DNA of 40,407 bases, from IMG/VR virus record IMGVR_UViG_3300042691_004359, positions 1 through 40,407 of that record. One strand, written 5' to 3'. Source of the stretch: a virus. The translations under genes and the position numbers were made by a program. The notes under the pieces were generated by a model that saw only the letters and a program-made list of their open reading frames with translations, was not told the DNA's origin and did not search any database. This document shows, piece after piece, positions 1-40,407 of the stretch (its first letter is position 1; each line of letters begins with the position of its first letter).

Positions 1-59
1 TTGTTCGCCGTGAATTGAAGGATGTTTTCCTTCCACTTGTTGTACAGAAAGTTTGCCAT
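1..59 (-). CDS. Start of a structural-module protein, cut by left window edge
   Basis: Only the first 19 codons are present, reading leftward out of the window (N-terminus MANFLYNKWKENILQ). The start is supported by an AAGGAG ribosome binding site a few bases upstream and by its place right after the gene ending at 74 on the same strand. It is presumably a further head or tail component of the late operon. Too little remains to identify a family. Confidence 0.7.
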   Translation of the reverse strand, partial: MANFLYNKWKENILQFTAN

Positions 60-73
60 GATGGCTCCTTGAG

Positions 74-514
74 TTAGGCGAGGCGGAGGATTCCGCTAGT
101 CGCGTCAGGGGTGGGGAATTGGATCGTGAAAGTGCCGCCAGTCACGATCTTGTCGGAGCCAAAGTCCAAAACAGCAACTGAGCGGTTGGCTTTCGTGCTG
201 TTATAGATCATCGCCCCACGAGCGGTGATGGTTGCTCCGGTAAACGAAATGTCTGCGAAGTCAATCACCACCGTTGTACCCGGAGTGACTGGAGTGGTCA
301 GGGTCGTGCCGGTCAACGTGCCTCCGCCAGCAGCGTAAGTGCCTGACGCGGCAACCTCGCCAGAGGTCGTGTAAGCCGTGGTGGCAGCGCCAATGTTGGC
401 AGCGGAAGAGTACAGGGCAATCTTGAACGTGTCAGGGGATGCGCCCGTGAAAACGTGGATGCCTTGCAGGATCTCCTGCTTGAAACTTGTACACATCGCC
501 TGCGAGATAGGCAT
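74..514 (-). CDS. Small phage structural protein of unknown role
   Basis: This 146-residue protein is rich in Thr, Ala, Gly and Val, with alternating short hydrophobic stretches that suggest a beta-sandwich fold. No signal peptide or membrane segment is visible. It lies in the late minus-strand module between the adaptor-like gene (524-1174) and the gene leaving the left edge. Its composition resembles small head-decoration or tail-associated proteins of tailed phages. Similar proteins occur, in my recollection, in environmental phage genomes without an assigned function. Virion role is inferred from position and composition only. Confidence 0.65.
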   Translation of the reverse strand: MPISQAMCTSFKQEILQGIHVFTGASPDTFKIALYSSAANIGAATTAYTTSGEVAASGTYAAGGGTLTGTTLTTPVTPGTTVVIDFADISFTGATITARGAMIYNSTKANRSVAVLDFGSDKIVTGGTFTIQFPTPDATSGILRLA

Positions 515-523
515 ACCAACTCC

Positions 524-1174
524 TTAGATGACGGGGGTTCGGAACTGCCCACTGCGGTAAGCGTCTTGCCGTTGCTTGCCGTCACCGAGGTTCTTCAACA
601 GGATCAGCGACTGCTTGTACTGGTCGGTGTAGAAGTTAACCAGATCCACTTCGCCCTTCATGTAGCGAATGGCTTCCACCATGACGGCGTTAAACAGCAC
701 AGAGTCAAAGTTGTCGCCCAGCCAACTCGTGCCCGCGTCAACAATGCTGGTCGGGTAGAAGAAGTAGTGCAACTCCACCACCAACTGCGCGGCAGGCGTT
801 GGGCCAAGAATGAACGACAACTCATTCGGCGCACCTGTGGTCGGGCCAAAAATGGCGTAGTACTTGGGAACGCCTTGAGCCGAAGGATCGGGGTAGGCTT
901 CGCGGATGAAGTTGACATCCTTATTCAGCAGGTAGTTATACCTGCCCGAAGCCTCGACTACCGCTATGGAAAACACAGAAAGGAAGTCATCCGGGGCTGA
1001 CAAATACTTGTTGCCCGGTGACAGAGAGCCCGTCACATTCCTGCGAAGGGATGGCAACTGAACGCTGTTGTAGATTTTTTCTTCCGCAAGCCGAGTCATG
1101 TCGGCAAACGGCACGGCCTCAAACGTATTGGCCGTGTAGTTCTCTACCGCAGTTTTCAGTTGTGTGTAGTTCAT
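524..1174 (-). CDS. Probable head-tail adaptor protein, P22 gp4-like
   Basis: The 216-residue protein begins MNYTQLKTAVENYTANTF, has a helical N-terminus (to about residue 45), then a beta-rich middle carrying the pattern YLSAPDDFLSV, and a C-terminal helical part with YKQSLILLKNLGDG. This helix, sheet, helix arrangement and the stretch 'LPPDFLxV...' are typical of phage connector or adaptor proteins that extend the portal ring. It sits downstream of a second adaptor-like gene (1742-2434) in the late operon. Both may form the head-tail interface. The family assignment is from general pattern, not from a search; a tail-tube or minor head role is an alternative. Confidence 0.55.
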   Translation of the reverse strand: MNYTQLKTAVENYTANTFEAVPFADMTRLAEEKIYNSVQLPSLRRNVTGSLSPGNKYLSAPDDFLSVFSIAVVEASGRYNYLLNKDVNFIREAYPDPSAQGVPKYYAIFGPTTGAPNELSFILGPTPAAQLVVELHYFFYPTSIVDAGTSWLGDNFDSVLFNAVMVEAIRYMKGEVDLVNFYTDQYKQSLILLKNLGDGKQRQDAYRSGQFRTPVI

Positions 1175-1177
1175 GGC

Positions 1178-1381
1178 TTAGGCCATCGGCCCACGGGCCG
1201 TAGTCCCTTTGGTGGCAGCACCATTGCCACGGGTCTTGGTGCCAGAAGTCTTGATGCCGGTCTGTGGATATCCCGCGTCTGGGAGATTGACAGATCCGCC
1301 CTTCTTGAAACCCGCAGCGTTCTTGCCGTGCGCCTTGCTAGCGGGCAACTTAGCGTGCTGTTCCAGAGTCATCTTAGCCAT
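1178..1381 (-). CDS. Small basic protein with a KKGGS motif
   Basis: A 67-residue, strongly basic and Gly/Ala-rich protein that begins MAKMTLEQHAKLP. It has the motif FKKGGSVNLPDAGYP near residue 25 and a repetitive Thr/Gly/Arg-rich tail (TRGNGAATKGTTARGPM). No hydrophobic segment is visible, so it is probably disordered. The KKGGS motif links it to the KGG-tagged small proteins at 2439-4535. It is tightly packed between 1174 and 1391, so it is translated with the late operon. Function unknown; virion or DNA association is a guess from charge and position. Confidence 0.7.
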   Translation of the reverse strand: MAKMTLEQHAKLPASKAHGKNAAGFKKGGSVNLPDAGYPQTGIKTSGTKTRGNGAATKGTTARGPMA

Positions 1382-1390
1382 ACGGCCTCC

Positions 1391-1741
1391 TTATGCCACA
1401 ACAACCGTAACTGTACCAACAGCAGTCGCACTCACCAAGGTATTTGGCGTGCCTGATAGCGCATTACCCCCACCTACAGGGGCCCAACCCCACTGAATAT
1501 CCCGGCTTTCAGGGTAGCCAGCAAAATCGGGGCGAGGGTCACGAACTGCCTGAGGATCGGCAACGGGGTACATGCCCAACTGCAACTGCGGGTGATCCTC
1601 TTCCCAGCAGGTTGAACAAACCTTGATACTGACCTGTCTGGTCTTGATGACCAGATTCTTCAGGTCTTTGAGTTTGAAACGGAAGCCACAGCGGTCGCAC
1701 TCCGCTATGGCGCGTTTGCCCTCAGTAAACCTATTAGCCAT
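1391..1741 (-). CDS. Zinc-ribbon protein of the head-tail module
   Basis: This 116-residue protein has two CxxC knuckles, CDRCGF at about residue 15 and CSTCWEEDHPQ at about residue 42, separated by a basic stretch, which is a classic zinc ribbon. The C-terminal half is Gly/Val/Thr-rich and ends in a run of small residues (VGTVTVVVA) like phage structural proteins. The ATG abuts the TAA of the upstream adaptor-like gene (TAAATG), implying coupled translation. Proteins of this shape recur, as I recall, beside adaptor genes in environmental phages. Zinc binding is inferred from the cysteines; the actual role is unknown. Confidence 0.75.
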   Translation of the reverse strand: MANRFTEGKRAIAECDRCGFRFKLKDLKNLVIKTRQVSIKVCSTCWEEDHPQLQLGMYPVADPQAVRDPRPDFAGYPESRDIQWGWAPVGGGNALSGTPNTLVSATAVGTVTVVVA

Positions 1742-2434
1742 TTACGAGATGTACTGCTGACGCGGTACGAAACGCACTGCCGCCTTCTCCCGATCCTCGC
1801 CTGCTGCTAGATCCCAAGCCTCGTCATACTGCTGTTTCAGAACCGGAAGCCGATCCAGCGCATTGGGGATCTTGAGGCCCAAGTAGTAAGCCAAGCCCGC
1901 CACCATGCAGGGGATAAAGCGGAAAGGCACATCCATCGTATTGGCACCGTCACCCGCATCTTGTATACGACGCAGACGCCAGTAAACAAAAGAATACGGA
2001 ATGCTGGAGTCAGGTACAGGCCACACCGTAGCCGTAGGAATAGGCGAAGTACGGTCGATATAAACCTGAATTGGCCTAGCCTGCTGAAGTTTGTTGGGGA
2101 TAGACGAGTAAGTGCTAACGCTAATACGGGTGATGGTGAGGTCAACTTGCGTCGAAACATTGCCCGCCCCCGTACGGATAACGTGTTCTAGGAGGTCTAC
2201 CGTATCTTCCGGAAGGTTATAAGTTGCAGTACCCGCCACCAGCGGGATAGTGCCTGAATCAATAGCCCACAGGTTGATACCACGATTAGCCCAATCAGCG
2301 AACAGAAGATTAAGGCTACGACGAGCAGTGCGTAAGTCATAGCCCGTGCGAAGTTCAGCACCACAGCGCTCAAAGGCTTCCTCCACAATCTCAGAGAGAT
2401 CAAGGTTAAACGCGGTGGTGCCAGAGGTAGCCAT
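1742..2434 (-). CDS. Head-tail adaptor / tail accessory protein (P22 gp4-like)
   Basis: The 230-residue protein has an N-terminal helical region (LSEIVEEAFERCG) followed by RTARRSLNLLFADWANRGINLW. This is the hallmark pattern of P22 gp4-type adaptors that bind below the portal. A beta-rich middle (ATYNLPEDTVDLLEH, VYIDRTSP) and a C-terminal helix (PVLKQQYDEAWDLA) complete the expected order. Length fits the family (about 150-240 residues). It lies downstream of the capsid genes in the late operon and is directly followed by the zinc-ribbon gene. Confidence in a connector role is good; the exact subfamily is from memory. Confidence 0.75.
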   Translation of the reverse strand: MATSGTTAFNLDLSEIVEEAFERCGAELRTGYDLRTARRSLNLLFADWANRGINLWAIDSGTIPLVAGTATYNLPEDTVDLLEHVIRTGAGNVSTQVDLTITRISVSTYSSIPNKLQQARPIQVYIDRTSPIPTATVWPVPDSSIPYSFVYWRLRRIQDAGDGANTMDVPFRFIPCMVAGLAYYLGLKIPNALDRLPVLKQQYDEAWDLAAGEDREKAAVRFVPRQQYIS

Positions 2435-2438
2435 TTAC

Positions 2439-2687
2439 TTACCGCTTTGCTGTTTTGGCTGACTGTCGGAAGGCTTTGGCAGTAGGAGCGCCGGGAGCGC
2501 CGGGTTTGCGCATCTTTTCTCCGCTACCTGCGGCGATACGCTCACGCTTGGCGTGAATATTCGCGTAGAGGCCGTCAGCAGAACCGCCTTTTGCGTAGAG
2601 AGCGACTGGCTCATTTCCGTCCCGTTTCTTGACGGTCTTAGGCAATTTGGCGGGGTTGACGGCCCCCATCCCGCGACTTGGCCGCAT
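2439..2687 (-). CDS. Small basic YAKGG-motif protein
   Basis: An 82-residue basic protein beginning MRPSRGMGAVNPAKLPK. The ATG at 2687 is chosen over an upstream in-frame start because it overlaps the previous gene's stop as TGATG and follows AAGGTGG. Near residue 32 it has ALYAKGGSADGLYANIHAKR, the same YAKGGS core that ends its upstream neighbours, but here placed internally. The remainder is Lys/Arg/Ala/Pro-rich and probably unstructured. It belongs to the cassette of KGG proteins in the late operon. No function known. Confidence 0.75.
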   Translation of the reverse strand: MRPSRGMGAVNPAKLPKTVKKRDGNEPVALYAKGGSADGLYANIHAKRERIAAGSGEKMRKPGAPGAPTAKAFRQSAKTAKR

Positions 2688-3517
2688 CACACCACCTTGC
2701 ACTTACGCAGGCCACGCTGCTCACATCCACCGCCACGAACTGAGCCGCCCTTGGCGTAACCAATACGCCCACCCTTGGCGCGGAGTTCATAGTCAACCTC
2801 CTCGTCACGAGTGCGCGATCTGGGAGACGGTTTCTTGGGAGTTGCTTGAAGTACAGGCTTATTGCGCTCCATAACTTCAGCCTGCCCCCGTGCGCGTTCA
2901 GCCCGTTGCTCCCGCATCTTCCTTCGGCTAGTGGCCCCACGCATCGTGGATTCTGCGGCTTCGACTTCTTGCTTGCCAGTGAACTTACGGCCTGATTCGG
3001 CAGTACGGGGCATAGTGGTACGCGCCGCTGAAGCAGGGGCACTACCAGCCGCACGTTCGATCTCACGGGCAATCGCCGCATCCCCACGCCCTGCTTGAAC
3101 ACCTTTGACGATAGGGGTAGCCACAAACTCAGCGCCACGCGCTGCCCCACGGGCTAGCCCGGGAGTAGTTGCGCTAAGGATGTTACGGATATTCCGTTCG
3201 GTCTCCCCCATCATCTCGCCGGTAGACACAGGGGCGCGATACGGACCTGCTCCGGGGATATCAGCAGAAGCACGAGGGGCAGCAAGGGTAGGTTCCGGCG
3301 AAGACACGGACTCCCCACGAGGGCGTCCCATAACGGGCTCTGCGCTAACCGGAACTCTTGCCTTAGCGGGACGCGATGGCGCTTCACTACCACCACGCTC
3401 TAGGAACTTCTTAGCGCGGGCGTAAACATCTTCGTCAAAACTGCCCTTTTCGCGCCCAGATGCGAGTTCATCCAATGCGGAGGTGCCACCTTCGGCAAAC
3501 TTACGGTACTTACGCAT
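2687..3517 (-). CDS. KGG-tagged basic protein, 276 residues
   Basis: Begins MRKYRKFAEGGTSALDELASG. The ATG at 3517 lies one base after the previous gene's TGA and behind AAGGTGG; a longer in-frame reading is rejected. The long middle is low-complexity, rich in Arg, Ala, Pro, Ser and Glu (for example ARVPVSAEPVMGRPRG), and probably disordered. The last 25 residues carry YAKGGSVRGGGC then RGLRKCKVV, nearly identical to the end of the 3934-4215 product. Position suggests a minor virion or assembly protein. The nucleotide similarity of the 3' ends suggests duplication or recombination. Confidence 0.75.
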   Translation of the reverse strand: MRKYRKFAEGGTSALDELASGREKGSFDEDVYARAKKFLERGGSEAPSRPAKARVPVSAEPVMGRPRGESVSSPEPTLAAPRASADIPGAGPYRAPVSTGEMMGETERNIRNILSATTPGLARGAARGAEFVATPIVKGVQAGRGDAAIAREIERAAGSAPASAARTTMPRTAESGRKFTGKQEVEAAESTMRGATSRRKMREQRAERARGQAEVMERNKPVLQATPKKPSPRSRTRDEEVDYELRAKGGRIGYAKGGSVRGGGCEQRGLRKCKVV

Positions 3518-3518
3518 C

Positions 3519-3932
3519 TCACACCACCTTTCCGCGAGTCTTGCCGCGCTGGGCGCAACCATCAATGCTGCCGCCCTTGGCGTAGGCTTTGATGGTTCTC
3601 GGAATGTCCACGCCGTATTTACTGTTCGGCTTAGGTTCTTCCTGTCTCTTTTCAGATGCTTGCTTTTTGTAGTCGTCCGAAAAAGTTGACGGATCACCAA
3701 CCATTGTCTTAGGCAGCAGTCCAATATCAGACTGAAACCGCTTTGCCTTATAGATGGCGTTGTTTATGTCTTGCGTGCGCTTGGTCGCTTTTGCCTTATC
3801 GTCAAGTTCGCGAGCCTCAGAGGCACGTTCTGCGTACCAAGTCGTCTTCTCAGTCGGCGTCATTTCATCGAAACTGACCAGACGCGTCTCGTAACTTTTC
3901 AATGGACGACGCTTTTTATCCGTGTCAGCCAT
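3519..3932 (-). CDS. KGG-tagged protein, 137 residues
   Basis: Begins MADTDKKRRPLKSYETRL; the ATG at 3932 sits one base after the upstream TGA and behind AAGGTGG. The N-terminal about 100 residues are charged and helical, with a coiled-coil-like stretch (WYAERASEARELDDKAKATK). The C-terminus is AYAKGGSIDGCAQRG followed by KTRGKVV, a variant of the tag shared by its neighbours. The body differs entirely from the neighbours, so the tag is a module appended to unrelated bodies. Function unknown; probably a late-expressed virion-associated protein. Confidence 0.75.
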   Translation of the reverse strand: MADTDKKRRPLKSYETRLVSFDEMTPTEKTTWYAERASEARELDDKAKATKRTQDINNAIYKAKRFQSDIGLLPKTMVGDPSTFSDDYKKQASEKRQEEPKPNSKYGVDIPRTIKAYAKGGSIDGCAQRGKTRGKVV

Positions 3933-3933
3933 A

Positions 3934-4215
3934 TCACACCACCTTGCACTTGCGGAGGCCGCGAGACTCGCAGCCGCCACCACGGACGGAGCCGCCTTTG
4001 GCGTAGGCTTTAGTCATGCCGCCCGCTGCTTTCTTGACGGGCTTAGGCATAGGCTCCATCGGGGCCATACCGGGCTTACCGTAATCGCCACGCTTGATCT
4101 TGCGCTCGGTGGTGATGCCTTCTTCTTCGTAATCACGAAGTTCTTCGGCAGTGGGGCCCGCCATCAAGCCCCGCCCAGCACCGGCTTCTTTACTGACGGA
4201 CATCATGCGCTTCAT
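3934..4215 (-). CDS. KGG-tagged protein, 93 residues
   Basis: Begins MKRMMSVSKEAGAGRG. ATG 4215 is chosen because GGGAG lies six bases upstream and it overlaps the previous stop as ATGA; a TTG two codons upstream is the alternative. The body includes AEELRDYEEEGITTERKIKRG, and the C-terminus is AYAKGGSVRGGGC then ESRGLRKCKVV, differing from the end of the 2687-3517 product at only a few residues. The Cys in GGGC and KCK are conserved between these two and could bind metal or crosslink. Function unknown. Confidence 0.75.
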   Translation of the reverse strand: MKRMMSVSKEAGAGRGLMAGPTAEELRDYEEEGITTERKIKRGDYGKPGMAPMEPMPKPVKKAAGGMTKAYAKGGSVRGGGCESRGLRKCKVV

Positions 4216-4535
4216 TTGCAACTCCCGCCACCCATCATCTTGACGATCTTGCCACGGGTCTTGCCCTTGGACTCGACGCCGCCGCCCTTGGCGTAGCCCT
4301 TGCCCTTGGCTTCGGCCATCTCGTGCTTGATCATGGACTTGGGAGCGCCCTTCTTCTTCATGAAGGCCACTTCCTTTTTCATCATGGCTTTGGACTCTTT
4401 CACATCGCCTCCTTCGGCCTTGTGGCCCTCAAACTTCTTACCTACGGATTGAGGAATCCCGACCTTCTTGGCGAAGGAGGGTGAGTTAGCAACGGCCCGC
4501 ATGAGCCGCTCCTGCTTATCACTGGCGTACGGCAC
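4212..4535 (-). CDS. Lys-rich KGG protein with RLMRAV...SVGKKF motif
   Basis: This 107-residue protein begins MPYASDKQERLMRAVANSP and continues SFAKKVGIPQSVGKKF, a conserved phage sequence I recognise from many environmental genomes without known function. A Lys/Met-rich helical middle (MKKEVAFMKKKGAPKSMIK) follows. The end holds GYAKGGGVESKGKTRGKIV plus a Gly-rich extension, a variant of the neighbouring tags. It overlaps the upstream membrane-protein gene by 17 bases and the downstream gene by four (ATGA). Very basic; may bind nucleic acid, which is speculative. Confidence 0.75.
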   Translation of the reverse strand: MPYASDKQERLMRAVANSPSFAKKVGIPQSVGKKFEGHKAEGGDVKESKAMMKKEVAFMKKKGAPKSMIKHEMAEAKGKGYAKGGGVESKGKTRGKIVKMMGGGSCK

Positions 4536-4767
4536 TGGATGACTCCATTATCCGATCCAGTTTGGCGTCCAACTTCTCCAATCGCTCTAGTACACGGTTA
4601 ATGTCCATGTGTACTTCCTGCTTGGTAATGTACTCCTTGGCAATTTCTTCGCGTGTCTTGTTCAGAAGAATGCCAAGACGAGAAATCTCAGCGGCTTTTT
4701 CCTTCAAGGTCCACCCCAAAAGTCCAAGTACCACCGTCAAGACAGTGTTCCAGATCAGGGATTCCAT
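4519..4767 (-). CDS. Single-TM coiled-coil protein, possible lysis-related
   Basis: An 82-residue protein with one N-terminal hydrophobic segment (IWNTVLTVVLGLLGW, residues 5-19), followed by a long charged amphipathic helix. The heptad-like stretch INRVLERLEKLDAKLDRIM near the end suggests a coiled coil. The ATG directly abuts the TAA of the upstream gene. One membrane anchor plus coiled coil fits small holin-like or spanin-like proteins, but no lipobox, endolysin partner or nested reading frame is seen here. Membrane location is well supported; a lysis role is only a possibility. Confidence 0.75.
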   Translation of the reverse strand: MESLIWNTVLTVVLGLLGWTLKEKAAEISRLGILLNKTREEIAKEYITKQEVHMDINRVLERLEKLDAKLDRIMESSSAVRQ

Positions 4768-5022
4768 TTAACAATTCCATGCCCTTAAGGATTTGTTAAT
4801 CCGACTGTTAGGATCTTTGGCTGTCTTTTCGCTGGTGAGTTTCTTCTTCATGCCCTTCATCCGGGCACAGAAGGAATCACGGCGAGGCCCGCCCTCAGGT
4901 TGTGGGGCCTTCAGACCGGGCTTGCCCGGATTGGCGCGGTTGTAGGAGGCACGCCCCTTGGCGTTCAAGCCGCCTTCGGGGTCTTTACCTTCCTTGCGCT
5001 GCCAAGCGGGTGACTTAGCCAT
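4768..5022 (-). CDS. DUF6321-like basic phage protein
   Basis: The 84-residue protein starts MAKSPAWQRKEGKDPEGGL and continues NAKGRASYNRANPG. Near residue 50 is SFCARMKGMKKKL, and it ends RINKSLRAWNC. This combination (SPAWQRKEGK, LNAKGR, SFCARM, and a terminal W-x-C) is a signature I associate with DUF6321, a conserved small phage protein of unknown function. It is highly basic. The start overlaps the preceding gene by eight bases. A DNA- or capsid-associated role is plausible from charge and location, not shown. Confidence 0.8.
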   Translation of the reverse strand: MAKSPAWQRKEGKDPEGGLNAKGRASYNRANPGKPGLKAPQPEGGPRRDSFCARMKGMKKKLTSEKTAKDPNSRINKSLRAWNC

Positions 5023-5293
5023 AGAACACGATTGCCGTCGCGTTGGACACGGTAGCGTGTACGTCTGTGTAAAACAGAATCCCCTGATCAGGGATATACA
5101 CGCTGTACGGAACCCCCGCCGCAGGCGTAACGAAGTCCATCACGATAGCACCACCAGCGCCACCATCACGGATAGTCACCGCCCCGGCTGTTGCCCCCGG
5201 CGTAATGAACAGGCTACGCACCCGCGTACGGTCACCAAACACAGTGCCCGTGGCGGATACGTTCGCCGCTTTGATGTCGGTTTGCATTCCCAT
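5015..5293 (-). CDS. Small beta-rich structural protein
   Basis: A 92-residue protein with alternating hydrophobic residues and small turns, including TRVRSLFITPGATAGAVTI, RDGGAGGAIVMDF and GILFYTDVHATVSNA. This is typical of compact beta-sandwich virion proteins such as decoration or tail-fibre-associated proteins. It lies just downstream of a hairpin terminator (5309-5329), so its transcription would need read-through or a separate promoter. The start at 5293 has GAGGG close upstream; an ATG two codons in is an alternative. Function unassigned. Confidence 0.7.
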   Translation of the reverse strand: MGMQTDIKAANVSATGTVFGDRTRVRSLFITPGATAGAVTIRDGGAGGAIVMDFVTPAAGVPYSVYIPDQGILFYTDVHATVSNATAIVFYG

Positions 5294-5308
5294 ACCGCCC
5301 TCAGTTAG

Positions 5309-5329
5309 AAAAACGCCCCCGAAGGGGCG
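5309..5329 (-). terminator. Rho-independent terminator with UUCG tetraloop
   Basis: On the minus strand a six-base-pair GC stem (CGCCCC/GGGGCG, 5314-5329) closes a TTCG loop and is followed by a five-T run (5313-5309). It sits four bases past the stop of the gene at 5334 and would end or attenuate the head-gene transcript there. Confidence 0.8.
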
Positions 5330-5333
5330 CTAA

Positions 5334-5825
5334 TTAGTTCTGGCTGAACGTGGGGGCTTGCGAGCCGTCATCAGCACGCTGGACATATTCCACAGTCACC
5401 ACAATCGACCCAGCCGTGGCATTCGCCGTGGTAGCCGTAAACGTGCCGGTGACCGCCACATCAGTGGTGCCAACGTTATTAGTCTGCGCAACCTGAAGCG
5501 CGGTGTCGATGGTGGCTTGGGCCACCTTGCCAACGGCCACACCAGTATTGAACGTGGTGACGAAGAAGTTGGCGGTGCCGCCCGTCTTGCCAATGGTCAC
5601 ACCAACTTCAGTTGCGCCCGTAATGGCAACCGTCTTCTCGACGTTGAAGCGCAGGATTTTGGACCCAGCAGGCAGATTGAACAGCGTCTGCGCCGTGGGG
5701 GAGGTCAAAATGACCGAAGAGGGGATGGTGACCGAACGGGTCAGCAGGAGGAGGCCGGTGTTATCAGCCGCGCCGTAACGTTGGGTGCCCGTACGAACCG
5801 GGCCAGAGAAAGTCGAGAAAGACAT
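5334..5825 (-). CDS. Phage structural protein downstream of major capsid
   Basis: The 163-residue protein begins MSFSTFSGPVRTGTQRYG; the ATG at 5825 follows GAGG at suitable spacing, and a longer reading is rejected. The sequence is beta-rich and Thr/Val/Ala-dominated (VTIPSSVILTSPTAQTLF, KILRFNVEKTVAITG), without charged clusters or membrane segments. It lies alone between two terminators, directly after the major capsid gene, a common place for head decoration or stabilisation proteins. Function is inferred from location and composition. Confidence 0.7.
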   Translation of the reverse strand: MSFSTFSGPVRTGTQRYGAADNTGLLLLTRSVTIPSSVILTSPTAQTLFNLPAGSKILRFNVEKTVAITGATEVGVTIGKTGGTANFFVTTFNTGVAVGKVAQATIDTALQVAQTNNVGTTDVAVTGTFTATTANATAGSIVVTVEYVQRADDGSQAPTFSQN

Positions 5826-5923
5826 CTCAGTATCCTCAATCTGCACTTACCGTCTCTGAGGAGAAGTCTGCCTAGCCAGTCGGTAAGTGGATGTGATTAC
5901 TAGGGCTGTTCTCTTTATACAGC

Positions 5924-5951
5924 AAAAGAAACGGGGGCACAAGGCCCCCGT
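5924..5951 (-). terminator. Strong terminator after the major capsid gene
   Basis: On the minus strand an eight-base-pair stem (ACGGGGGC/GCCCCCGT, 5931-5951) with a five-base loop is followed by TTCTTTT. A second weaker hairpin (AAACCC/GGGTTT, 5961-5976) overlaps the capsid stop codon. Together they would end or attenuate the capsid transcript. Confidence 0.85.
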
Positions 5952-5974
5952 CTTGGCTTAAAACCCTTTCGGGT

Positions 5975-6889
5975 TTATGCGCCTTGCGAGCCCCACATAC
6001 CCAGCGGGTCAGACACGCCGAACGAATAACGCTCGCGGGCCTTGTAGCGGGCATTGCCGGTATCGAAGTCACCGTCCATCGACGTAGACATCGGGGTACG
6101 CACGAAGTGCTTCAGGCCGTTCGGAACGTCAGTCTTGATGAACCAACCGTTCGTGTCCGTCAGCCAGTGGTTGACGGTGTAGCCCTCGGGGATCGAGCCG
6201 TTGCTCTTCAGAGCGTTGATGTCGTTGTCGGACGTACCAACACGCTGCTCAGTTTGCAGCAGGCGGGTAGCCACGAACATCAGGCTCGGAGGAACAATCA
6301 ACTTGCGCGGCTTGGCGGCGATCAGCAGGCCACGCTCATCCGTCCACGCGGCAATCTGAATAACGGCGGCTTCCAGAGAAGTCTCGTTCAGATCCACCAT
6401 AGTGGCGGGGCGATTGCTGTTGGTGCCACCGTTGACCAGCGGGTGGTCAGTAGCGAACAGCACCTTACCGTCACCGTAGGTGGGGTTGCCCGCACCCGTG
6501 AAGCCGGTATTCAGGATCGCCGCAGCCTTAACCTGCTTGGTGTAAGCCATAGCACGAGCCAGCGACTTGGTATACCGCGCCGAAAGGCTGTCGTACAGGT
6601 TGTCTTCCATCGCCTCTTCGGTGATGGCGAAACCCATAGCGATAGTCTCGTGGGTATAACGAGCCGTCCAAGCCTCTTGCGCATTGTCGTAAACGATGGC
6701 GGAGCCTTCGTTCTTGACAGGCGCTTGGCCGAAGCCAGCCAACTTGGTTTCTTCCTCAAACGAGCGCTCGGAACTCTCCTGTTCGTAGATTTCCTTGTGC
6801 TCTTCGCCGTAGCGCTTGTACTCCATGCCAAACAGGGCGTTCAGACCCGGCAGGAGTTCCTTCAGCAGTTGGGAACGTGAAATTGCCAT
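5975..6889 (-). CDS. Major capsid protein (HK97-fold, Mu gpT-like class)
   Basis: The 304-residue protein begins MAISRSQLLKELLPGLNALF. It has an N-terminal arm (about 1-45), the conserved ERSFEEETKLAGFGQAP region, a long spine-helix region (FAITEEAMEDNLYDSLSARY then TKSLARAMAYTKQVKAAAIL), and the capsid signature FATDHPLVNGG near residue 145. Its C-terminal half has PRKLIVPPSLMFVATRLLQT, matching A-domain patterns of Mu gpT-like head proteins. It is flanked by decoration-type proteins and preceded by the scaffold gene, as expected. AGGAG lies upstream of the ATG. The subclass is from memory; the capsid identity is well supported by context. Confidence 0.88.
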   Translation of the reverse strand: MAISRSQLLKELLPGLNALFGMEYKRYGEEHKEIYEQESSERSFEEETKLAGFGQAPVKNEGSAIVYDNAQEAWTARYTHETIAMGFAITEEAMEDNLYDSLSARYTKSLARAMAYTKQVKAAAILNTGFTGAGNPTYGDGKVLFATDHPLVNGGTNSNRPATMVDLNETSLEAAVIQIAAWTDERGLLIAAKPRKLIVPPSLMFVATRLLQTEQRVGTSDNDINALKSNGSIPEGYTVNHWLTDTNGWFIKTDVPNGLKHFVRTPMSTSMDGDFDTGNARYKARERYSFGVSDPLGMWGSQGA

Positions 6890-6902
6890 GATCTAACTCC
6901 TG

Positions 6903-7493
6903 TTAGTTGGTCAGAGCGGTAGCGTTGTAGTACATGTGAACACCTTGGTTGAACTTCACGATGCAATCCGTGAAGTTGCTGCCAGCATCCACAAAGTCCA
7001 CGATACGCACAGCCAGAGTACCGGTGTTAGCCGGGGTGGACAGACGAATGGTAGACAGGCCGGTAGCGGTGTTGCCGCCGAAGTTTTCCAGAGCGGCGAA
7101 CTTGCCAATCACCGTCGAAGCGACGGAACCAGCCGCCTGCACTTGGTACAGTTGGTCGGGATCGTCACAGACACGGATAAACACTTGCGTGTAGCCGTTG
7201 GTGATGGCGTTGGCGGGCAGATACTGCGCGTACAGCGGCTGCTTGGTGTCGGGGGACACGTAGCGAACACCGACGCAAATACCCACAACACCAGCCGAAG
7301 AGGTCGTCACCGTCGCGGTAGCGGCGGAGGGTTGACCAGCCGAAGCGGCACCAATGGTGATAACGTCACCGGTATAGATAGCGGTGGCGCTGTTGACGGT
7401 CATCGGGATTTCCCGAATGATGCCGCCAGAGTAAGCCTGACCACCGATCAATTGGACCGGCTTCAGACCATAGGGAGAGGCAACTGAGGCCAT
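6903..7493 (-). CDS. Probable head decoration protein
   Basis: The 196-residue protein starts MASVASPYGLKPVQLIGGQ, the form 'M...PYGLKPV' seen in phage capsid-associated proteins. A short beta-barrel-like region follows (YTGDVITIGAASAG, GVVGICVGVRYV), and the rest is beta-rich. It lies between the scaffold-region genes and the major capsid gene on the same strand, the usual place for a decoration or cement protein encoded beside the shell protein. No membrane or catalytic motif is seen. The role is inferred. Confidence 0.7.
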   Translation of the reverse strand: MASVASPYGLKPVQLIGGQAYSGGIIREIPMTVNSATAIYTGDVITIGAASAGQPSAATATVTTSSAGVVGICVGVRYVSPDTKQPLYAQYLPANAITNGYTQVFIRVCDDPDQLYQVQAAGSVASTVIGKFAALENFGGNTATGLSTIRLSTPANTGTLAVRIVDFVDAGSNFTDCIVKFNQGVHMYYNATALTN

Positions 7494-7511
7494 TTGATAC
7501 TCCTTGGGTTG

Positions 7512-7997
7512 TTACGAACCGCGTCCGAACGTCACCTCAGTGCGGCGCTCCTTGAAGAGCGGCATCCGGGCATCGTTCTCGCGCATGAAGTTGTTGTCAA
7601 TCGCGTTCATCTGACCATTCGCTTGCGCTACGTAATATGCATTACGTTGTTCAGCCAACTCGATGGGTGTTTTGCAAAGGATGAGCCCACCGATCTCAAT
7701 GCTGTCTGGGAAGCGGGGCTTGTCCCCGGTCCCCATCAGTTGGATCTCAGGATGCTCAGACGCCTTCACAGGCTCCCAGCCTTCGCGGAGTTTCGAGGAA
7801 ACATTCATGGGATCAGCGACCCCAAGCGTGCTGACACGAATCCAGCGGAACCTGTAGCCTTCTTCCGGGGTCGGATCGGGCAGCAGTTGCGGCGGCATCC
7901 AAGACCGGGGACGCTCGGTAGTAGCGCGAGTGTCCAGATCCCGTGTACGGGGACGGCCCCGAGTGGGGGCTTCGGTATGGTCGTGAGTATCAGACAT
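7512..7997 (-). CDS. Conserved head-module protein of unknown function
   Basis: A 161-residue protein with a charged, Arg/Thr-rich disordered start (about 1-32), then RSWMPPQLLPDPTPEEGYRF and RWIRVSTLGVADPMNVS, and a helical part (CKTPIELAEQRNAYYVAQAN). It overlaps the scaffold gene by eight bases, so production is coupled to it. Similar sequences occur, in my recollection, between scaffold and decoration genes of environmental podoviruses. A minor capsid or assembly role is inferred from position. No domain recognised. Confidence 0.7.
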   Translation of the reverse strand: MSDTHDHTEAPTRGRPRTRDLDTRATTERPRSWMPPQLLPDPTPEEGYRFRWIRVSTLGVADPMNVSSKLREGWEPVKASEHPEIQLMGTGDKPRFPDSIEIGGLILCKTPIELAEQRNAYYVAQANGQMNAIDNNFMRENDARMPLFKERRTEVTFGRGS

Positions 7998-8946
7998 TTT
8001 GGTTCCTCAATTCTTCCGCAACCTGACGCGCATAGACTTCCAGAGGAACTCCAAGGCGCTTGGCGATATTGACTTGTGATTGGGTCAGCACGATCTTTTT
8101 GGGCGCTGTGCTGCGAGTGGCAGGGGCAACGACTGAAGCCTTTTTGACGGGCTTTTCAACGGGTTTCTCGGAGGGAAACGCATCCGGGAAGAGTTGGCGT
8201 ACACGAGAGTTAATCTTCTCGTAGTACTCGTCGCTATCTGTACTCACCCCACTTTCTACAAGTCGCTTGTGAACTGTCAAGGCTACAGCCGTCATTTCAT
8301 CATTTGACCCAAACCACGGATTGGCGTTTTGCCACGCACGGGCTTTTGAATCAAACTGAACTTGCGGCTGAGCCTGCGGTGCGGGTTGTACATCAGTTTT
8401 TGTTTGCTGTAAAGCAGGCGGTTTGAAATCGTTTACGCGCTCTGCCCTAATTTTGGCCGCAGTAAGTTCTTCCTGCGCAGCAACAATGGCGTCCGCGTCC
8501 CCGGCTTCATAGGCGGCTTTGTATTTCCGCTTGGCCTCGTCCAACTCACTGGCAACCACTTTCTTGGCTTGCTCAATGAGTACCTGCTGCCCCTGCCCAA
8601 GGCTACCTTGGAGTTTCTTGTTCTCCTCGATAAGGTTCTGGGCGAGGCGAATAGCCTCTTCCTTCTCACGCTGTGCAGCCTCTTTGGCCCTACGCTCCTC
8701 GTGATAGCCCTTGGAGAAGTGCTGAATCCGCTTCTTCACATCGGCGGAGTACTTCTCCAGTTCATCGTCGGTTACCTCAGCGGGAGGCTCCTTCATGGGC
8801 GTGCGGCCCCGGTCCTCCGGAGGGGTGTCGTCTACGACTTCAACCTCTGCATCGCCTTCTCCCTCGATTTCAAACTCCACTTTTTCTTCGGTGGGAGCCC
8901 CCTTTTCATCGGGGAACTTGAATTCGTTTCGATCCAGTTCAGCCAT
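7990..8946 (-). CDS. Capsid assembly scaffolding protein
   Basis: The 318-residue protein has a very acidic N-terminus (VEFEIEGEGDAEVEVVDDTP), then a long charged coiled coil (about residues 70-170; KRIQHFSKGYHEERRAKEAA and EEAIRLAQNLIEENKKLQG). A Gln/Pro linker follows (PAPQAQPQVQF), and then a C-terminal Lys-rich helical segment (KKIVLTQSQVNIAKRLGVP). Acidic, mostly helical, low in aromatic residues and located between portal and major capsid genes: this is the standard profile of a phage scaffold. The basic C-terminal helix would contact the shell protein. No protease gene was recognised nearby. Confidence 0.85.
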   Translation of the reverse strand: MAELDRNEFKFPDEKGAPTEEKVEFEIEGEGDAEVEVVDDTPPEDRGRTPMKEPPAEVTDDELEKYSADVKKRIQHFSKGYHEERRAKEAAQREKEEAIRLAQNLIEENKKLQGSLGQGQQVLIEQAKKVVASELDEAKRKYKAAYEAGDADAIVAAQEELTAAKIRAERVNDFKPPALQQTKTDVQPAPQAQPQVQFDSKARAWQNANPWFGSNDEMTAVALTVHKRLVESGVSTDSDEYYEKINSRVRQLFPDAFPSEKPVEKPVKKASVVAPATRSTAPKKIVLTQSQVNIAKRLGVPLEVYARQVAEELRNQNV

Positions 8947-8956
8947 TTACGCCTCC

Positions 8957-9364
8957 TTAAACGCGGGAAATGCCACGGGGGTCTTCAACAACGGCCTCAA
9001 CGGAGTCGTCATTGATGATCCGAAACTCTTGCCCGTGAATCTTCACGCGAGTGCCGGTATTGGGGCGTACAAGAATGAAATCCCCCACCTTGCAGGACGG
9101 CCCGCTAGGGAACCGAATGGGGTCTTTGTAGCAATCCGGACCCATCTTCATTACAAACAAGACGGGCGACAGAATCTCTTCAAAGTGCATAGTCTGACCG
9201 GCCTTCAGAAGCCCGCTCTCGTAGGACTCATTGGCTTTGGGCAACATGCACAGAATATGGTAGGTCTTCGGCTCAGGGACTTGCCGTGCCTTTTCTTCCT
9301 CGGTTTCAGGAATAACGGTGATAGTCGCCTCACCTACTCCGCTTGCCACCAAAATCTCACTCAT
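8957..9364 (-). CDS. GroES-like co-chaperonin
   Basis: A 135-residue protein whose C-terminal two thirds match the Cpn10 pattern. PKTYHILCMLPKANESYESG holds the first strands and a mobile-loop-like segment (about residues 37-56). CKVGDFILVRPNTGTRVKIH and EFRIINDDSVEAVVED match the 'VKVGDxVLF...GTxVK...E(Y/F)xIIxxxDIxAVVE' core (about 90-128). The ATG at 9364 follows GGAG by seven bases and overlaps the upstream gene by eight; a longer reading is rejected. Phage co-chaperonins help host GroEL fold capsid proteins, and the place between portal and scaffold fits that. Extra N-terminal 25 residues are unlike bacterial GroES. Confidence 0.8.
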   Translation of the reverse strand: MSEILVASGVGEATITVIPETEEEKARQVPEPKTYHILCMLPKANESYESGLLKAGQTMHFEEILSPVLFVMKMGPDCYKDPIRFPSGPSCKVGDFILVRPNTGTRVKIHGQEFRIINDDSVEAVVEDPRGISRV

Positions 9365-9551
9365 CGTCATTCTCCAGTTTTCGCACGAGGTCGGTGATAA
9401 AGGAATGTGCGACTGAAAGACCCCGGATTTCGCCACACATTGATTTGTACTCAGGGAAGTCTTTTGCCGCACCTGAGATAAGAGCCTGCGCAATAGCATC
9501 ACGCCGCTCTTCTAGTTCCTTGATAACCACGGAAAACGCAGTGGTTGCCAT
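9357..9551 (-). CDS. Small helical protein next to portal
   Basis: A 64-residue, probably all-helical protein (FSVVIKELEERRDAIAQALI, then SGAAKDFPEYKSMCGEIRGL), ending in an acidic tail. It lies twelve bases after the portal gene and overlaps the GroES-like gene by eight. Short helical proteins of this form with 'LEERR...AAKDFxEY' recur next to portal genes in environmental phages, from my recollection. It might be a head-completion or portal-associated factor. Function not established. Confidence 0.7.
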   Translation of the reverse strand: MATTAFSVVIKELEERRDAIAQALISGAAKDFPEYKSMCGEIRGLSVAHSFITDLVRKLENDDE

Positions 9552-9563
9552 GTTAGTGAGTCC

Positions 9564-12032
9564 TTACTGTTTTGGTTGAGAAGGCTTTTGCTGAGGTTGC
9601 TGAGCCTTCATCGCTTGCTGACGCATCTTGAACGCATCGGACTGAGCCACTTGCCGCAGTTTTTGCTGATGCAACTGCTCCTTATGCGTCATGTCCTGTT
9701 GAGCCGCCGCCGCTTTGAGGCGAGGGTCTTCACCCTGCTTTCTCTGGGCCTCCAACGCTAGGCGAGCCTGCTCCAACTGGAGTTTTCCTTGGGCGATCTG
9801 AAAGTCACGCTGACTATCCATTTCCTTGCGCTTGAGTTCCTCAGCCTTCAGTTGCAGTTCTGCTTGCATCATCTGGAGTTGAGGGTTCTGCGCCATCTGC
9901 TGGGCTTGCTGAGCCTGAGCCTTCTGAACATTGGTTTGCAGCAACTGCTGTGCAGCCTGCGCCACCAGACGAGACAGTTGCACTTCCGTCTGCTCGTCCA
10001 ACTCCTGATCCGGAGCGGTCATCGGAACACCCAACTGCTCCTCGACCTGTTGCCGGTAGGCAAACGCCATGTGCTCCGCAATGTGGGCCATGATCGCGCC
10101 CTGCATCTGCTGAGCCATCGGACTCTGACCAATCATTCCCATGATCATGGGGTCTTGCATCATCGACATATGTGTGGCGATGTGCGCCTGATGGTCTTGG
10201 TAGATAAACGCCTTGGTCGGCTTGCCCGTCAGGAAACTCATGTTTTCGCTGACTGGATCACGAGGCTTCTGGTCATCTTCAACCGGGACCAACTTCTCCG
10301 CGTTCTTGATACCCAAGACCTCCAGCATCTGCCGGTGCAGTTGAGGCAAGTCATAAATCTGCGGAGCACCTTGGGCCAGTTGCAGCGCCGCTTGGTACTG
10401 CATGATCCGCTGCGCCATCGTGGCGGCGTTCGGATCGCTGACCGGGATCACCTCAACGATGTCGTAATCAGCCTGTTTAGCCTGACGTTCTGCGTTCTCC
10501 GGCGTATATGAATAGTCGGGGGGCAGGTAGTCGCGGATGATCTGCTTGAGAAGTTTGAACTCCCTGCGCAGACTCTCGTGGACACGCGCCTGCACCGCAC
10601 TCATCGTCTTCAACTGACGCTCAAGGATTGCCAGCGTGGTTCCCACAGGTGCCTGCGCCGACATGTCGCTGATCTTCAGATCAGCGATAGCGGCTAGCCT
10701 GCGCCCCTCTTCAGTGATGCGCTCCAGCAGCGCAGCCAGAACCTGACTCGGCTCCTTGTACGGCAGCGGCATGATGTTGTCGCGCACTGAACCCGAGGGG
10801 ATGTCCACATCCCTGAACTCGCCCGGAGCAATCGGCGTATCGTCGCCCTTGATCCGCAGGCCACGGCTCTTCAGGCCACCGGGGAGGTTGGCAAGCGACC
10901 CCGCATCTACGAGTTGGCGGATCAGGGACGTACCCGCACGGGCGTAGCCACCGATCAGGTGGATATAGCCCAGACCGTATGCCCCGAACCCGGGGATGTA
11001 TGTGTACTGAACGAAGTGCTGACGGCGCAGTTTCCTGTCGTCATCCTCGCCCCAATTCCTCCGGATAGCCAGCACGGTGTTCGTTCCGCGCTCGATGGTG
11101 ATGACGTACGGCAGCGCCACGCCATCCTCATCCTCGTATCCCGGCAAGTCGTAATCGACATGGATCTCAAGGATCTGGAACCGCTCGTCATCAGTTAGGG
11201 AATACCCTTGGTCTTCGGCCTTTTTCTTCTCGATGTCCGAGAAGATCCGCACCGGCTCACCAAGTTCTGCATCTTTGTAGAACCCTGCGACTTGCAGTTT
11301 CTTGACCTCGTTCTTGGTCTTGCGCATGACATGGGTTACACGCTCTGCGCTATAGATATTAGAGGCCCCGTAGGGAATGATGATGTCTTCGGCGGGGATG
11401 AACATCGCCACCTGACGGCCCAGACTCGGGTCGTAATACACCTTCTTGAACGCAGCGCCAGACAGCCCGAGGCTGTACAGCAGTCGCTCATGCTCCGGGC
11501 GGTACTCGATCATCTCTTCCGTCAGCCGGAAGTTCATGTCATCACGCACGCGCTCAGCGGCTTCTTCCTTCAGCCGGTCGATGGCACCAACGATCTGCGT
11601 CTTGACCGGCCCCTGAGCGGGGAACGTCTCGGTAATCATCTCCGACTGGAACCGGATGGCGGCTTCCGTCAGAAGTGGGGAGTACACCCCACATGCCCCA
11701 TTCCAAGGCTCGGTACGCTCTTCGTACTTCATGCCAAGGACTTCCAGCCCCTTGACGTACATCTCCGCCCAGTCTTTACGGGAGTTGATATCTGCGTCAA
11801 CCAAGGAAACAAGATCGCTGGCTAGGCTTTGAAGCGCGGAGTCGTCCATGAACTCCGCTAGGTTGGCGTCAAACGAATCCGCCGTTTCCGGCTCAGATTC
11901 AAGTTCGATCACCAGCCCGTCCATACCAATCTTTACCGACTCCGGATCTTCAATCTCAATCTCAATGGCGGGATCCGCAGACATTGCAGCGGGGTCAAAA
12001 GGAGAGAGGGCTTGGTCGATGTTGGTAGCCAT
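9564..12032 (-). CDS. Portal protein (P22-like)
   Basis: The 822-residue protein begins with an acidic leader (about 1-60). The portal core follows: NSRKDWAEMYVKGLEVLGMK, TEPWNGACGVYSPLLTEAAI and RFQSEMITETFPAQGPVKTQ, then YSLGLSGAAFKKVYYDPSLG and FIPAEDIIIPYGAS. This order matches portals of the P22-like class. The C-terminal about 180 residues are Gln-rich helix (AQQAQQMAQNPQLQMMQAEL), as in barrel domains of long portals. Twelve such chains would form the DNA channel at the capsid vertex. It follows terL by nine bases. The length is large for the family (P22, 725 residues), mostly because of the terminal extensions. Confidence 0.88.
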   Translation of the reverse strand: MATNIDQALSPFDPAAMSADPAIEIEIEDPESVKIGMDGLVIELESEPETADSFDANLAEFMDDSALQSLASDLVSLVDADINSRKDWAEMYVKGLEVLGMKYEERTEPWNGACGVYSPLLTEAAIRFQSEMITETFPAQGPVKTQIVGAIDRLKEEAAERVRDDMNFRLTEEMIEYRPEHERLLYSLGLSGAAFKKVYYDPSLGRQVAMFIPAEDIIIPYGASNIYSAERVTHVMRKTKNEVKKLQVAGFYKDAELGEPVRIFSDIEKKKAEDQGYSLTDDERFQILEIHVDYDLPGYEDEDGVALPYVITIERGTNTVLAIRRNWGEDDDRKLRRQHFVQYTYIPGFGAYGLGYIHLIGGYARAGTSLIRQLVDAGSLANLPGGLKSRGLRIKGDDTPIAPGEFRDVDIPSGSVRDNIMPLPYKEPSQVLAALLERITEEGRRLAAIADLKISDMSAQAPVGTTLAILERQLKTMSAVQARVHESLRREFKLLKQIIRDYLPPDYSYTPENAERQAKQADYDIVEVIPVSDPNAATMAQRIMQYQAALQLAQGAPQIYDLPQLHRQMLEVLGIKNAEKLVPVEDDQKPRDPVSENMSFLTGKPTKAFIYQDHQAHIATHMSMMQDPMIMGMIGQSPMAQQMQGAIMAHIAEHMAFAYRQQVEEQLGVPMTAPDQELDEQTEVQLSRLVAQAAQQLLQTNVQKAQAQQAQQMAQNPQLQMMQAELQLKAEELKRKEMDSQRDFQIAQGKLQLEQARLALEAQRKQGEDPRLKAAAAQQDMTHKEQLHQQKLRQVAQSDAFKMRQQAMKAQQPQQKPSQPKQ

Positions 12033-12041
12033 GATGTGTCC

Positions 12042-13580
12042 TTAGTAGTACGCCGCTTTACGTGATGAGCGCCAATACTGTGGTTCTTCCTTCTCATCGG
12101 ACGGCAGGCGGATGAACCCACCTTGACGAAACCGCATGAGCGCCATGACCGTAGAGTCCACCAAGTCATCGTTAGGCATGAATGGGAATCCAGCGATTTC
12201 TTCCACAACTTCTTCTGCCCACCGCGTTTGGGGAACCCAAACAAGTCCGCTGCGAACTATGTCCACCACGGAGTTGAGTCGAGCGAGTTTATCCCCGGAG
12301 CCACGGTGCGGGGTGTATTCCTGCACCGGCAAACCCATCCGACGCATCTCCTGATACAGAGGAGTACCGCTGGATTTCTTTTCAACGATGAACGAATCAG
12401 GTTCCCAGAATTTGTATTCATCAACTGCCAAGCGCTTCAGTTCAGGAAACTCCAGTCGCTTCTTGATGCTATTGAGCAGGATGATGCTGTAACAGTCCTC
12501 TTCCTCGTTCATCCACACGCCCCACGTAGTCAGGGCGGTGAAGTCCGCACGGTTATGGGTCTCCGCAGCGGCATCCAAGGACATGATGACGTACTCGCAC
12601 TTGGGCGGGTCATCCTTATCCCAACGCTTCCACCACTCCCGCTTGATAACCGACGCTTCTTCGGCGGTGGGGTTCTGCTGATACTGCGCGTTCCACTGGA
12701 ACAGCGGCATGGATGCCTTGGTACGCAGTAGCGCAGGGACATCGTAGAACTCAGGCCATAGCGCACGCTGTGAACCATCGGAAGATTCAAACAGCGCAGG
12801 AAACTCGATCACTTCATACTGATCGGAGTCCTCGTTCTGAGCCATGTCCTTGGTCACGCGCCCCGTCAGGTCGTTCAGGTGCCACCGTGTCTGGATGATT
12901 GCCACCCGACCACCCGGCATCAAGCGGGTACGCGCACCGTAGGTGAACCACTCGTAGGCTTTGTCGAAGACATCGAAGTTGCCGTTGATGATGTCCTGCT
13001 CGTTGTGGGGATCGTCCACCAGCAGCAAGTCCGCACCGCGTCCAGCCAGCGCAGAACCTACGCCGCAGGCGTAGTACTCGCCGCCTACGTTTGTGTTCCA
13101 GCGGCCTGCCGACTTACTGTCTTGCGCCAAAGATGTTGTCGGGAATACCTGCTTGTAGGCGTCGGTGTCGATGATGTTTCGCACCTTGCGACCGAAATCG
13201 ACCGCCAGATCGGCAGTGTGCGACACCATAAGTACCTTTTTATCGGGGTACTTGCCGATAAACCATGCTGGAAAGTAGATAGAGACAAGTTGGGACTTGC
13301 CGTGACGCGGCGGAATGTTGACGCACACCCGATCCTTGTCCCCATCGGCAATCGCCATGAGCATGTCTGCAAGGATGCGGTGGTGTTTACCCACCTTGTA
13401 GTCTGGTTGAATGTGTTTGCAGAACTCAATCAGGTCGTCGCGGCATGATTGGGCGACTCTTCGCTTCGCCAGTGCGTCAGCGATCTGCAAAATCTCTTCT
13501 TGTTCGGACGAATCGAACTGATCGATGTTGGCGACCAGCAGTTCGATGTCCTCTTCGGAGACATCCAGCGGATCAAGCAT
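12042..13580 (-). CDS. terL: Terminase large subunit (packaging ATPase-nuclease)
   Basis: The 512-residue protein has Walker A PPRHGKSQ (90-97), Walker B LLLVDDP (185-191) and the coupling motif TRWH (231-234) of the ATPase. An RNase H-like nuclease follows, with acidic residues D335 (SLDAA), E400 (VEKKSSG) and D472/D475 (NDDLVDS). Length and order are normal for a large terminase. It pumps DNA into the prohead through the portal and cuts concatemers. It overlaps terS by eight bases and precedes the portal gene, the classic late-operon start. All key residues appear present. Confidence 0.95.
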   Translation of the reverse strand: MLDPLDVSEEDIELLVANIDQFDSSEQEEILQIADALAKRRVAQSCRDDLIEFCKHIQPDYKVGKHHRILADMLMAIADGDKDRVCVNIPPRHGKSQLVSIYFPAWFIGKYPDKKVLMVSHTADLAVDFGRKVRNIIDTDAYKQVFPTTSLAQDSKSAGRWNTNVGGEYYACGVGSALAGRGADLLLVDDPHNEQDIINGNFDVFDKAYEWFTYGARTRLMPGGRVAIIQTRWHLNDLTGRVTKDMAQNEDSDQYEVIEFPALFESSDGSQRALWPEFYDVPALLRTKASMPLFQWNAQYQQNPTAEEASVIKREWWKRWDKDDPPKCEYVIMSLDAAAETHNRADFTALTTWGVWMNEEEDCYSIILLNSIKKRLEFPELKRLAVDEYKFWEPDSFIVEKKSSGTPLYQEMRRMGLPVQEYTPHRGSGDKLARLNSVVDIVRSGLVWVPQTRWAEEVVEEIAGFPFMPNDDLVDSTVMALMRFRQGGFIRLPSDEKEEPQYWRSSRKAAYY

Positions 13581-14223
13581 CGGTAAGCACGCCCAATTCC
13601 GCGTCTACGTCCACAACGAGGTCGGAGTTCAATAATTTTTCCGTTTTTTCGTCGTGTGCGATGATTTTTGCGTCCTCGGCATCGTTTTTATTCGTTTTTG
13701 CGCGTATTACAGACAATTTTTCGCGTAAAGACTGCTTCAAATCCTCGGTAGACCGGTGCGTAACCGTCACTTCCGACCGTTCAGTGAACAAACCAACGTC
13801 AGAAATCTTGCCAAGCAACTCCAAAGCACGGATACGCACCCTCGGATCGGGGTTTACCGACTCCTGAATGAGTTTGTTGGTGACATAGGTGCGTATTTGC
13901 ACCGCGTTTTTGACCACCGCGTGGCTGAATTCCCCCAAAAGGGTATCCAACTCAAGGATTGCGGCGGGCCTCAGAGAGGCTAGGCGGTTGGAAGTGACCG
14001 TGGAGTTGGTCTTTTCCTCGTTCTGCGCGTATGCAGTGAGGATTTCTTCCGCGAGTTTCTGATCTTCGGGGGTGGGAACCAGCAGTTCGGGGTCCAGACC
14101 GTTTTCGGCAAGTTCGTAAAGAGTCTTGCACGCGGCGGCGGCACGCTCTTTCAGCGTGGCATGGGGCAAATCATCCGGAGGAATGATCACCCCGAGATCA
14201 GGGGTTACAACAATTTCAGACAT
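13573..14223 (-). CDS. terS: Probable terminase small subunit
   Basis: This 216-residue protein is the first of the minus-strand late operon and overlaps terL by eight bases. It has a central helical region (AAILELDTLLGEFSHAVVKN and IRTYVTNKLIQES). This is followed by PRVRIRALELLGKISDVGLF and TERSEVTVTHRSTEDLKQ, a stretch typical of small-terminase-like proteins in related phages, then a Lys-rich helical end. A clear N-terminal DNA-binding helix-turn-helix is not obvious. The assignment rests on position, size and this central motif. It would recognise the packaging site and regulate TerL. Confidence 0.7.
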   Translation of the reverse strand: MSEIVVTPDLGVIIPPDDLPHATLKERAAAACKTLYELAENGLDPELLVPTPEDQKLAEEILTAYAQNEEKTNSTVTSNRLASLRPAAILELDTLLGEFSHAVVKNAVQIRTYVTNKLIQESVNPDPRVRIRALELLGKISDVGLFTERSEVTVTHRSTEDLKQSLREKLSVIRAKTNKNDAEDAKIIAHDEKTEKLLNSDLVVDVDAELGVLTDA

Positions 14224-14320
14224 GAATACGCAGCCCAGTATGGAACCGAGCGAATGCGCGGAATGTACAAGTAATTTTTCGAATACGCAAGGAGGTTGGG
14301 ACTCCTACCGGGGGGTGCTT

Positions 14321-14344
14321 CTAAGTTAGGGGGTACTAACTTAG
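14321..14344. repeat. Perfect 9-bp inverted repeat, operator or hairpin
   Basis: CTAAGTTAG and its exact complement CTAACTTAG flank a six-base GGGGTA spacer. It lies about 100 bases upstream of the late operon start codon. It could be a regulator binding site or an RNA hairpin in the leader of the terS transcript. Confidence 0.65.
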
Positions 14345-14487
14345 TGGACGGAACTAAAAAAGTGGTCTTCGTGGACGCAAATTACTAACACATTCGCGGC
14401 GTATGGAACCAACTCAGGCTTGGGGGGATGGGGTGCGGGTGGGTTAGTCATACAGTGTTTCCATTACTTTTCACTCCCTGCTATCCC

Positions 14488-14515
14488 TTGGCATTTCCTG
14501 CCAGTCTGGCATAGT
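14488..14515 (+). promoter_or_regulatory. Possible promoter for the gene at 14605
   Basis: TTGGCA (14488-14493) and CATAGT (14510-14515) are separated by 16 bases, a 5/6 and 4/6 match to the sigma70 boxes. A small TGCCA/TGGCA palindrome overlaps the spacer and -10. The match is moderate, and no transcript evidence is available. Confidence 0.4.
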
Positions 14516-14604
14516 TCATCCCATCGCAGCCCTGACCGCGCTGCGACGCATACTGACCCGATGATCGGTGACGGTGCAACGGTCTTCCCTCAAAGGAAAC
14601 GAAA

Positions 14605-15234
14605 ATGGCAATTCAAACCAACGCGATGGCCCAGGCCGCGCAAACCCTCTCTCAGCCGATCAAGACTCGCCGCGCCCCTAGCGCGGGTCGGAGTGTGAAG
14701 AAGCAGCCCGACGCCGTGAAGGTGACGTGGGACACGGCTTCGGCCCGTCTGATCGACGCCGTGAAGGCGGAGGGCGTGGCCCACAACAAATGGGTTCAGG
14801 CGTCCGATCAATTGTGGATTCTCGGCGTTCGCCCTGCTGCTCTGGAGCAGGTTACCGTCAACGGGAAAAAGCAGGATTCGGAAACCTACCAGAAGGTGGA
14901 GCAGATCGTACAGAAGGGATTCAGCGCGAGAGTGCAGTCCCTGCTGGCCGTCAACGGCGCGGGCCTGTCGGGCCTTACTGAGGCGGAGCGCGGCGAGCGC
15001 CGCTACTGGGTGAAGCGCACCCCGGTAATGATGCAAAGGGTAATTCAGTACCTGAAGCGCCACGAGGAAAACGAACGGGGGACAACGGAGAAGAAAACCC
15101 TTTCCCAGCAGGTGGCGAAGATCATCAAAAAGCAGATCGAACGAATCGAAAAGGCGGAGGCCGAGAAGGTGTCAGACTTCAACGTCCCTGAAGTTCTGTC
15201 CCTGCTGCGGCAGGCTGTCGCTGAACTGACCTGA
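14605..15234 (+). CDS. Basic protein of unknown function, single-gene unit
   Basis: The 209-residue protein has a basic disordered N-terminus (KTRRAPSAGRSVKKQ, about 20-34), a helical central region with TWDTASARLIDAVKAEGVAH, a Lys/Arg-rich stretch (RYWVKRTPVMMQRVIQYLKR), and a Lys/Glu-rich helical C-terminus. AAAGGAAA precedes the ATG. It stands alone between the divergent control region and two tandem terminators, so it is probably expressed independently of both operons. No family recognised. The basic character would allow nucleic acid binding; a regulatory or packaging role is conceivable but unproven. Confidence 0.75.
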   Translation: MAIQTNAMAQAAQTLSQPIKTRRAPSAGRSVKKQPDAVKVTWDTASARLIDAVKAEGVAHNKWVQASDQLWILGVRPAALEQVTVNGKKQDSETYQKVEQIVQKGFSARVQSLLAVNGAGLSGLTEAERGERRYWVKRTPVMMQRVIQYLKRHEENERGTTEKKTLSQQVAKIIKKQIERIEKAEAEKVSDFNVPEVLSLLRQAVAELT

Positions 15235-15247
15235 TCAGGTCAACCCC

Positions 15248-15278
15248 AAAAACCCCGGCTTCGGTCGGGGTTTTTTTT
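15248..15278 (+). terminator. First of two tandem terminators
   Basis: An AACCCCG/CGGGGTT stem (15251-15272) with an eight-base loop is followed by eight T residues (15271-15278). It begins 13 bases after the stop of the gene at 14605. The A-run before the stem makes it potentially bidirectional. Confidence 0.9.
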
Positions 15279-15293
15279 CGCCCGTACTACGTC

Positions 15294-15329
15294 AGCCCGA
15301 CAGGCCCGCCCTGTCGGGCTTTTCTTTTT
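15294..15329 (+). terminator. Second tandem terminator
   Basis: A perfect 10-bp stem AGCCCGACAG/CTGTCGGGCT (15294-15320) with a seven-base loop is followed by TTTCTTTTT. Placed 15 bases after the first terminator, it makes termination here very efficient and insulates the downstream intergenic region. Confidence 0.9.
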
Positions 15330-15454
15330 CCTGCTAAGCCTGTCTTCTGTATTCCTTACGTTTGTTTTTGAGACCAGTTCCCTAAGCAGCGGCGAGGAGC
15401 ATTGGTGGGTATGCACGGGGCGTTCGGCTCGGCCCAGCGCGGCTCAGAAACAAA

Positions 15455-15581
15455 GTTAGCCAACACGTGTTGACTTACTTACAGGACTTGTACACCACAC
15501 ACCCCACTTTGAAGCCAGTTTTCGGAGCAGCGGCGAGGAGGACGAGCCCCCACAAAAGTAAGTCAACACGTGATGGCTAAC
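15455..15581. repeat. 26-bp inverted repeat with 75-bp spacer
   Basis: The left arm 15455-15480 and right arm 15556-15581 are inverted copies with one mismatch. The left arm contains the perfect palindrome CAACACGTGTTG (15461-15472); the right arm has an imperfect copy. The arms could form a cruciform or bind a dimeric protein at two sites. The spacer includes one copy of the word AGCAGCGGCGAGGAG. Confidence 0.85.
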
Positions 15582-15614
15582 TGTACTAACTGTTCGGGAA
15601 CTTAGCGTACCCAA

Positions 15615-15923
15615 TGTACTAATGTTCTATGTACTAGGAAGACGAGTGTTCTGTGTTCCAACCAGAAGACCGTTCTAATGTTCTGTCAGAGGTCGTACCC
15701 ACTGTTCTAATGTTCTGTCAGAGGTCGTACCTATCGTTCCATTGCCAATCTGACGAATGTAGCGAACGAATGTTCGGAAAATCGCAAATCGGGGGTACAA
15801 CCATTAAACTGCATGAAACAGCATACAGCCCCCGTAGAAAATGTCAGTTGATTCCAAAACACACAGGGTAACCTGTGGTTTTTAGTAGTAAGTAATAGTA
15901 TTTAAGATAATGTTCTAATGTTC
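15615..15923 (+). repeat. Iteron-like repeats TGT(T/A)CTAATGTTC
   Basis: The word TGT(T/A)CTAATGTTC occurs at 15615-15627, 15671-15683 (first base C), 15703-15715 and 15911-15923. The middle two are part of a perfect 28-base direct repeat (15672-15699 and 15704-15731) with 32-base period, about three helical turns. Related GAATGTTCG and GAACATTC words occur at about 15768, 16052 and 16108. Confidence 0.75.
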
Positions 15924-16173
15924 GTATTGTACCCCCATAGAACCCTGCCACCGCGAAGGTACCCTTGAAACCAGTGCTTCGACCCTACGACAACGCCTTC
16001 GGACACCGAATAGGCCGTTTTCGCCACGGTTCCCCCGGAACAATCAAACTAACGAACATTCCCCTGCAATCAAGGACTTACCCCGCTACAAATCACCGAC
16101 TCCCAAGAACATTCACGCTATGCCACACACTACCATTCTTCATCACATCTCGTCATCATTTACCACTAAAAAC

Positions 16174-16238
16174 TTGACATAGGCATCATAGTGTGTTACA
16201 ATGTATTCATACGGTGGAAGAGCGAGAACGGCACCGTA
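16174..16238 (+). promoter_or_regulatory. Early promoter 1 with leader hairpin
   Basis: TTGACA (16174-16179) and TACAAT (16197-16202) with an ideal 17-base spacer. The downstream GTATTCA is shared with promoters 2 and 3. The leader forms TACGGTG (16210-16216) paired with CACCGTA (16232-16238) around a loop containing GAAGAGCGA. The operator palindrome seen at the other two is degenerate here. Drives the genes from 16284. Confidence 0.9.
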
Positions 16239-16283
16239 GACAACACCAACCCCCCGCCTCGCAGTCAGTCAAGGAAACAGATC

Positions 16284-16664
16284 ATGAAGACTCGTACCAC
16301 TCAATTCATCCGCACCCACAAGGTGCCCAACCAAAACAACGAGACAACGGACCTCATCGCCGCCCTCTCCGAGGGTGCGTCCTATCGGCTCACCGAACGT
16401 GCCACGCTCGACCTCCACGACCTGTTGCAGAACAACGTGGACGGGGTCGAATTTGATGAAGATGTTTTGGAAGATCAAAACATCGAAGTGGGATTCGAAC
16501 TCGATTCCGTGTGCGGGTCCATCCGCACCATCGAAGAGATCATGACTGACCTGTGCGAACTCGCATCCGAGCCGAGTGCAGAGCAACTCATTGCGGACTT
16601 CTACCGCACGCCCAAGTTCAACCCGGTCGTTGCCACCTTCGGCAAGGTGCGCCGCCCCCGCTAA
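16284..16664 (+). CDS. Early protein of unknown function (126 residues)
   Basis: Begins MKTRTTQFIRTHKVPNQNN; the ATG at 16284 follows AAGGAAAC, and a longer reading that would start inside the promoter is rejected. The protein is moderately acidic, with a helical region (TERATLDLHDLLQNNVDG) and a second around IRTIEEIMTDLCELASEPSA, and a basic C-terminus (GKVRRPR). No known domain recognised. As the first gene after early promoter 1 it is likely made at once after infection, a position often held by host-takeover proteins. That role is inference only. Confidence 0.75.
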   Translation: MKTRTTQFIRTHKVPNQNNETTDLIAALSEGASYRLTERATLDLHDLLQNNVDGVEFDEDVLEDQNIEVGFELDSVCGSIRTIEEIMTDLCELASEPSAEQLIADFYRTPKFNPVVATFGKVRRPR

Positions 16665-16678
16665 CCCACCAACCCAAA

Positions 16679-16700
16679 CCCCGGGGCATACGCCTCGGGG
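16679..16700 (+). other. Intergenic RNA hairpin before the gene at 16720
   Basis: CCCCGGGGC pairs with GCCTCGGGG (nine pairs, one G-U) around an ATAC tetraloop, 10 bases before the GAGGAAAC ribosome binding site. No T-run follows, so it is not a classic terminator. It may protect the upstream mRNA or adjust translation of the next gene. Confidence 0.65.
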
Positions 16701-16719
16701 CAACTCACGAGGAAACATC

Positions 16720-17100
16720 ATGAACACTCAAAAGCAAACCGCCGCCATCATCCTCCGCGCATTGCGCGAACAGATCGACCCCACGGTCGATGCAGCGGAG
16801 GCCATACAGGCCGAGCAAGGCTACGCCTCCTGCTACACCCAGACAGTCAAGGCTGGTGCGGCCAAGGCCGAACAGTTCGCTGCCGACATAGCCGAGTACG
16901 TTTTGCATCACAACCGCCGTGCCGCCATGCGGGCCAAGCACACCCCCGGCAGTGAGTACTACCGGTATATGACCGAGCGGATGGATGAGATCCGCTGCGC
17001 CATCTTTGCGTGGACTAGTGGCGATTCCGACATTGTCACTGCGTGCGGGTACGGCATTGTTCCGGTGGCGCAAGCCATCGAGCGTTTGCTGGCTGAGTAA
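16720..17100 (+). CDS. Early protein of unknown function, helical
   Basis: Begins MNTQKQTAAIILRALREQID; the ATG at 16720 follows GAGGAAAC. The 126-residue protein is largely helical and Ala-rich (KAGAAKAEQFAADIAEYVLH), with RYMTERMDEIRCAIFAW and a C-terminal helix (PVAQAIERLLAE). Four cysteines are scattered and do not form a clear metal site. No family recognised. It is the second gene from early promoter 1, behind a strong intergenic hairpin. Confidence 0.75.
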   Translation: MNTQKQTAAIILRALREQIDPTVDAAEAIQAEQGYASCYTQTVKAGAAKAEQFAADIAEYVLHHNRRAAMRAKHTPGSEYYRYMTERMDEIRCAIFAWTSGDSDIVTACGYGIVPVAQAIERLLAE

Positions 17101-17115
17101 GGGAAAGGTATCAGC

Positions 17116-17421
17116 ATGAACTACAAACCCAAGCGCCCAGACCCCCATGCTCCACCCCGGTTCGCCGGTAAGTACGGCGGGAAGATCAACTACCGCAACA
17201 CGAGCACATCCGTGCTCACTCCCAAACCATTCATCCGGGTAACGGAGGTGCCCGACTCGCTCAACCCATCCCAGACCGGCGCACCCCACGCCGCAAAGGT
17301 TGACCCAAACAAATACACCGGTACTGCGTGTATCGGTATTGCTGCAATGCACAAGTCCAACCTTGTGCCCGTGTTCAACAGCCAAGCCGCTATCGATGCG
17401 GCAACCATGAGGAGGAATTGA
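17116..17421 (+). CDS. Early protein of unknown function (101 residues)
   Basis: Begins MNYKPKRPDPHAPPRFAGKY, with a Pro- and Lys-rich, probably disordered first third, then KPFIRVTEVPDSLNP and a region with small and hydrophobic residues (TACIGIAAMHKSNLVPVFN). AAAGGT lies upstream of the ATG. The product is basic and lacks membrane segments. It is followed without a gap by a TTG-start gene at 17422. Function not recognised. Confidence 0.7.
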   Translation: MNYKPKRPDPHAPPRFAGKYGGKINYRNTSTSVLTPKPFIRVTEVPDSLNPSQTGAPHAAKVDPNKYTGTACIGIAAMHKSNLVPVFNSQAAIDAATMRRN

Positions 17422-17601
17422 TTGGCTAAGAAAAAGCCGAGACCGCTGGTCAACAAGACGGGCTCCGTGCCCGAGTTGATGCAGGACGACTGCCGTGGGT
17501 TGAGCAAGTGGCTATCAACAAGGCCCGACGCTCGACTGCACGCAAGAGAAGCCGCCGCTGCGATAGCAAGAAACAGGAGTACAAACAACCAAACACCGTA
17601 A
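17422..17601 (+). CDS. 59-residue basic protein with TTG start
   Basis: The reading frame starts with TTG directly after the TGA of the upstream gene and is preceded by AGGAGG at six-base spacing, a strong site that decides the start. The product begins MAKKKPRPLVNKTGSVPEL and has a Lys/Arg-rich start and an Ala/Arg-rich helix (HAREAAAAIARNR). It ends 15 bases before early promoter 2. No family recognised; basic enough to bind nucleic acid. Confidence 0.7.
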   Translation: MAKKKPRPLVNKTGSVPELMQDDCRGLSKWLSTRPDARLHAREAAAAIARNRSTNNQTP

Positions 17602-17613
17602 ACCACCACCAAA

Positions 17614-17680
17614 TACTTGACATAGATGTCAAGTAGTGTTATAATGTATTCAGACAGTGAGAGAGCGATCAAACACTGTC
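17614..17680 (+). promoter_or_regulatory. Early promoter 2 with perfect palindromic operator and leader hairpin
   Basis: TTGACA (17617-17622) and a consensus TATAAT (17640-17645) are 17 bases apart. A perfect 10-bp inverted repeat, TACTTGACAT then ATGTCAAGTA with AG between (17614-17635), covers the -35 box. The leader stem is GACAGTG (17653-17659) with CACTGTC (17674-17680), enclosing AGAGAGCGA. The sequence is nearly consensus and so intrinsically strong. Confidence 0.92.
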
Positions 17681-17710
17681 AGAAACGTGTGCAACTAGAA
17701 AGGAAACACC

Positions 17711-18016
17711 ATGATGAAAGACGATCTGCTCGATGCCTTGCACCTGTGGGTGCTGGGTGCGTGCTACCTGCACAACGCCCGGGTGAATACGTTCGCCCGG
17801 TTCGCCACCCCGTTCGACGCCGAGCCGCTCGATCACAAGAGCGACGAGTACGCTGACAAGGAGCGCATCCGCTGCGCCGACTGGTTCAGCCGCGTCTATG
17901 GCGTTGTGGTGGACGCTGTGCTGCACGGCACCTCCCCCACCGGGAGGCACTCGGACTTTGAGGCAGAACTCATGCTGAAGGCCAAGCGGATCTTCGGCGT
18001 CCATTCAGGAAAGTAA
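17711..18016 (+). CDS. Early protein of unknown function (101 residues)
   Basis: Begins MMKDDLLDALHLWVLGACYL, behind AAAGGAAAC. The N-terminal helix is amphipathic to hydrophobic but too broken by polar residues to call a membrane segment. The middle holds KSDEYADKERIRCADWFSRV, and the C-terminus is helical and basic (ELMLKAKRIFGVHSGK). It is the first gene behind early promoter 2. No family recognised. Confidence 0.75.
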   Translation: MMKDDLLDALHLWVLGACYLHNARVNTFARFATPFDAEPLDHKSDEYADKERIRCADWFSRVYGVVVDAVLHGTSPTGRHSDFEAELMLKAKRIFGVHSGK

Positions 18017-18021
18017 ACACC

Positions 18022-18282
18022 ATGAGCGCTTTTGGATGCCCCCACTGCGAGGGCTACGGCATCGAGCCGGATGACGAGGCGACGGACAGAAGGGATACGA
18101 ACGTAGTGGCGCTGCTGCGTGCAGCGTCCCTGCTGATCCGCCACTGCAACATAAACAACATCGCGGTGTGCAACGTAAACACCGACTTCATCGCGGACTT
18201 GAGCAAGGCCGTGGATGCGGCAGAGGACTTCTTCGATCCGTGGATCACGGACGAGGAACTGCTGGCGTGGCAAGACGAGTAA
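18022..18282 (+). CDS. Small protein with CxxC motif
   Basis: An 86-residue acidic protein starting MSAFGCPHCEGYGIEPDDEA, with one CxxC knuckle at residues 6-9 followed by Gly, like a half zinc-ribbon or thioredoxin-like motif. A hydrophobic helical region (VVALLRAASLLIRHC) and an acidic C-terminus (DEELLAWQDE) follow. It begins five bases after the upstream stop. Metal binding is possible if it dimerises. Function unknown. Confidence 0.7.
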   Translation: MSAFGCPHCEGYGIEPDDEATDRRDTNVVALLRAASLLIRHCNINNIAVCNVNTDFIADLSKAVDAAEDFFDPWITDEELLAWQDE

Positions 18283-18306
18283 ACGAGTAACTCAGGAGAA
18301 ATGAGC

Positions 18307-18822
18307 ATGGAAAAGCAGTCATTCACCTATCCCCTGTCGTGGAAGTCTTTCACCGAGGCCGATGTCGGTTGGGTGAAGTCCGTGTTCCGGGCGCTGCCCG
18401 ACCCGTTCCTGTTTCTCAAGATGGCAGAGGTGCGTATCAGTACGTCCTGCTGCGATGAGAACTTCTACCGAGATGAATTCGGAGAGGACGCAGTGCGCGT
18501 GGACGACACCGTCGAGATCAACGGTGCGTACACGATCACCCGCGTGATCAGGGCCGAGACGACCGAAACACTGGTTTCAGCGCACCACCGCGAGACCTTC
18601 AAATATGTTGTCTACGAGCCCTGTCTTATCCCCGGTTCGCACTGGGAGCCCGAGGAGTGGGACATCTCCGAGGTCGGCGTGTTCGATTCGCTAGCCGATG
18701 CGGTGCGGGCGATCTTCCTGCGTGAGTGCGAGGGTACGTTCAACCTTGCTGCCGAGACCGCATTCGCTGCGGACATTGCGAAGGCAAAGCAAGAAGAGGT
18801 GTTCGATGACATCCCGTACTAA
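18307..18822 (+). CDS. Acidic early protein of unknown function (171 residues)
   Basis: Begins MEKQSFTYPLSWKSFTEADV; ATG 18307 lies eight bases after GGAG, whereas an in-frame ATG at 18301 is only two bases away. The protein is acidic, with EVRISTSCCDENFYRDEFGE, a beta-rich middle (VDDTVEINGAYTITRVIRAE) and a helical C-terminus (FLRECEGTFNLAAETAFAAD). No known domain. It overlaps the zinc-ribbon gene at 18806 by 17 bases. Small acidic early proteins often inhibit host factors, but nothing specific supports that here. Confidence 0.75.
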   Translation: MEKQSFTYPLSWKSFTEADVGWVKSVFRALPDPFLFLKMAEVRISTSCCDENFYRDEFGEDAVRVDDTVEINGAYTITRVIRAETTETLVSAHHRETFKYVVYEPCLIPGSHWEPEEWDISEVGVFDSLADAVRAIFLRECEGTFNLAAETAFAADIAKAKQEEVFDDIPY

Positions 18823-19006
18823 GCAAAACAAAAACAAAGCAAACACCCACGAAGCGCAGTTCAAGATGCGTCCGGTCTGTGGTGGCTGTGGGAGATTATT
18901 CGCTGCCGGCGCTCGCAAGGCTGGCTTTCGTGTGTGCAACAACTGTAGGAGAAGTGGATGGACAGATGGAGTTGGGATGACAAGGCAATCACCGTCATCG
19001 CGGTGA
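18806..19006 (+). CDS. Small zinc-ribbon protein
   Basis: The 66-residue frame starts inside the end of the previous gene, with GAGG nearby upstream. It has a basic start (MTSRTKQNKNKANTHEAQ) and two knuckles, CGGC and CNNC, about 20 residues apart with RPVCGGCGRLF and GFRVCNNCRRSG around them: a typical zinc ribbon. The C-terminus overlaps the 27-residue membrane peptide gene. Nucleic acid binding is the usual role of such ribbons. The long overlap on both sides lowers confidence somewhat. Confidence 0.65.
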   Translation: MTSRTKQNKNKANTHEAQFKMRPVCGGCGRLFAAGARKAGFRVCNNCRRSGWTDGVGMTRQSPSSR

Positions 19007-19041
19007 TCGGATTTCTTTTGATGTTTGGAGGATGGATATGA
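18958..19041 (+). CDS. 27-residue membrane mini-protein
   Basis: The frame encodes MDRWSWDDKAITVIAV followed by IGFLLMFGGWI: a short polar start and a hydrophobic segment long enough to cross the membrane (about residues 9-27). AGGAG lies six bases before the ATG, and its stop overlaps the next gene's start as ATGA. This combination of ribosome binding site, membrane segment and coupling makes it a credible real gene despite its size. It might act on the host membrane or as a small regulator. Unrecognised. Confidence 0.6.
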   Translation: MDRWSWDDKAITVIAVIGFLLMFGGWI

Positions 19042-19484
19042 GAACCGTTACGAATGAACTGATGGAACTTGTGGATGGTGCGGGCTTCGACTACGCACGG
19101 CACGTGCTGCTGTGTGCGCTCAAGTACATGAGCGAAGCCGAGGTAGCCGACATGGCTCGGATAAACGAGTTGATGGAGACCAAGGAGGAGCGCGAGGAGG
19201 AAGAACCGAATGAGGGGGGACCGAAGATGAAGCGGCACTCCGCAACCGTAATCGTTACCGAGACCAGCACATACGAAGTTCAATTCGATGCGCCGGAACA
19301 CGCCGACATGGATGAGTTGGACGAACTTGCCCGAGAGGAATGGTTGTCCCGTACGTACTTCTCCCGGGACTACGAGCGCGAGATCGAAGTTGAACTGGCA
19401 GATGAAGACGCGGGCAGTGACCAAAACCCCATTGCCATCATGCACGCCTTCGCTCTGAAGAACTTTGGGGGTAACCATGAGTGA
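19038..19484 (+). CDS. Acidic early protein of unknown function (148 residues)
   Basis: Begins MRTVTNELMELVDGAGFDYA; GGAGG sits six bases upstream of ATG 19038, which overlaps the preceding stop as ATGA. The protein has a helical first half (LKYMSEAEVADMARINELME), a very acidic linker (KEEREEEEPNEGG) and a beta-type segment (SATVIVTETSTYEVQFDA). It then has an acidic region followed by the end SDQNPIAIMHAFALKNFGG. No family recognised. The strong negative charge could mimic DNA, but this is conjecture. Confidence 0.75.
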   Translation: MRTVTNELMELVDGAGFDYARHVLLCALKYMSEAEVADMARINELMETKEEREEEEPNEGGPKMKRHSATVIVTETSTYEVQFDAPEHADMDELDELAREEWLSRTYFSRDYEREIEVELADEDAGSDQNPIAIMHAFALKNFGGNHE

Positions 19485-19659
19485 AGGGATGACCCGAGCC
19501 GATGCTCTGCGCGTGGCGATGGACGAACTGACCAACGCGATGGACGAGATCGAGCAGATGCCCGAGATGGATCGCAAGTACCTGAAGAACGACAAAGACG
19601 TTCTGACGGATGCCTACAACGTGTTGTGGGAACTGAGAAAGGAGATGAACGAAGCGTAA
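19477..19659 (+). CDS. 60-residue helical protein
   Basis: Begins MSEGMTRADALRVAMDEL and continues TNAMDEIEQMPEMDRKYL, an acidic, Met-rich, all-helical protein. ATG 19477 follows GGGGGT and overlaps the upstream stop by eight bases. The last codons run right up to early promoter 3, only a few bases later. No domain recognised; probably a small regulatory or inhibitory protein of the early region. Confidence 0.7.
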   Translation: MSEGMTRADALRVAMDELTNAMDEIEQMPEMDRKYLKNDKDVLTDAYNVLWELRKEMNEA

Positions 19660-19660
19660 A

Positions 19661-19724
19661 TACTTGACATGGATGTCAAGGTGTGTTACAATGTATTCAG
19701 ACGGTGGGAGATCGCTCACCGTCT
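19661..19724 (+). promoter_or_regulatory. Early promoter 3 with palindromic operator and leader hairpin
   Basis: TTGACA (19664-19669) and TACAAT (19687-19692) with a 17-base spacer. CTTGACAT and ATGTCAAG (19663-19680) form an 8-bp inverted repeat over the -35 box. The leader stem AGACGGTG (19699-19706) pairs with CACCGTCT (19717-19724) around GGAGATCGCT. It drives the DUF3150-like, MoxR and VWA genes. Confidence 0.92.
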
Positions 19725-19758
19725 ACCAAGTGATCGCAAACAACGCAAAGGAAACATC

Positions 19759-20658
19759 ATGCAACTGAACTACGAGACCCTGACGACCGCCCCCGTGGTG
19801 ACCAACGTGCCCAAACTCACGAGTTCCCTGCGGCTGCTGGAACTGAGCATCTCCGTGTGGTCTGGCAGGAAGCAGGACAAGCAGGCCACCGCCGATGCGG
19901 CTACGGCGAACAACGCCGACAAGGCGCTGCTGAACACCACGAAGCAACTGCTCGGGGACTGCCCCGAATTGGAAGCCGTGCGTAAGTTTGCGGCGAACAC
20001 CCGTAACTTCGTTTACTCCAGCACCACCGCATGGGGTGACCTCGGGCAGCGTGCGTTCCCGCAGTTTCGCTTCCCCAACTTGTACAAAGAACTTGATGGG
20101 ATGAAGCAGGAGTTCGACCGACTGGTCCACGAGTTCCTTTCTGTATACGAGTTCAGGCGCAGCAACGCCCAAGCAAAACTCGGGTCGCTCTACAACCCCG
20201 ACGAGTACCCGTCTGCTGAGACGCTGCTGGGGAAGTTCCGCTTCACCGTGGCATTCCCCCCGGTGCCGGATGTCAACATCTTTAGCCAAGTGCAGGACGA
20301 GGCCGAAGCCTACCTGCGTGACGAGTACGCCCGTGTGTACACACAACGTATCAACGACACCATGAAGGAGGTGTTCGACCGACTGCACGACTCGCTCAAG
20401 CACATGGTCGAGCGGCTTGACTACAACGGGAAGGAGGACAAGAAGAAGTTCAACTCAAGCCTCGTGACCAACGTGCGGGACTTGGTTTCTATGCTGGCCG
20501 ATTTCAACGTGACGGGAGATTCACGACTCACCACGCTGCACACCCAACTCGATCAAGCCCTGACGGGCATCACTGCCGAGGCACTGCGCGAGGACGACCA
20601 CCTCCGGGCTGACACCCGGGCCAAGGTCAAGTCCGTGCTGAGCAACATGTCTTGGTAA
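19759..20658 (+). CDS. DUF3150-like protein, partner of MoxR/VWA genes
   Basis: The 299-residue protein starts MQLNYETLTTAPVVTNVPKL at an ATG behind AAAGGAAAC; a longer reading through the promoter is rejected. It has LRLLELSISVWSGRKQDKQA near the N-terminus, the pattern (L/I)SIxxWSGRKxDK that I associate with DUF3150. Long helical regions follow (LYKELDGMKQEFDRLVHEFL, RINDTMKEVFDRLHDSLKHM). It is the first gene behind early promoter 3 and precedes the MoxR ATPase, an arrangement I recall from other phages. Probably a substrate-recruiting or structural partner of the AAA+ machine. Confidence 0.7.
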   Translation: MQLNYETLTTAPVVTNVPKLTSSLRLLELSISVWSGRKQDKQATADAATANNADKALLNTTKQLLGDCPELEAVRKFAANTRNFVYSSTTAWGDLGQRAFPQFRFPNLYKELDGMKQEFDRLVHEFLSVYEFRRSNAQAKLGSLYNPDEYPSAETLLGKFRFTVAFPPVPDVNIFSQVQDEAEAYLRDEYARVYTQRINDTMKEVFDRLHDSLKHMVERLDYNGKEDKKKFNSSLVTNVRDLVSMLADFNVTGDSRLTTLHTQLDQALTGITAEALREDDHLRADTRAKVKSVLSNMSW

Positions 20659-20694
20659 TCACCAACCCCAACCAATCCAACCAAAGGAATCACC

Positions 20695-21816
20695 ATGAAC
20701 TTCTATGACGTTTCGCTTGCCCAAGCCACCAACATGATCCGCGTGGCGGGGGATACGAACACCGTGCTGTTGCAGGGTCACATGGGCATCGGCAAGTCTT
20801 CGATCCTGAAGACGCTGGCTCAACTGCTCCCCACCCACGTGCCGGTCTACTTCGACTGCACGACCAAGGACTTGGGCGACATCACCATCCCGAAACTCGA
20901 TACCAAGAACGAGGACGGCACCGATGCGGACTACGTGCGCTTCGTAGCCAACGAGGAGATGGGCCTGCACCTCGGCAAGCCGATCATCCTGATGATCGAT
21001 GAGTTCGGTAAGGCTAACCCCGCAGTGAAGAACGCCATGCTGAGGCTGATGCTGGAGAAACAGAGTGCCGGGTACAAAGCAGTGAAGGGCTCGATCATCT
21101 TTGCAACAACTAACCTCGGGGCCGAGGGGGTTGGTGATCTGCTGCCCGCCCATGCACGCAACCGCATCACCGTGCTGCGTGTACGCAAGCCTACGGCAGT
21201 GGAGTGGATCGAGAACTACGCAATCGACGCGGAGATTGATCCGACGCTGATCGCTTGGGTGTCTGAGAACGGACAAGTTTTCCAGTCATTCGAAGATGAT
21301 CCCAAGGCGGACAACGAGTACATCTACCACCCCTCCGCGCCGGGTCGGGTGTCGTTCGTCACGCCGCGCACGTTGGAACTGGCTTCTCATTGGCTCAAGC
21401 GTCGGGCGCACATGGGTGACATGGAACTGACTGCCGCACTTGTCGGCACCGTTGGCCCTCGCGCTGCGGGTGATCTGTCTGCATTCATCAGGATCGCAGA
21501 TCAACTGCCCACGCTGGAAGAAATCAAGAACAACCCGATGGGCGCAAAGGTTCCCACATCCGAGACCGCCACGTGCATGGTTGTCCACCGCACGCTGGGC
21601 ACCATCGAGCGCAACTGGACCGATGCGTGGATGGACTACATGATGCGTTTGTCCAAAGAAGCACAGGGCATGTTTGCCAACGCGGTGCGCCGTAGCGTGG
21701 ACAAGAAGGCGCGGGACGGTGTGGGCAATAAGCGCCTGATCGAAGTGAACACTAACAAGAAGTACATGGACTGGTGCCTTGCGAACAACTACCTGTTCGC
21801 TGCCGAGAAGAAGTGA
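20695..21816 (+). CDS. MoxR-family AAA+ ATPase
   Basis: The 373-residue protein has Walker A GHMGIGKSS (28-36), Walker B ILMIDE (98-103), a sensor-1 region IIFATTNLGAEG (about 134-145) and a downstream AAA lid containing PHAR-like arginines (LLPAHARNRITVLRV). Such MoxR-type ATPases act as chaperone-like remodelling motors together with a VWA protein, which is the next gene. AAAGGA precedes the ATG. It is expected to form hexameric rings in the cytoplasm. All ATPase motifs are intact. Target in infected cells is unknown. Confidence 0.88.
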   Translation: MNFYDVSLAQATNMIRVAGDTNTVLLQGHMGIGKSSILKTLAQLLPTHVPVYFDCTTKDLGDITIPKLDTKNEDGTDADYVRFVANEEMGLHLGKPIILMIDEFGKANPAVKNAMLRLMLEKQSAGYKAVKGSIIFATTNLGAEGVGDLLPAHARNRITVLRVRKPTAVEWIENYAIDAEIDPTLIAWVSENGQVFQSFEDDPKADNEYIYHPSAPGRVSFVTPRTLELASHWLKRRAHMGDMELTAALVGTVGPRAAGDLSAFIRIADQLPTLEEIKNNPMGAKVPTSETATCMVVHRTLGTIERNWTDAWMDYMMRLSKEAQGMFANAVRRSVDKKARDGVGNKRLIEVNTNKKYMDWCLANNYLFAAEKK

Positions 21817-21844
21817 TAGCGAAACCTAACCAAGGAGAAACGAG

Positions 21845-23152
21845 ATGTTGATGATCGGTAAACCCCTGACGGCGCAGCAGCGCCTGATGAAGGCCGTGGT
21901 GGACATCATGGCGAAGGACTACTTCACCTCCATCAGCGGCGTGCTGATGGCCCTGAACCAAAGCATTCAACCCAAGGATGCGAAGGACAAGGCCACCGAG
22001 ACCGCGATGACAAACGGTCTGGACGTAACTTATGCGGAGGAGTTCGTGGACTCGCTGACGGACGCGGAGTTCCGCTTCCTGATCCTGCACGAGGCGTACC
22101 ACTGCATGTACAAGCACTTGATCACGTGGGACTGGATGTATGACATCGATCCGTCATTGGCGAATCAGGCGTGCGATCACGTGATCAATCTCAAACTGTT
22201 GGCCGCACGTGCCGAGGTAGGAGAGGACTTTCTCTCCATGCCAGAAGGTGGTTTGGCTGATCCGCAGTTCACTGGCATGGACAGCGCCGAGGTGTTCAAC
22301 AAACTAAGAAAGCAGCAGCAACAGCAGCAACAACAACCGCAGCAGCCTCAACCGGGGCAAGGTCAGCCGGGTCAGCCGCAGCAAGGCCAAGGGCCGGGGC
22401 AACCCGGGCAAGGGCAAGGTCAGCCGCAACTGCAACCGAATGCACGGCAAGGTTTTGACGACCACGACTGGGAGGGAGCGAAGGCTTTATCCGACGAGGA
22501 GAAGTCCGAGATCGGTCGCAAGATGGACGAGGCCGTCCGTCAGGGTGCGCTGCTGGCTGGCAAGACCGGGACCGGGGGCAACCGCGATGTCGAGGAACTG
22601 TTATCAGCCAAAGTGCGCTGGCAAGACGCGCTGCGTGAGTATGCACAGACCCTGTGTGCAGGTAAGGACTACTCTACGTGGCGACGCCCCAACCGCAGGT
22701 TCGTTGCTGCCAATGTTTATCTTCCCAGCAGCATCAGTGAAACCGTGGGCGAGATCGTCATCGGTATCGACACCTCGGGCAGCATCGGTGGGAGCGAGTT
22801 GTCTCAGTTCCTCGGGGAATGCTCTGCAATCTTTTCCTCGGTCAAACCCGAGGCGGTGCGGCTGCTGTACTGGGATACCGAAGTGTGTCAGTCCGAGCGG
22901 TACACGCAGGATCAACTTGATCGGATCATCACATCGACCAAGCCCGCAGGCGGTGGCGGTACGTCTCCATCCTGTGTTCCTGTTTACATGAATCAAAACA
23001 ACATCAAGCCGCAAGTCACGGTGATGCTCACCGATGGCTATGTTGGCAGCGACTGGGGTGCTAACTGGCCCAGCCCTGTGGTGTGGTGCGTTGTCGGCAA
23101 CAAGAGTGCCGAGGCCACCACGGGTAAGACGATCCACGTTGAGTGGAACTGA
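21845..23152 (+). CDS. Metallopeptidase-like plus VWA domain protein (DUF2201-type)
   Basis: The 435-residue protein has a zinc peptidase motif HEAYH (residues 82-86) in its N-terminal domain. A Gln/Pro/Gly low-complexity linker follows (about 157-198), and then a C-terminal von Willebrand A domain with a metal-ion site: DTSGS (309-313), the conserved Thr in GGGGTS (about 373) and D397 in LTDGY. This is the layout of COG3864/DUF2201-type proteins, partners of MoxR ATPases. AGGAG precedes the ATG. The polar linker is unusually long. Protease activity is possible but unproven. Confidence 0.85.
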   Translation: MLMIGKPLTAQQRLMKAVVDIMAKDYFTSISGVLMALNQSIQPKDAKDKATETAMTNGLDVTYAEEFVDSLTDAEFRFLILHEAYHCMYKHLITWDWMYDIDPSLANQACDHVINLKLLAARAEVGEDFLSMPEGGLADPQFTGMDSAEVFNKLRKQQQQQQQQPQQPQPGQGQPGQPQQGQGPGQPGQGQGQPQLQPNARQGFDDHDWEGAKALSDEEKSEIGRKMDEAVRQGALLAGKTGTGGNRDVEELLSAKVRWQDALREYAQTLCAGKDYSTWRRPNRRFVAANVYLPSSISETVGEIVIGIDTSGSIGGSELSQFLGECSAIFSSVKPEAVRLLYWDTEVCQSERYTQDQLDRIITSTKPAGGGGTSPSCVPVYMNQNNIKPQVTVMLTDGYVGSDWGANWPSPVVWCVVGNKSAEATTGKTIHVEWN

Positions 23153-23179
23153 TCAACATCAACGCTGAAAGGAAACATC

Positions 23180-24196
23180 ATGGCTTACAGCCACACCAAA
23201 ACCAAAGACATCACCCCGCATTCTTTGACCGAGGACGCAGGATTCGTCATCAAGGGCTGGCCCAGCATGAGCGGTCAGTTGAAGAAGATGCACCCGCACT
23301 GGGTAGACGACATCCCGGTCAACAAGAACACATACGACTTCGCTCTGGCCCTGCGCCGGTTCATGCCCAAGGTCAAGTTTGGTATTCAGTTGCAGACCAA
23401 CGACCATCTCTATACCCACCTCACGAGTCATGGGGTAGCGGATGTGGGTCGCAACAAAGTAGTGTTTGACGAACTGCTGGTCTACATCCCGGGGCAGCGG
23501 TATGTCTTGGGGCGCATCGGATTCAAGGACTACGGTGTCAACGAGTACTGCCCTGCGTATGGCGTCATGTCACGCAAGATCCGCCAAAAGCGAGTCCAAA
23601 AGCATCACGACAAGCACAACATGAATACGTCCGAGAACCTCAATCGGATCGTCAAGTCTGCGCTGGCTACACTGGTGCCGTATTCCATCTATGAGGAAGG
23701 TGAGCAGACTTGGCAGGGGTTCAAGGACTCAGTCAAGGGGGTCGCGGAGGAAACGTCTAAGGAATACCGCACGCTCATCCAACAGTGCGCTTCCTTCTCA
23801 GTGGTCGAGAAGGAGATCCGCAACCTGCTGCGGCAAGGCGTGTCGTTCATCACCCCTGAGTTCATCAAAGCATCTCAGGAGTTGGGCGAAGCCGAAACCT
23901 CCCTGAACGAGACGCAGATGCGTAAGGTTCGTGCGTACTACGTATCCCTGCGTGACGAGAACGGCGTACTCAAGGCTGACGTTGTCATGCACAAGAGCGA
24001 TATCAAGTCAGCGTACTGGCCCTCAACTACGAGTATTCAGGCGGAATTTACGACCGTCACGGCAGAGGATCTTCCTGATGATCTCAGGGCCAAGTTGGCT
24101 GTGCTGATGACCGTCGCGGATGGTTCCTATACACCACGCATCGGGCAGAAGATTGACGACATGACCTACTGGTTGGAGCAGGAAGTGTCCGCATGA
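23180..24196 (+). CDS. Conserved-looking phage protein of unknown function (338 residues)
   Basis: Begins MAYSHTKTKDITPHSLTEDA behind AAAGGAAAC. The first 130 residues are mixed alpha/beta (FMPKVKFGIQLQTNDHLYTH, VVFDELLVYIPGQRYVLGRI). A basic stretch (RKIRQKRVQKHHDKH) and a long helical region follow. The C-terminal part LPDDLRAKLAVLMTVADGSY then TPRIGQKIDDMTYWLE resembles the end of the next protein. It follows the MoxR/VWA genes in the same unit and could be their substrate or adaptor. No family recognised. Confidence 0.7.
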   Translation: MAYSHTKTKDITPHSLTEDAGFVIKGWPSMSGQLKKMHPHWVDDIPVNKNTYDFALALRRFMPKVKFGIQLQTNDHLYTHLTSHGVADVGRNKVVFDELLVYIPGQRYVLGRIGFKDYGVNEYCPAYGVMSRKIRQKRVQKHHDKHNMNTSENLNRIVKSALATLVPYSIYEEGEQTWQGFKDSVKGVAEETSKEYRTLIQQCASFSVVEKEIRNLLRQGVSFITPEFIKASQELGEAETSLNETQMRKVRAYYVSLRDENGVLKADVVMHKSDIKSAYWPSTTSIQAEFTTVTAEDLPDDLRAKLAVLMTVADGSYTPRIGQKIDDMTYWLEQEVSA

Positions 24197-24510
24197 TCGA
24201 AGAGAAGCCGTGGGGGACTCTGCGGCTTGACTTTGGCAAATCTCCAGCAGTGAGCATCATCATCATGCAGGAATCAGGGGTAGTACCTATTGGCGGAGGT
24301 TCTCCTGTGCGGTACGCTACTGCTGACTCTCTTCCAGAATGGTTACAGCGCAAAGTATCTGTTCTGATGGGAGTTGACTACAACATACCGACAGAGCCAA
24401 TACCCGGAATCGGCAGGCGCATTTCGCGTCACGTGTTCTGGGTGTTCTGTACTGCTGGAGAAACCCTTGGCCGCAACCCCCGAAAGAAAAGTAAAAAGCC
24501 AAGTCCGTAG
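24193..24510 (+). CDS. Small protein paralogous to the preceding C-terminus
   Basis: The 105-residue protein starts with ATGA overlap on the upstream stop. Its region LPEWLQRKVSVLMGVDYNIP followed by TEPIPGIGRRISRHVFWVF aligns with the last 40 residues of the upstream protein (LPDDLRAKLAVLM..., TPRIGQKIDDMTYWL). Both share spacing and the TPxIG-type core, pointing to an internal duplication. The C-terminus is basic (GRNPRKKSKKPSP) and overlaps the VRR-NUC gene by 44 bases. Function unknown. Confidence 0.65.
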   Translation: MIEEKPWGTLRLDFGKSPAVSIIIMQESGVVPIGGGSPVRYATADSLPEWLQRKVSVLMGVDYNIPTEPIPGIGRRISRHVFWVFCTAGETLGRNPRKKSKKPSP

Positions 24511-24769
24511 AGTTCTGGAGGAGTTGGGTGCGTACTACGTCATGCCTGTAACGGGCGGGTACGGTAATTCGGGCGCACCCGACTTCCTCGTGTGTCTTGA
24601 TGGCAGGTTCATAGGCATCGAGTGCAAAGCAGGAGGGAACAAGCCAACCGCATTACAGGAAAAGAACCTTCGATTGATCAGGCAATCCAATGGCATCTCG
24701 CTGGTCATCGATGAGAACAACGTCGAGATGCTGAAGTCTTTGTTGAACGAAACAGGAGAAACAAGATGA
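24467..24769 (+). CDS. VRR-NUC domain nuclease
   Basis: The 100-residue protein shows the VRR-NUC nuclease core: KVKSQVRRVLEELGAYYVMP, GNSGAPDFLVCLDGRFIGIE then CKAGGNKPTALQEKNLRLI. The catalytic set is D in APDF and E-x-K in IECK. TTG 24467 is proposed as start because GGAG lies six bases upstream and the domain starts right after; an ATG at 24374 would give 31 more residues overlapping the previous gene. Stand-alone VRR-NUC proteins of about this size are structure-specific endonucleases, for example resolving branched DNA in phages. Overlaps the next gene as ATGA. Confidence 0.85.
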   Translation: MAATPERKVKSQVRRVLEELGAYYVMPVTGGYGNSGAPDFLVCLDGRFIGIECKAGGNKPTALQEKNLRLIRQSNGISLVIDENNVEMLKSLLNETGETR

Positions 24770-25092
24770 AGAAATATCCGAAACAAACGAAAGCCGACCG
24801 CGTCCGCGAACTGGACCGCGCCGGGTTCACCGTGAAGCAGATCGCCGCCAAGGTGGGATGCCCTGTGAGTTATGTGTACACGGTGCGATACATGGACAGG
24901 AAGGAAGCCAAGGCCGAGCCGACCGCCCCCGTCAAGCGTGGTCCCGGGCGTCCGAAGGGCAGCAAGAACAAGCGTAGCAACGTGGGCACTGGCATCACTA
25001 CTGCTCCGGGGCCGGTCATCTTCGAACCTTTCAAGCCCGCGCCGCTCACGCTGAAGCAGCGGTTCATGGCCCTGTTTACCGGGAGGGTGTGA
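24766..25092 (+). CDS. HTH protein with AT-hook, candidate regulator
   Basis: The 108-residue protein has an N-terminal helix-turn-helix (RVRELDRAGFTVKQIAAKVG then CPVSYVYTVRYM, about 12-43), followed by a basic AT-hook-like stretch KRGPGRPKGSKNKR (about 57-70) and a Pro-rich tail ending LKQRFMALFTGRV. It overlaps the nuclease gene as ATGA and the next gene as TGATG. Two DNA-contact elements make it a candidate repressor for the palindromic early operators, but this link is inference. Confidence 0.8.
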   Translation: MKKYPKQTKADRVRELDRAGFTVKQIAAKVGCPVSYVYTVRYMDRKEAKAEPTAPVKRGPGRPKGSKNKRSNVGTGITTAPGPVIFEPFKPAPLTLKQRFMALFTGRV

Positions 25093-25268
25093 TGCACACG
25101 ACCCGTAGCCTGATTCGCAGGGCGAACAAACTTTGGAACGTGCCGGACGTTCCGCCAGAGATCAACCGCGCCAACAAGAAGAAGTGGCTACGGTCCGTCA
25201 TCCGCTTGGGTGACAAGTGGCTGCTTGCAAAAAACATCCCAAGACCAGAGGAGCCGCCCCGTGGATAG
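25092..25268 (+). CDS. 58-residue basic protein
   Basis: Begins MHTTRSLIRRANKLWNVPDV behind GGGAGGGTGTG, and overlaps the upstream stop as TGATG. The product is basic (NRANKKKWLRSVIRLGDKWL) with a helical middle and Pro-rich end (IPRPEEPPRG). It overlaps the next, GTG-started gene by eight bases. Tight coupling on both sides and a good ribosome binding site support a real gene. Function unknown. Confidence 0.65.
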   Translation: MHTTRSLIRRANKLWNVPDVPPEINRANKKKWLRSVIRLGDKWLLAKNIPRPEEPPRG

Positions 25269-25404
25269 AAATAAGGAATGGCGTGTCTTGTGTAATCACA
25301 AGTGGGTTGGCTACGCTCGCGCAGAAAGCCGTGAGCAAGCCATAGCCAAAGTGCAAGTCAAACGTCCTGACTTGTCATCCACCATGCGCTGGAGTGCGAC
25401 ATGA
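25261..25404 (+). CDS. 47-residue protein with GTG start
   Basis: GTG 25261 is preceded by GAGGAG at seven-base spacing and overlaps the upstream gene by eight bases; the next gene overlaps its stop as ATGA. The product reads MDRNKEWRVLCNHKWVGY then ARAESREQAIAKVQVKRP: a short beta-hairpin-like start, then a helix. This form 'WxVxxNxxxVGYARAxSxxQAIAxV' looks like a small conserved phage domain. No function known. Confidence 0.65.
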   Translation: MDRNKEWRVLCNHKWVGYARAESREQAIAKVQVKRPDLSSTMRWSAT

Positions 25405-25592
25405 ATAAAGTTGTACCCATGAAGTACTGCCGGGGGGACTCCTGCCATCAGGGCAGGCTCCCCTGTCAAACACCACAAGCCTGTGAGGTCGCGGAAGACG
25501 ATGACGATGTAGGGCGCGACTATGTTGGCCTAGTGCTGTTGGTGATCGTGCTTACGTGCGTCTTTGGTATGGTGTGGATTTTGGCGAGATGA
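25401..25592 (+). CDS. Small Cys-rich membrane protein
   Basis: The 63-residue protein has a Cys-rich N-terminal part (KYCRGDSCHQGRLPCQTPQA; C at about 10, 15, 22 and 28), an acidic spacer (EDDDDVGRDY), and a C-terminal membrane helix (VGLVLLVIVLTCVFGMVWIL). The orientation is probably with the Cys region outside or in the cytosol, undecided. It overlaps the upstream gene as ATGA. It could act on the host envelope. No family recognised. Confidence 0.7.
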   Translation: MNKVVPMKYCRGDSCHQGRLPCQTPQACEVAEDDDDVGRDYVGLVLLVIVLTCVFGMVWILAR

Positions 25593-25595
25593 ACA

Positions 25596-25874
25596 ATGAA
25601 ATGTCCGAAATGCGGGGCATGGACGATGGTTTTGGACACTCGCACTCAGAGGGCAAACCCCCTTGTAAAAAGAAGGCGATACGAGTGCGGGAATCTTCAT
25701 CGCTTCGCAACGATGGAGTACGTCGAAGGGCCGATTGGCCGTTCCTCTACATCATCGAAGGCGGCAGAACTTTTATCAACTCTGCCCCGCGCAGGAAAAC
25801 TGCCCGGGTTGAACACGAGGAGGAAGCAAGATGGTGATGGACGAGATGCAAGACCTGAAACAGCAGTGGATTGA
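25596..25874 (+). CDS. Zinc-ribbon protein (NrdR/Ogr-like finger)
   Basis: The 92-residue protein starts MKCPKCGAWTMVLDTRTQ and continues KRRRYECGNLHRFATMEYV: C3, C6 and a second Cys/His pair (C, H) after RRRYE, like the zinc fingers of NrdR and phage Ogr-type regulators. The C-terminal part (LSTLPRAGKLPGL, RRKQDG) is encoded in a 67-base repeat found again at 26533. It overlaps the next gene by 44 bases. A DNA-binding regulator is likely; target unknown. Confidence 0.75.
   Translation: MKCPKCGAWTMVLDTRTQRANPLVKRRRYECGNLHRFATMEYVEGPIGRSSTSSKAAELLSTLPRAGKLPGLNTRRKQDGDGRDARPETAVD
25771..25837 (+). repeat. 67-base repeat, copy 1 (gene 3' end plus ribosome binding site)
   Basis: Matches 26533-26599 with, by my count, 13 differences and no gap. 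It contains a bulged GC hairpin (from about 25784) and ends in GAGGAAGCAAGATGGTGA, which provides the ribosome binding site and start of the next gene. Differences are mainly synonymous in the zinc-ribbon frame. Confidence 0.8.
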
Positions 25875-26310
25875 AACCATTTCAGACAAAGGTGGCTGCT
25901 GCCCTGTCTGTGATCGCTTCGGCAAAATTTATAAGTACAAACTGTCGAAGGCCCTTGCGCTTGCGCTCAAGTGGATCGTGGATAACGGTGGTACGGCAGG
26001 TTGGGTCAACGTGCAGAAGAACGCACCTCGGGAAATGATGCGATCCAAGACGTACCCACTGCTTGAACATTGGGGCATGATCGAGTCGCAGGGAGCGCGG
26101 TCAGGTGTATGGCGTGCTACCCAATCGGGTAAAGACTTCGTGGCGGGGTTGAGGATCGCTCCCTCGGCGGTCTACGTCTACGACGACAAACTTATGGCTG
26201 TCGATGCCATGCACACCTCTTTCTTGGGATGCTTTGATGTGGACTTCAACTTTGAAGAACTCATGGCATCTAACCTGAACGACGCTGATGTGCAGGAGAA
26301 ACGAGTATGA
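25831..26310 (+). CDS. Phage protein with CxxC and winged-helix-like region
   Basis: The 159-residue protein starts MVMDEMQDLKQQWIETISDK behind AGGAGG. It has CCPVCDRFGKIYKYKLSKA (zinc-knuckle-like, about 23-40). A winged-helix-like region follows: LLEHWGMIESQGARSGVW then RATQSGKDFVAGL, where 'GxWRATxxGKxFV' is the wing typical of DNA-binding wHTH proteins. Similar sequences occur in other phages, as I recall. Probably nucleic-acid binding; no further assignment. Confidence 0.7.
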   Translation: MVMDEMQDLKQQWIETISDKGGCCPVCDRFGKIYKYKLSKALALALKWIVDNGGTAGWVNVQKNAPREMMRSKTYPLLEHWGMIESQGARSGVWRATQSGKDFVAGLRIAPSAVYVYDDKLMAVDAMHTSFLGCFDVDFNFEELMASNLNDADVQEKRV

Positions 26311-26522
26311 AGGAACCAAAGATCACATTGTGCCCCCCGGGGCCTGAGCCGCAGCGGTTCACCGCTAGTTGCGCTGAGATGGGTCGGCTGCTCAAGGACA
26401 GCCCCAAGGGTGACTTGACCATCGATGAGCGCAGGGATTTGTGGTCCGCCTACAACCGAGCGCCTCGGTCAGTGACGATTGAGGACTGGCTGGCGCAGCA
26501 GTTTGGGGGAGAGAAGAGATGA
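26307..26522 (+). CDS. 71-residue protein of unknown function
   Basis: Begins MKEPKITLCPPGPEPQRFTA with an ATGA overlap on the upstream gene. It has a Pro-rich start, then SCAEMGRLLKDSPKGDLTID and ERRDLWSAYNRAPRSVTIED, and ends WLAQQFGGEKR. The zinc-ribbon-type frame LSTLPRAG...RRKQDG continues in the same frame right after its TGA stop (26523-26600), raising the possibility of a lost C-terminal extension. No family recognised. Confidence 0.65.
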   Translation: MKEPKITLCPPGPEPQRFTASCAEMGRLLKDSPKGDLTIDERRDLWSAYNRAPRSVTIEDWLAQQFGGEKR

Positions 26523-26599
26523 CCACCCTACGCTTTATCAACCTTGCCCCGCGCAGGCGTGCTGCCGGGGCTGAAGAAACGGAGGAAGCAAGATGGTGA
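26519..26599 (+). CDS. Possible 26-residue mini-gene
   Basis: An ATG overlapping the upstream stop as ATGA, with GGGGGAG nearby, opens a frame MTTLRFINLAPRRRAAGAE then ETEEARW, ending inside the next gene's start (ATGGTGA). The same frame is partly preserved in copy 1 of the repeat. However, the synonymous pattern favours another frame, so this may be fortuitous. Confidence 0.3.
   Translation: MTTLRFINLAPRRRAAGAEETEEARW
26533..26599 (+). repeat. 67-base repeat, copy 2
   Basis: Second copy of 25771-25837. The hairpin here is stronger: GCCCCGCGCAG pairs with CTGCCGGGGC with one bulge and a GCGTG loop. The 3' end again supplies the ribosome binding site (GGAGGAAGCAAG) of the following gene at 26593. 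Confidence 0.8.
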
Positions 26600-26940
26600 A
26601 TAGCGATTATTGGGGTCGGGGCGACTATTGGGTCGGGCTCGACCTCAAAGAGATGGACGAGATCATCGACGGCAACATAACCATCACTGACTCGCGCTTA
26701 CGGGACGGTGTGTACGGTGTAGTTCTTGACACCATGACGACGCTGATGGAGAAGAACAACGTCGATGACTGGGAAGAGAAAGAGTCAGCCGATGTCAAGG
26801 CAATGGGCGAGGCGCAGATTGTTTTGCAGGCCATCAAAGACGCAGACCCCGGAACCTATGACGAGATGATCGACAACGCTTTGCGGTTGATAGCGCAGGC
26901 GCTGAGCATTGGCGGTGAGCATGAGCAAGTTAACCCCTAA
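26593..26940 (+). CDS. Acidic phage protein of unknown function (115 residues)
   Basis: Begins MVNSDYWGRGDYWVGLDLKE behind GGAGGAAGCAAG, a ribosome binding region duplicated from 25820. The protein is acidic and mainly helical (KEMDEIIDGNITITDSRL, YDEMIDNALRLIAQALSI). No membrane segment, metal motif or known domain is seen. It overlaps the next gene by 20 bases. Function not recognised. Confidence 0.7.
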   Translation: MVNSDYWGRGDYWVGLDLKEMDEIIDGNITITDSRLRDGVYGVVLDTMTTLMEKNNVDDWEEKESADVKAMGEAQIVLQAIKDADPGTYDEMIDNALRLIAQALSIGGEHEQVNP

Positions 26941-27151
26941 TCAAATCTTCATGCTGAAGATGTTTGACAAGGGATGGGGCTTCAAGTTGTTCAACAGCAA
27001 GAAAGGCAGTTGGATGACGTATTGGTCCTTGCGTACCCGTGGCCTGCTTGGCAGTGGACCAACAGTTAAACGCGGCGACAACGTTGTGGCAATGGACCGG
27101 CTCACAGACAAAGGACGCGCAGTGCTGGCGAAACTTGAGGAGCAGAAATGA
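26921..27151 (+). CDS. Small winged-helix-like protein (76 residues)
   Basis: Begins MSKLTPNQIFMLKMFDKGWG; ATG 26921 is preferred to an upstream GTG because GGCGGTGAGC precedes it. The order 'LTPNQxxML...YWSLRTRGLL...MDRLTDKGRAVLAKLEEQK' is that of a compact winged-helix or MarR-type DNA-binding fold, where LTxKGRxxL marks the last strand and helix. Its overlap as ATGA with the Thr-rich gene indicates coupled translation. A small transcription regulator is likely. Confidence 0.65.
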   Translation: MSKLTPNQIFMLKMFDKGWGFKLFNSKKGSWMTYWSLRTRGLLGSGPTVKRGDNVVAMDRLTDKGRAVLAKLEEQK

Positions 27152-27282
27152 CTGAAACCGTAACCGTAACCACCACCGTCACCATGACTGAGACGGGCGT
27201 GATATCCGATAGCAGCGAGACGATCACCTACGTTACTCCAGTAATCGTCACTGAAACGGTCACCGTCACTACGGGGGGATGA
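27148..27282 (+). CDS. 44-residue Thr/Val/Glu-rich repeat protein
   Basis: The frame begins MTETVTVTTTVTMTETGVI and ends IVTETVTVTTGG, with TETVTVT appearing at both ends. It overlaps both neighbours through ATGA. Alternating Val and Thr would give extended beta strands, possibly self-associating. The DNA shows GTAACC/GTCACC repeats that can arise by slippage. A real translation product is likely from coupling; function unknown. Confidence 0.55.
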   Translation: MTETVTVTTTVTMTETGVISDSSETITYVTPVIVTETVTVTTGG

Positions 27283-27611
27283 TGGACAAGTTCTTTGAAA
27301 TAGAAGTCAAGGTAACTCCCCCGGATCCGGAGCCGGTGGCTTGGATGGATGTAGACAGCGAAGGCAACCGGTTAACCGTACGCCAATGGAGCGACGGCAA
27401 CTCCGAAGAGGTGCCCCTATACATGGCTCCACGCAAGCCCTTAAATGAAGACCAGATGAATGAGGCGTATCGCCACATCTGGAGAAACCTGCCCGAGGGA
27501 TTTGGGCATACAGCATCCGAGTGGATAGAGGTTGCCATCCGCTACGCTGAGCGGGTGCATGGAATTATCGCAACCGAAGTAAACGGAGATAAAGATGGTT
27601 CGCAAGGATGA
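27279..27611 (+). CDS. Phage protein with PVAWM...PLYMAP motif
   Basis: The 110-residue protein opens MMDKFFEIEVKVTPPDPEPV and then carries 'PVAWMD...GNRLTVRQWSD...EEVPLYMAP', a short motif common in small phage proteins, in which PVAW and PLY(x)AP bracket a two-strand region. The C-terminal half is helical (NEAYRHIWRNLPEGFGHTAS, IEVAIRYAERVHG). The start overlaps the upstream stop as ATGA, with GGGGGG before it; the next in-frame ATG (27282) is equally possible. Function unknown. Confidence 0.7.
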   Translation: MMDKFFEIEVKVTPPDPEPVAWMDVDSEGNRLTVRQWSDGNSEEVPLYMAPRKPLNEDQMNEAYRHIWRNLPEGFGHTASEWIEVAIRYAERVHGIIATEVNGDKDGSQG

Positions 27612-27825
27612 TCCTTACATCCCCGGCAACGACGTAGCCCGATGCACCGGGCGCGTGCTAACGCACAAAGAAGACTTTGTGCAAGTTATTCATCCTGAAT
27701 GTGAACTGTGCGTGCGAAGAGCCCCAGTACGCGCAGACAGAAGAACCGTACACATCGCACCGTGGCCCGGTAACGGGCCGTGTCCTGATAGATATGTTAT
27801 GGAGGAGAGTGATGGCAGCAAATGA
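27595..27825 (+). CDS. Cys-containing small protein (76 residues)
   Basis: Begins MVRKDDPYIPGNDVARCTGR at an ATG behind GGAGATAAAG, overlapping the previous gene by 17 bases. It contains HPECELCVRRAP (CxxC with upstream His) and a Pro/Gly-rich end (APWPGNGPCPDRYVME). The Cys/His pattern could make a small metal site. It overlaps the DUF3310 gene by 14 bases. No family recognised. Confidence 0.65.
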   Translation: MVRKDDPYIPGNDVARCTGRVLTHKEDFVQVIHPECELCVRRAPVRADRRTVHIAPWPGNGPCPDRYVMEESDGSK

Positions 27826-28066
27826 CGTTCAAGTGGCTGGGGGCCACTACAAACAGTTCACATACGAAACGTGGGATGTCATCCACGACTGGGGGCTAGG
27901 CTACTTTGACGGCAACGCTGTCAAGTACCTGTCTCGCTGGCGGCACAAAAACGGTATAGAAGACCTCCGCAAGGCCAAGCACTACATAGAAAAACTAATC
28001 GAGATTGAGGTCGGGGTTAAACAGGAGAACGGGAAACAGCATGGATCTGATAACACTGGACTTTGA
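27812..28066 (+). CDS. DUF3310 family protein
   Basis: The 84-residue protein begins MAANDVQVAGGHYKQFTYET at an ATG behind GGAGGAGAG. It contains the full DUF3310 signature: GGHYK, then YETWDVIHDWGL and GYFDGNAVKYLSRWRHKNG, and finally LRKAKHYIEKLIE. This family of small phage proteins is annotated in some phages as a nucleotide-kinase-like or accessory protein; its biochemical role is not settled. It lies directly before the DNA polymerase gene and overlaps it by 26 bases, consistent with a DNA-metabolism setting. Confidence 0.85.
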   Translation: MAANDVQVAGGHYKQFTYETWDVIHDWGLGYFDGNAVKYLSRWRHKNGIEDLRKAKHYIEKLIEIEVGVKQENGKQHGSDNTGL

Positions 28067-29867
28067 AACGTACTACGACCGAGACTTCAGCCTATCCAAA
28101 CTCACGACAGAAGAGTACGTCCGAGACCCTCGCTTTGAGGTGATCGGTGTGGGGCTGCGAGTCAACGCTGGAGAACTTGAGTGGGTCAGCGGTCCTGACC
28201 ACCAAATAAAAGATTACCTGAACCAGTTCAACTGGGCCAACTCGCTGGTGTTAGCACATAACGCCATGTTCGACGGGGCCATCCTCAACTGGAGATTCGG
28301 GGTAAACCCGGCAATGTGGCTCGACACCCTGTGCATGGGCAGGGCTACATACGGAGTAGAAGTGAGTGCGGGGCTAGCCTCTATGGCCGAGCGTGCCGGT
28401 GTGGGGAAGAAGGGCACTGAGGTACTCAACGCTATAGGTATGCGGCGGCAAGACTTCTCCCCGGAGCGGCTGGCTGCGTATGGTGACTACTGCCTCAACG
28501 ATGTACTGATCACGCACCGACTGTTCAAGCATCTACTGGACGGGGGGTTCCCCAAGAAGGAACTGAAACTGATCGACACGACACTGCGGATGTTCATCGA
28601 CCCCGTGTTGCGTTTGGATTCGGCACTTCTTACGCAACATCTTCAGGAGATACAGAGCAAAAAAGCGCAACTGCTTGAAGAGTCAGGCGCTACCAAAGAA
28701 GATTTGATGAGCAATCTGAAGTTTGCCGAACTACTAATGGATCTTGGCGTCACCCCGCCTACGAAGATCAGCCCAACGACTGGCAAGGAAACGCTGGCGA
28801 TGGCGAAGAACGATGAAGAGTTCCTGCGGCTGTCCGAGCATCCTGACTGGCGCGTGCAGGGGCTGGTTGCTGCGCGGCTGGGGACTAAGTCCACTCTGGA
28901 GGAGACGCGGACGCAACGCTTTCTGGATATCGCAGCACGTGGTCCGCTACCTGTACCGATCAAGTATTACGCTGCGCATACAGGGCGCTTCGGTGGGGAT
29001 GACAAGATCAACCTCCAAAACCTGCCGTCACGAGGGCCGAACTCCAACAAGTTGAAGAAGGCAATCCTCGCCCCCGAGGGATATAGCATCATCGATGCAG
29101 ACTCCGCGCAGATCGAAGCCCGGGTCTTGGCGTGGTTGGCTGAGCATGACTCGCTGGTAACTTCCTTTGCAAACAAGGAAGATGTCTACAAGAAGATGGC
29201 CGCGCAGATTTACAGCAAACCCGAAGACGAGATCACCAAGGAAGAGCGGTTCGTTGGTAAGACCACAATCCTCGGTGCCGGGTACGGCATGGGTGCCGCT
29301 AAGTTTCAGGCGCAACTGAAAGCGTTTGGGGTCACGGTCACGTTGGACGAAGCCCGACGCATCGTAGATGTTTACCGTAAGTCCAACCCTCAGATCACCG
29401 CGCTATGGCGGCAGGCTCACACTGCGCTGGTGGCGATAAGCCGAACCGAACCGGCTCCGCTGGGCCGAGCCCGAGTCCTGAGCGTGGTCCCCGCCGAGTC
29501 CGCGATCATGCTGCCGAGTGGGCTGCTGCTGCGATACGACGACCTGAAGATTCACGAGGGGGAGAAGGGGATCGAGTTCTCCTACCGCACTCGCAAGGGG
29601 CGCACTCGGATATACGGGGGTAAGGTCATCGAGAACGTCTGCCAAGCCATCGCCCGGTGCATCATCGGGGAGCAGATGCTGCGTATCAGCAAAAAATATA
29701 AGGTGGTACTGACCGTGCATGACGCGATTGCTTGCGTCTGCAAGGATGAAGAAGTGGCCGAGGCGCAAGCCTACGTGGAAGAATCGATGCGGTGGACCCC
29801 CAAGTGGGCCGAAGGTTTGCCGTTGAACTGTGAAAGTGGAGTGGGGAAAAGTTATGGCGAATGTTGA
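28041..29867 (+). CDS. polA: DNA polymerase I (family A) with 3'-5' exonuclease
   Basis: The 608-residue protein starts MDLITLDFETYYDRDF; D7 and E9 are the first exonuclease acids (DFET). Further exonuclease motifs are LAHNAMFDGAILNW and GDYCLNDVLITHRLF. Polymerase motif A is IIDADSAQIEARVLAW (D352/D354), motif B ERFVGKTTILGAGYGMG (K near 410) and motif C LTVHDAIACV (H560-D561). The length matches phage enzymes that lack the 5'-3' exonuclease. It replicates phage DNA together with the primase-helicase at 34513. All catalytic residues appear intact. Confidence 0.93.
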   Translation: MDLITLDFETYYDRDFSLSKLTTEEYVRDPRFEVIGVGLRVNAGELEWVSGPDHQIKDYLNQFNWANSLVLAHNAMFDGAILNWRFGVNPAMWLDTLCMGRATYGVEVSAGLASMAERAGVGKKGTEVLNAIGMRRQDFSPERLAAYGDYCLNDVLITHRLFKHLLDGGFPKKELKLIDTTLRMFIDPVLRLDSALLTQHLQEIQSKKAQLLEESGATKEDLMSNLKFAELLMDLGVTPPTKISPTTGKETLAMAKNDEEFLRLSEHPDWRVQGLVAARLGTKSTLEETRTQRFLDIAARGPLPVPIKYYAAHTGRFGGDDKINLQNLPSRGPNSNKLKKAILAPEGYSIIDADSAQIEARVLAWLAEHDSLVTSFANKEDVYKKMAAQIYSKPEDEITKEERFVGKTTILGAGYGMGAAKFQAQLKAFGVTVTLDEARRIVDVYRKSNPQITALWRQAHTALVAISRTEPAPLGRARVLSVVPAESAIMLPSGLLLRYDDLKIHEGEKGIEFSYRTRKGRTRIYGGKVIENVCQAIARCIIGEQMLRISKKYKVVLTVHDAIACVCKDEEVAEAQAYVEESMRWTPKWAEGLPLNCESGVGKSYGEC

Positions 29868-30048
29868 GCAGATCGTTGACTACGCTATGCCGCTGATGAA
29901 CATCGAGCGCATGGCTAGGGAAGTACACAGCAGATGTTTGGAGAACAACCTACGTGCCGCTGAGGAAGTGGCGTTGAGGTTGGGTGCGGAAGTGAGAATC
30001 CTCCAAGCCTCGCTGGCAATCATGCAGAACAAGGACACCATGCGATGA
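29854..30048 (+). CDS. Small helical protein between polymerase and nuclease
   Basis: The 64-residue protein begins MANVEQIVDYAMPLMNIERM, overlaps the polymerase gene by 14 bases and the next gene as ATGA. It is all-helical with an Ala/Leu-rich second half (RAAEEVALRLGAEVRILQAS). GGGGAAAAG precedes the ATG. Coiled-coil or helical-hairpin structure is likely. It may accompany the polymerase or nuclease, from position only. Confidence 0.65.
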   Translation: MANVEQIVDYAMPLMNIERMAREVHSRCLENNLRAAEEVALRLGAEVRILQASLAIMQNKDTMR

Positions 30049-30713
30049 GCAACCGGTGGTCATACAGCAGTCTGAAACTGTTTGAGCAGTGCCCCCGTAA
30101 GTACTTTCACTTGCGGGTTGCCAAGGACTATGCCGAGCCAGAGTCTGAAGCGATGCTGTATGGCACTCGTTTCCATAAAGCAGCAGAAGATTACATAAAA
30201 GAGGGGAAACCCCTACCCAATTACTTTAGTTTTGTAAAAACTGCTTTGGACAACTTGAAGCAGTTGCCGGGGGAGAAACTGTGCGAGTACGAGATGGGGG
30301 TCACCGAGTCACTGGAGCCTTGCGGATTTAAGGATCCGAATGTATGGTTCCGTGGTATCGCTGACTTACTCATCATCAATCGAGAGTCGGGCGAGGCCCG
30401 AGTGCTGGACTACAAAACCGGCAAGTCGGCTAAGTATGCAGACCCGGATCAGTTGGAGTTGATGTCGCTGTGTGTGTTCAAGCACTTCCCCGAGATCAAG
30501 AAGGTGAAGTCTGGACTGCTGTTCGTAGTATGTAATGCGTTCGTGAAAAGCAAATGCGACTCAGAGCATCAAGACATACTATGGAAAAAGTGGGTAGATA
30601 AACACGACAAACTAAAGTTTGCTATGGAGCATGACGTTTGGAATCCAAAGCCGAGCGGGTTGTGCCGAAAGCATTGCGTAGTAACTTCATGCCCACATAA
30701 CGGGCGTAATTGA
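30045..30713 (+). CDS. PD-(D/E)XK nuclease, Cas4/RecB-like
   Basis: The 222-residue protein has the family order: SYSSLKLFEQCPRKYFH (about 6-22; the first Cys), GTRFHKAAEDYI with the motif His, GIADLLIINRES with the catalytic Asp, and VLDYKTGKSA carrying the D-x-K core. A C-terminal Cys group follows (LCRKHCVVTSCPHNG), as in Cas4-like iron-sulfur nucleases. It would process DNA ends during replication or recombination. It is coupled to the upstream gene by ATGA. Fe-S binding is inferred from four Cys. Confidence 0.85.
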   Translation: MSNRWSYSSLKLFEQCPRKYFHLRVAKDYAEPESEAMLYGTRFHKAAEDYIKEGKPLPNYFSFVKTALDNLKQLPGEKLCEYEMGVTESLEPCGFKDPNVWFRGIADLLIINRESGEARVLDYKTGKSAKYADPDQLELMSLCVFKHFPEIKKVKSGLLFVVCNAFVKSKCDSEHQDILWKKWVDKHDKLKFAMEHDVWNPKPSGLCRKHCVVTSCPHNGRN

Positions 30714-30722
30714 GGAGGCAAT

Positions 30723-30980
30723 ATGCCTTACACAAAATCCCCTCGGCCCTATAAGCATGAATATGAAATGCAGAAGAAGCGCGGGGAACACGAGGACCGC
30801 ATGGAGCGCCAACGTGCCCGCCGAGCCTTGGACAAGAAGGGCGTCAACCGCAAGGGCAAGGATGTGTCTCACGTGAAGGCACTCGCCCGTGGAGGGACGA
30901 ACGCGGACGGCTACAGGCTGGAATCTCCCTCTAAGAATCGAAGCAGGAATCTTCACAAGAAGGGTGAAAACCCTACTTGA
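30723..30980 (+). CDS. Small HNH-like nuclease
   Basis: The 85-residue protein is very basic (MEKQ-free N-terminus; MQKKRGEHEDRMERQRARRA region). It has VSHVKALARGGTNADGYRLE followed by SPSKNRSRNLHKKGE, matching the compact HNH core 'xDHVxPLxxGGTNxxxNLxxxSxxxNRS', here with Ser before the first His. The zinc-binding Cys pairs of larger HNH enzymes are absent. It may act as a nicking or homing-type enzyme. Its end overlaps the promoter at 30977. Gene start follows TGAGGAGGC. Confidence 0.75.
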   Translation: MPYTKSPRPYKHEYEMQKKRGEHEDRMERQRARRALDKKGVNRKGKDVSHVKALARGGTNADGYRLESPSKNRSRNLHKKGENPT

Positions 30981-31005
30981 CGGCACCAAACAGCGGTGCT
31001 ACATT
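30977..31005 (+). promoter_or_regulatory. Promoter ahead of the helicase leader
   Basis: TTGACG (30977-30982) and TACATT (31000-31005) have a 17-base spacer, overlapping the end of the HNH gene. There is no operator palindrome as in early promoters 2-3. It would start a leader of about 200 bases before the helicase gene at 31215. Confidence 0.65.
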
Positions 31006-31010
31006 GCGCG

Positions 31011-31183
31011 TGCTTCGGGCTTCCGAGGCAGTTGCTCCAGAGGTGTCCTGTAAGGTGTGGGTGAGGACACTCGGCTGAAAAGCCAAGTAACTACACCAGT
31101 CAGCACGGGGTTCGTTTCCTTCTTCCCCGGGAACTGACAAGGCAGACGGCAGAGTGGAGACCCCACTCTGCCTAATCTGCCGT
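31011..31183 (+). ncRNA. Candidate structured leader RNA upstream of helicase
   Basis: Hairpins in order: TGCTTCGG/CCGAGGCA (31011-31030); GTGTCCT/AGGACAC (31043-31070); GGCT-GAAA-AGCC (31073-31084); GTCAG...CTGAC with inner CGGGG/CCCCG (31099-31138); GGCAGAGTGG/CCACTCTGCC (31148-31172) extended by GGCAGA/TCTGCC. The last can instead form ACGGCAGA/TCTGCCGT (31146-31183), so two states are possible. No known RNA family recognised. Confidence 0.55.
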
Positions 31184-31214
31184 TCCAAATAAAAACCGAG
31201 GTGAAACAAGAGCG

Positions 31215-32753
31215 ATGGAAGTAGTAAATAACAACTCACTGCTGCTTAACCTGCGGGAGCCGAGTCGGGTTACTTCTGTAATACCCGGCAGTAAAATGGT
31301 GGGGCAGCATCAGGTATTGGTGGATTGGAATTTAGAGGCTGCGCAAGTACTGCGTAACCTGCAAATAAAGAATATACCATCCCCGATATTCAAAGATTAT
31401 GGGTGGCCCGGACTACACAAACCGTTTGACCATCAGAAAACCACGGCTTCATTCCTGACCCTGAACAAGCGTGCGTTCTGCCTGAACGAGCAGGGCACCG
31501 GCAAGACCGGGTCGGTCATCTGGGCGGCGGACTACCTGATGAATCACAAGCGGATTCGTCGGGTGCTGGTGATATGTCCTCTGTCAATCATGGACTCGGC
31601 GTGGCGTGCGGACCTGTTCAAGTTCGCCATGCACCGCACCGTGGACATTGCCTACGGGAACGCCGATAAGCGCCGGGAGATCATCAACGGGACTTCAGAA
31701 TTTGTAATCATTAACTACGATGGCGTAGAGATTGTCGCCAATGACATCGCAAATGCAGGGTTTGACCTGATTGTGGTGGATGAAGCGAACGCCTACAAGA
31801 ACGCCCAGACCAAGCGTTGGAAGGTGCTGAACTCCCTCCTTCGCCCCGACACATGGCTGTGGATGATGACGGGAACCCCAGCAGCGCAATCTCCTGCCGA
31901 CGCCTACGGGCTGGCAAAACTTGTAAGCCCAATGAACGTGCCTCGGTTCGCCAGTACGTTCAAAGAGATGGTGATGTACAAGGTTGGGCAGTTCCGCTGG
32001 GTGCCGAGATCGTCGGCTACACAGGTGGTCTTCAAGGCATTGCAGCCGGCGATCCGGTTTACCAAAGCCGAATGCCTTGACCTACCAGAGATGACCTATG
32101 TGAACCGTAGGATTGCTCTGACCCCGCAGCAGGAGAAGTACTACAAACTAATGAAGAAGCAGATGATCATAGAGGCAGGGGGTGAGGAGATAACCGCCGT
32201 GAACGCCGCTGTGAATCTGAACAAACTGCTTCAGTTGTCATGCGGTGCTGTCTACTCCGACACCGGGGAGACCATCGAGTTCGACATTCGCAACCGCTAC
32301 TCGGTGCTGAAGGAAGTAATCGATGAGACAGACAAAAAAGTTTTGATCTTCGCCCCCTTCCGCAACGCCATCGATCTGATCGCAGAGAAACTTCGGAATG
32401 ACGGCTACGCCACCGAGACGATCACCGGAGACGTATCTGCACCCAAGCGTGCCGACATCTTCAAGCGGTTCCAAGAGACCCCGGAGCCCCGCGTGCTGGT
32501 CATCCAACCGCAAGCGGCATCGCACGGTGTGACCCTCACAGCAGCCGACACGGTGGTGTGGTGGGGGCCGACGAGTTCCCTTGAAACTTACGAACAAGCC
32601 AACGCCCGAGTACACCGGGCTGGACAACGCCACCCCACTACAGTGGTGCGTTTGATAGGATCTGGTGCTGAAAACCACGTGTACCAGATGCTTGACTCTA
32701 AAAAAGATGTACACTCACAAATAGTTGACCTGTACAAGAGGTTACTTGACTAA
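31215..32753 (+). CDS. SNF2-type superfamily 2 helicase
   Basis: The 512-residue protein has motif I EQGTGKTG (92-99), motif II DEAN (189-192), motif III TGTP (219-222), and a C-terminal helicase lobe with VLIFAPFRNAIDLIAEKL, ITGDV, and motif VI EQANARVHRAGQ (about 466-477). This is the Snf2-like arrangement found in phage DNA translocases. It probably remodels DNA or removes proteins during replication. It starts after the structured leader. All motifs are present; target unknown. Confidence 0.9.
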   Translation: MEVVNNNSLLLNLREPSRVTSVIPGSKMVGQHQVLVDWNLEAAQVLRNLQIKNIPSPIFKDYGWPGLHKPFDHQKTTASFLTLNKRAFCLNEQGTGKTGSVIWAADYLMNHKRIRRVLVICPLSIMDSAWRADLFKFAMHRTVDIAYGNADKRREIINGTSEFVIINYDGVEIVANDIANAGFDLIVVDEANAYKNAQTKRWKVLNSLLRPDTWLWMMTGTPAAQSPADAYGLAKLVSPMNVPRFASTFKEMVMYKVGQFRWVPRSSATQVVFKALQPAIRFTKAECLDLPEMTYVNRRIALTPQQEKYYKLMKKQMIIEAGGEEITAVNAAVNLNKLLQLSCGAVYSDTGETIEFDIRNRYSVLKEVIDETDKKVLIFAPFRNAIDLIAEKLRNDGYATETITGDVSAPKRADIFKRFQETPEPRVLVIQPQAASHGVTLTAADTVVWWGPTSSLETYEQANARVHRAGQRHPTTVVRLIGSGAENHVYQMLDSKKDVHSQIVDLYKRLLD

Positions 32754-32801
32754 CCCACAGGCTACAACTACAGTTCGCGTCCCACTACAAGGAGAAACAA
32801 G

Positions 32802-33218
32802 ATGAGCGATACGGTTGATACAACCGGGGGTAACGTCCCCCTCGAAAAGTTGGTGCGTGTCTACATCAAGATGCGCGGTGCCAAGGAGAGGCTCACCAAA
32901 GATTTCGAGGCTCAGATCGAGAAGATCGAGTCCGACATGCAGACGGTCAAGCAAGCCCTGCTTGGCTACTGCAAGGATCACAACGTCGAAAGCGTCCGCA
33001 CCAAGGAAGGTGTGTTCTACCGTTCCATGAAGCGGCGGTACTGGACGAACGACTGGGAAGCGATGGGTAGGTTCATCGTGGAAAACAACGTGCCCGAACT
33101 TCTGGAGAAGCGTCTGCATCAGGCGAACACCCAGACGTTCATCGAGCAAAACCCCGAACTGCTGCCACCGGGGCTGAACGTGGACAGCGAATTCACCATC
33201 ACCATCAGGAGAAATTAA
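32802..33218 (+). CDS. Conserved phage protein with N-terminal coiled coil (138 residues)
   Basis: Begins MSDTVDTTGGNVPLEKLVRV behind AGGAGAAAC. It has a helical, charged N-terminal half (KERLTKDFEAQIEKIESDMQ), then ESVRTKEGVFYRSMKRRYWT, and a C-terminal part with the ending LLPPGLNVDSEFTITIRR. The order 'helical hairpin, S(V/I)xTxxGxxYR, ...PPGxNV....xxxRR' is one I know from many phage early proteins without established function. Sits between helicase and a small HTH gene, suggesting a DNA-replication setting. Confidence 0.75.
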   Translation: MSDTVDTTGGNVPLEKLVRVYIKMRGAKERLTKDFEAQIEKIESDMQTVKQALLGYCKDHNVESVRTKEGVFYRSMKRRYWTNDWEAMGRFIVENNVPELLEKRLHQANTQTFIEQNPELLPPGLNVDSEFTITIRRN

Positions 33219-33220
33219 CG

Positions 33221-33454
33221 GTGGAAGAAAACTACTACACAGTAGAGCAGATTGCGAAGCACTACCAAGTGTCGCTATCTACGGTCAGGTCTTGGATGCG
33301 TACCGGCATCCTGCCCCAAGACAAATACATCAAGATCGGAAAGACCTTCCGATTCAAGGTGAGTGAAGTCGATGCAGCCCTCCGAGCACACAACGCCGCG
33401 AAGCAAGCCAAGTTGAACGCGGTGGTGGATGCGACCCCCGATCAGGACATCTAA
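33221..33454 (+). CDS. Excisionase/MerR-like helix-turn-helix protein
   Basis: The 77-residue protein begins MEENYYTVEQIAKHYQVS and continues LSTVRSWMRTGILPQDKYIK then IGKTFRFKVSEVDAAL: a HTH_17 excisionase-type fold with the wing 'GKxxRFxxxEVDxxL'. GTG start 33221 follows AGGAGAAATTAACG. No integrase was found in the window, so an excision role is not implied; it may be a transcription factor or accessory DNA-bending protein. Confidence 0.85.
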   Translation: MEENYYTVEQIAKHYQVSLSTVRSWMRTGILPQDKYIKIGKTFRFKVSEVDAALRAHNAAKQAKLNAVVDATPDQDI

Positions 33455-33464
33455 GGAGAATCAC

Positions 33465-34373
33465 ATGAGCGAATTGGCCCTTTTCAAAGGCGGCGTGCCC
33501 GCCCACCTCAGCGCCCTTGCGGACGATGACACCACAAACACTCTGGCTGGGGGCGACCTCGGTCAGCGTCGGATCAGCATCAAGGGCGGCGTGTTCCGCG
33601 AGATGATTGGCTCCAAGGAATACCGCACCTCTGAGGAGCGGTCGATGGGTGTGGTCATCATCAAGGCCGCACCGAGCGTCCATCGCACGTACTTCGAAGG
33701 AAGTTATGTGGAAGGACAGAACGCATCGCCCACCTGCTGGTCATCCAATTCCCAGACGCCTGACGCTTCGGTGCCGGAAGATCAGCGCCAAGCCTCTAAG
33801 TGCATGGACTGCCCCCAGAACGTCAAGGGTTCCGGCCAAGGGGACAGCCGCGCTTGCCGCTATCAGCAACGCATCGCCGTGCTGCTGGAGGGGGAAGTCG
33901 AGAAGCGCGAGGTCTATCAAGTGATCCTTCCGGCTACCTCCGTGTTTGGTGACGGTGAGAAGAGCAAGTTGCCGCTGCAAGCCTATGCCAAACACCTGAA
34001 GGCGCATCGCACTCCGATTGCTGGAGTTGTTACCGAGATGCGTTTCGACACGGCTAGCCCGACCCCGAAACTTGTGTTCCGCCCCGTCCGTCCGATCACG
34101 GAAGACGAGTTGGAAGTTGTGCGGGAGATGCGGGATTCCGTGGAGGCCGAAGAGGCGGTCAAGTTGTCGGTGTCCCCGACCAAGCCCAAGGAAGCCCTGT
34201 TTGCCGAGCCCGAAAAGCCGAAGGAAGCAAAGCCCGCAAAGCCGAGCAAGCCTGCCCCTGCGGCAGAGGTCGAAGAGGTAGAGGCACCGCCGCCGAAGAA
34301 GGTGGCATCCAAGAAGCCGGAAGCCACTGGCTCTAACTTGGATGATCTCGTGGCAGGTTGGGACGACGAGTAA
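33465..34373 (+). CDS. Conserved phage early protein, Cys-rich, possible DNA-binding
   Basis: The 302-residue protein starts MSELALFKGGVPAHLSALAD at ATG 33465 behind AAGGAGAATCAC. Conserved-looking segments are RRISIKGGVFREMIGSKEYR, a Cys cluster (TCWSS, SKCMDCPQNVKGSGQGDSRA then CRYQQRIAV), LPATSVFG and VTEMRFDTASPTPKLVFRPV. A charged, Pro/Lys-rich tail follows (AKPSKPAPAAEV) and ends in acidic residues. The acidic tail and beta-core are reminiscent of single-strand DNA-binding proteins, which is inference. It precedes the primase gene. Confidence 0.75.
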   Translation: MSELALFKGGVPAHLSALADDDTTNTLAGGDLGQRRISIKGGVFREMIGSKEYRTSEERSMGVVIIKAAPSVHRTYFEGSYVEGQNASPTCWSSNSQTPDASVPEDQRQASKCMDCPQNVKGSGQGDSRACRYQQRIAVLLEGEVEKREVYQVILPATSVFGDGEKSKLPLQAYAKHLKAHRTPIAGVVTEMRFDTASPTPKLVFRPVRPITEDELEVVREMRDSVEAEEAVKLSVSPTKPKEALFAEPEKPKEAKPAKPSKPAPAAEVEEVEAPPPKKVASKKPEATGSNLDDLVAGWDDE

Positions 34374-34379
34374 TAAGTT

Positions 34380-34478
34380 TGGGGTAGAGATGGGGCAGCG
34401 GGTTAGCGCCGCTGCGTGGTTACCCACATCCAACTCCTTCCAAAGGGACGCTGCTTTATGCGGCCCGTCTCTACCCCA
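34380..34478 (+). ncRNA. Candidate multi-branched leader RNA upstream of primase-helicase
   Basis: A 15-bp closing stem joins 34380-34394 with 34464-34478 (one G-U). Inside are GCAGCG/CGCTGC (34395-34415), GTGG/CCAC (34416-34427, loop TTAC), and CCTT/AAGG (34436-34446). It is a junction of at least three helices, in the gap before ATG 34513. The cloverleaf has neither tRNA T-loop nor anticodon-arm features. No riboswitch family recognised. Confidence 0.6.
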
Positions 34479-34512
34479 CCCATATGTTCGTCAACCTCAA
34501 CCGTCCACGGGT

Positions 34513-37365
34513 ATGCAAACAAAAGATTTCCTGTCCGCAGCCCTTGGAGGGGATGGGTACGTCTGTGTGTTCGGCGCGAACCCAAAGAAGAAGCGCGTCA
34601 TACAGAAGTTGTACCCCACCATTGATGCTGCTTGCTCCGCAGCGGACAACCTGAAGGAAGAAGGATTCGACGCCTACTTTGGGTTGGCTACATATGCAAC
34701 TGACAAATCACGGAGAGCCGACAATGCCAAGCACCTGAAGTGCTTCTTCCTTGATATCGACTGTGGTCCGCACAAGTCAGAGATCGAAGGATATCCCGGA
34801 GGTCAGCGAGACGGACTTGTTGCGCTGCAACAATTCTGCAAGGCGGTAGGGCTACCTAAGCCTACGCTGGTTAATTCTGGGCGGGGTATCCATGTCTACT
34901 GGTTCTTGACCGAGCCGGTAGCGCCGCAGGAGTGGCTACCTGTAGCCGAGCGGCTGAAGTCCCTGTGCGTGCAGCACAACCTCATAGCCGACCCGGCTGT
35001 GACCGCCGACATTGCCCGTGTGCTGCGTGTTCCCGGCACCCTGAACTTCAAAGACGACCCGGCAAAACCGGTCGAAGTAATCGGTGAGCCACGTGAGCCA
35101 CTGACGTTTGAACAGTTCAGAACAACTTTGGGAGTACAACAAAAGCCGCGCACTAACGCGACATTTTTTCCCGAAGACGATGTTGCCTCAGCCCTGCTCG
35201 GCAACTACCGGAACGTCTTCAAGACGATCCTGATGAAGACCGCCGATGGACGCGGTTGCGCACAACTACAAAACCTGATTCAGGATCAGGAGAACGTACC
35301 CGAACCGCTGTGGCGTGGTGGGTTGTCCATCGCCAAGTTCTGCGTGGATGCTGACAAAGCCGCGCATCGCATCTCCAGTAAGCACCCGAACTACGACCCC
35401 GACGAGACCGCAAAGAAACTGGAGCAGATCAGGGGGCCGTACACCTGTGACACGTTCGATAAGTTGAACCCGGGGCTGTGCGGGTCATGCCCTAACAAGG
35501 GGAAGATCAAGAGCCCAATCGTACTGGGCCGAGAGATACAAGAAGCGTCAGAGGAAGACAACGTAGTTGAGGACACCCCGCAGTCCGCACCTACCGCAGG
35601 GAAGCAAACCTATGTCATTCCTGCATACCCGGCACCGTACTTCCGGGGCATCAAAGGTGGGGTGTTCCTACGAAAGAAAGACAAAGACGGAGACACGGTT
35701 GAAGTACCCGTGTACCACAACGATCTATATGTACTGAGGCGGCTATCCGACCCCGAAGTCGGTGAGGGCGTGGTTATCCGACTGCACCTCCCCAAGGATG
35801 GCGTGCGGGAGTTCACCATACCTCTCGCATCGATGCTGTCCAAGGACGAGTTCCGCAAGTACATGGCGATGAACGGGGTGGCCGTCATAAACATGGAAGG
35901 ACTCATGGCATATATGACGAAGTGGGTAAACAAGTTGCAGGCGGAGGTAGAGGCTGACATAGCCCGTAAGCAGTTTGGTTGGACCAATTCCGATATGACT
36001 GCGTTTGTGGCAGGGTCGAAGGAAATACACGCCGACCGAATCGAACACAACCCTCCATCCAACAGGACGATCCAAGTGATACACGGGTTCCAATCCAAGG
36101 GCACGCTGGAAGGGTGGGTCAAGTTGATGGAGTTCTACAACCGACCCGGCATGGAACTGCACCAGTACATGCTTGGGTTGAGTTTTGGTTCTCCGCTTGT
36201 CGCATTCAGCACGGACGGTGCGGCGTTGTTTCATGCATGGAGTAAAGATCCCGGGTTTGGAAAGACCGCCGCCTTGCGGATTGGCAACAGCGTATGGGGG
36301 CACCCAGAGGAGTTGATGTGTCAGGAGCGGGACACGATGAACTCCAAGATGAATCGTGCAGAAGTTTGGAAGAACGTATTCCTGACGATGGACGAGTTGT
36401 CAAACATTGCCCCCAAGGACGCAAGCGACTTCCTGTATCAATTGACCGGTTATCGCCAACGCAATCGGCTTAGTTCGTCAGGCAATACGGAACGCTATCG
36501 GGGAGACCCGTGGCGCATGAACGTGGCGAGTACGGGTAACACAAGCCTGATCTCCCGCGTGCTGCTGTACAAGGCAATGCCGAAAGCGGAGGCTGTGCGG
36601 GTGCTTGAGTACCACGTGCCCAAGATGGACGTAGGCGAAAAAGCGATCACCGACGAGTTCAACAAGGATCTGGATCTGAACTACGGCACTGCGCATATCC
36701 CCTACATGCAGTACGTCATCCGCAAGAAGGAGGAGTCGCAACAGTTGTTCCGGTCGGTGCAGGAGCGGATAGACAAAGCGGCGGGGCTATCGCAGCCACA
36801 TCGGTTCTGGTCTTCGCAGGCGGCATCGGCTTTGGCGGCGTTGATCATCGCCAAGAAGTTGGGGTTGGTTAACTTCGACTTAACAAACCTATTCAAGTGG
36901 ATCGTTGGCGTGATAGAGACCAACAAGGCAACCACCCAAGCCGAGAATGATGATGCGGAAACGGTGCTGACTTCGTACCTAGCCGAGAACTACAACAACG
37001 TTCTACGGATCAAAAGCACAGATGATGCGCGGCTGCTGGGGGCACAGGATGTTTACATCGTCCCGGATTCAACCCCTCGGGTGCAGTTGGTGGCTCGGTA
37101 TGAATACGATGTCAAGAAGTTGTATCTATTGCCAAAGCCGTTCCGCGAGTGGTGTCTCAAGTTGCAGTTACCGTATCAGGACATCCTGTCTAGCCTGAAA
37201 ACAGGATCGATGAAAGCAGTGACGAAGAAGATGCGGATCGGTAAGGGAACCCGCATGAACCTACCCCCCACCGACACGTTGATGCTGGACTGCACCGACT
37301 TTATGAGTGAGGATCGGGAAGATGACATCGCCGGAAAGAAGGCACTCTCCGATACCCAGTTGTGA
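34513..37365 (+). CDS. Primase-helicase (AEP-like primase plus DUF927-type ATPase)
   Basis: Starting at ATG 34513 (MQTKDFLSAAL) the protein has 950 residues. An upstream extension would run through the structured leader and is rejected. The primase part shows FFLDIDCG (D81/D83), SGRGIH (122-127) and the ARVLRVPGTLNFK pattern (about 170-182), as in archaeo-eukaryotic-type primases. The helicase part has Walker A DPGFGKT (579-585) and Walker B FLTMDE (623-628), of DUF927 character. It would prime and unwind at the origin with the family A polymerase. The ribosome binding site is weak, so start choice is uncertain. Confidence 0.85.
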   Translation: MQTKDFLSAALGGDGYVCVFGANPKKKRVIQKLYPTIDAACSAADNLKEEGFDAYFGLATYATDKSRRADNAKHLKCFFLDIDCGPHKSEIEGYPGGQRDGLVALQQFCKAVGLPKPTLVNSGRGIHVYWFLTEPVAPQEWLPVAERLKSLCVQHNLIADPAVTADIARVLRVPGTLNFKDDPAKPVEVIGEPREPLTFEQFRTTLGVQQKPRTNATFFPEDDVASALLGNYRNVFKTILMKTADGRGCAQLQNLIQDQENVPEPLWRGGLSIAKFCVDADKAAHRISSKHPNYDPDETAKKLEQIRGPYTCDTFDKLNPGLCGSCPNKGKIKSPIVLGREIQEASEEDNVVEDTPQSAPTAGKQTYVIPAYPAPYFRGIKGGVFLRKKDKDGDTVEVPVYHNDLYVLRRLSDPEVGEGVVIRLHLPKDGVREFTIPLASMLSKDEFRKYMAMNGVAVINMEGLMAYMTKWVNKLQAEVEADIARKQFGWTNSDMTAFVAGSKEIHADRIEHNPPSNRTIQVIHGFQSKGTLEGWVKLMEFYNRPGMELHQYMLGLSFGSPLVAFSTDGAALFHAWSKDPGFGKTAALRIGNSVWGHPEELMCQERDTMNSKMNRAEVWKNVFLTMDELSNIAPKDASDFLYQLTGYRQRNRLSSSGNTERYRGDPWRMNVASTGNTSLISRVLLYKAMPKAEAVRVLEYHVPKMDVGEKAITDEFNKDLDLNYGTAHIPYMQYVIRKKEESQQLFRSVQERIDKAAGLSQPHRFWSSQAASALAALIIAKKLGLVNFDLTNLFKWIVGVIETNKATTQAENDDAETVLTSYLAENYNNVLRIKSTDDARLLGAQDVYIVPDSTPRVQLVARYEYDVKKLYLLPKPFREWCLKLQLPYQDILSSLKTGSMKAVTKKMRIGKGTRMNLPPTDTLMLDCTDFMSEDREDDIAGKKALSDTQL

Positions 37366-37564
37366 ACTGAACCCGGATGGGGTGCCCATTCTGGTAGTGT
37401 GGAAGAAGTTCGTTGTGGGGGCGTCGATCTTTATACCCGCCGTCAACACAACGAAACTAATGCGTCAAATGCGTACCGTTGCTAAAAACTACAACATGAC
37501 GCTTCAAGCAGCCGAACGGATTGAGAACAAGAAACTCGGCGTGCGGTTTTGGCGGGTGCTGTGA
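37322..37564 (+). CDS. Small phage protein with KKF...IFIPAVNT motif
   Basis: The 80-residue protein begins MTSPERRHSPIPSCELNPDG; ATG 37322 lies eight bases after GAGG, and the frame overlaps the primase gene end by 44 bases. The core is VPILVVWKKFVVGASIFIPA and AVNTTKLMRQMRTVAKN, followed by RIENKKLGVRFWRVL. The order 'short start, W-K-x-F-x-x-G-x-S-I-F-I-P, basic helix, GVRxWRV' is a widespread small phage protein, possibly nucleic-acid binding. It closes the rightward unit. Confidence 0.75.
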   Translation: MTSPERRHSPIPSCELNPDGVPILVVWKKFVVGASIFIPAVNTTKLMRQMRTVAKNYNMTLQAAERIENKKLGVRFWRVL

Positions 37565-37619
37565 TATGCTCCCGCACGGGTGGTGCAACGCCACTCGCTC
37601 TTGTTTCTCCTCCCTGATC

Positions 37620-37647
37620 ACCCCGGCCATGCGCCGGGGTCTTTTTT
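37620..37647 (+). terminator. Terminator of the rightward early unit
   Basis: An 8-bp stem ACCCCGGC/GCCGGGGT (37620-37640) with loop CATGC is followed by CTTTTTT. It lies 56 bases after the last rightward gene and reaches the stop codon of the opposing gene at 37646. It would stop early transcription from running into the leftward virion gene. Confidence 0.9.
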
Positions 37648-40407
37648 ATTCTTCCGTGGGTTCCCAGTCGGCAGCAAGTTCCTTGAGTTCCGCCTCAAGT
37701 TTCTTGTTCAGGATGACCCCGTGGTACATCCGGTCCGTGGTGCGCTCATGCTGCGCCATAGACCTACGGATGGTGGACTCCAGATTACCGAGCCCCGGAT
37801 GCTTGGCGTACAGCGCCTCCAGTTTGTCGCGTGCCTCTCGCTCACCCGCCGTGTCGTTCAGCCGGTTCGCAATATAGAGTTGCCGCAACTGCTTGGTCTG
37901 CTCCTTGGTGACCGCTTTCTCAATCCCCTTAAGCATGGAGTTCTGTTCCAACTGCCGGGTGTAATCAGCAGGAGTAAACCCAAGGAACTGAGCAGCAATG
38001 TTCCACGGCCCGATGTCTCCAATGACCGGATCGCCGCGCAGAGTATTGGCTCCCTCGGTGGCGTAACGCACGCTCTTGAGGATGTTTGCCGGGGCTACCG
38101 GCAGGATCGACTCGATGCCCCGCTGCATCTCCCCCTCATTGATCAGGTTCCACCCCCGTTGGATGCGGCTGGCTACACCGTACACCGGGCCACCCATGAT
38201 CTGGGCCATTGAATCCGCAAGGGATGTAGACCCGGTCGAGAAGGGGCTGTCGCGGAACAGAAGATCGCTGAGACCAGTTCGCTCGGCCATGCTAAGACCG
38301 GTAACCGAGTTGAGCAGACCTTTGTAAAGCGTTTCACCAGAATACCCACGAACGACAGAACCAAAGTTCTCTTCATCATCGTCCTTGAGCATGTTGTAAA
38401 CCATTGCAATGACACCGAACAACGGCATACCTTGCAGGCCCGCAAACACCGCAGTGGTGCCGTAAACACCAGCAAGTTGTTTCAGCGCAGCCGAACGCAC
38501 CGCAGGATCTTGGTTTTGCAGCGCCTCTCGCGTCATCTTGTACAGCATGTAGTACATCGACACGCCGTACCGCTTGAACATGAATAGGACGCGACCGAGC
38601 GCGTTCTGGGAGATCGGAGGAGCAGCCGCTGCGGACACACCACCGTTGGTAGTCTCGGCAATGGACACTGCACGCTCAGCAGCCTGCGTTTCTCTATCTT
38701 GCTGTGACAGATTCGGCTCGGCTTTCTTCAACCTCTCCAGTTCAAGGTTGTAAGCAGCCATCAGAGTAATCTGACGGTTCATGCGCTCGGCATGATGGAA
38801 CGCCCACCCACCGGCAGCGTTAAGAACCGCTATAGGATTTTTCCTACCATCAACTTCAAGCGTGTCATAGAGTTGGGAGCGGTTCATCTGCCCCATCTTG
38901 GTGGCAACGTCTACCAGCGTCTTGTACTTCTTGACCTCTGCCGGGATGTCTTTGGAGTCGAAATCGTAGTTATCCAAAGAGAGCATGGCCTTGGACGTAG
39001 CCTTCTCCTTGGTTCCCATCATCTCAACGGTTTGAGAGAACCCGCTGCCCATGTACACCCGAGTTGCTTCGGCTATGGCTTGACTTGCCCGCCCGTATCC
39101 ATACGGACCTCCTAGATGAGGCAGTACGATCAGCGGCACCTGAGTCAGGTTGATAAGCGCCGAGGACACATTGAAGCCGAGCAGGTAGTTGAAGCCGAAT
39201 GTGGTTGCCAACTGCGACCACCGGGCAACCGTGGGGGCCACTGCGAAATCGACCCGGCGCTCCAGTTCACGGAAGTATTCAACTGCGGTGCGGTTGTCTA
39301 CATCACCTTTCTCACCAATCTCACGGACATACTTCCGCAGGTTGTCCATCTGGTCGTACATCTTGGAGGCGTACTTCATGTTCGACAACTGCCGAGACAG
39401 TGAGTACGTCTTCTCCCGTAGCGCCCGGATGGCATCCTTGCTAAAGCCGAGTCGTTCCTTACGACGTTGGAACGCTTGCGCAAACGACGTTTCCGGCAGC
39501 GTGGTCAGGTACATCCGAAGGATGCCTTCCATCGCGGATTCAAATCGCTTGGCGTCCGCTGGGTTCTCTGGCTTGTTGAGTTCCAGAACTTTCAGCACGC
39601 CATTGATAAACGAATTGGCGGGGGTCTTACGGTAAGAAAGTTCCGACAGGTTGCTGAACGGAGCGATGCCCGACACCAAACCCTGTGCTTCCAACTTCTT
39701 TAGATCCGCAACTGCTTGGTTACGTTCACGCTCGGTCTCGTAGGCTTGCACGAACAAGTCAGGTAGCCCCTGCGCGTTACGCCCGTTGAACCGCAGCCAG
39801 TAGTTACCGTTACGGGTAAGCGGGAAGTACGGATCGATCTCACCCTTTTCCGCCAACTTGCTGAGGAGTTCGTTCTTCAACTTCTCCCGGGTAGCCGGGT
39901 CAGACACAGTCTGATCGATGCGTGCCCCGAGGTTTGCCAGTATCTCGTTGTACAACTCCCGATACGTATTACGCATCAAGGCATACAGGCGCTTGGCACC
40001 GGGGGCAACCTGCTCAATAGCGTTGAGTTCAGCGTTGAGTCGATCCCACGCTTCAAGGGCGTTCTGTAGATCCACCGCAGGAGCGTTGGCAAACTTGTCC
40101 TCGTAATAACTACGGGGGCGCTGCGGGTCTACCTTCTCCAGCGTGCTGTCATAGACAACCGCGCTGAACCGTTCTTCTGTTCCAGCCTTGGCTTTGTTAG
40201 CCCGCTTCGCCCAATCTTCGGCGTACTTGATTACCGGCTCGATCTTCTGATTACGCACCCCTTCATCACCGTGCTTCTCGTTGATGAGTTGATTGGTGCG
40301 CTTAGCCCCGGGGAGTACCTTCTCGATCATGTCGGTGTAGGCATCCATAGGCATGAGGGAATGCAGGATTCGCCTACCCATGTCTCCGAGCGTGTTCTTG
40401 AAGAACT
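37646..40407 (-). CDS. C-terminal part of giant polyvalent/internal virion protein (5' end beyond window)
   Basis: The frame stays open to the right window edge, at least 919 residues. No start can be assigned, and methionine 40381 is internal or one of several options. The sequence is mostly helical and Arg/Glu/Ala-rich (KEKLGFSKDAIRAL-type stretches, YSLSRQLSNMKYASKMYDQM). It has a hydrophobic region (FNYLLGFNVSSALINLTQVP) and the C-terminal NILKSVRYATEGANTLRGD then FLGFTPADYTRQLEQN. The latter matches the PLxRG-type ending of giant phage proteins ejected into the host. It lies opposite to the early unit, closing the late programme. Confidence 0.75.
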   Translation of the reverse strand, partial: FFKNTLGDMGRRILHSLMPMDAYTDMIEKVLPGAKRTNQLINEKHGDEGVRNQKIEPVIKYAEDWAKRANKAKAGTEERFSAVVYDSTLEKVDPQRPRSYYEDKFANAPAVDLQNALEAWDRLNAELNAIEQVAPGAKRLYALMRNTYRELYNEILANLGARIDQTVSDPATREKLKNELLSKLAEKGEIDPYFPLTRNGNYWLRFNGRNAQGLPDLFVQAYETERERNQAVADLKKLEAQGLVSGIAPFSNLSELSYRKTPANSFINGVLKVLELNKPENPADAKRFESAMEGILRMYLTTLPETSFAQAFQRRKERLGFSKDAIRALREKTYSLSRQLSNMKYASKMYDQMDNLRKYVREIGEKGDVDNRTAVEYFRELERRVDFAVAPTVARWSQLATTFGFNYLLGFNVSSALINLTQVPLIVLPHLGGPYGYGRASQAIAEATRVYMGSGFSQTVEMMGTKEKATSKAMLSLDNYDFDSKDIPAEVKKYKTLVDVATKMGQMNRSQLYDTLEVDGRKNPIAVLNAAGGWAFHHAERMNRQITLMAAYNLELERLKKAEPNLSQQDRETQAAERAVSIAETTNGGVSAAAAPPISQNALGRVLFMFKRYGVSMYYMLYKMTREALQNQDPAVRSAALKQLAGVYGTTAVFAGLQGMPLFGVIAMVYNMLKDDDEENFGSVVRGYSGETLYKGLLNSVTGLSMAERTGLSDLLFRDSPFSTGSTSLADSMAQIMGGPVYGVASRIQRGWNLINEGEMQRGIESILPVAPANILKSVRYATEGANTLRGDPVIGDIGPWNIAAQFLGFTPADYTRQLEQNSMLKGIEKAVTKEQTKQLRQLYIANRLNDTAGEREARDKLEALYAKHPGLGNLESTIRRSMAQHERTTDRMYHGVILNKKLEAELKELAADWEPTEE

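Follow-up and report, generated by a model that had tools for sequence, protein, structure and literature searches.

Organization of the early region

The window analysed here is an entire viral record of 40,407 bases. Its leftward structural genes begin at the terminase gene (12042-13580, minus strand), and its rightward early and replication genes extend from promoter 1 to an intrinsic terminator (Table 1). No strong intrinsic terminator was found on the plus strand inside this operon, between 16.2 and 37.6 kb. A weak plus-strand intrinsic terminator lies at 18988-19007.

For comparison, 160 loci were fetched from the viral collection by searching it with the terminase and the AAA ATPase. 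Within the window, the rightward genes are preceded at three places by a unit made up of a promoter and a leader hairpin; the three units share 82-87% identity. In L005, the nearest relative (94% terminase identity), there are two such units instead of three. Behind units 1 and 2 the genes are unrelated and poorly conserved: the sole relative of the unit 1 protein among the fetched loci is in L005 (54%), and the unit 2 protein has none there. Unit 3 heads a DUF3150–MoxR AAA–VWA operon in 41 loci (the window and 40 others), and in more distant loop-bearing phages it is often the AAA gene that follows the hairpin unit (L164, L181, L185, L186, L208, L212). Two HTH proteins had been proposed in the first-pass annotation as candidates to bind the palindrome at the promoters. 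Partial relatives of the one encoded at 24766 occur in 18 further loci; the other, at 33221, has no relative in the fetched loci, few of which extend that far.

The first-pass annotation had placed promoters with TTGACA, 17-base spacing and a near-consensus -10 box at the head of the three units. These are indeed the three best σ70 matches in 12000-26000, where all remaining matches score 9. The GTATTCA that it had noted downstream follows each of the three -10 boxes, but is confined to the clade of the window; relatives show ATAG, ATAT, AGAC or GTTA at this place. From the promoter sequences we infer that transcription starts 6-8 nt past the -10 box. The units are predicted to drive the rightward early operon from strong promoters of the host (σ70) type.

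Table 1. Features of the early region; positions are those of the window.
Feature	Position	Strand	Description
Promoter 1	16174-16202	+	TTGACA-17-TACAAT, extended -10 TG; 11/12 match
Hairpin 1	16210-16238	+	TACGGTG (16210-16216) / CACCGTA (16232-16238), 7 bp; 15-nt loop with GAAGAGCGA
First gene of unit 1	16284-16664	+	126 aa, no assigned function
Dyad over promoter 2 -35 box	17614-17635		Operator-like; TACTTGACAT AG ATGTCAAGTA, 10-bp arms
Promoter 2	17617-17645	+	TTGACA-17-TATAAT, perfect, extended -10 TG; 12/12 match
Hairpin 2	17653-17680	+	GACAGTG (17653-17659) / CACTGTC (17674-17680), 7 bp; 14-nt loop with AGAGAGCGA
First gene of unit 2	17711-18016	+	101 aa, no assigned function
Dyad over promoter 3 -35 box	19663-19680		Operator-like; CTTGACAT GG ATGTCAAG, 8-bp arms
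Promoter 3	19664-19692	+	TTGACA-17-TACAAT, extended -10 TG; 11/12 match; head of conserved operon
Hairpin 3	19699-19724	+	AGACGGTGGG / CTCACCGTCT, 10 bp; hexaloop (6 nt) AGATCG
First gene of unit 3	19759-20658	+	DUF3150 protein, 299 aa
AAA ATPase gene	20695-21816	+	MoxR-like (phrog_1297, AAA_5)
VWA-like gene	21845-23152	+	DUF2201 putative metallopeptidase / VWA-like protein
Terminator	37620-37640	+	Intrinsic; end of rightward operon

Hairpins at the predicted 5' ends of early transcripts

The predicted transcripts of the three window units open into a stem with about 0-2 unpaired nt, within about 2 nt of the predicted +1. Folding of the first 35 nt with RNAfold gave about -9, -11 and -16 kcal/mol for hairpins 1, 2 and 3, respectively. 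The homologous loci and the window were scanned for σ70 and extended -10 elements with hairpins ignored, which yielded 93 distinct promoters. A strong stem started 4-9 nt past the -10 box in 59% of these, compared with 5.3% of dinucleotide-shuffled leaders; with a stricter stem cut-off the values were 40% and 0.8%. The stems start mostly 5-7 nt past the -10 box, where the +1 is predicted from the promoter. Little or no leader hairpin was seen at some promoters of relatives (L101, L116, L137, L144).

In the core lineage the loop follows the pattern GG-A-R-W-K-C-G (GGAATTCG, GGAAATCG, GGAGATCG, GGAAAGCG). Where the loop is enlarged, its 5' side remains similar (GAAGAGCG at window promoter 1, GAGAGCG at promoter 2, and GATAAAGCG in relatives), and loop length among the copies ranges from 5-6 to over 20 nt. 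More distant relatives retain the 5' stem without the loop motif. In leaders lacking the motif, 40% have a strong 5' hairpin, as against 5% of shuffled leaders. Conservation of a 5' stem thus extends further than that of the loop: the stem imposes the broader constraint, and the loop a narrower one that is specific to sequence. A shorter loop pattern proved too strict, as a general test, for the window's own copies and was not relied on. Two known element types were considered and rejected: a CsrA-type site, since inspection showed both Gs of GGA to be base-paired in the majority of copies and such a site would not explain the conserved CG, and an N4-type DNA-hairpin promoter, which hexaloops and perfect σ70 boxes do not fit.

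Covariation of the stem

Just two stem pairs in the window are changed on both sides, and the window by itself is thus insufficient to prove covariation. The homologues do prove it. A third search specified the promoter and loop letters only and left the stem open. Among 60 loop-anchored copies, pairing at offsets 5-8 was found in 62-75%, compared with 38-50% when partners were permuted. The formal test was done on 48 copies; the omitted rows were those judged by eye to be chance, most of which also lacked the phage module, or those with an enlarged loop. In this set 81.4% of cells were paired, as against 64.5±1.4 after shuffling, and 102 paired cells were doubly changed, as against 34.4±5.8, a contrast that is inflated by the related sequences included in the set. 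Controls in which the partners were slid by 1-3 columns retain the relatedness, and these gave covariation scores of 0.08-0.16 (maximum 0.156), compared with 0.548 for the true stem. The program RNAalifold recovered the identical stem unaided.

Copies within one genome often differ in their stems while the loop is constant (L053, L061, L078, L125), and double changes were also seen in 20 unit 3 sites with a recognisable loop that precede orthologous DUF3150 genes. Such compensatory change, conserving the structure of the stem, is that expected of a stabilising stem-loop. Over the outer eight pairs there were 51 G-U pairs and 14 A-C mismatches, with expectations of 68 and 38; the excess of G-U over A-C modestly favours the plus-strand RNA as the working form. 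The first-pass annotation had argued from covariation across the three copies for selection on the RNA hairpin itself. The premise is proven once homologues are added, though not by the window alone; the conclusion is sound, as the stem pairs covary in homologous phages and their distance to the promoter is fixed. The hairpin RNA, with its paired stem and conserved loop, is under selection at early promoters of this phage and of many relatives.

Distribution of the hairpin

The covariance-model search of relatives that the annotation had proposed was done with a model designated R1, which gave about 70 matching sites in the fetched loci, a count that includes repeats of one site in overlapping loci. 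When 40 matches were checked, 37 started 3-6 nt past a σ70 -10 box (at most 2 mismatches over both hexamers). Two in L184, one of them at 424, have a promoter at a slightly shorter distance; the remaining match, in L196, is weak and probably due to chance. The search thus found more copies, essentially all at a fixed distance behind σ70 promoters. In the window hairpin 3 alone matches (E 6e-6), since the enlarged loops of hairpins 1 and 2 do not fit the hexaloop model. Some viral pattern matches with neither the phage module nor a consistent hairpin were set aside as chance (L165, L166, L167, L171, L176, L192, L196, L198, L199, L201, L202, L211).

Rfam gave no match at the gathering threshold in the window and ten relatives, and none at E≤1 in 16150-19800. 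When 84,980 prokaryote species genomes, bacterial and archaeal, were scanned with the promoter-plus-loop pattern, five scattered, unrelated matches came back; these were taken as chance, so the scan revealed no prophage or host copy of the unit. Nucleotide searches of named phages with 15000-21000 and 31215-37365, and a tblastn search of named phages with the DUF3150 protein, gave no match; the best terminase of a named phage was 46% identical (Pelagibacter phage HTVC027P). Literature searches turned up nothing like the promoter-hairpin unit. As judged from these searches, the motif appears confined to a lineage of uncultured phages, of which the collections searched contained no close cultured representative. 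This RNA motif, backed by covariation, is present in many such phages and marks both the predicted early transcription starts and the DUF3150–MoxR–VWA operon. The covariance model could serve for locating early promoters in phage contigs from the environment.

Possible functions of the hairpin

Our preferred explanation, to which we give a probability of about 0.5, is that the hairpin protects phage early mRNA at its 5' end, and that its loop may be recognised by some factor. A transcript in which about 0-2 unpaired nt precede the stem would withhold the single-stranded 5' end required by RppH-type pyrophosphohydrolases and by the 5'-end-dependent nucleases RNase E or RNase J, and long polycistronic early messages would thereby survive. 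In the core lineage the added purine-rich loop would probably be bound by a factor, of phage or host, that reinforces or regulates the protection. Bacterial mRNA is stabilised by 5'-terminal base pairing and stem-loops, and B. subtilis RppH requires at least two unpaired 5' nt (PMC3997798). In the folded leaders the ribosome-binding site is free, and the spacing between hairpin and start codon ranges from 18 to about 100 nt. Protection is the most economical reading in view of the placement of the hairpin at the predicted 5' end, the preservation of its stem, the accessible ribosome-binding site and what is known of 5'-terminal stem-loops acting on RppH and 5'-dependent RNases (PMC3997798). 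Pure protection needs no conserved loop, however, and the loop of the core lineage points to a specific partner, for the identification of which it provides a handle. The promoters of relatives that have little or no leader hairpin also tell against protection. The leaders of ompA, papA and aprE similarly have a stem at the extreme 5' end, within the 5' UTR, with the ribosome-binding site free; the phage hairpin, whose stabilising role is putative and whose 5' position is predicted, differs in recurring at two or three promoters per genome with a conserved loop and covarying stems. If it does protect or license early mRNA, it would be a small, portable 5' element.

The first-pass annotation had offered a 5' stability element, an antitermination site or a translational switch, and the position of the hairpin best fits the first of these. 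The main alternative, possible but less probable, is that the nascent RNA acts on host RNA polymerase, either directly, as HK022 put does, or through a phage protein in the manner of lambda nut and N, making it resistant to pausing and termination along the early operon of roughly 18-21 kb. A conserved loop on a variable stem, strict placement right behind early promoters, and a very long operon with just three strong promoters would all suit such a role. The window operon, however, has no strong plus-strand terminator before 37620 that would demand antitermination, and many relatives retain the 5' stem without the loop. HK022 putL sits just downstream of PL (PMC9378689), and putL and putR resemble the present hairpin in being RNA structures tied to phage early promoters. 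However, put is about 70 nt long with two stem-loops and binds the β' zinc-binding domain, whereas each leader here has a single hairpin of 26-29 nt with another loop, which does not qualify as a put site. In lambda nut (boxA/boxB), too, early phage transcripts carry a small hairpin whose loop is conserved, but here the hairpin is at the predicted +1, the loop is not that of boxB, no boxA-like partner was noticed when the leaders were read by eye, and no N-like protein was identified. Unlikely, in our view, is translational control, in which a phage or host protein on the hairpin would act on the first gene of each unit as repressor or activator; the hairpin does lie in the 5' UTR of every first gene and its loop is conserved, but the free ribosome-binding site, the variable distance to the start codon and the unrelated, poorly conserved first genes of units 1 and 2 are at odds with it.

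A repressor site in the DNA, an inverted repeat without RNA structure, is a much less probable reading. Perfect inverted repeats near transcription starts are often operators, and these phages carry other operator-like palindromes (below), but the latter are constant within a genome, whereas hairpin copies such as GTTCAGTAGG and ATCGACTCGG of L053 differ in their stems and share a constant centre, the reverse of an operator. The variable loop length and the excess of G-U over A-C are also against it. The least probable of all, that the hairpins are chance structures or unselected relics of promoter duplication, would suit the window taken alone, with its two covarying pairs and three clearly related copies, but is refuted by covariation over many diverged phages, including the 20 unit 3 sites before orthologous genes. 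Beyond the protective element that we prefer, we would suggest, only tentatively, a new promoter-coupled class of nascent RNA in one uncultured-phage lineage: a minimal 5'-terminal hairpin with a GGARWKCG loop, read by RNA polymerase or a phage factor, through which early complexes or messages might resist host shut-off.

Palindromes at the -35 box and elsewhere

The palindromes that the annotation had described over the -35 boxes have the arms and positions claimed, and that of promoter 1 is degenerate. Within the window the dyad occurs only at 17616 and 19663. At the exact place of the dyad, TTGACA-N3-RTRTCA was found in 18 of the 93 promoters, mostly those of unit 3, compared with 0.15 expected; with one mismatch allowed, it was found in 31 (1.8 expected). 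Given this excess, the -35 consensus alone does not account for the dyad, and the fixed place of the dyad in relatives lends support to the idea of an operator. The dyad is probably an operator, through which a phage DNA-binding protein would repress promoters 2 and 3 and have little or no effect on promoter 1.

Palindromes of another kind, dispersed and genome-specific, are absent from the window. Many relatives have one, such as GTTAGGGnnnCCCTAAC or GTTATACnnnGTATAAC, with 4-14 copies per fetched stretch that do not differ within a genome and often lie just 5' of the ribosome-binding sites of early genes; these behave like dispersed operators. They resemble the SAS/ESAS of cluster K mycobacteriophages and the stoperators of cluster A, which like the phage hairpin are repeated regulatory inverted repeats upstream of genes. 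The window dyad, with two sites only, lacks the many dispersed copies typical of cluster A-type stoperators. Whereas SAS/ESAS are found at translation starts and stoperators function as DNA sites, the phage hairpin is an RNA element at the predicted +1 with variable stems.

Region preceding the early promoters

A non-coding element, GAAACCAGTTCYNNNAGCRGCGGCGAG, lies 5' to the early promoters in two copies, sometimes three, spaced about 100-200 bp apart. The element was also found in related virus loci fetched by search (L005, the nearest relative, and L013, L035, L053, L057, L078, L092, L097, L105, L112, L115, L132 and L161), and is retained by strongly diverged phages. It may be an origin, a packaging site or an RNA. 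The tandem terminators set the (+) strand ORF apart from promoter 1, the first of the three early promoters, and the approximately 270 bases immediately 5' to this promoter appear to be C/A-rich and non-coding.

Features of the window near the early promoters
Feature	Window position	Remark
Two tandem intrinsic terminators	15246-15320	3' of ORF 14605-15234 (+)
GAAACCAGTTCYNNNAGCRGCGGCGAG element, copy	15360-15400	
GAAACCAGTTCYNNNAGCRGCGGCGAG element, copy	15503-15545	
Apparently C/A-rich, non-coding region	15900-16170	5' of promoter 1
Conserved operon	19759-23152	behind unit 3 (promoter 3 and its RNA hairpin)

The conserved operon comprises DUF3150, MoxR-like AAA ATPase and DUF2201/VWA genes. 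Its ATPase family, phrog_1297, also matches ATPase-annotated genes in named podovirus-type records, including Enterobacter phage EcP1 and Achromobacter phages.

Palindromes and promoters in related viruses

Perfect palindromes whose sequence is particular to each genome (GTTAGGGnnnCCCTAAC, GTTAGGCnnnGCCTAAC, GTTATACnnnGTATAAC, GTTATCAnnnTGATAAC, TCTAGTCnnnGACTAGA) were found in the early regions of L053, L047, L057, L061, L078, L092, L097, L105, L112, L115, L125, L132 and L161, at 4-14 copies per fetched stretch, often immediately upstream of early-gene ribosome-binding sites. Most of these genomes have a GTTA half-site in common. These dispersed palindromes are stoperator-like; none of them occurs in the window. 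An additional promoter type, TTGACA...TAAAGTTCAGTCATCGGTT, was seen in L042, L043, L044, L046, L047, L069, L080 and L115. Its hairpin leader is longer (ATCGGTTAAGCAATGCGGACATAAGAAGCGCGCTTAACTGAT), and in L115, the locus checked for this, a 167-aa gene lies downstream of promoter and leader.
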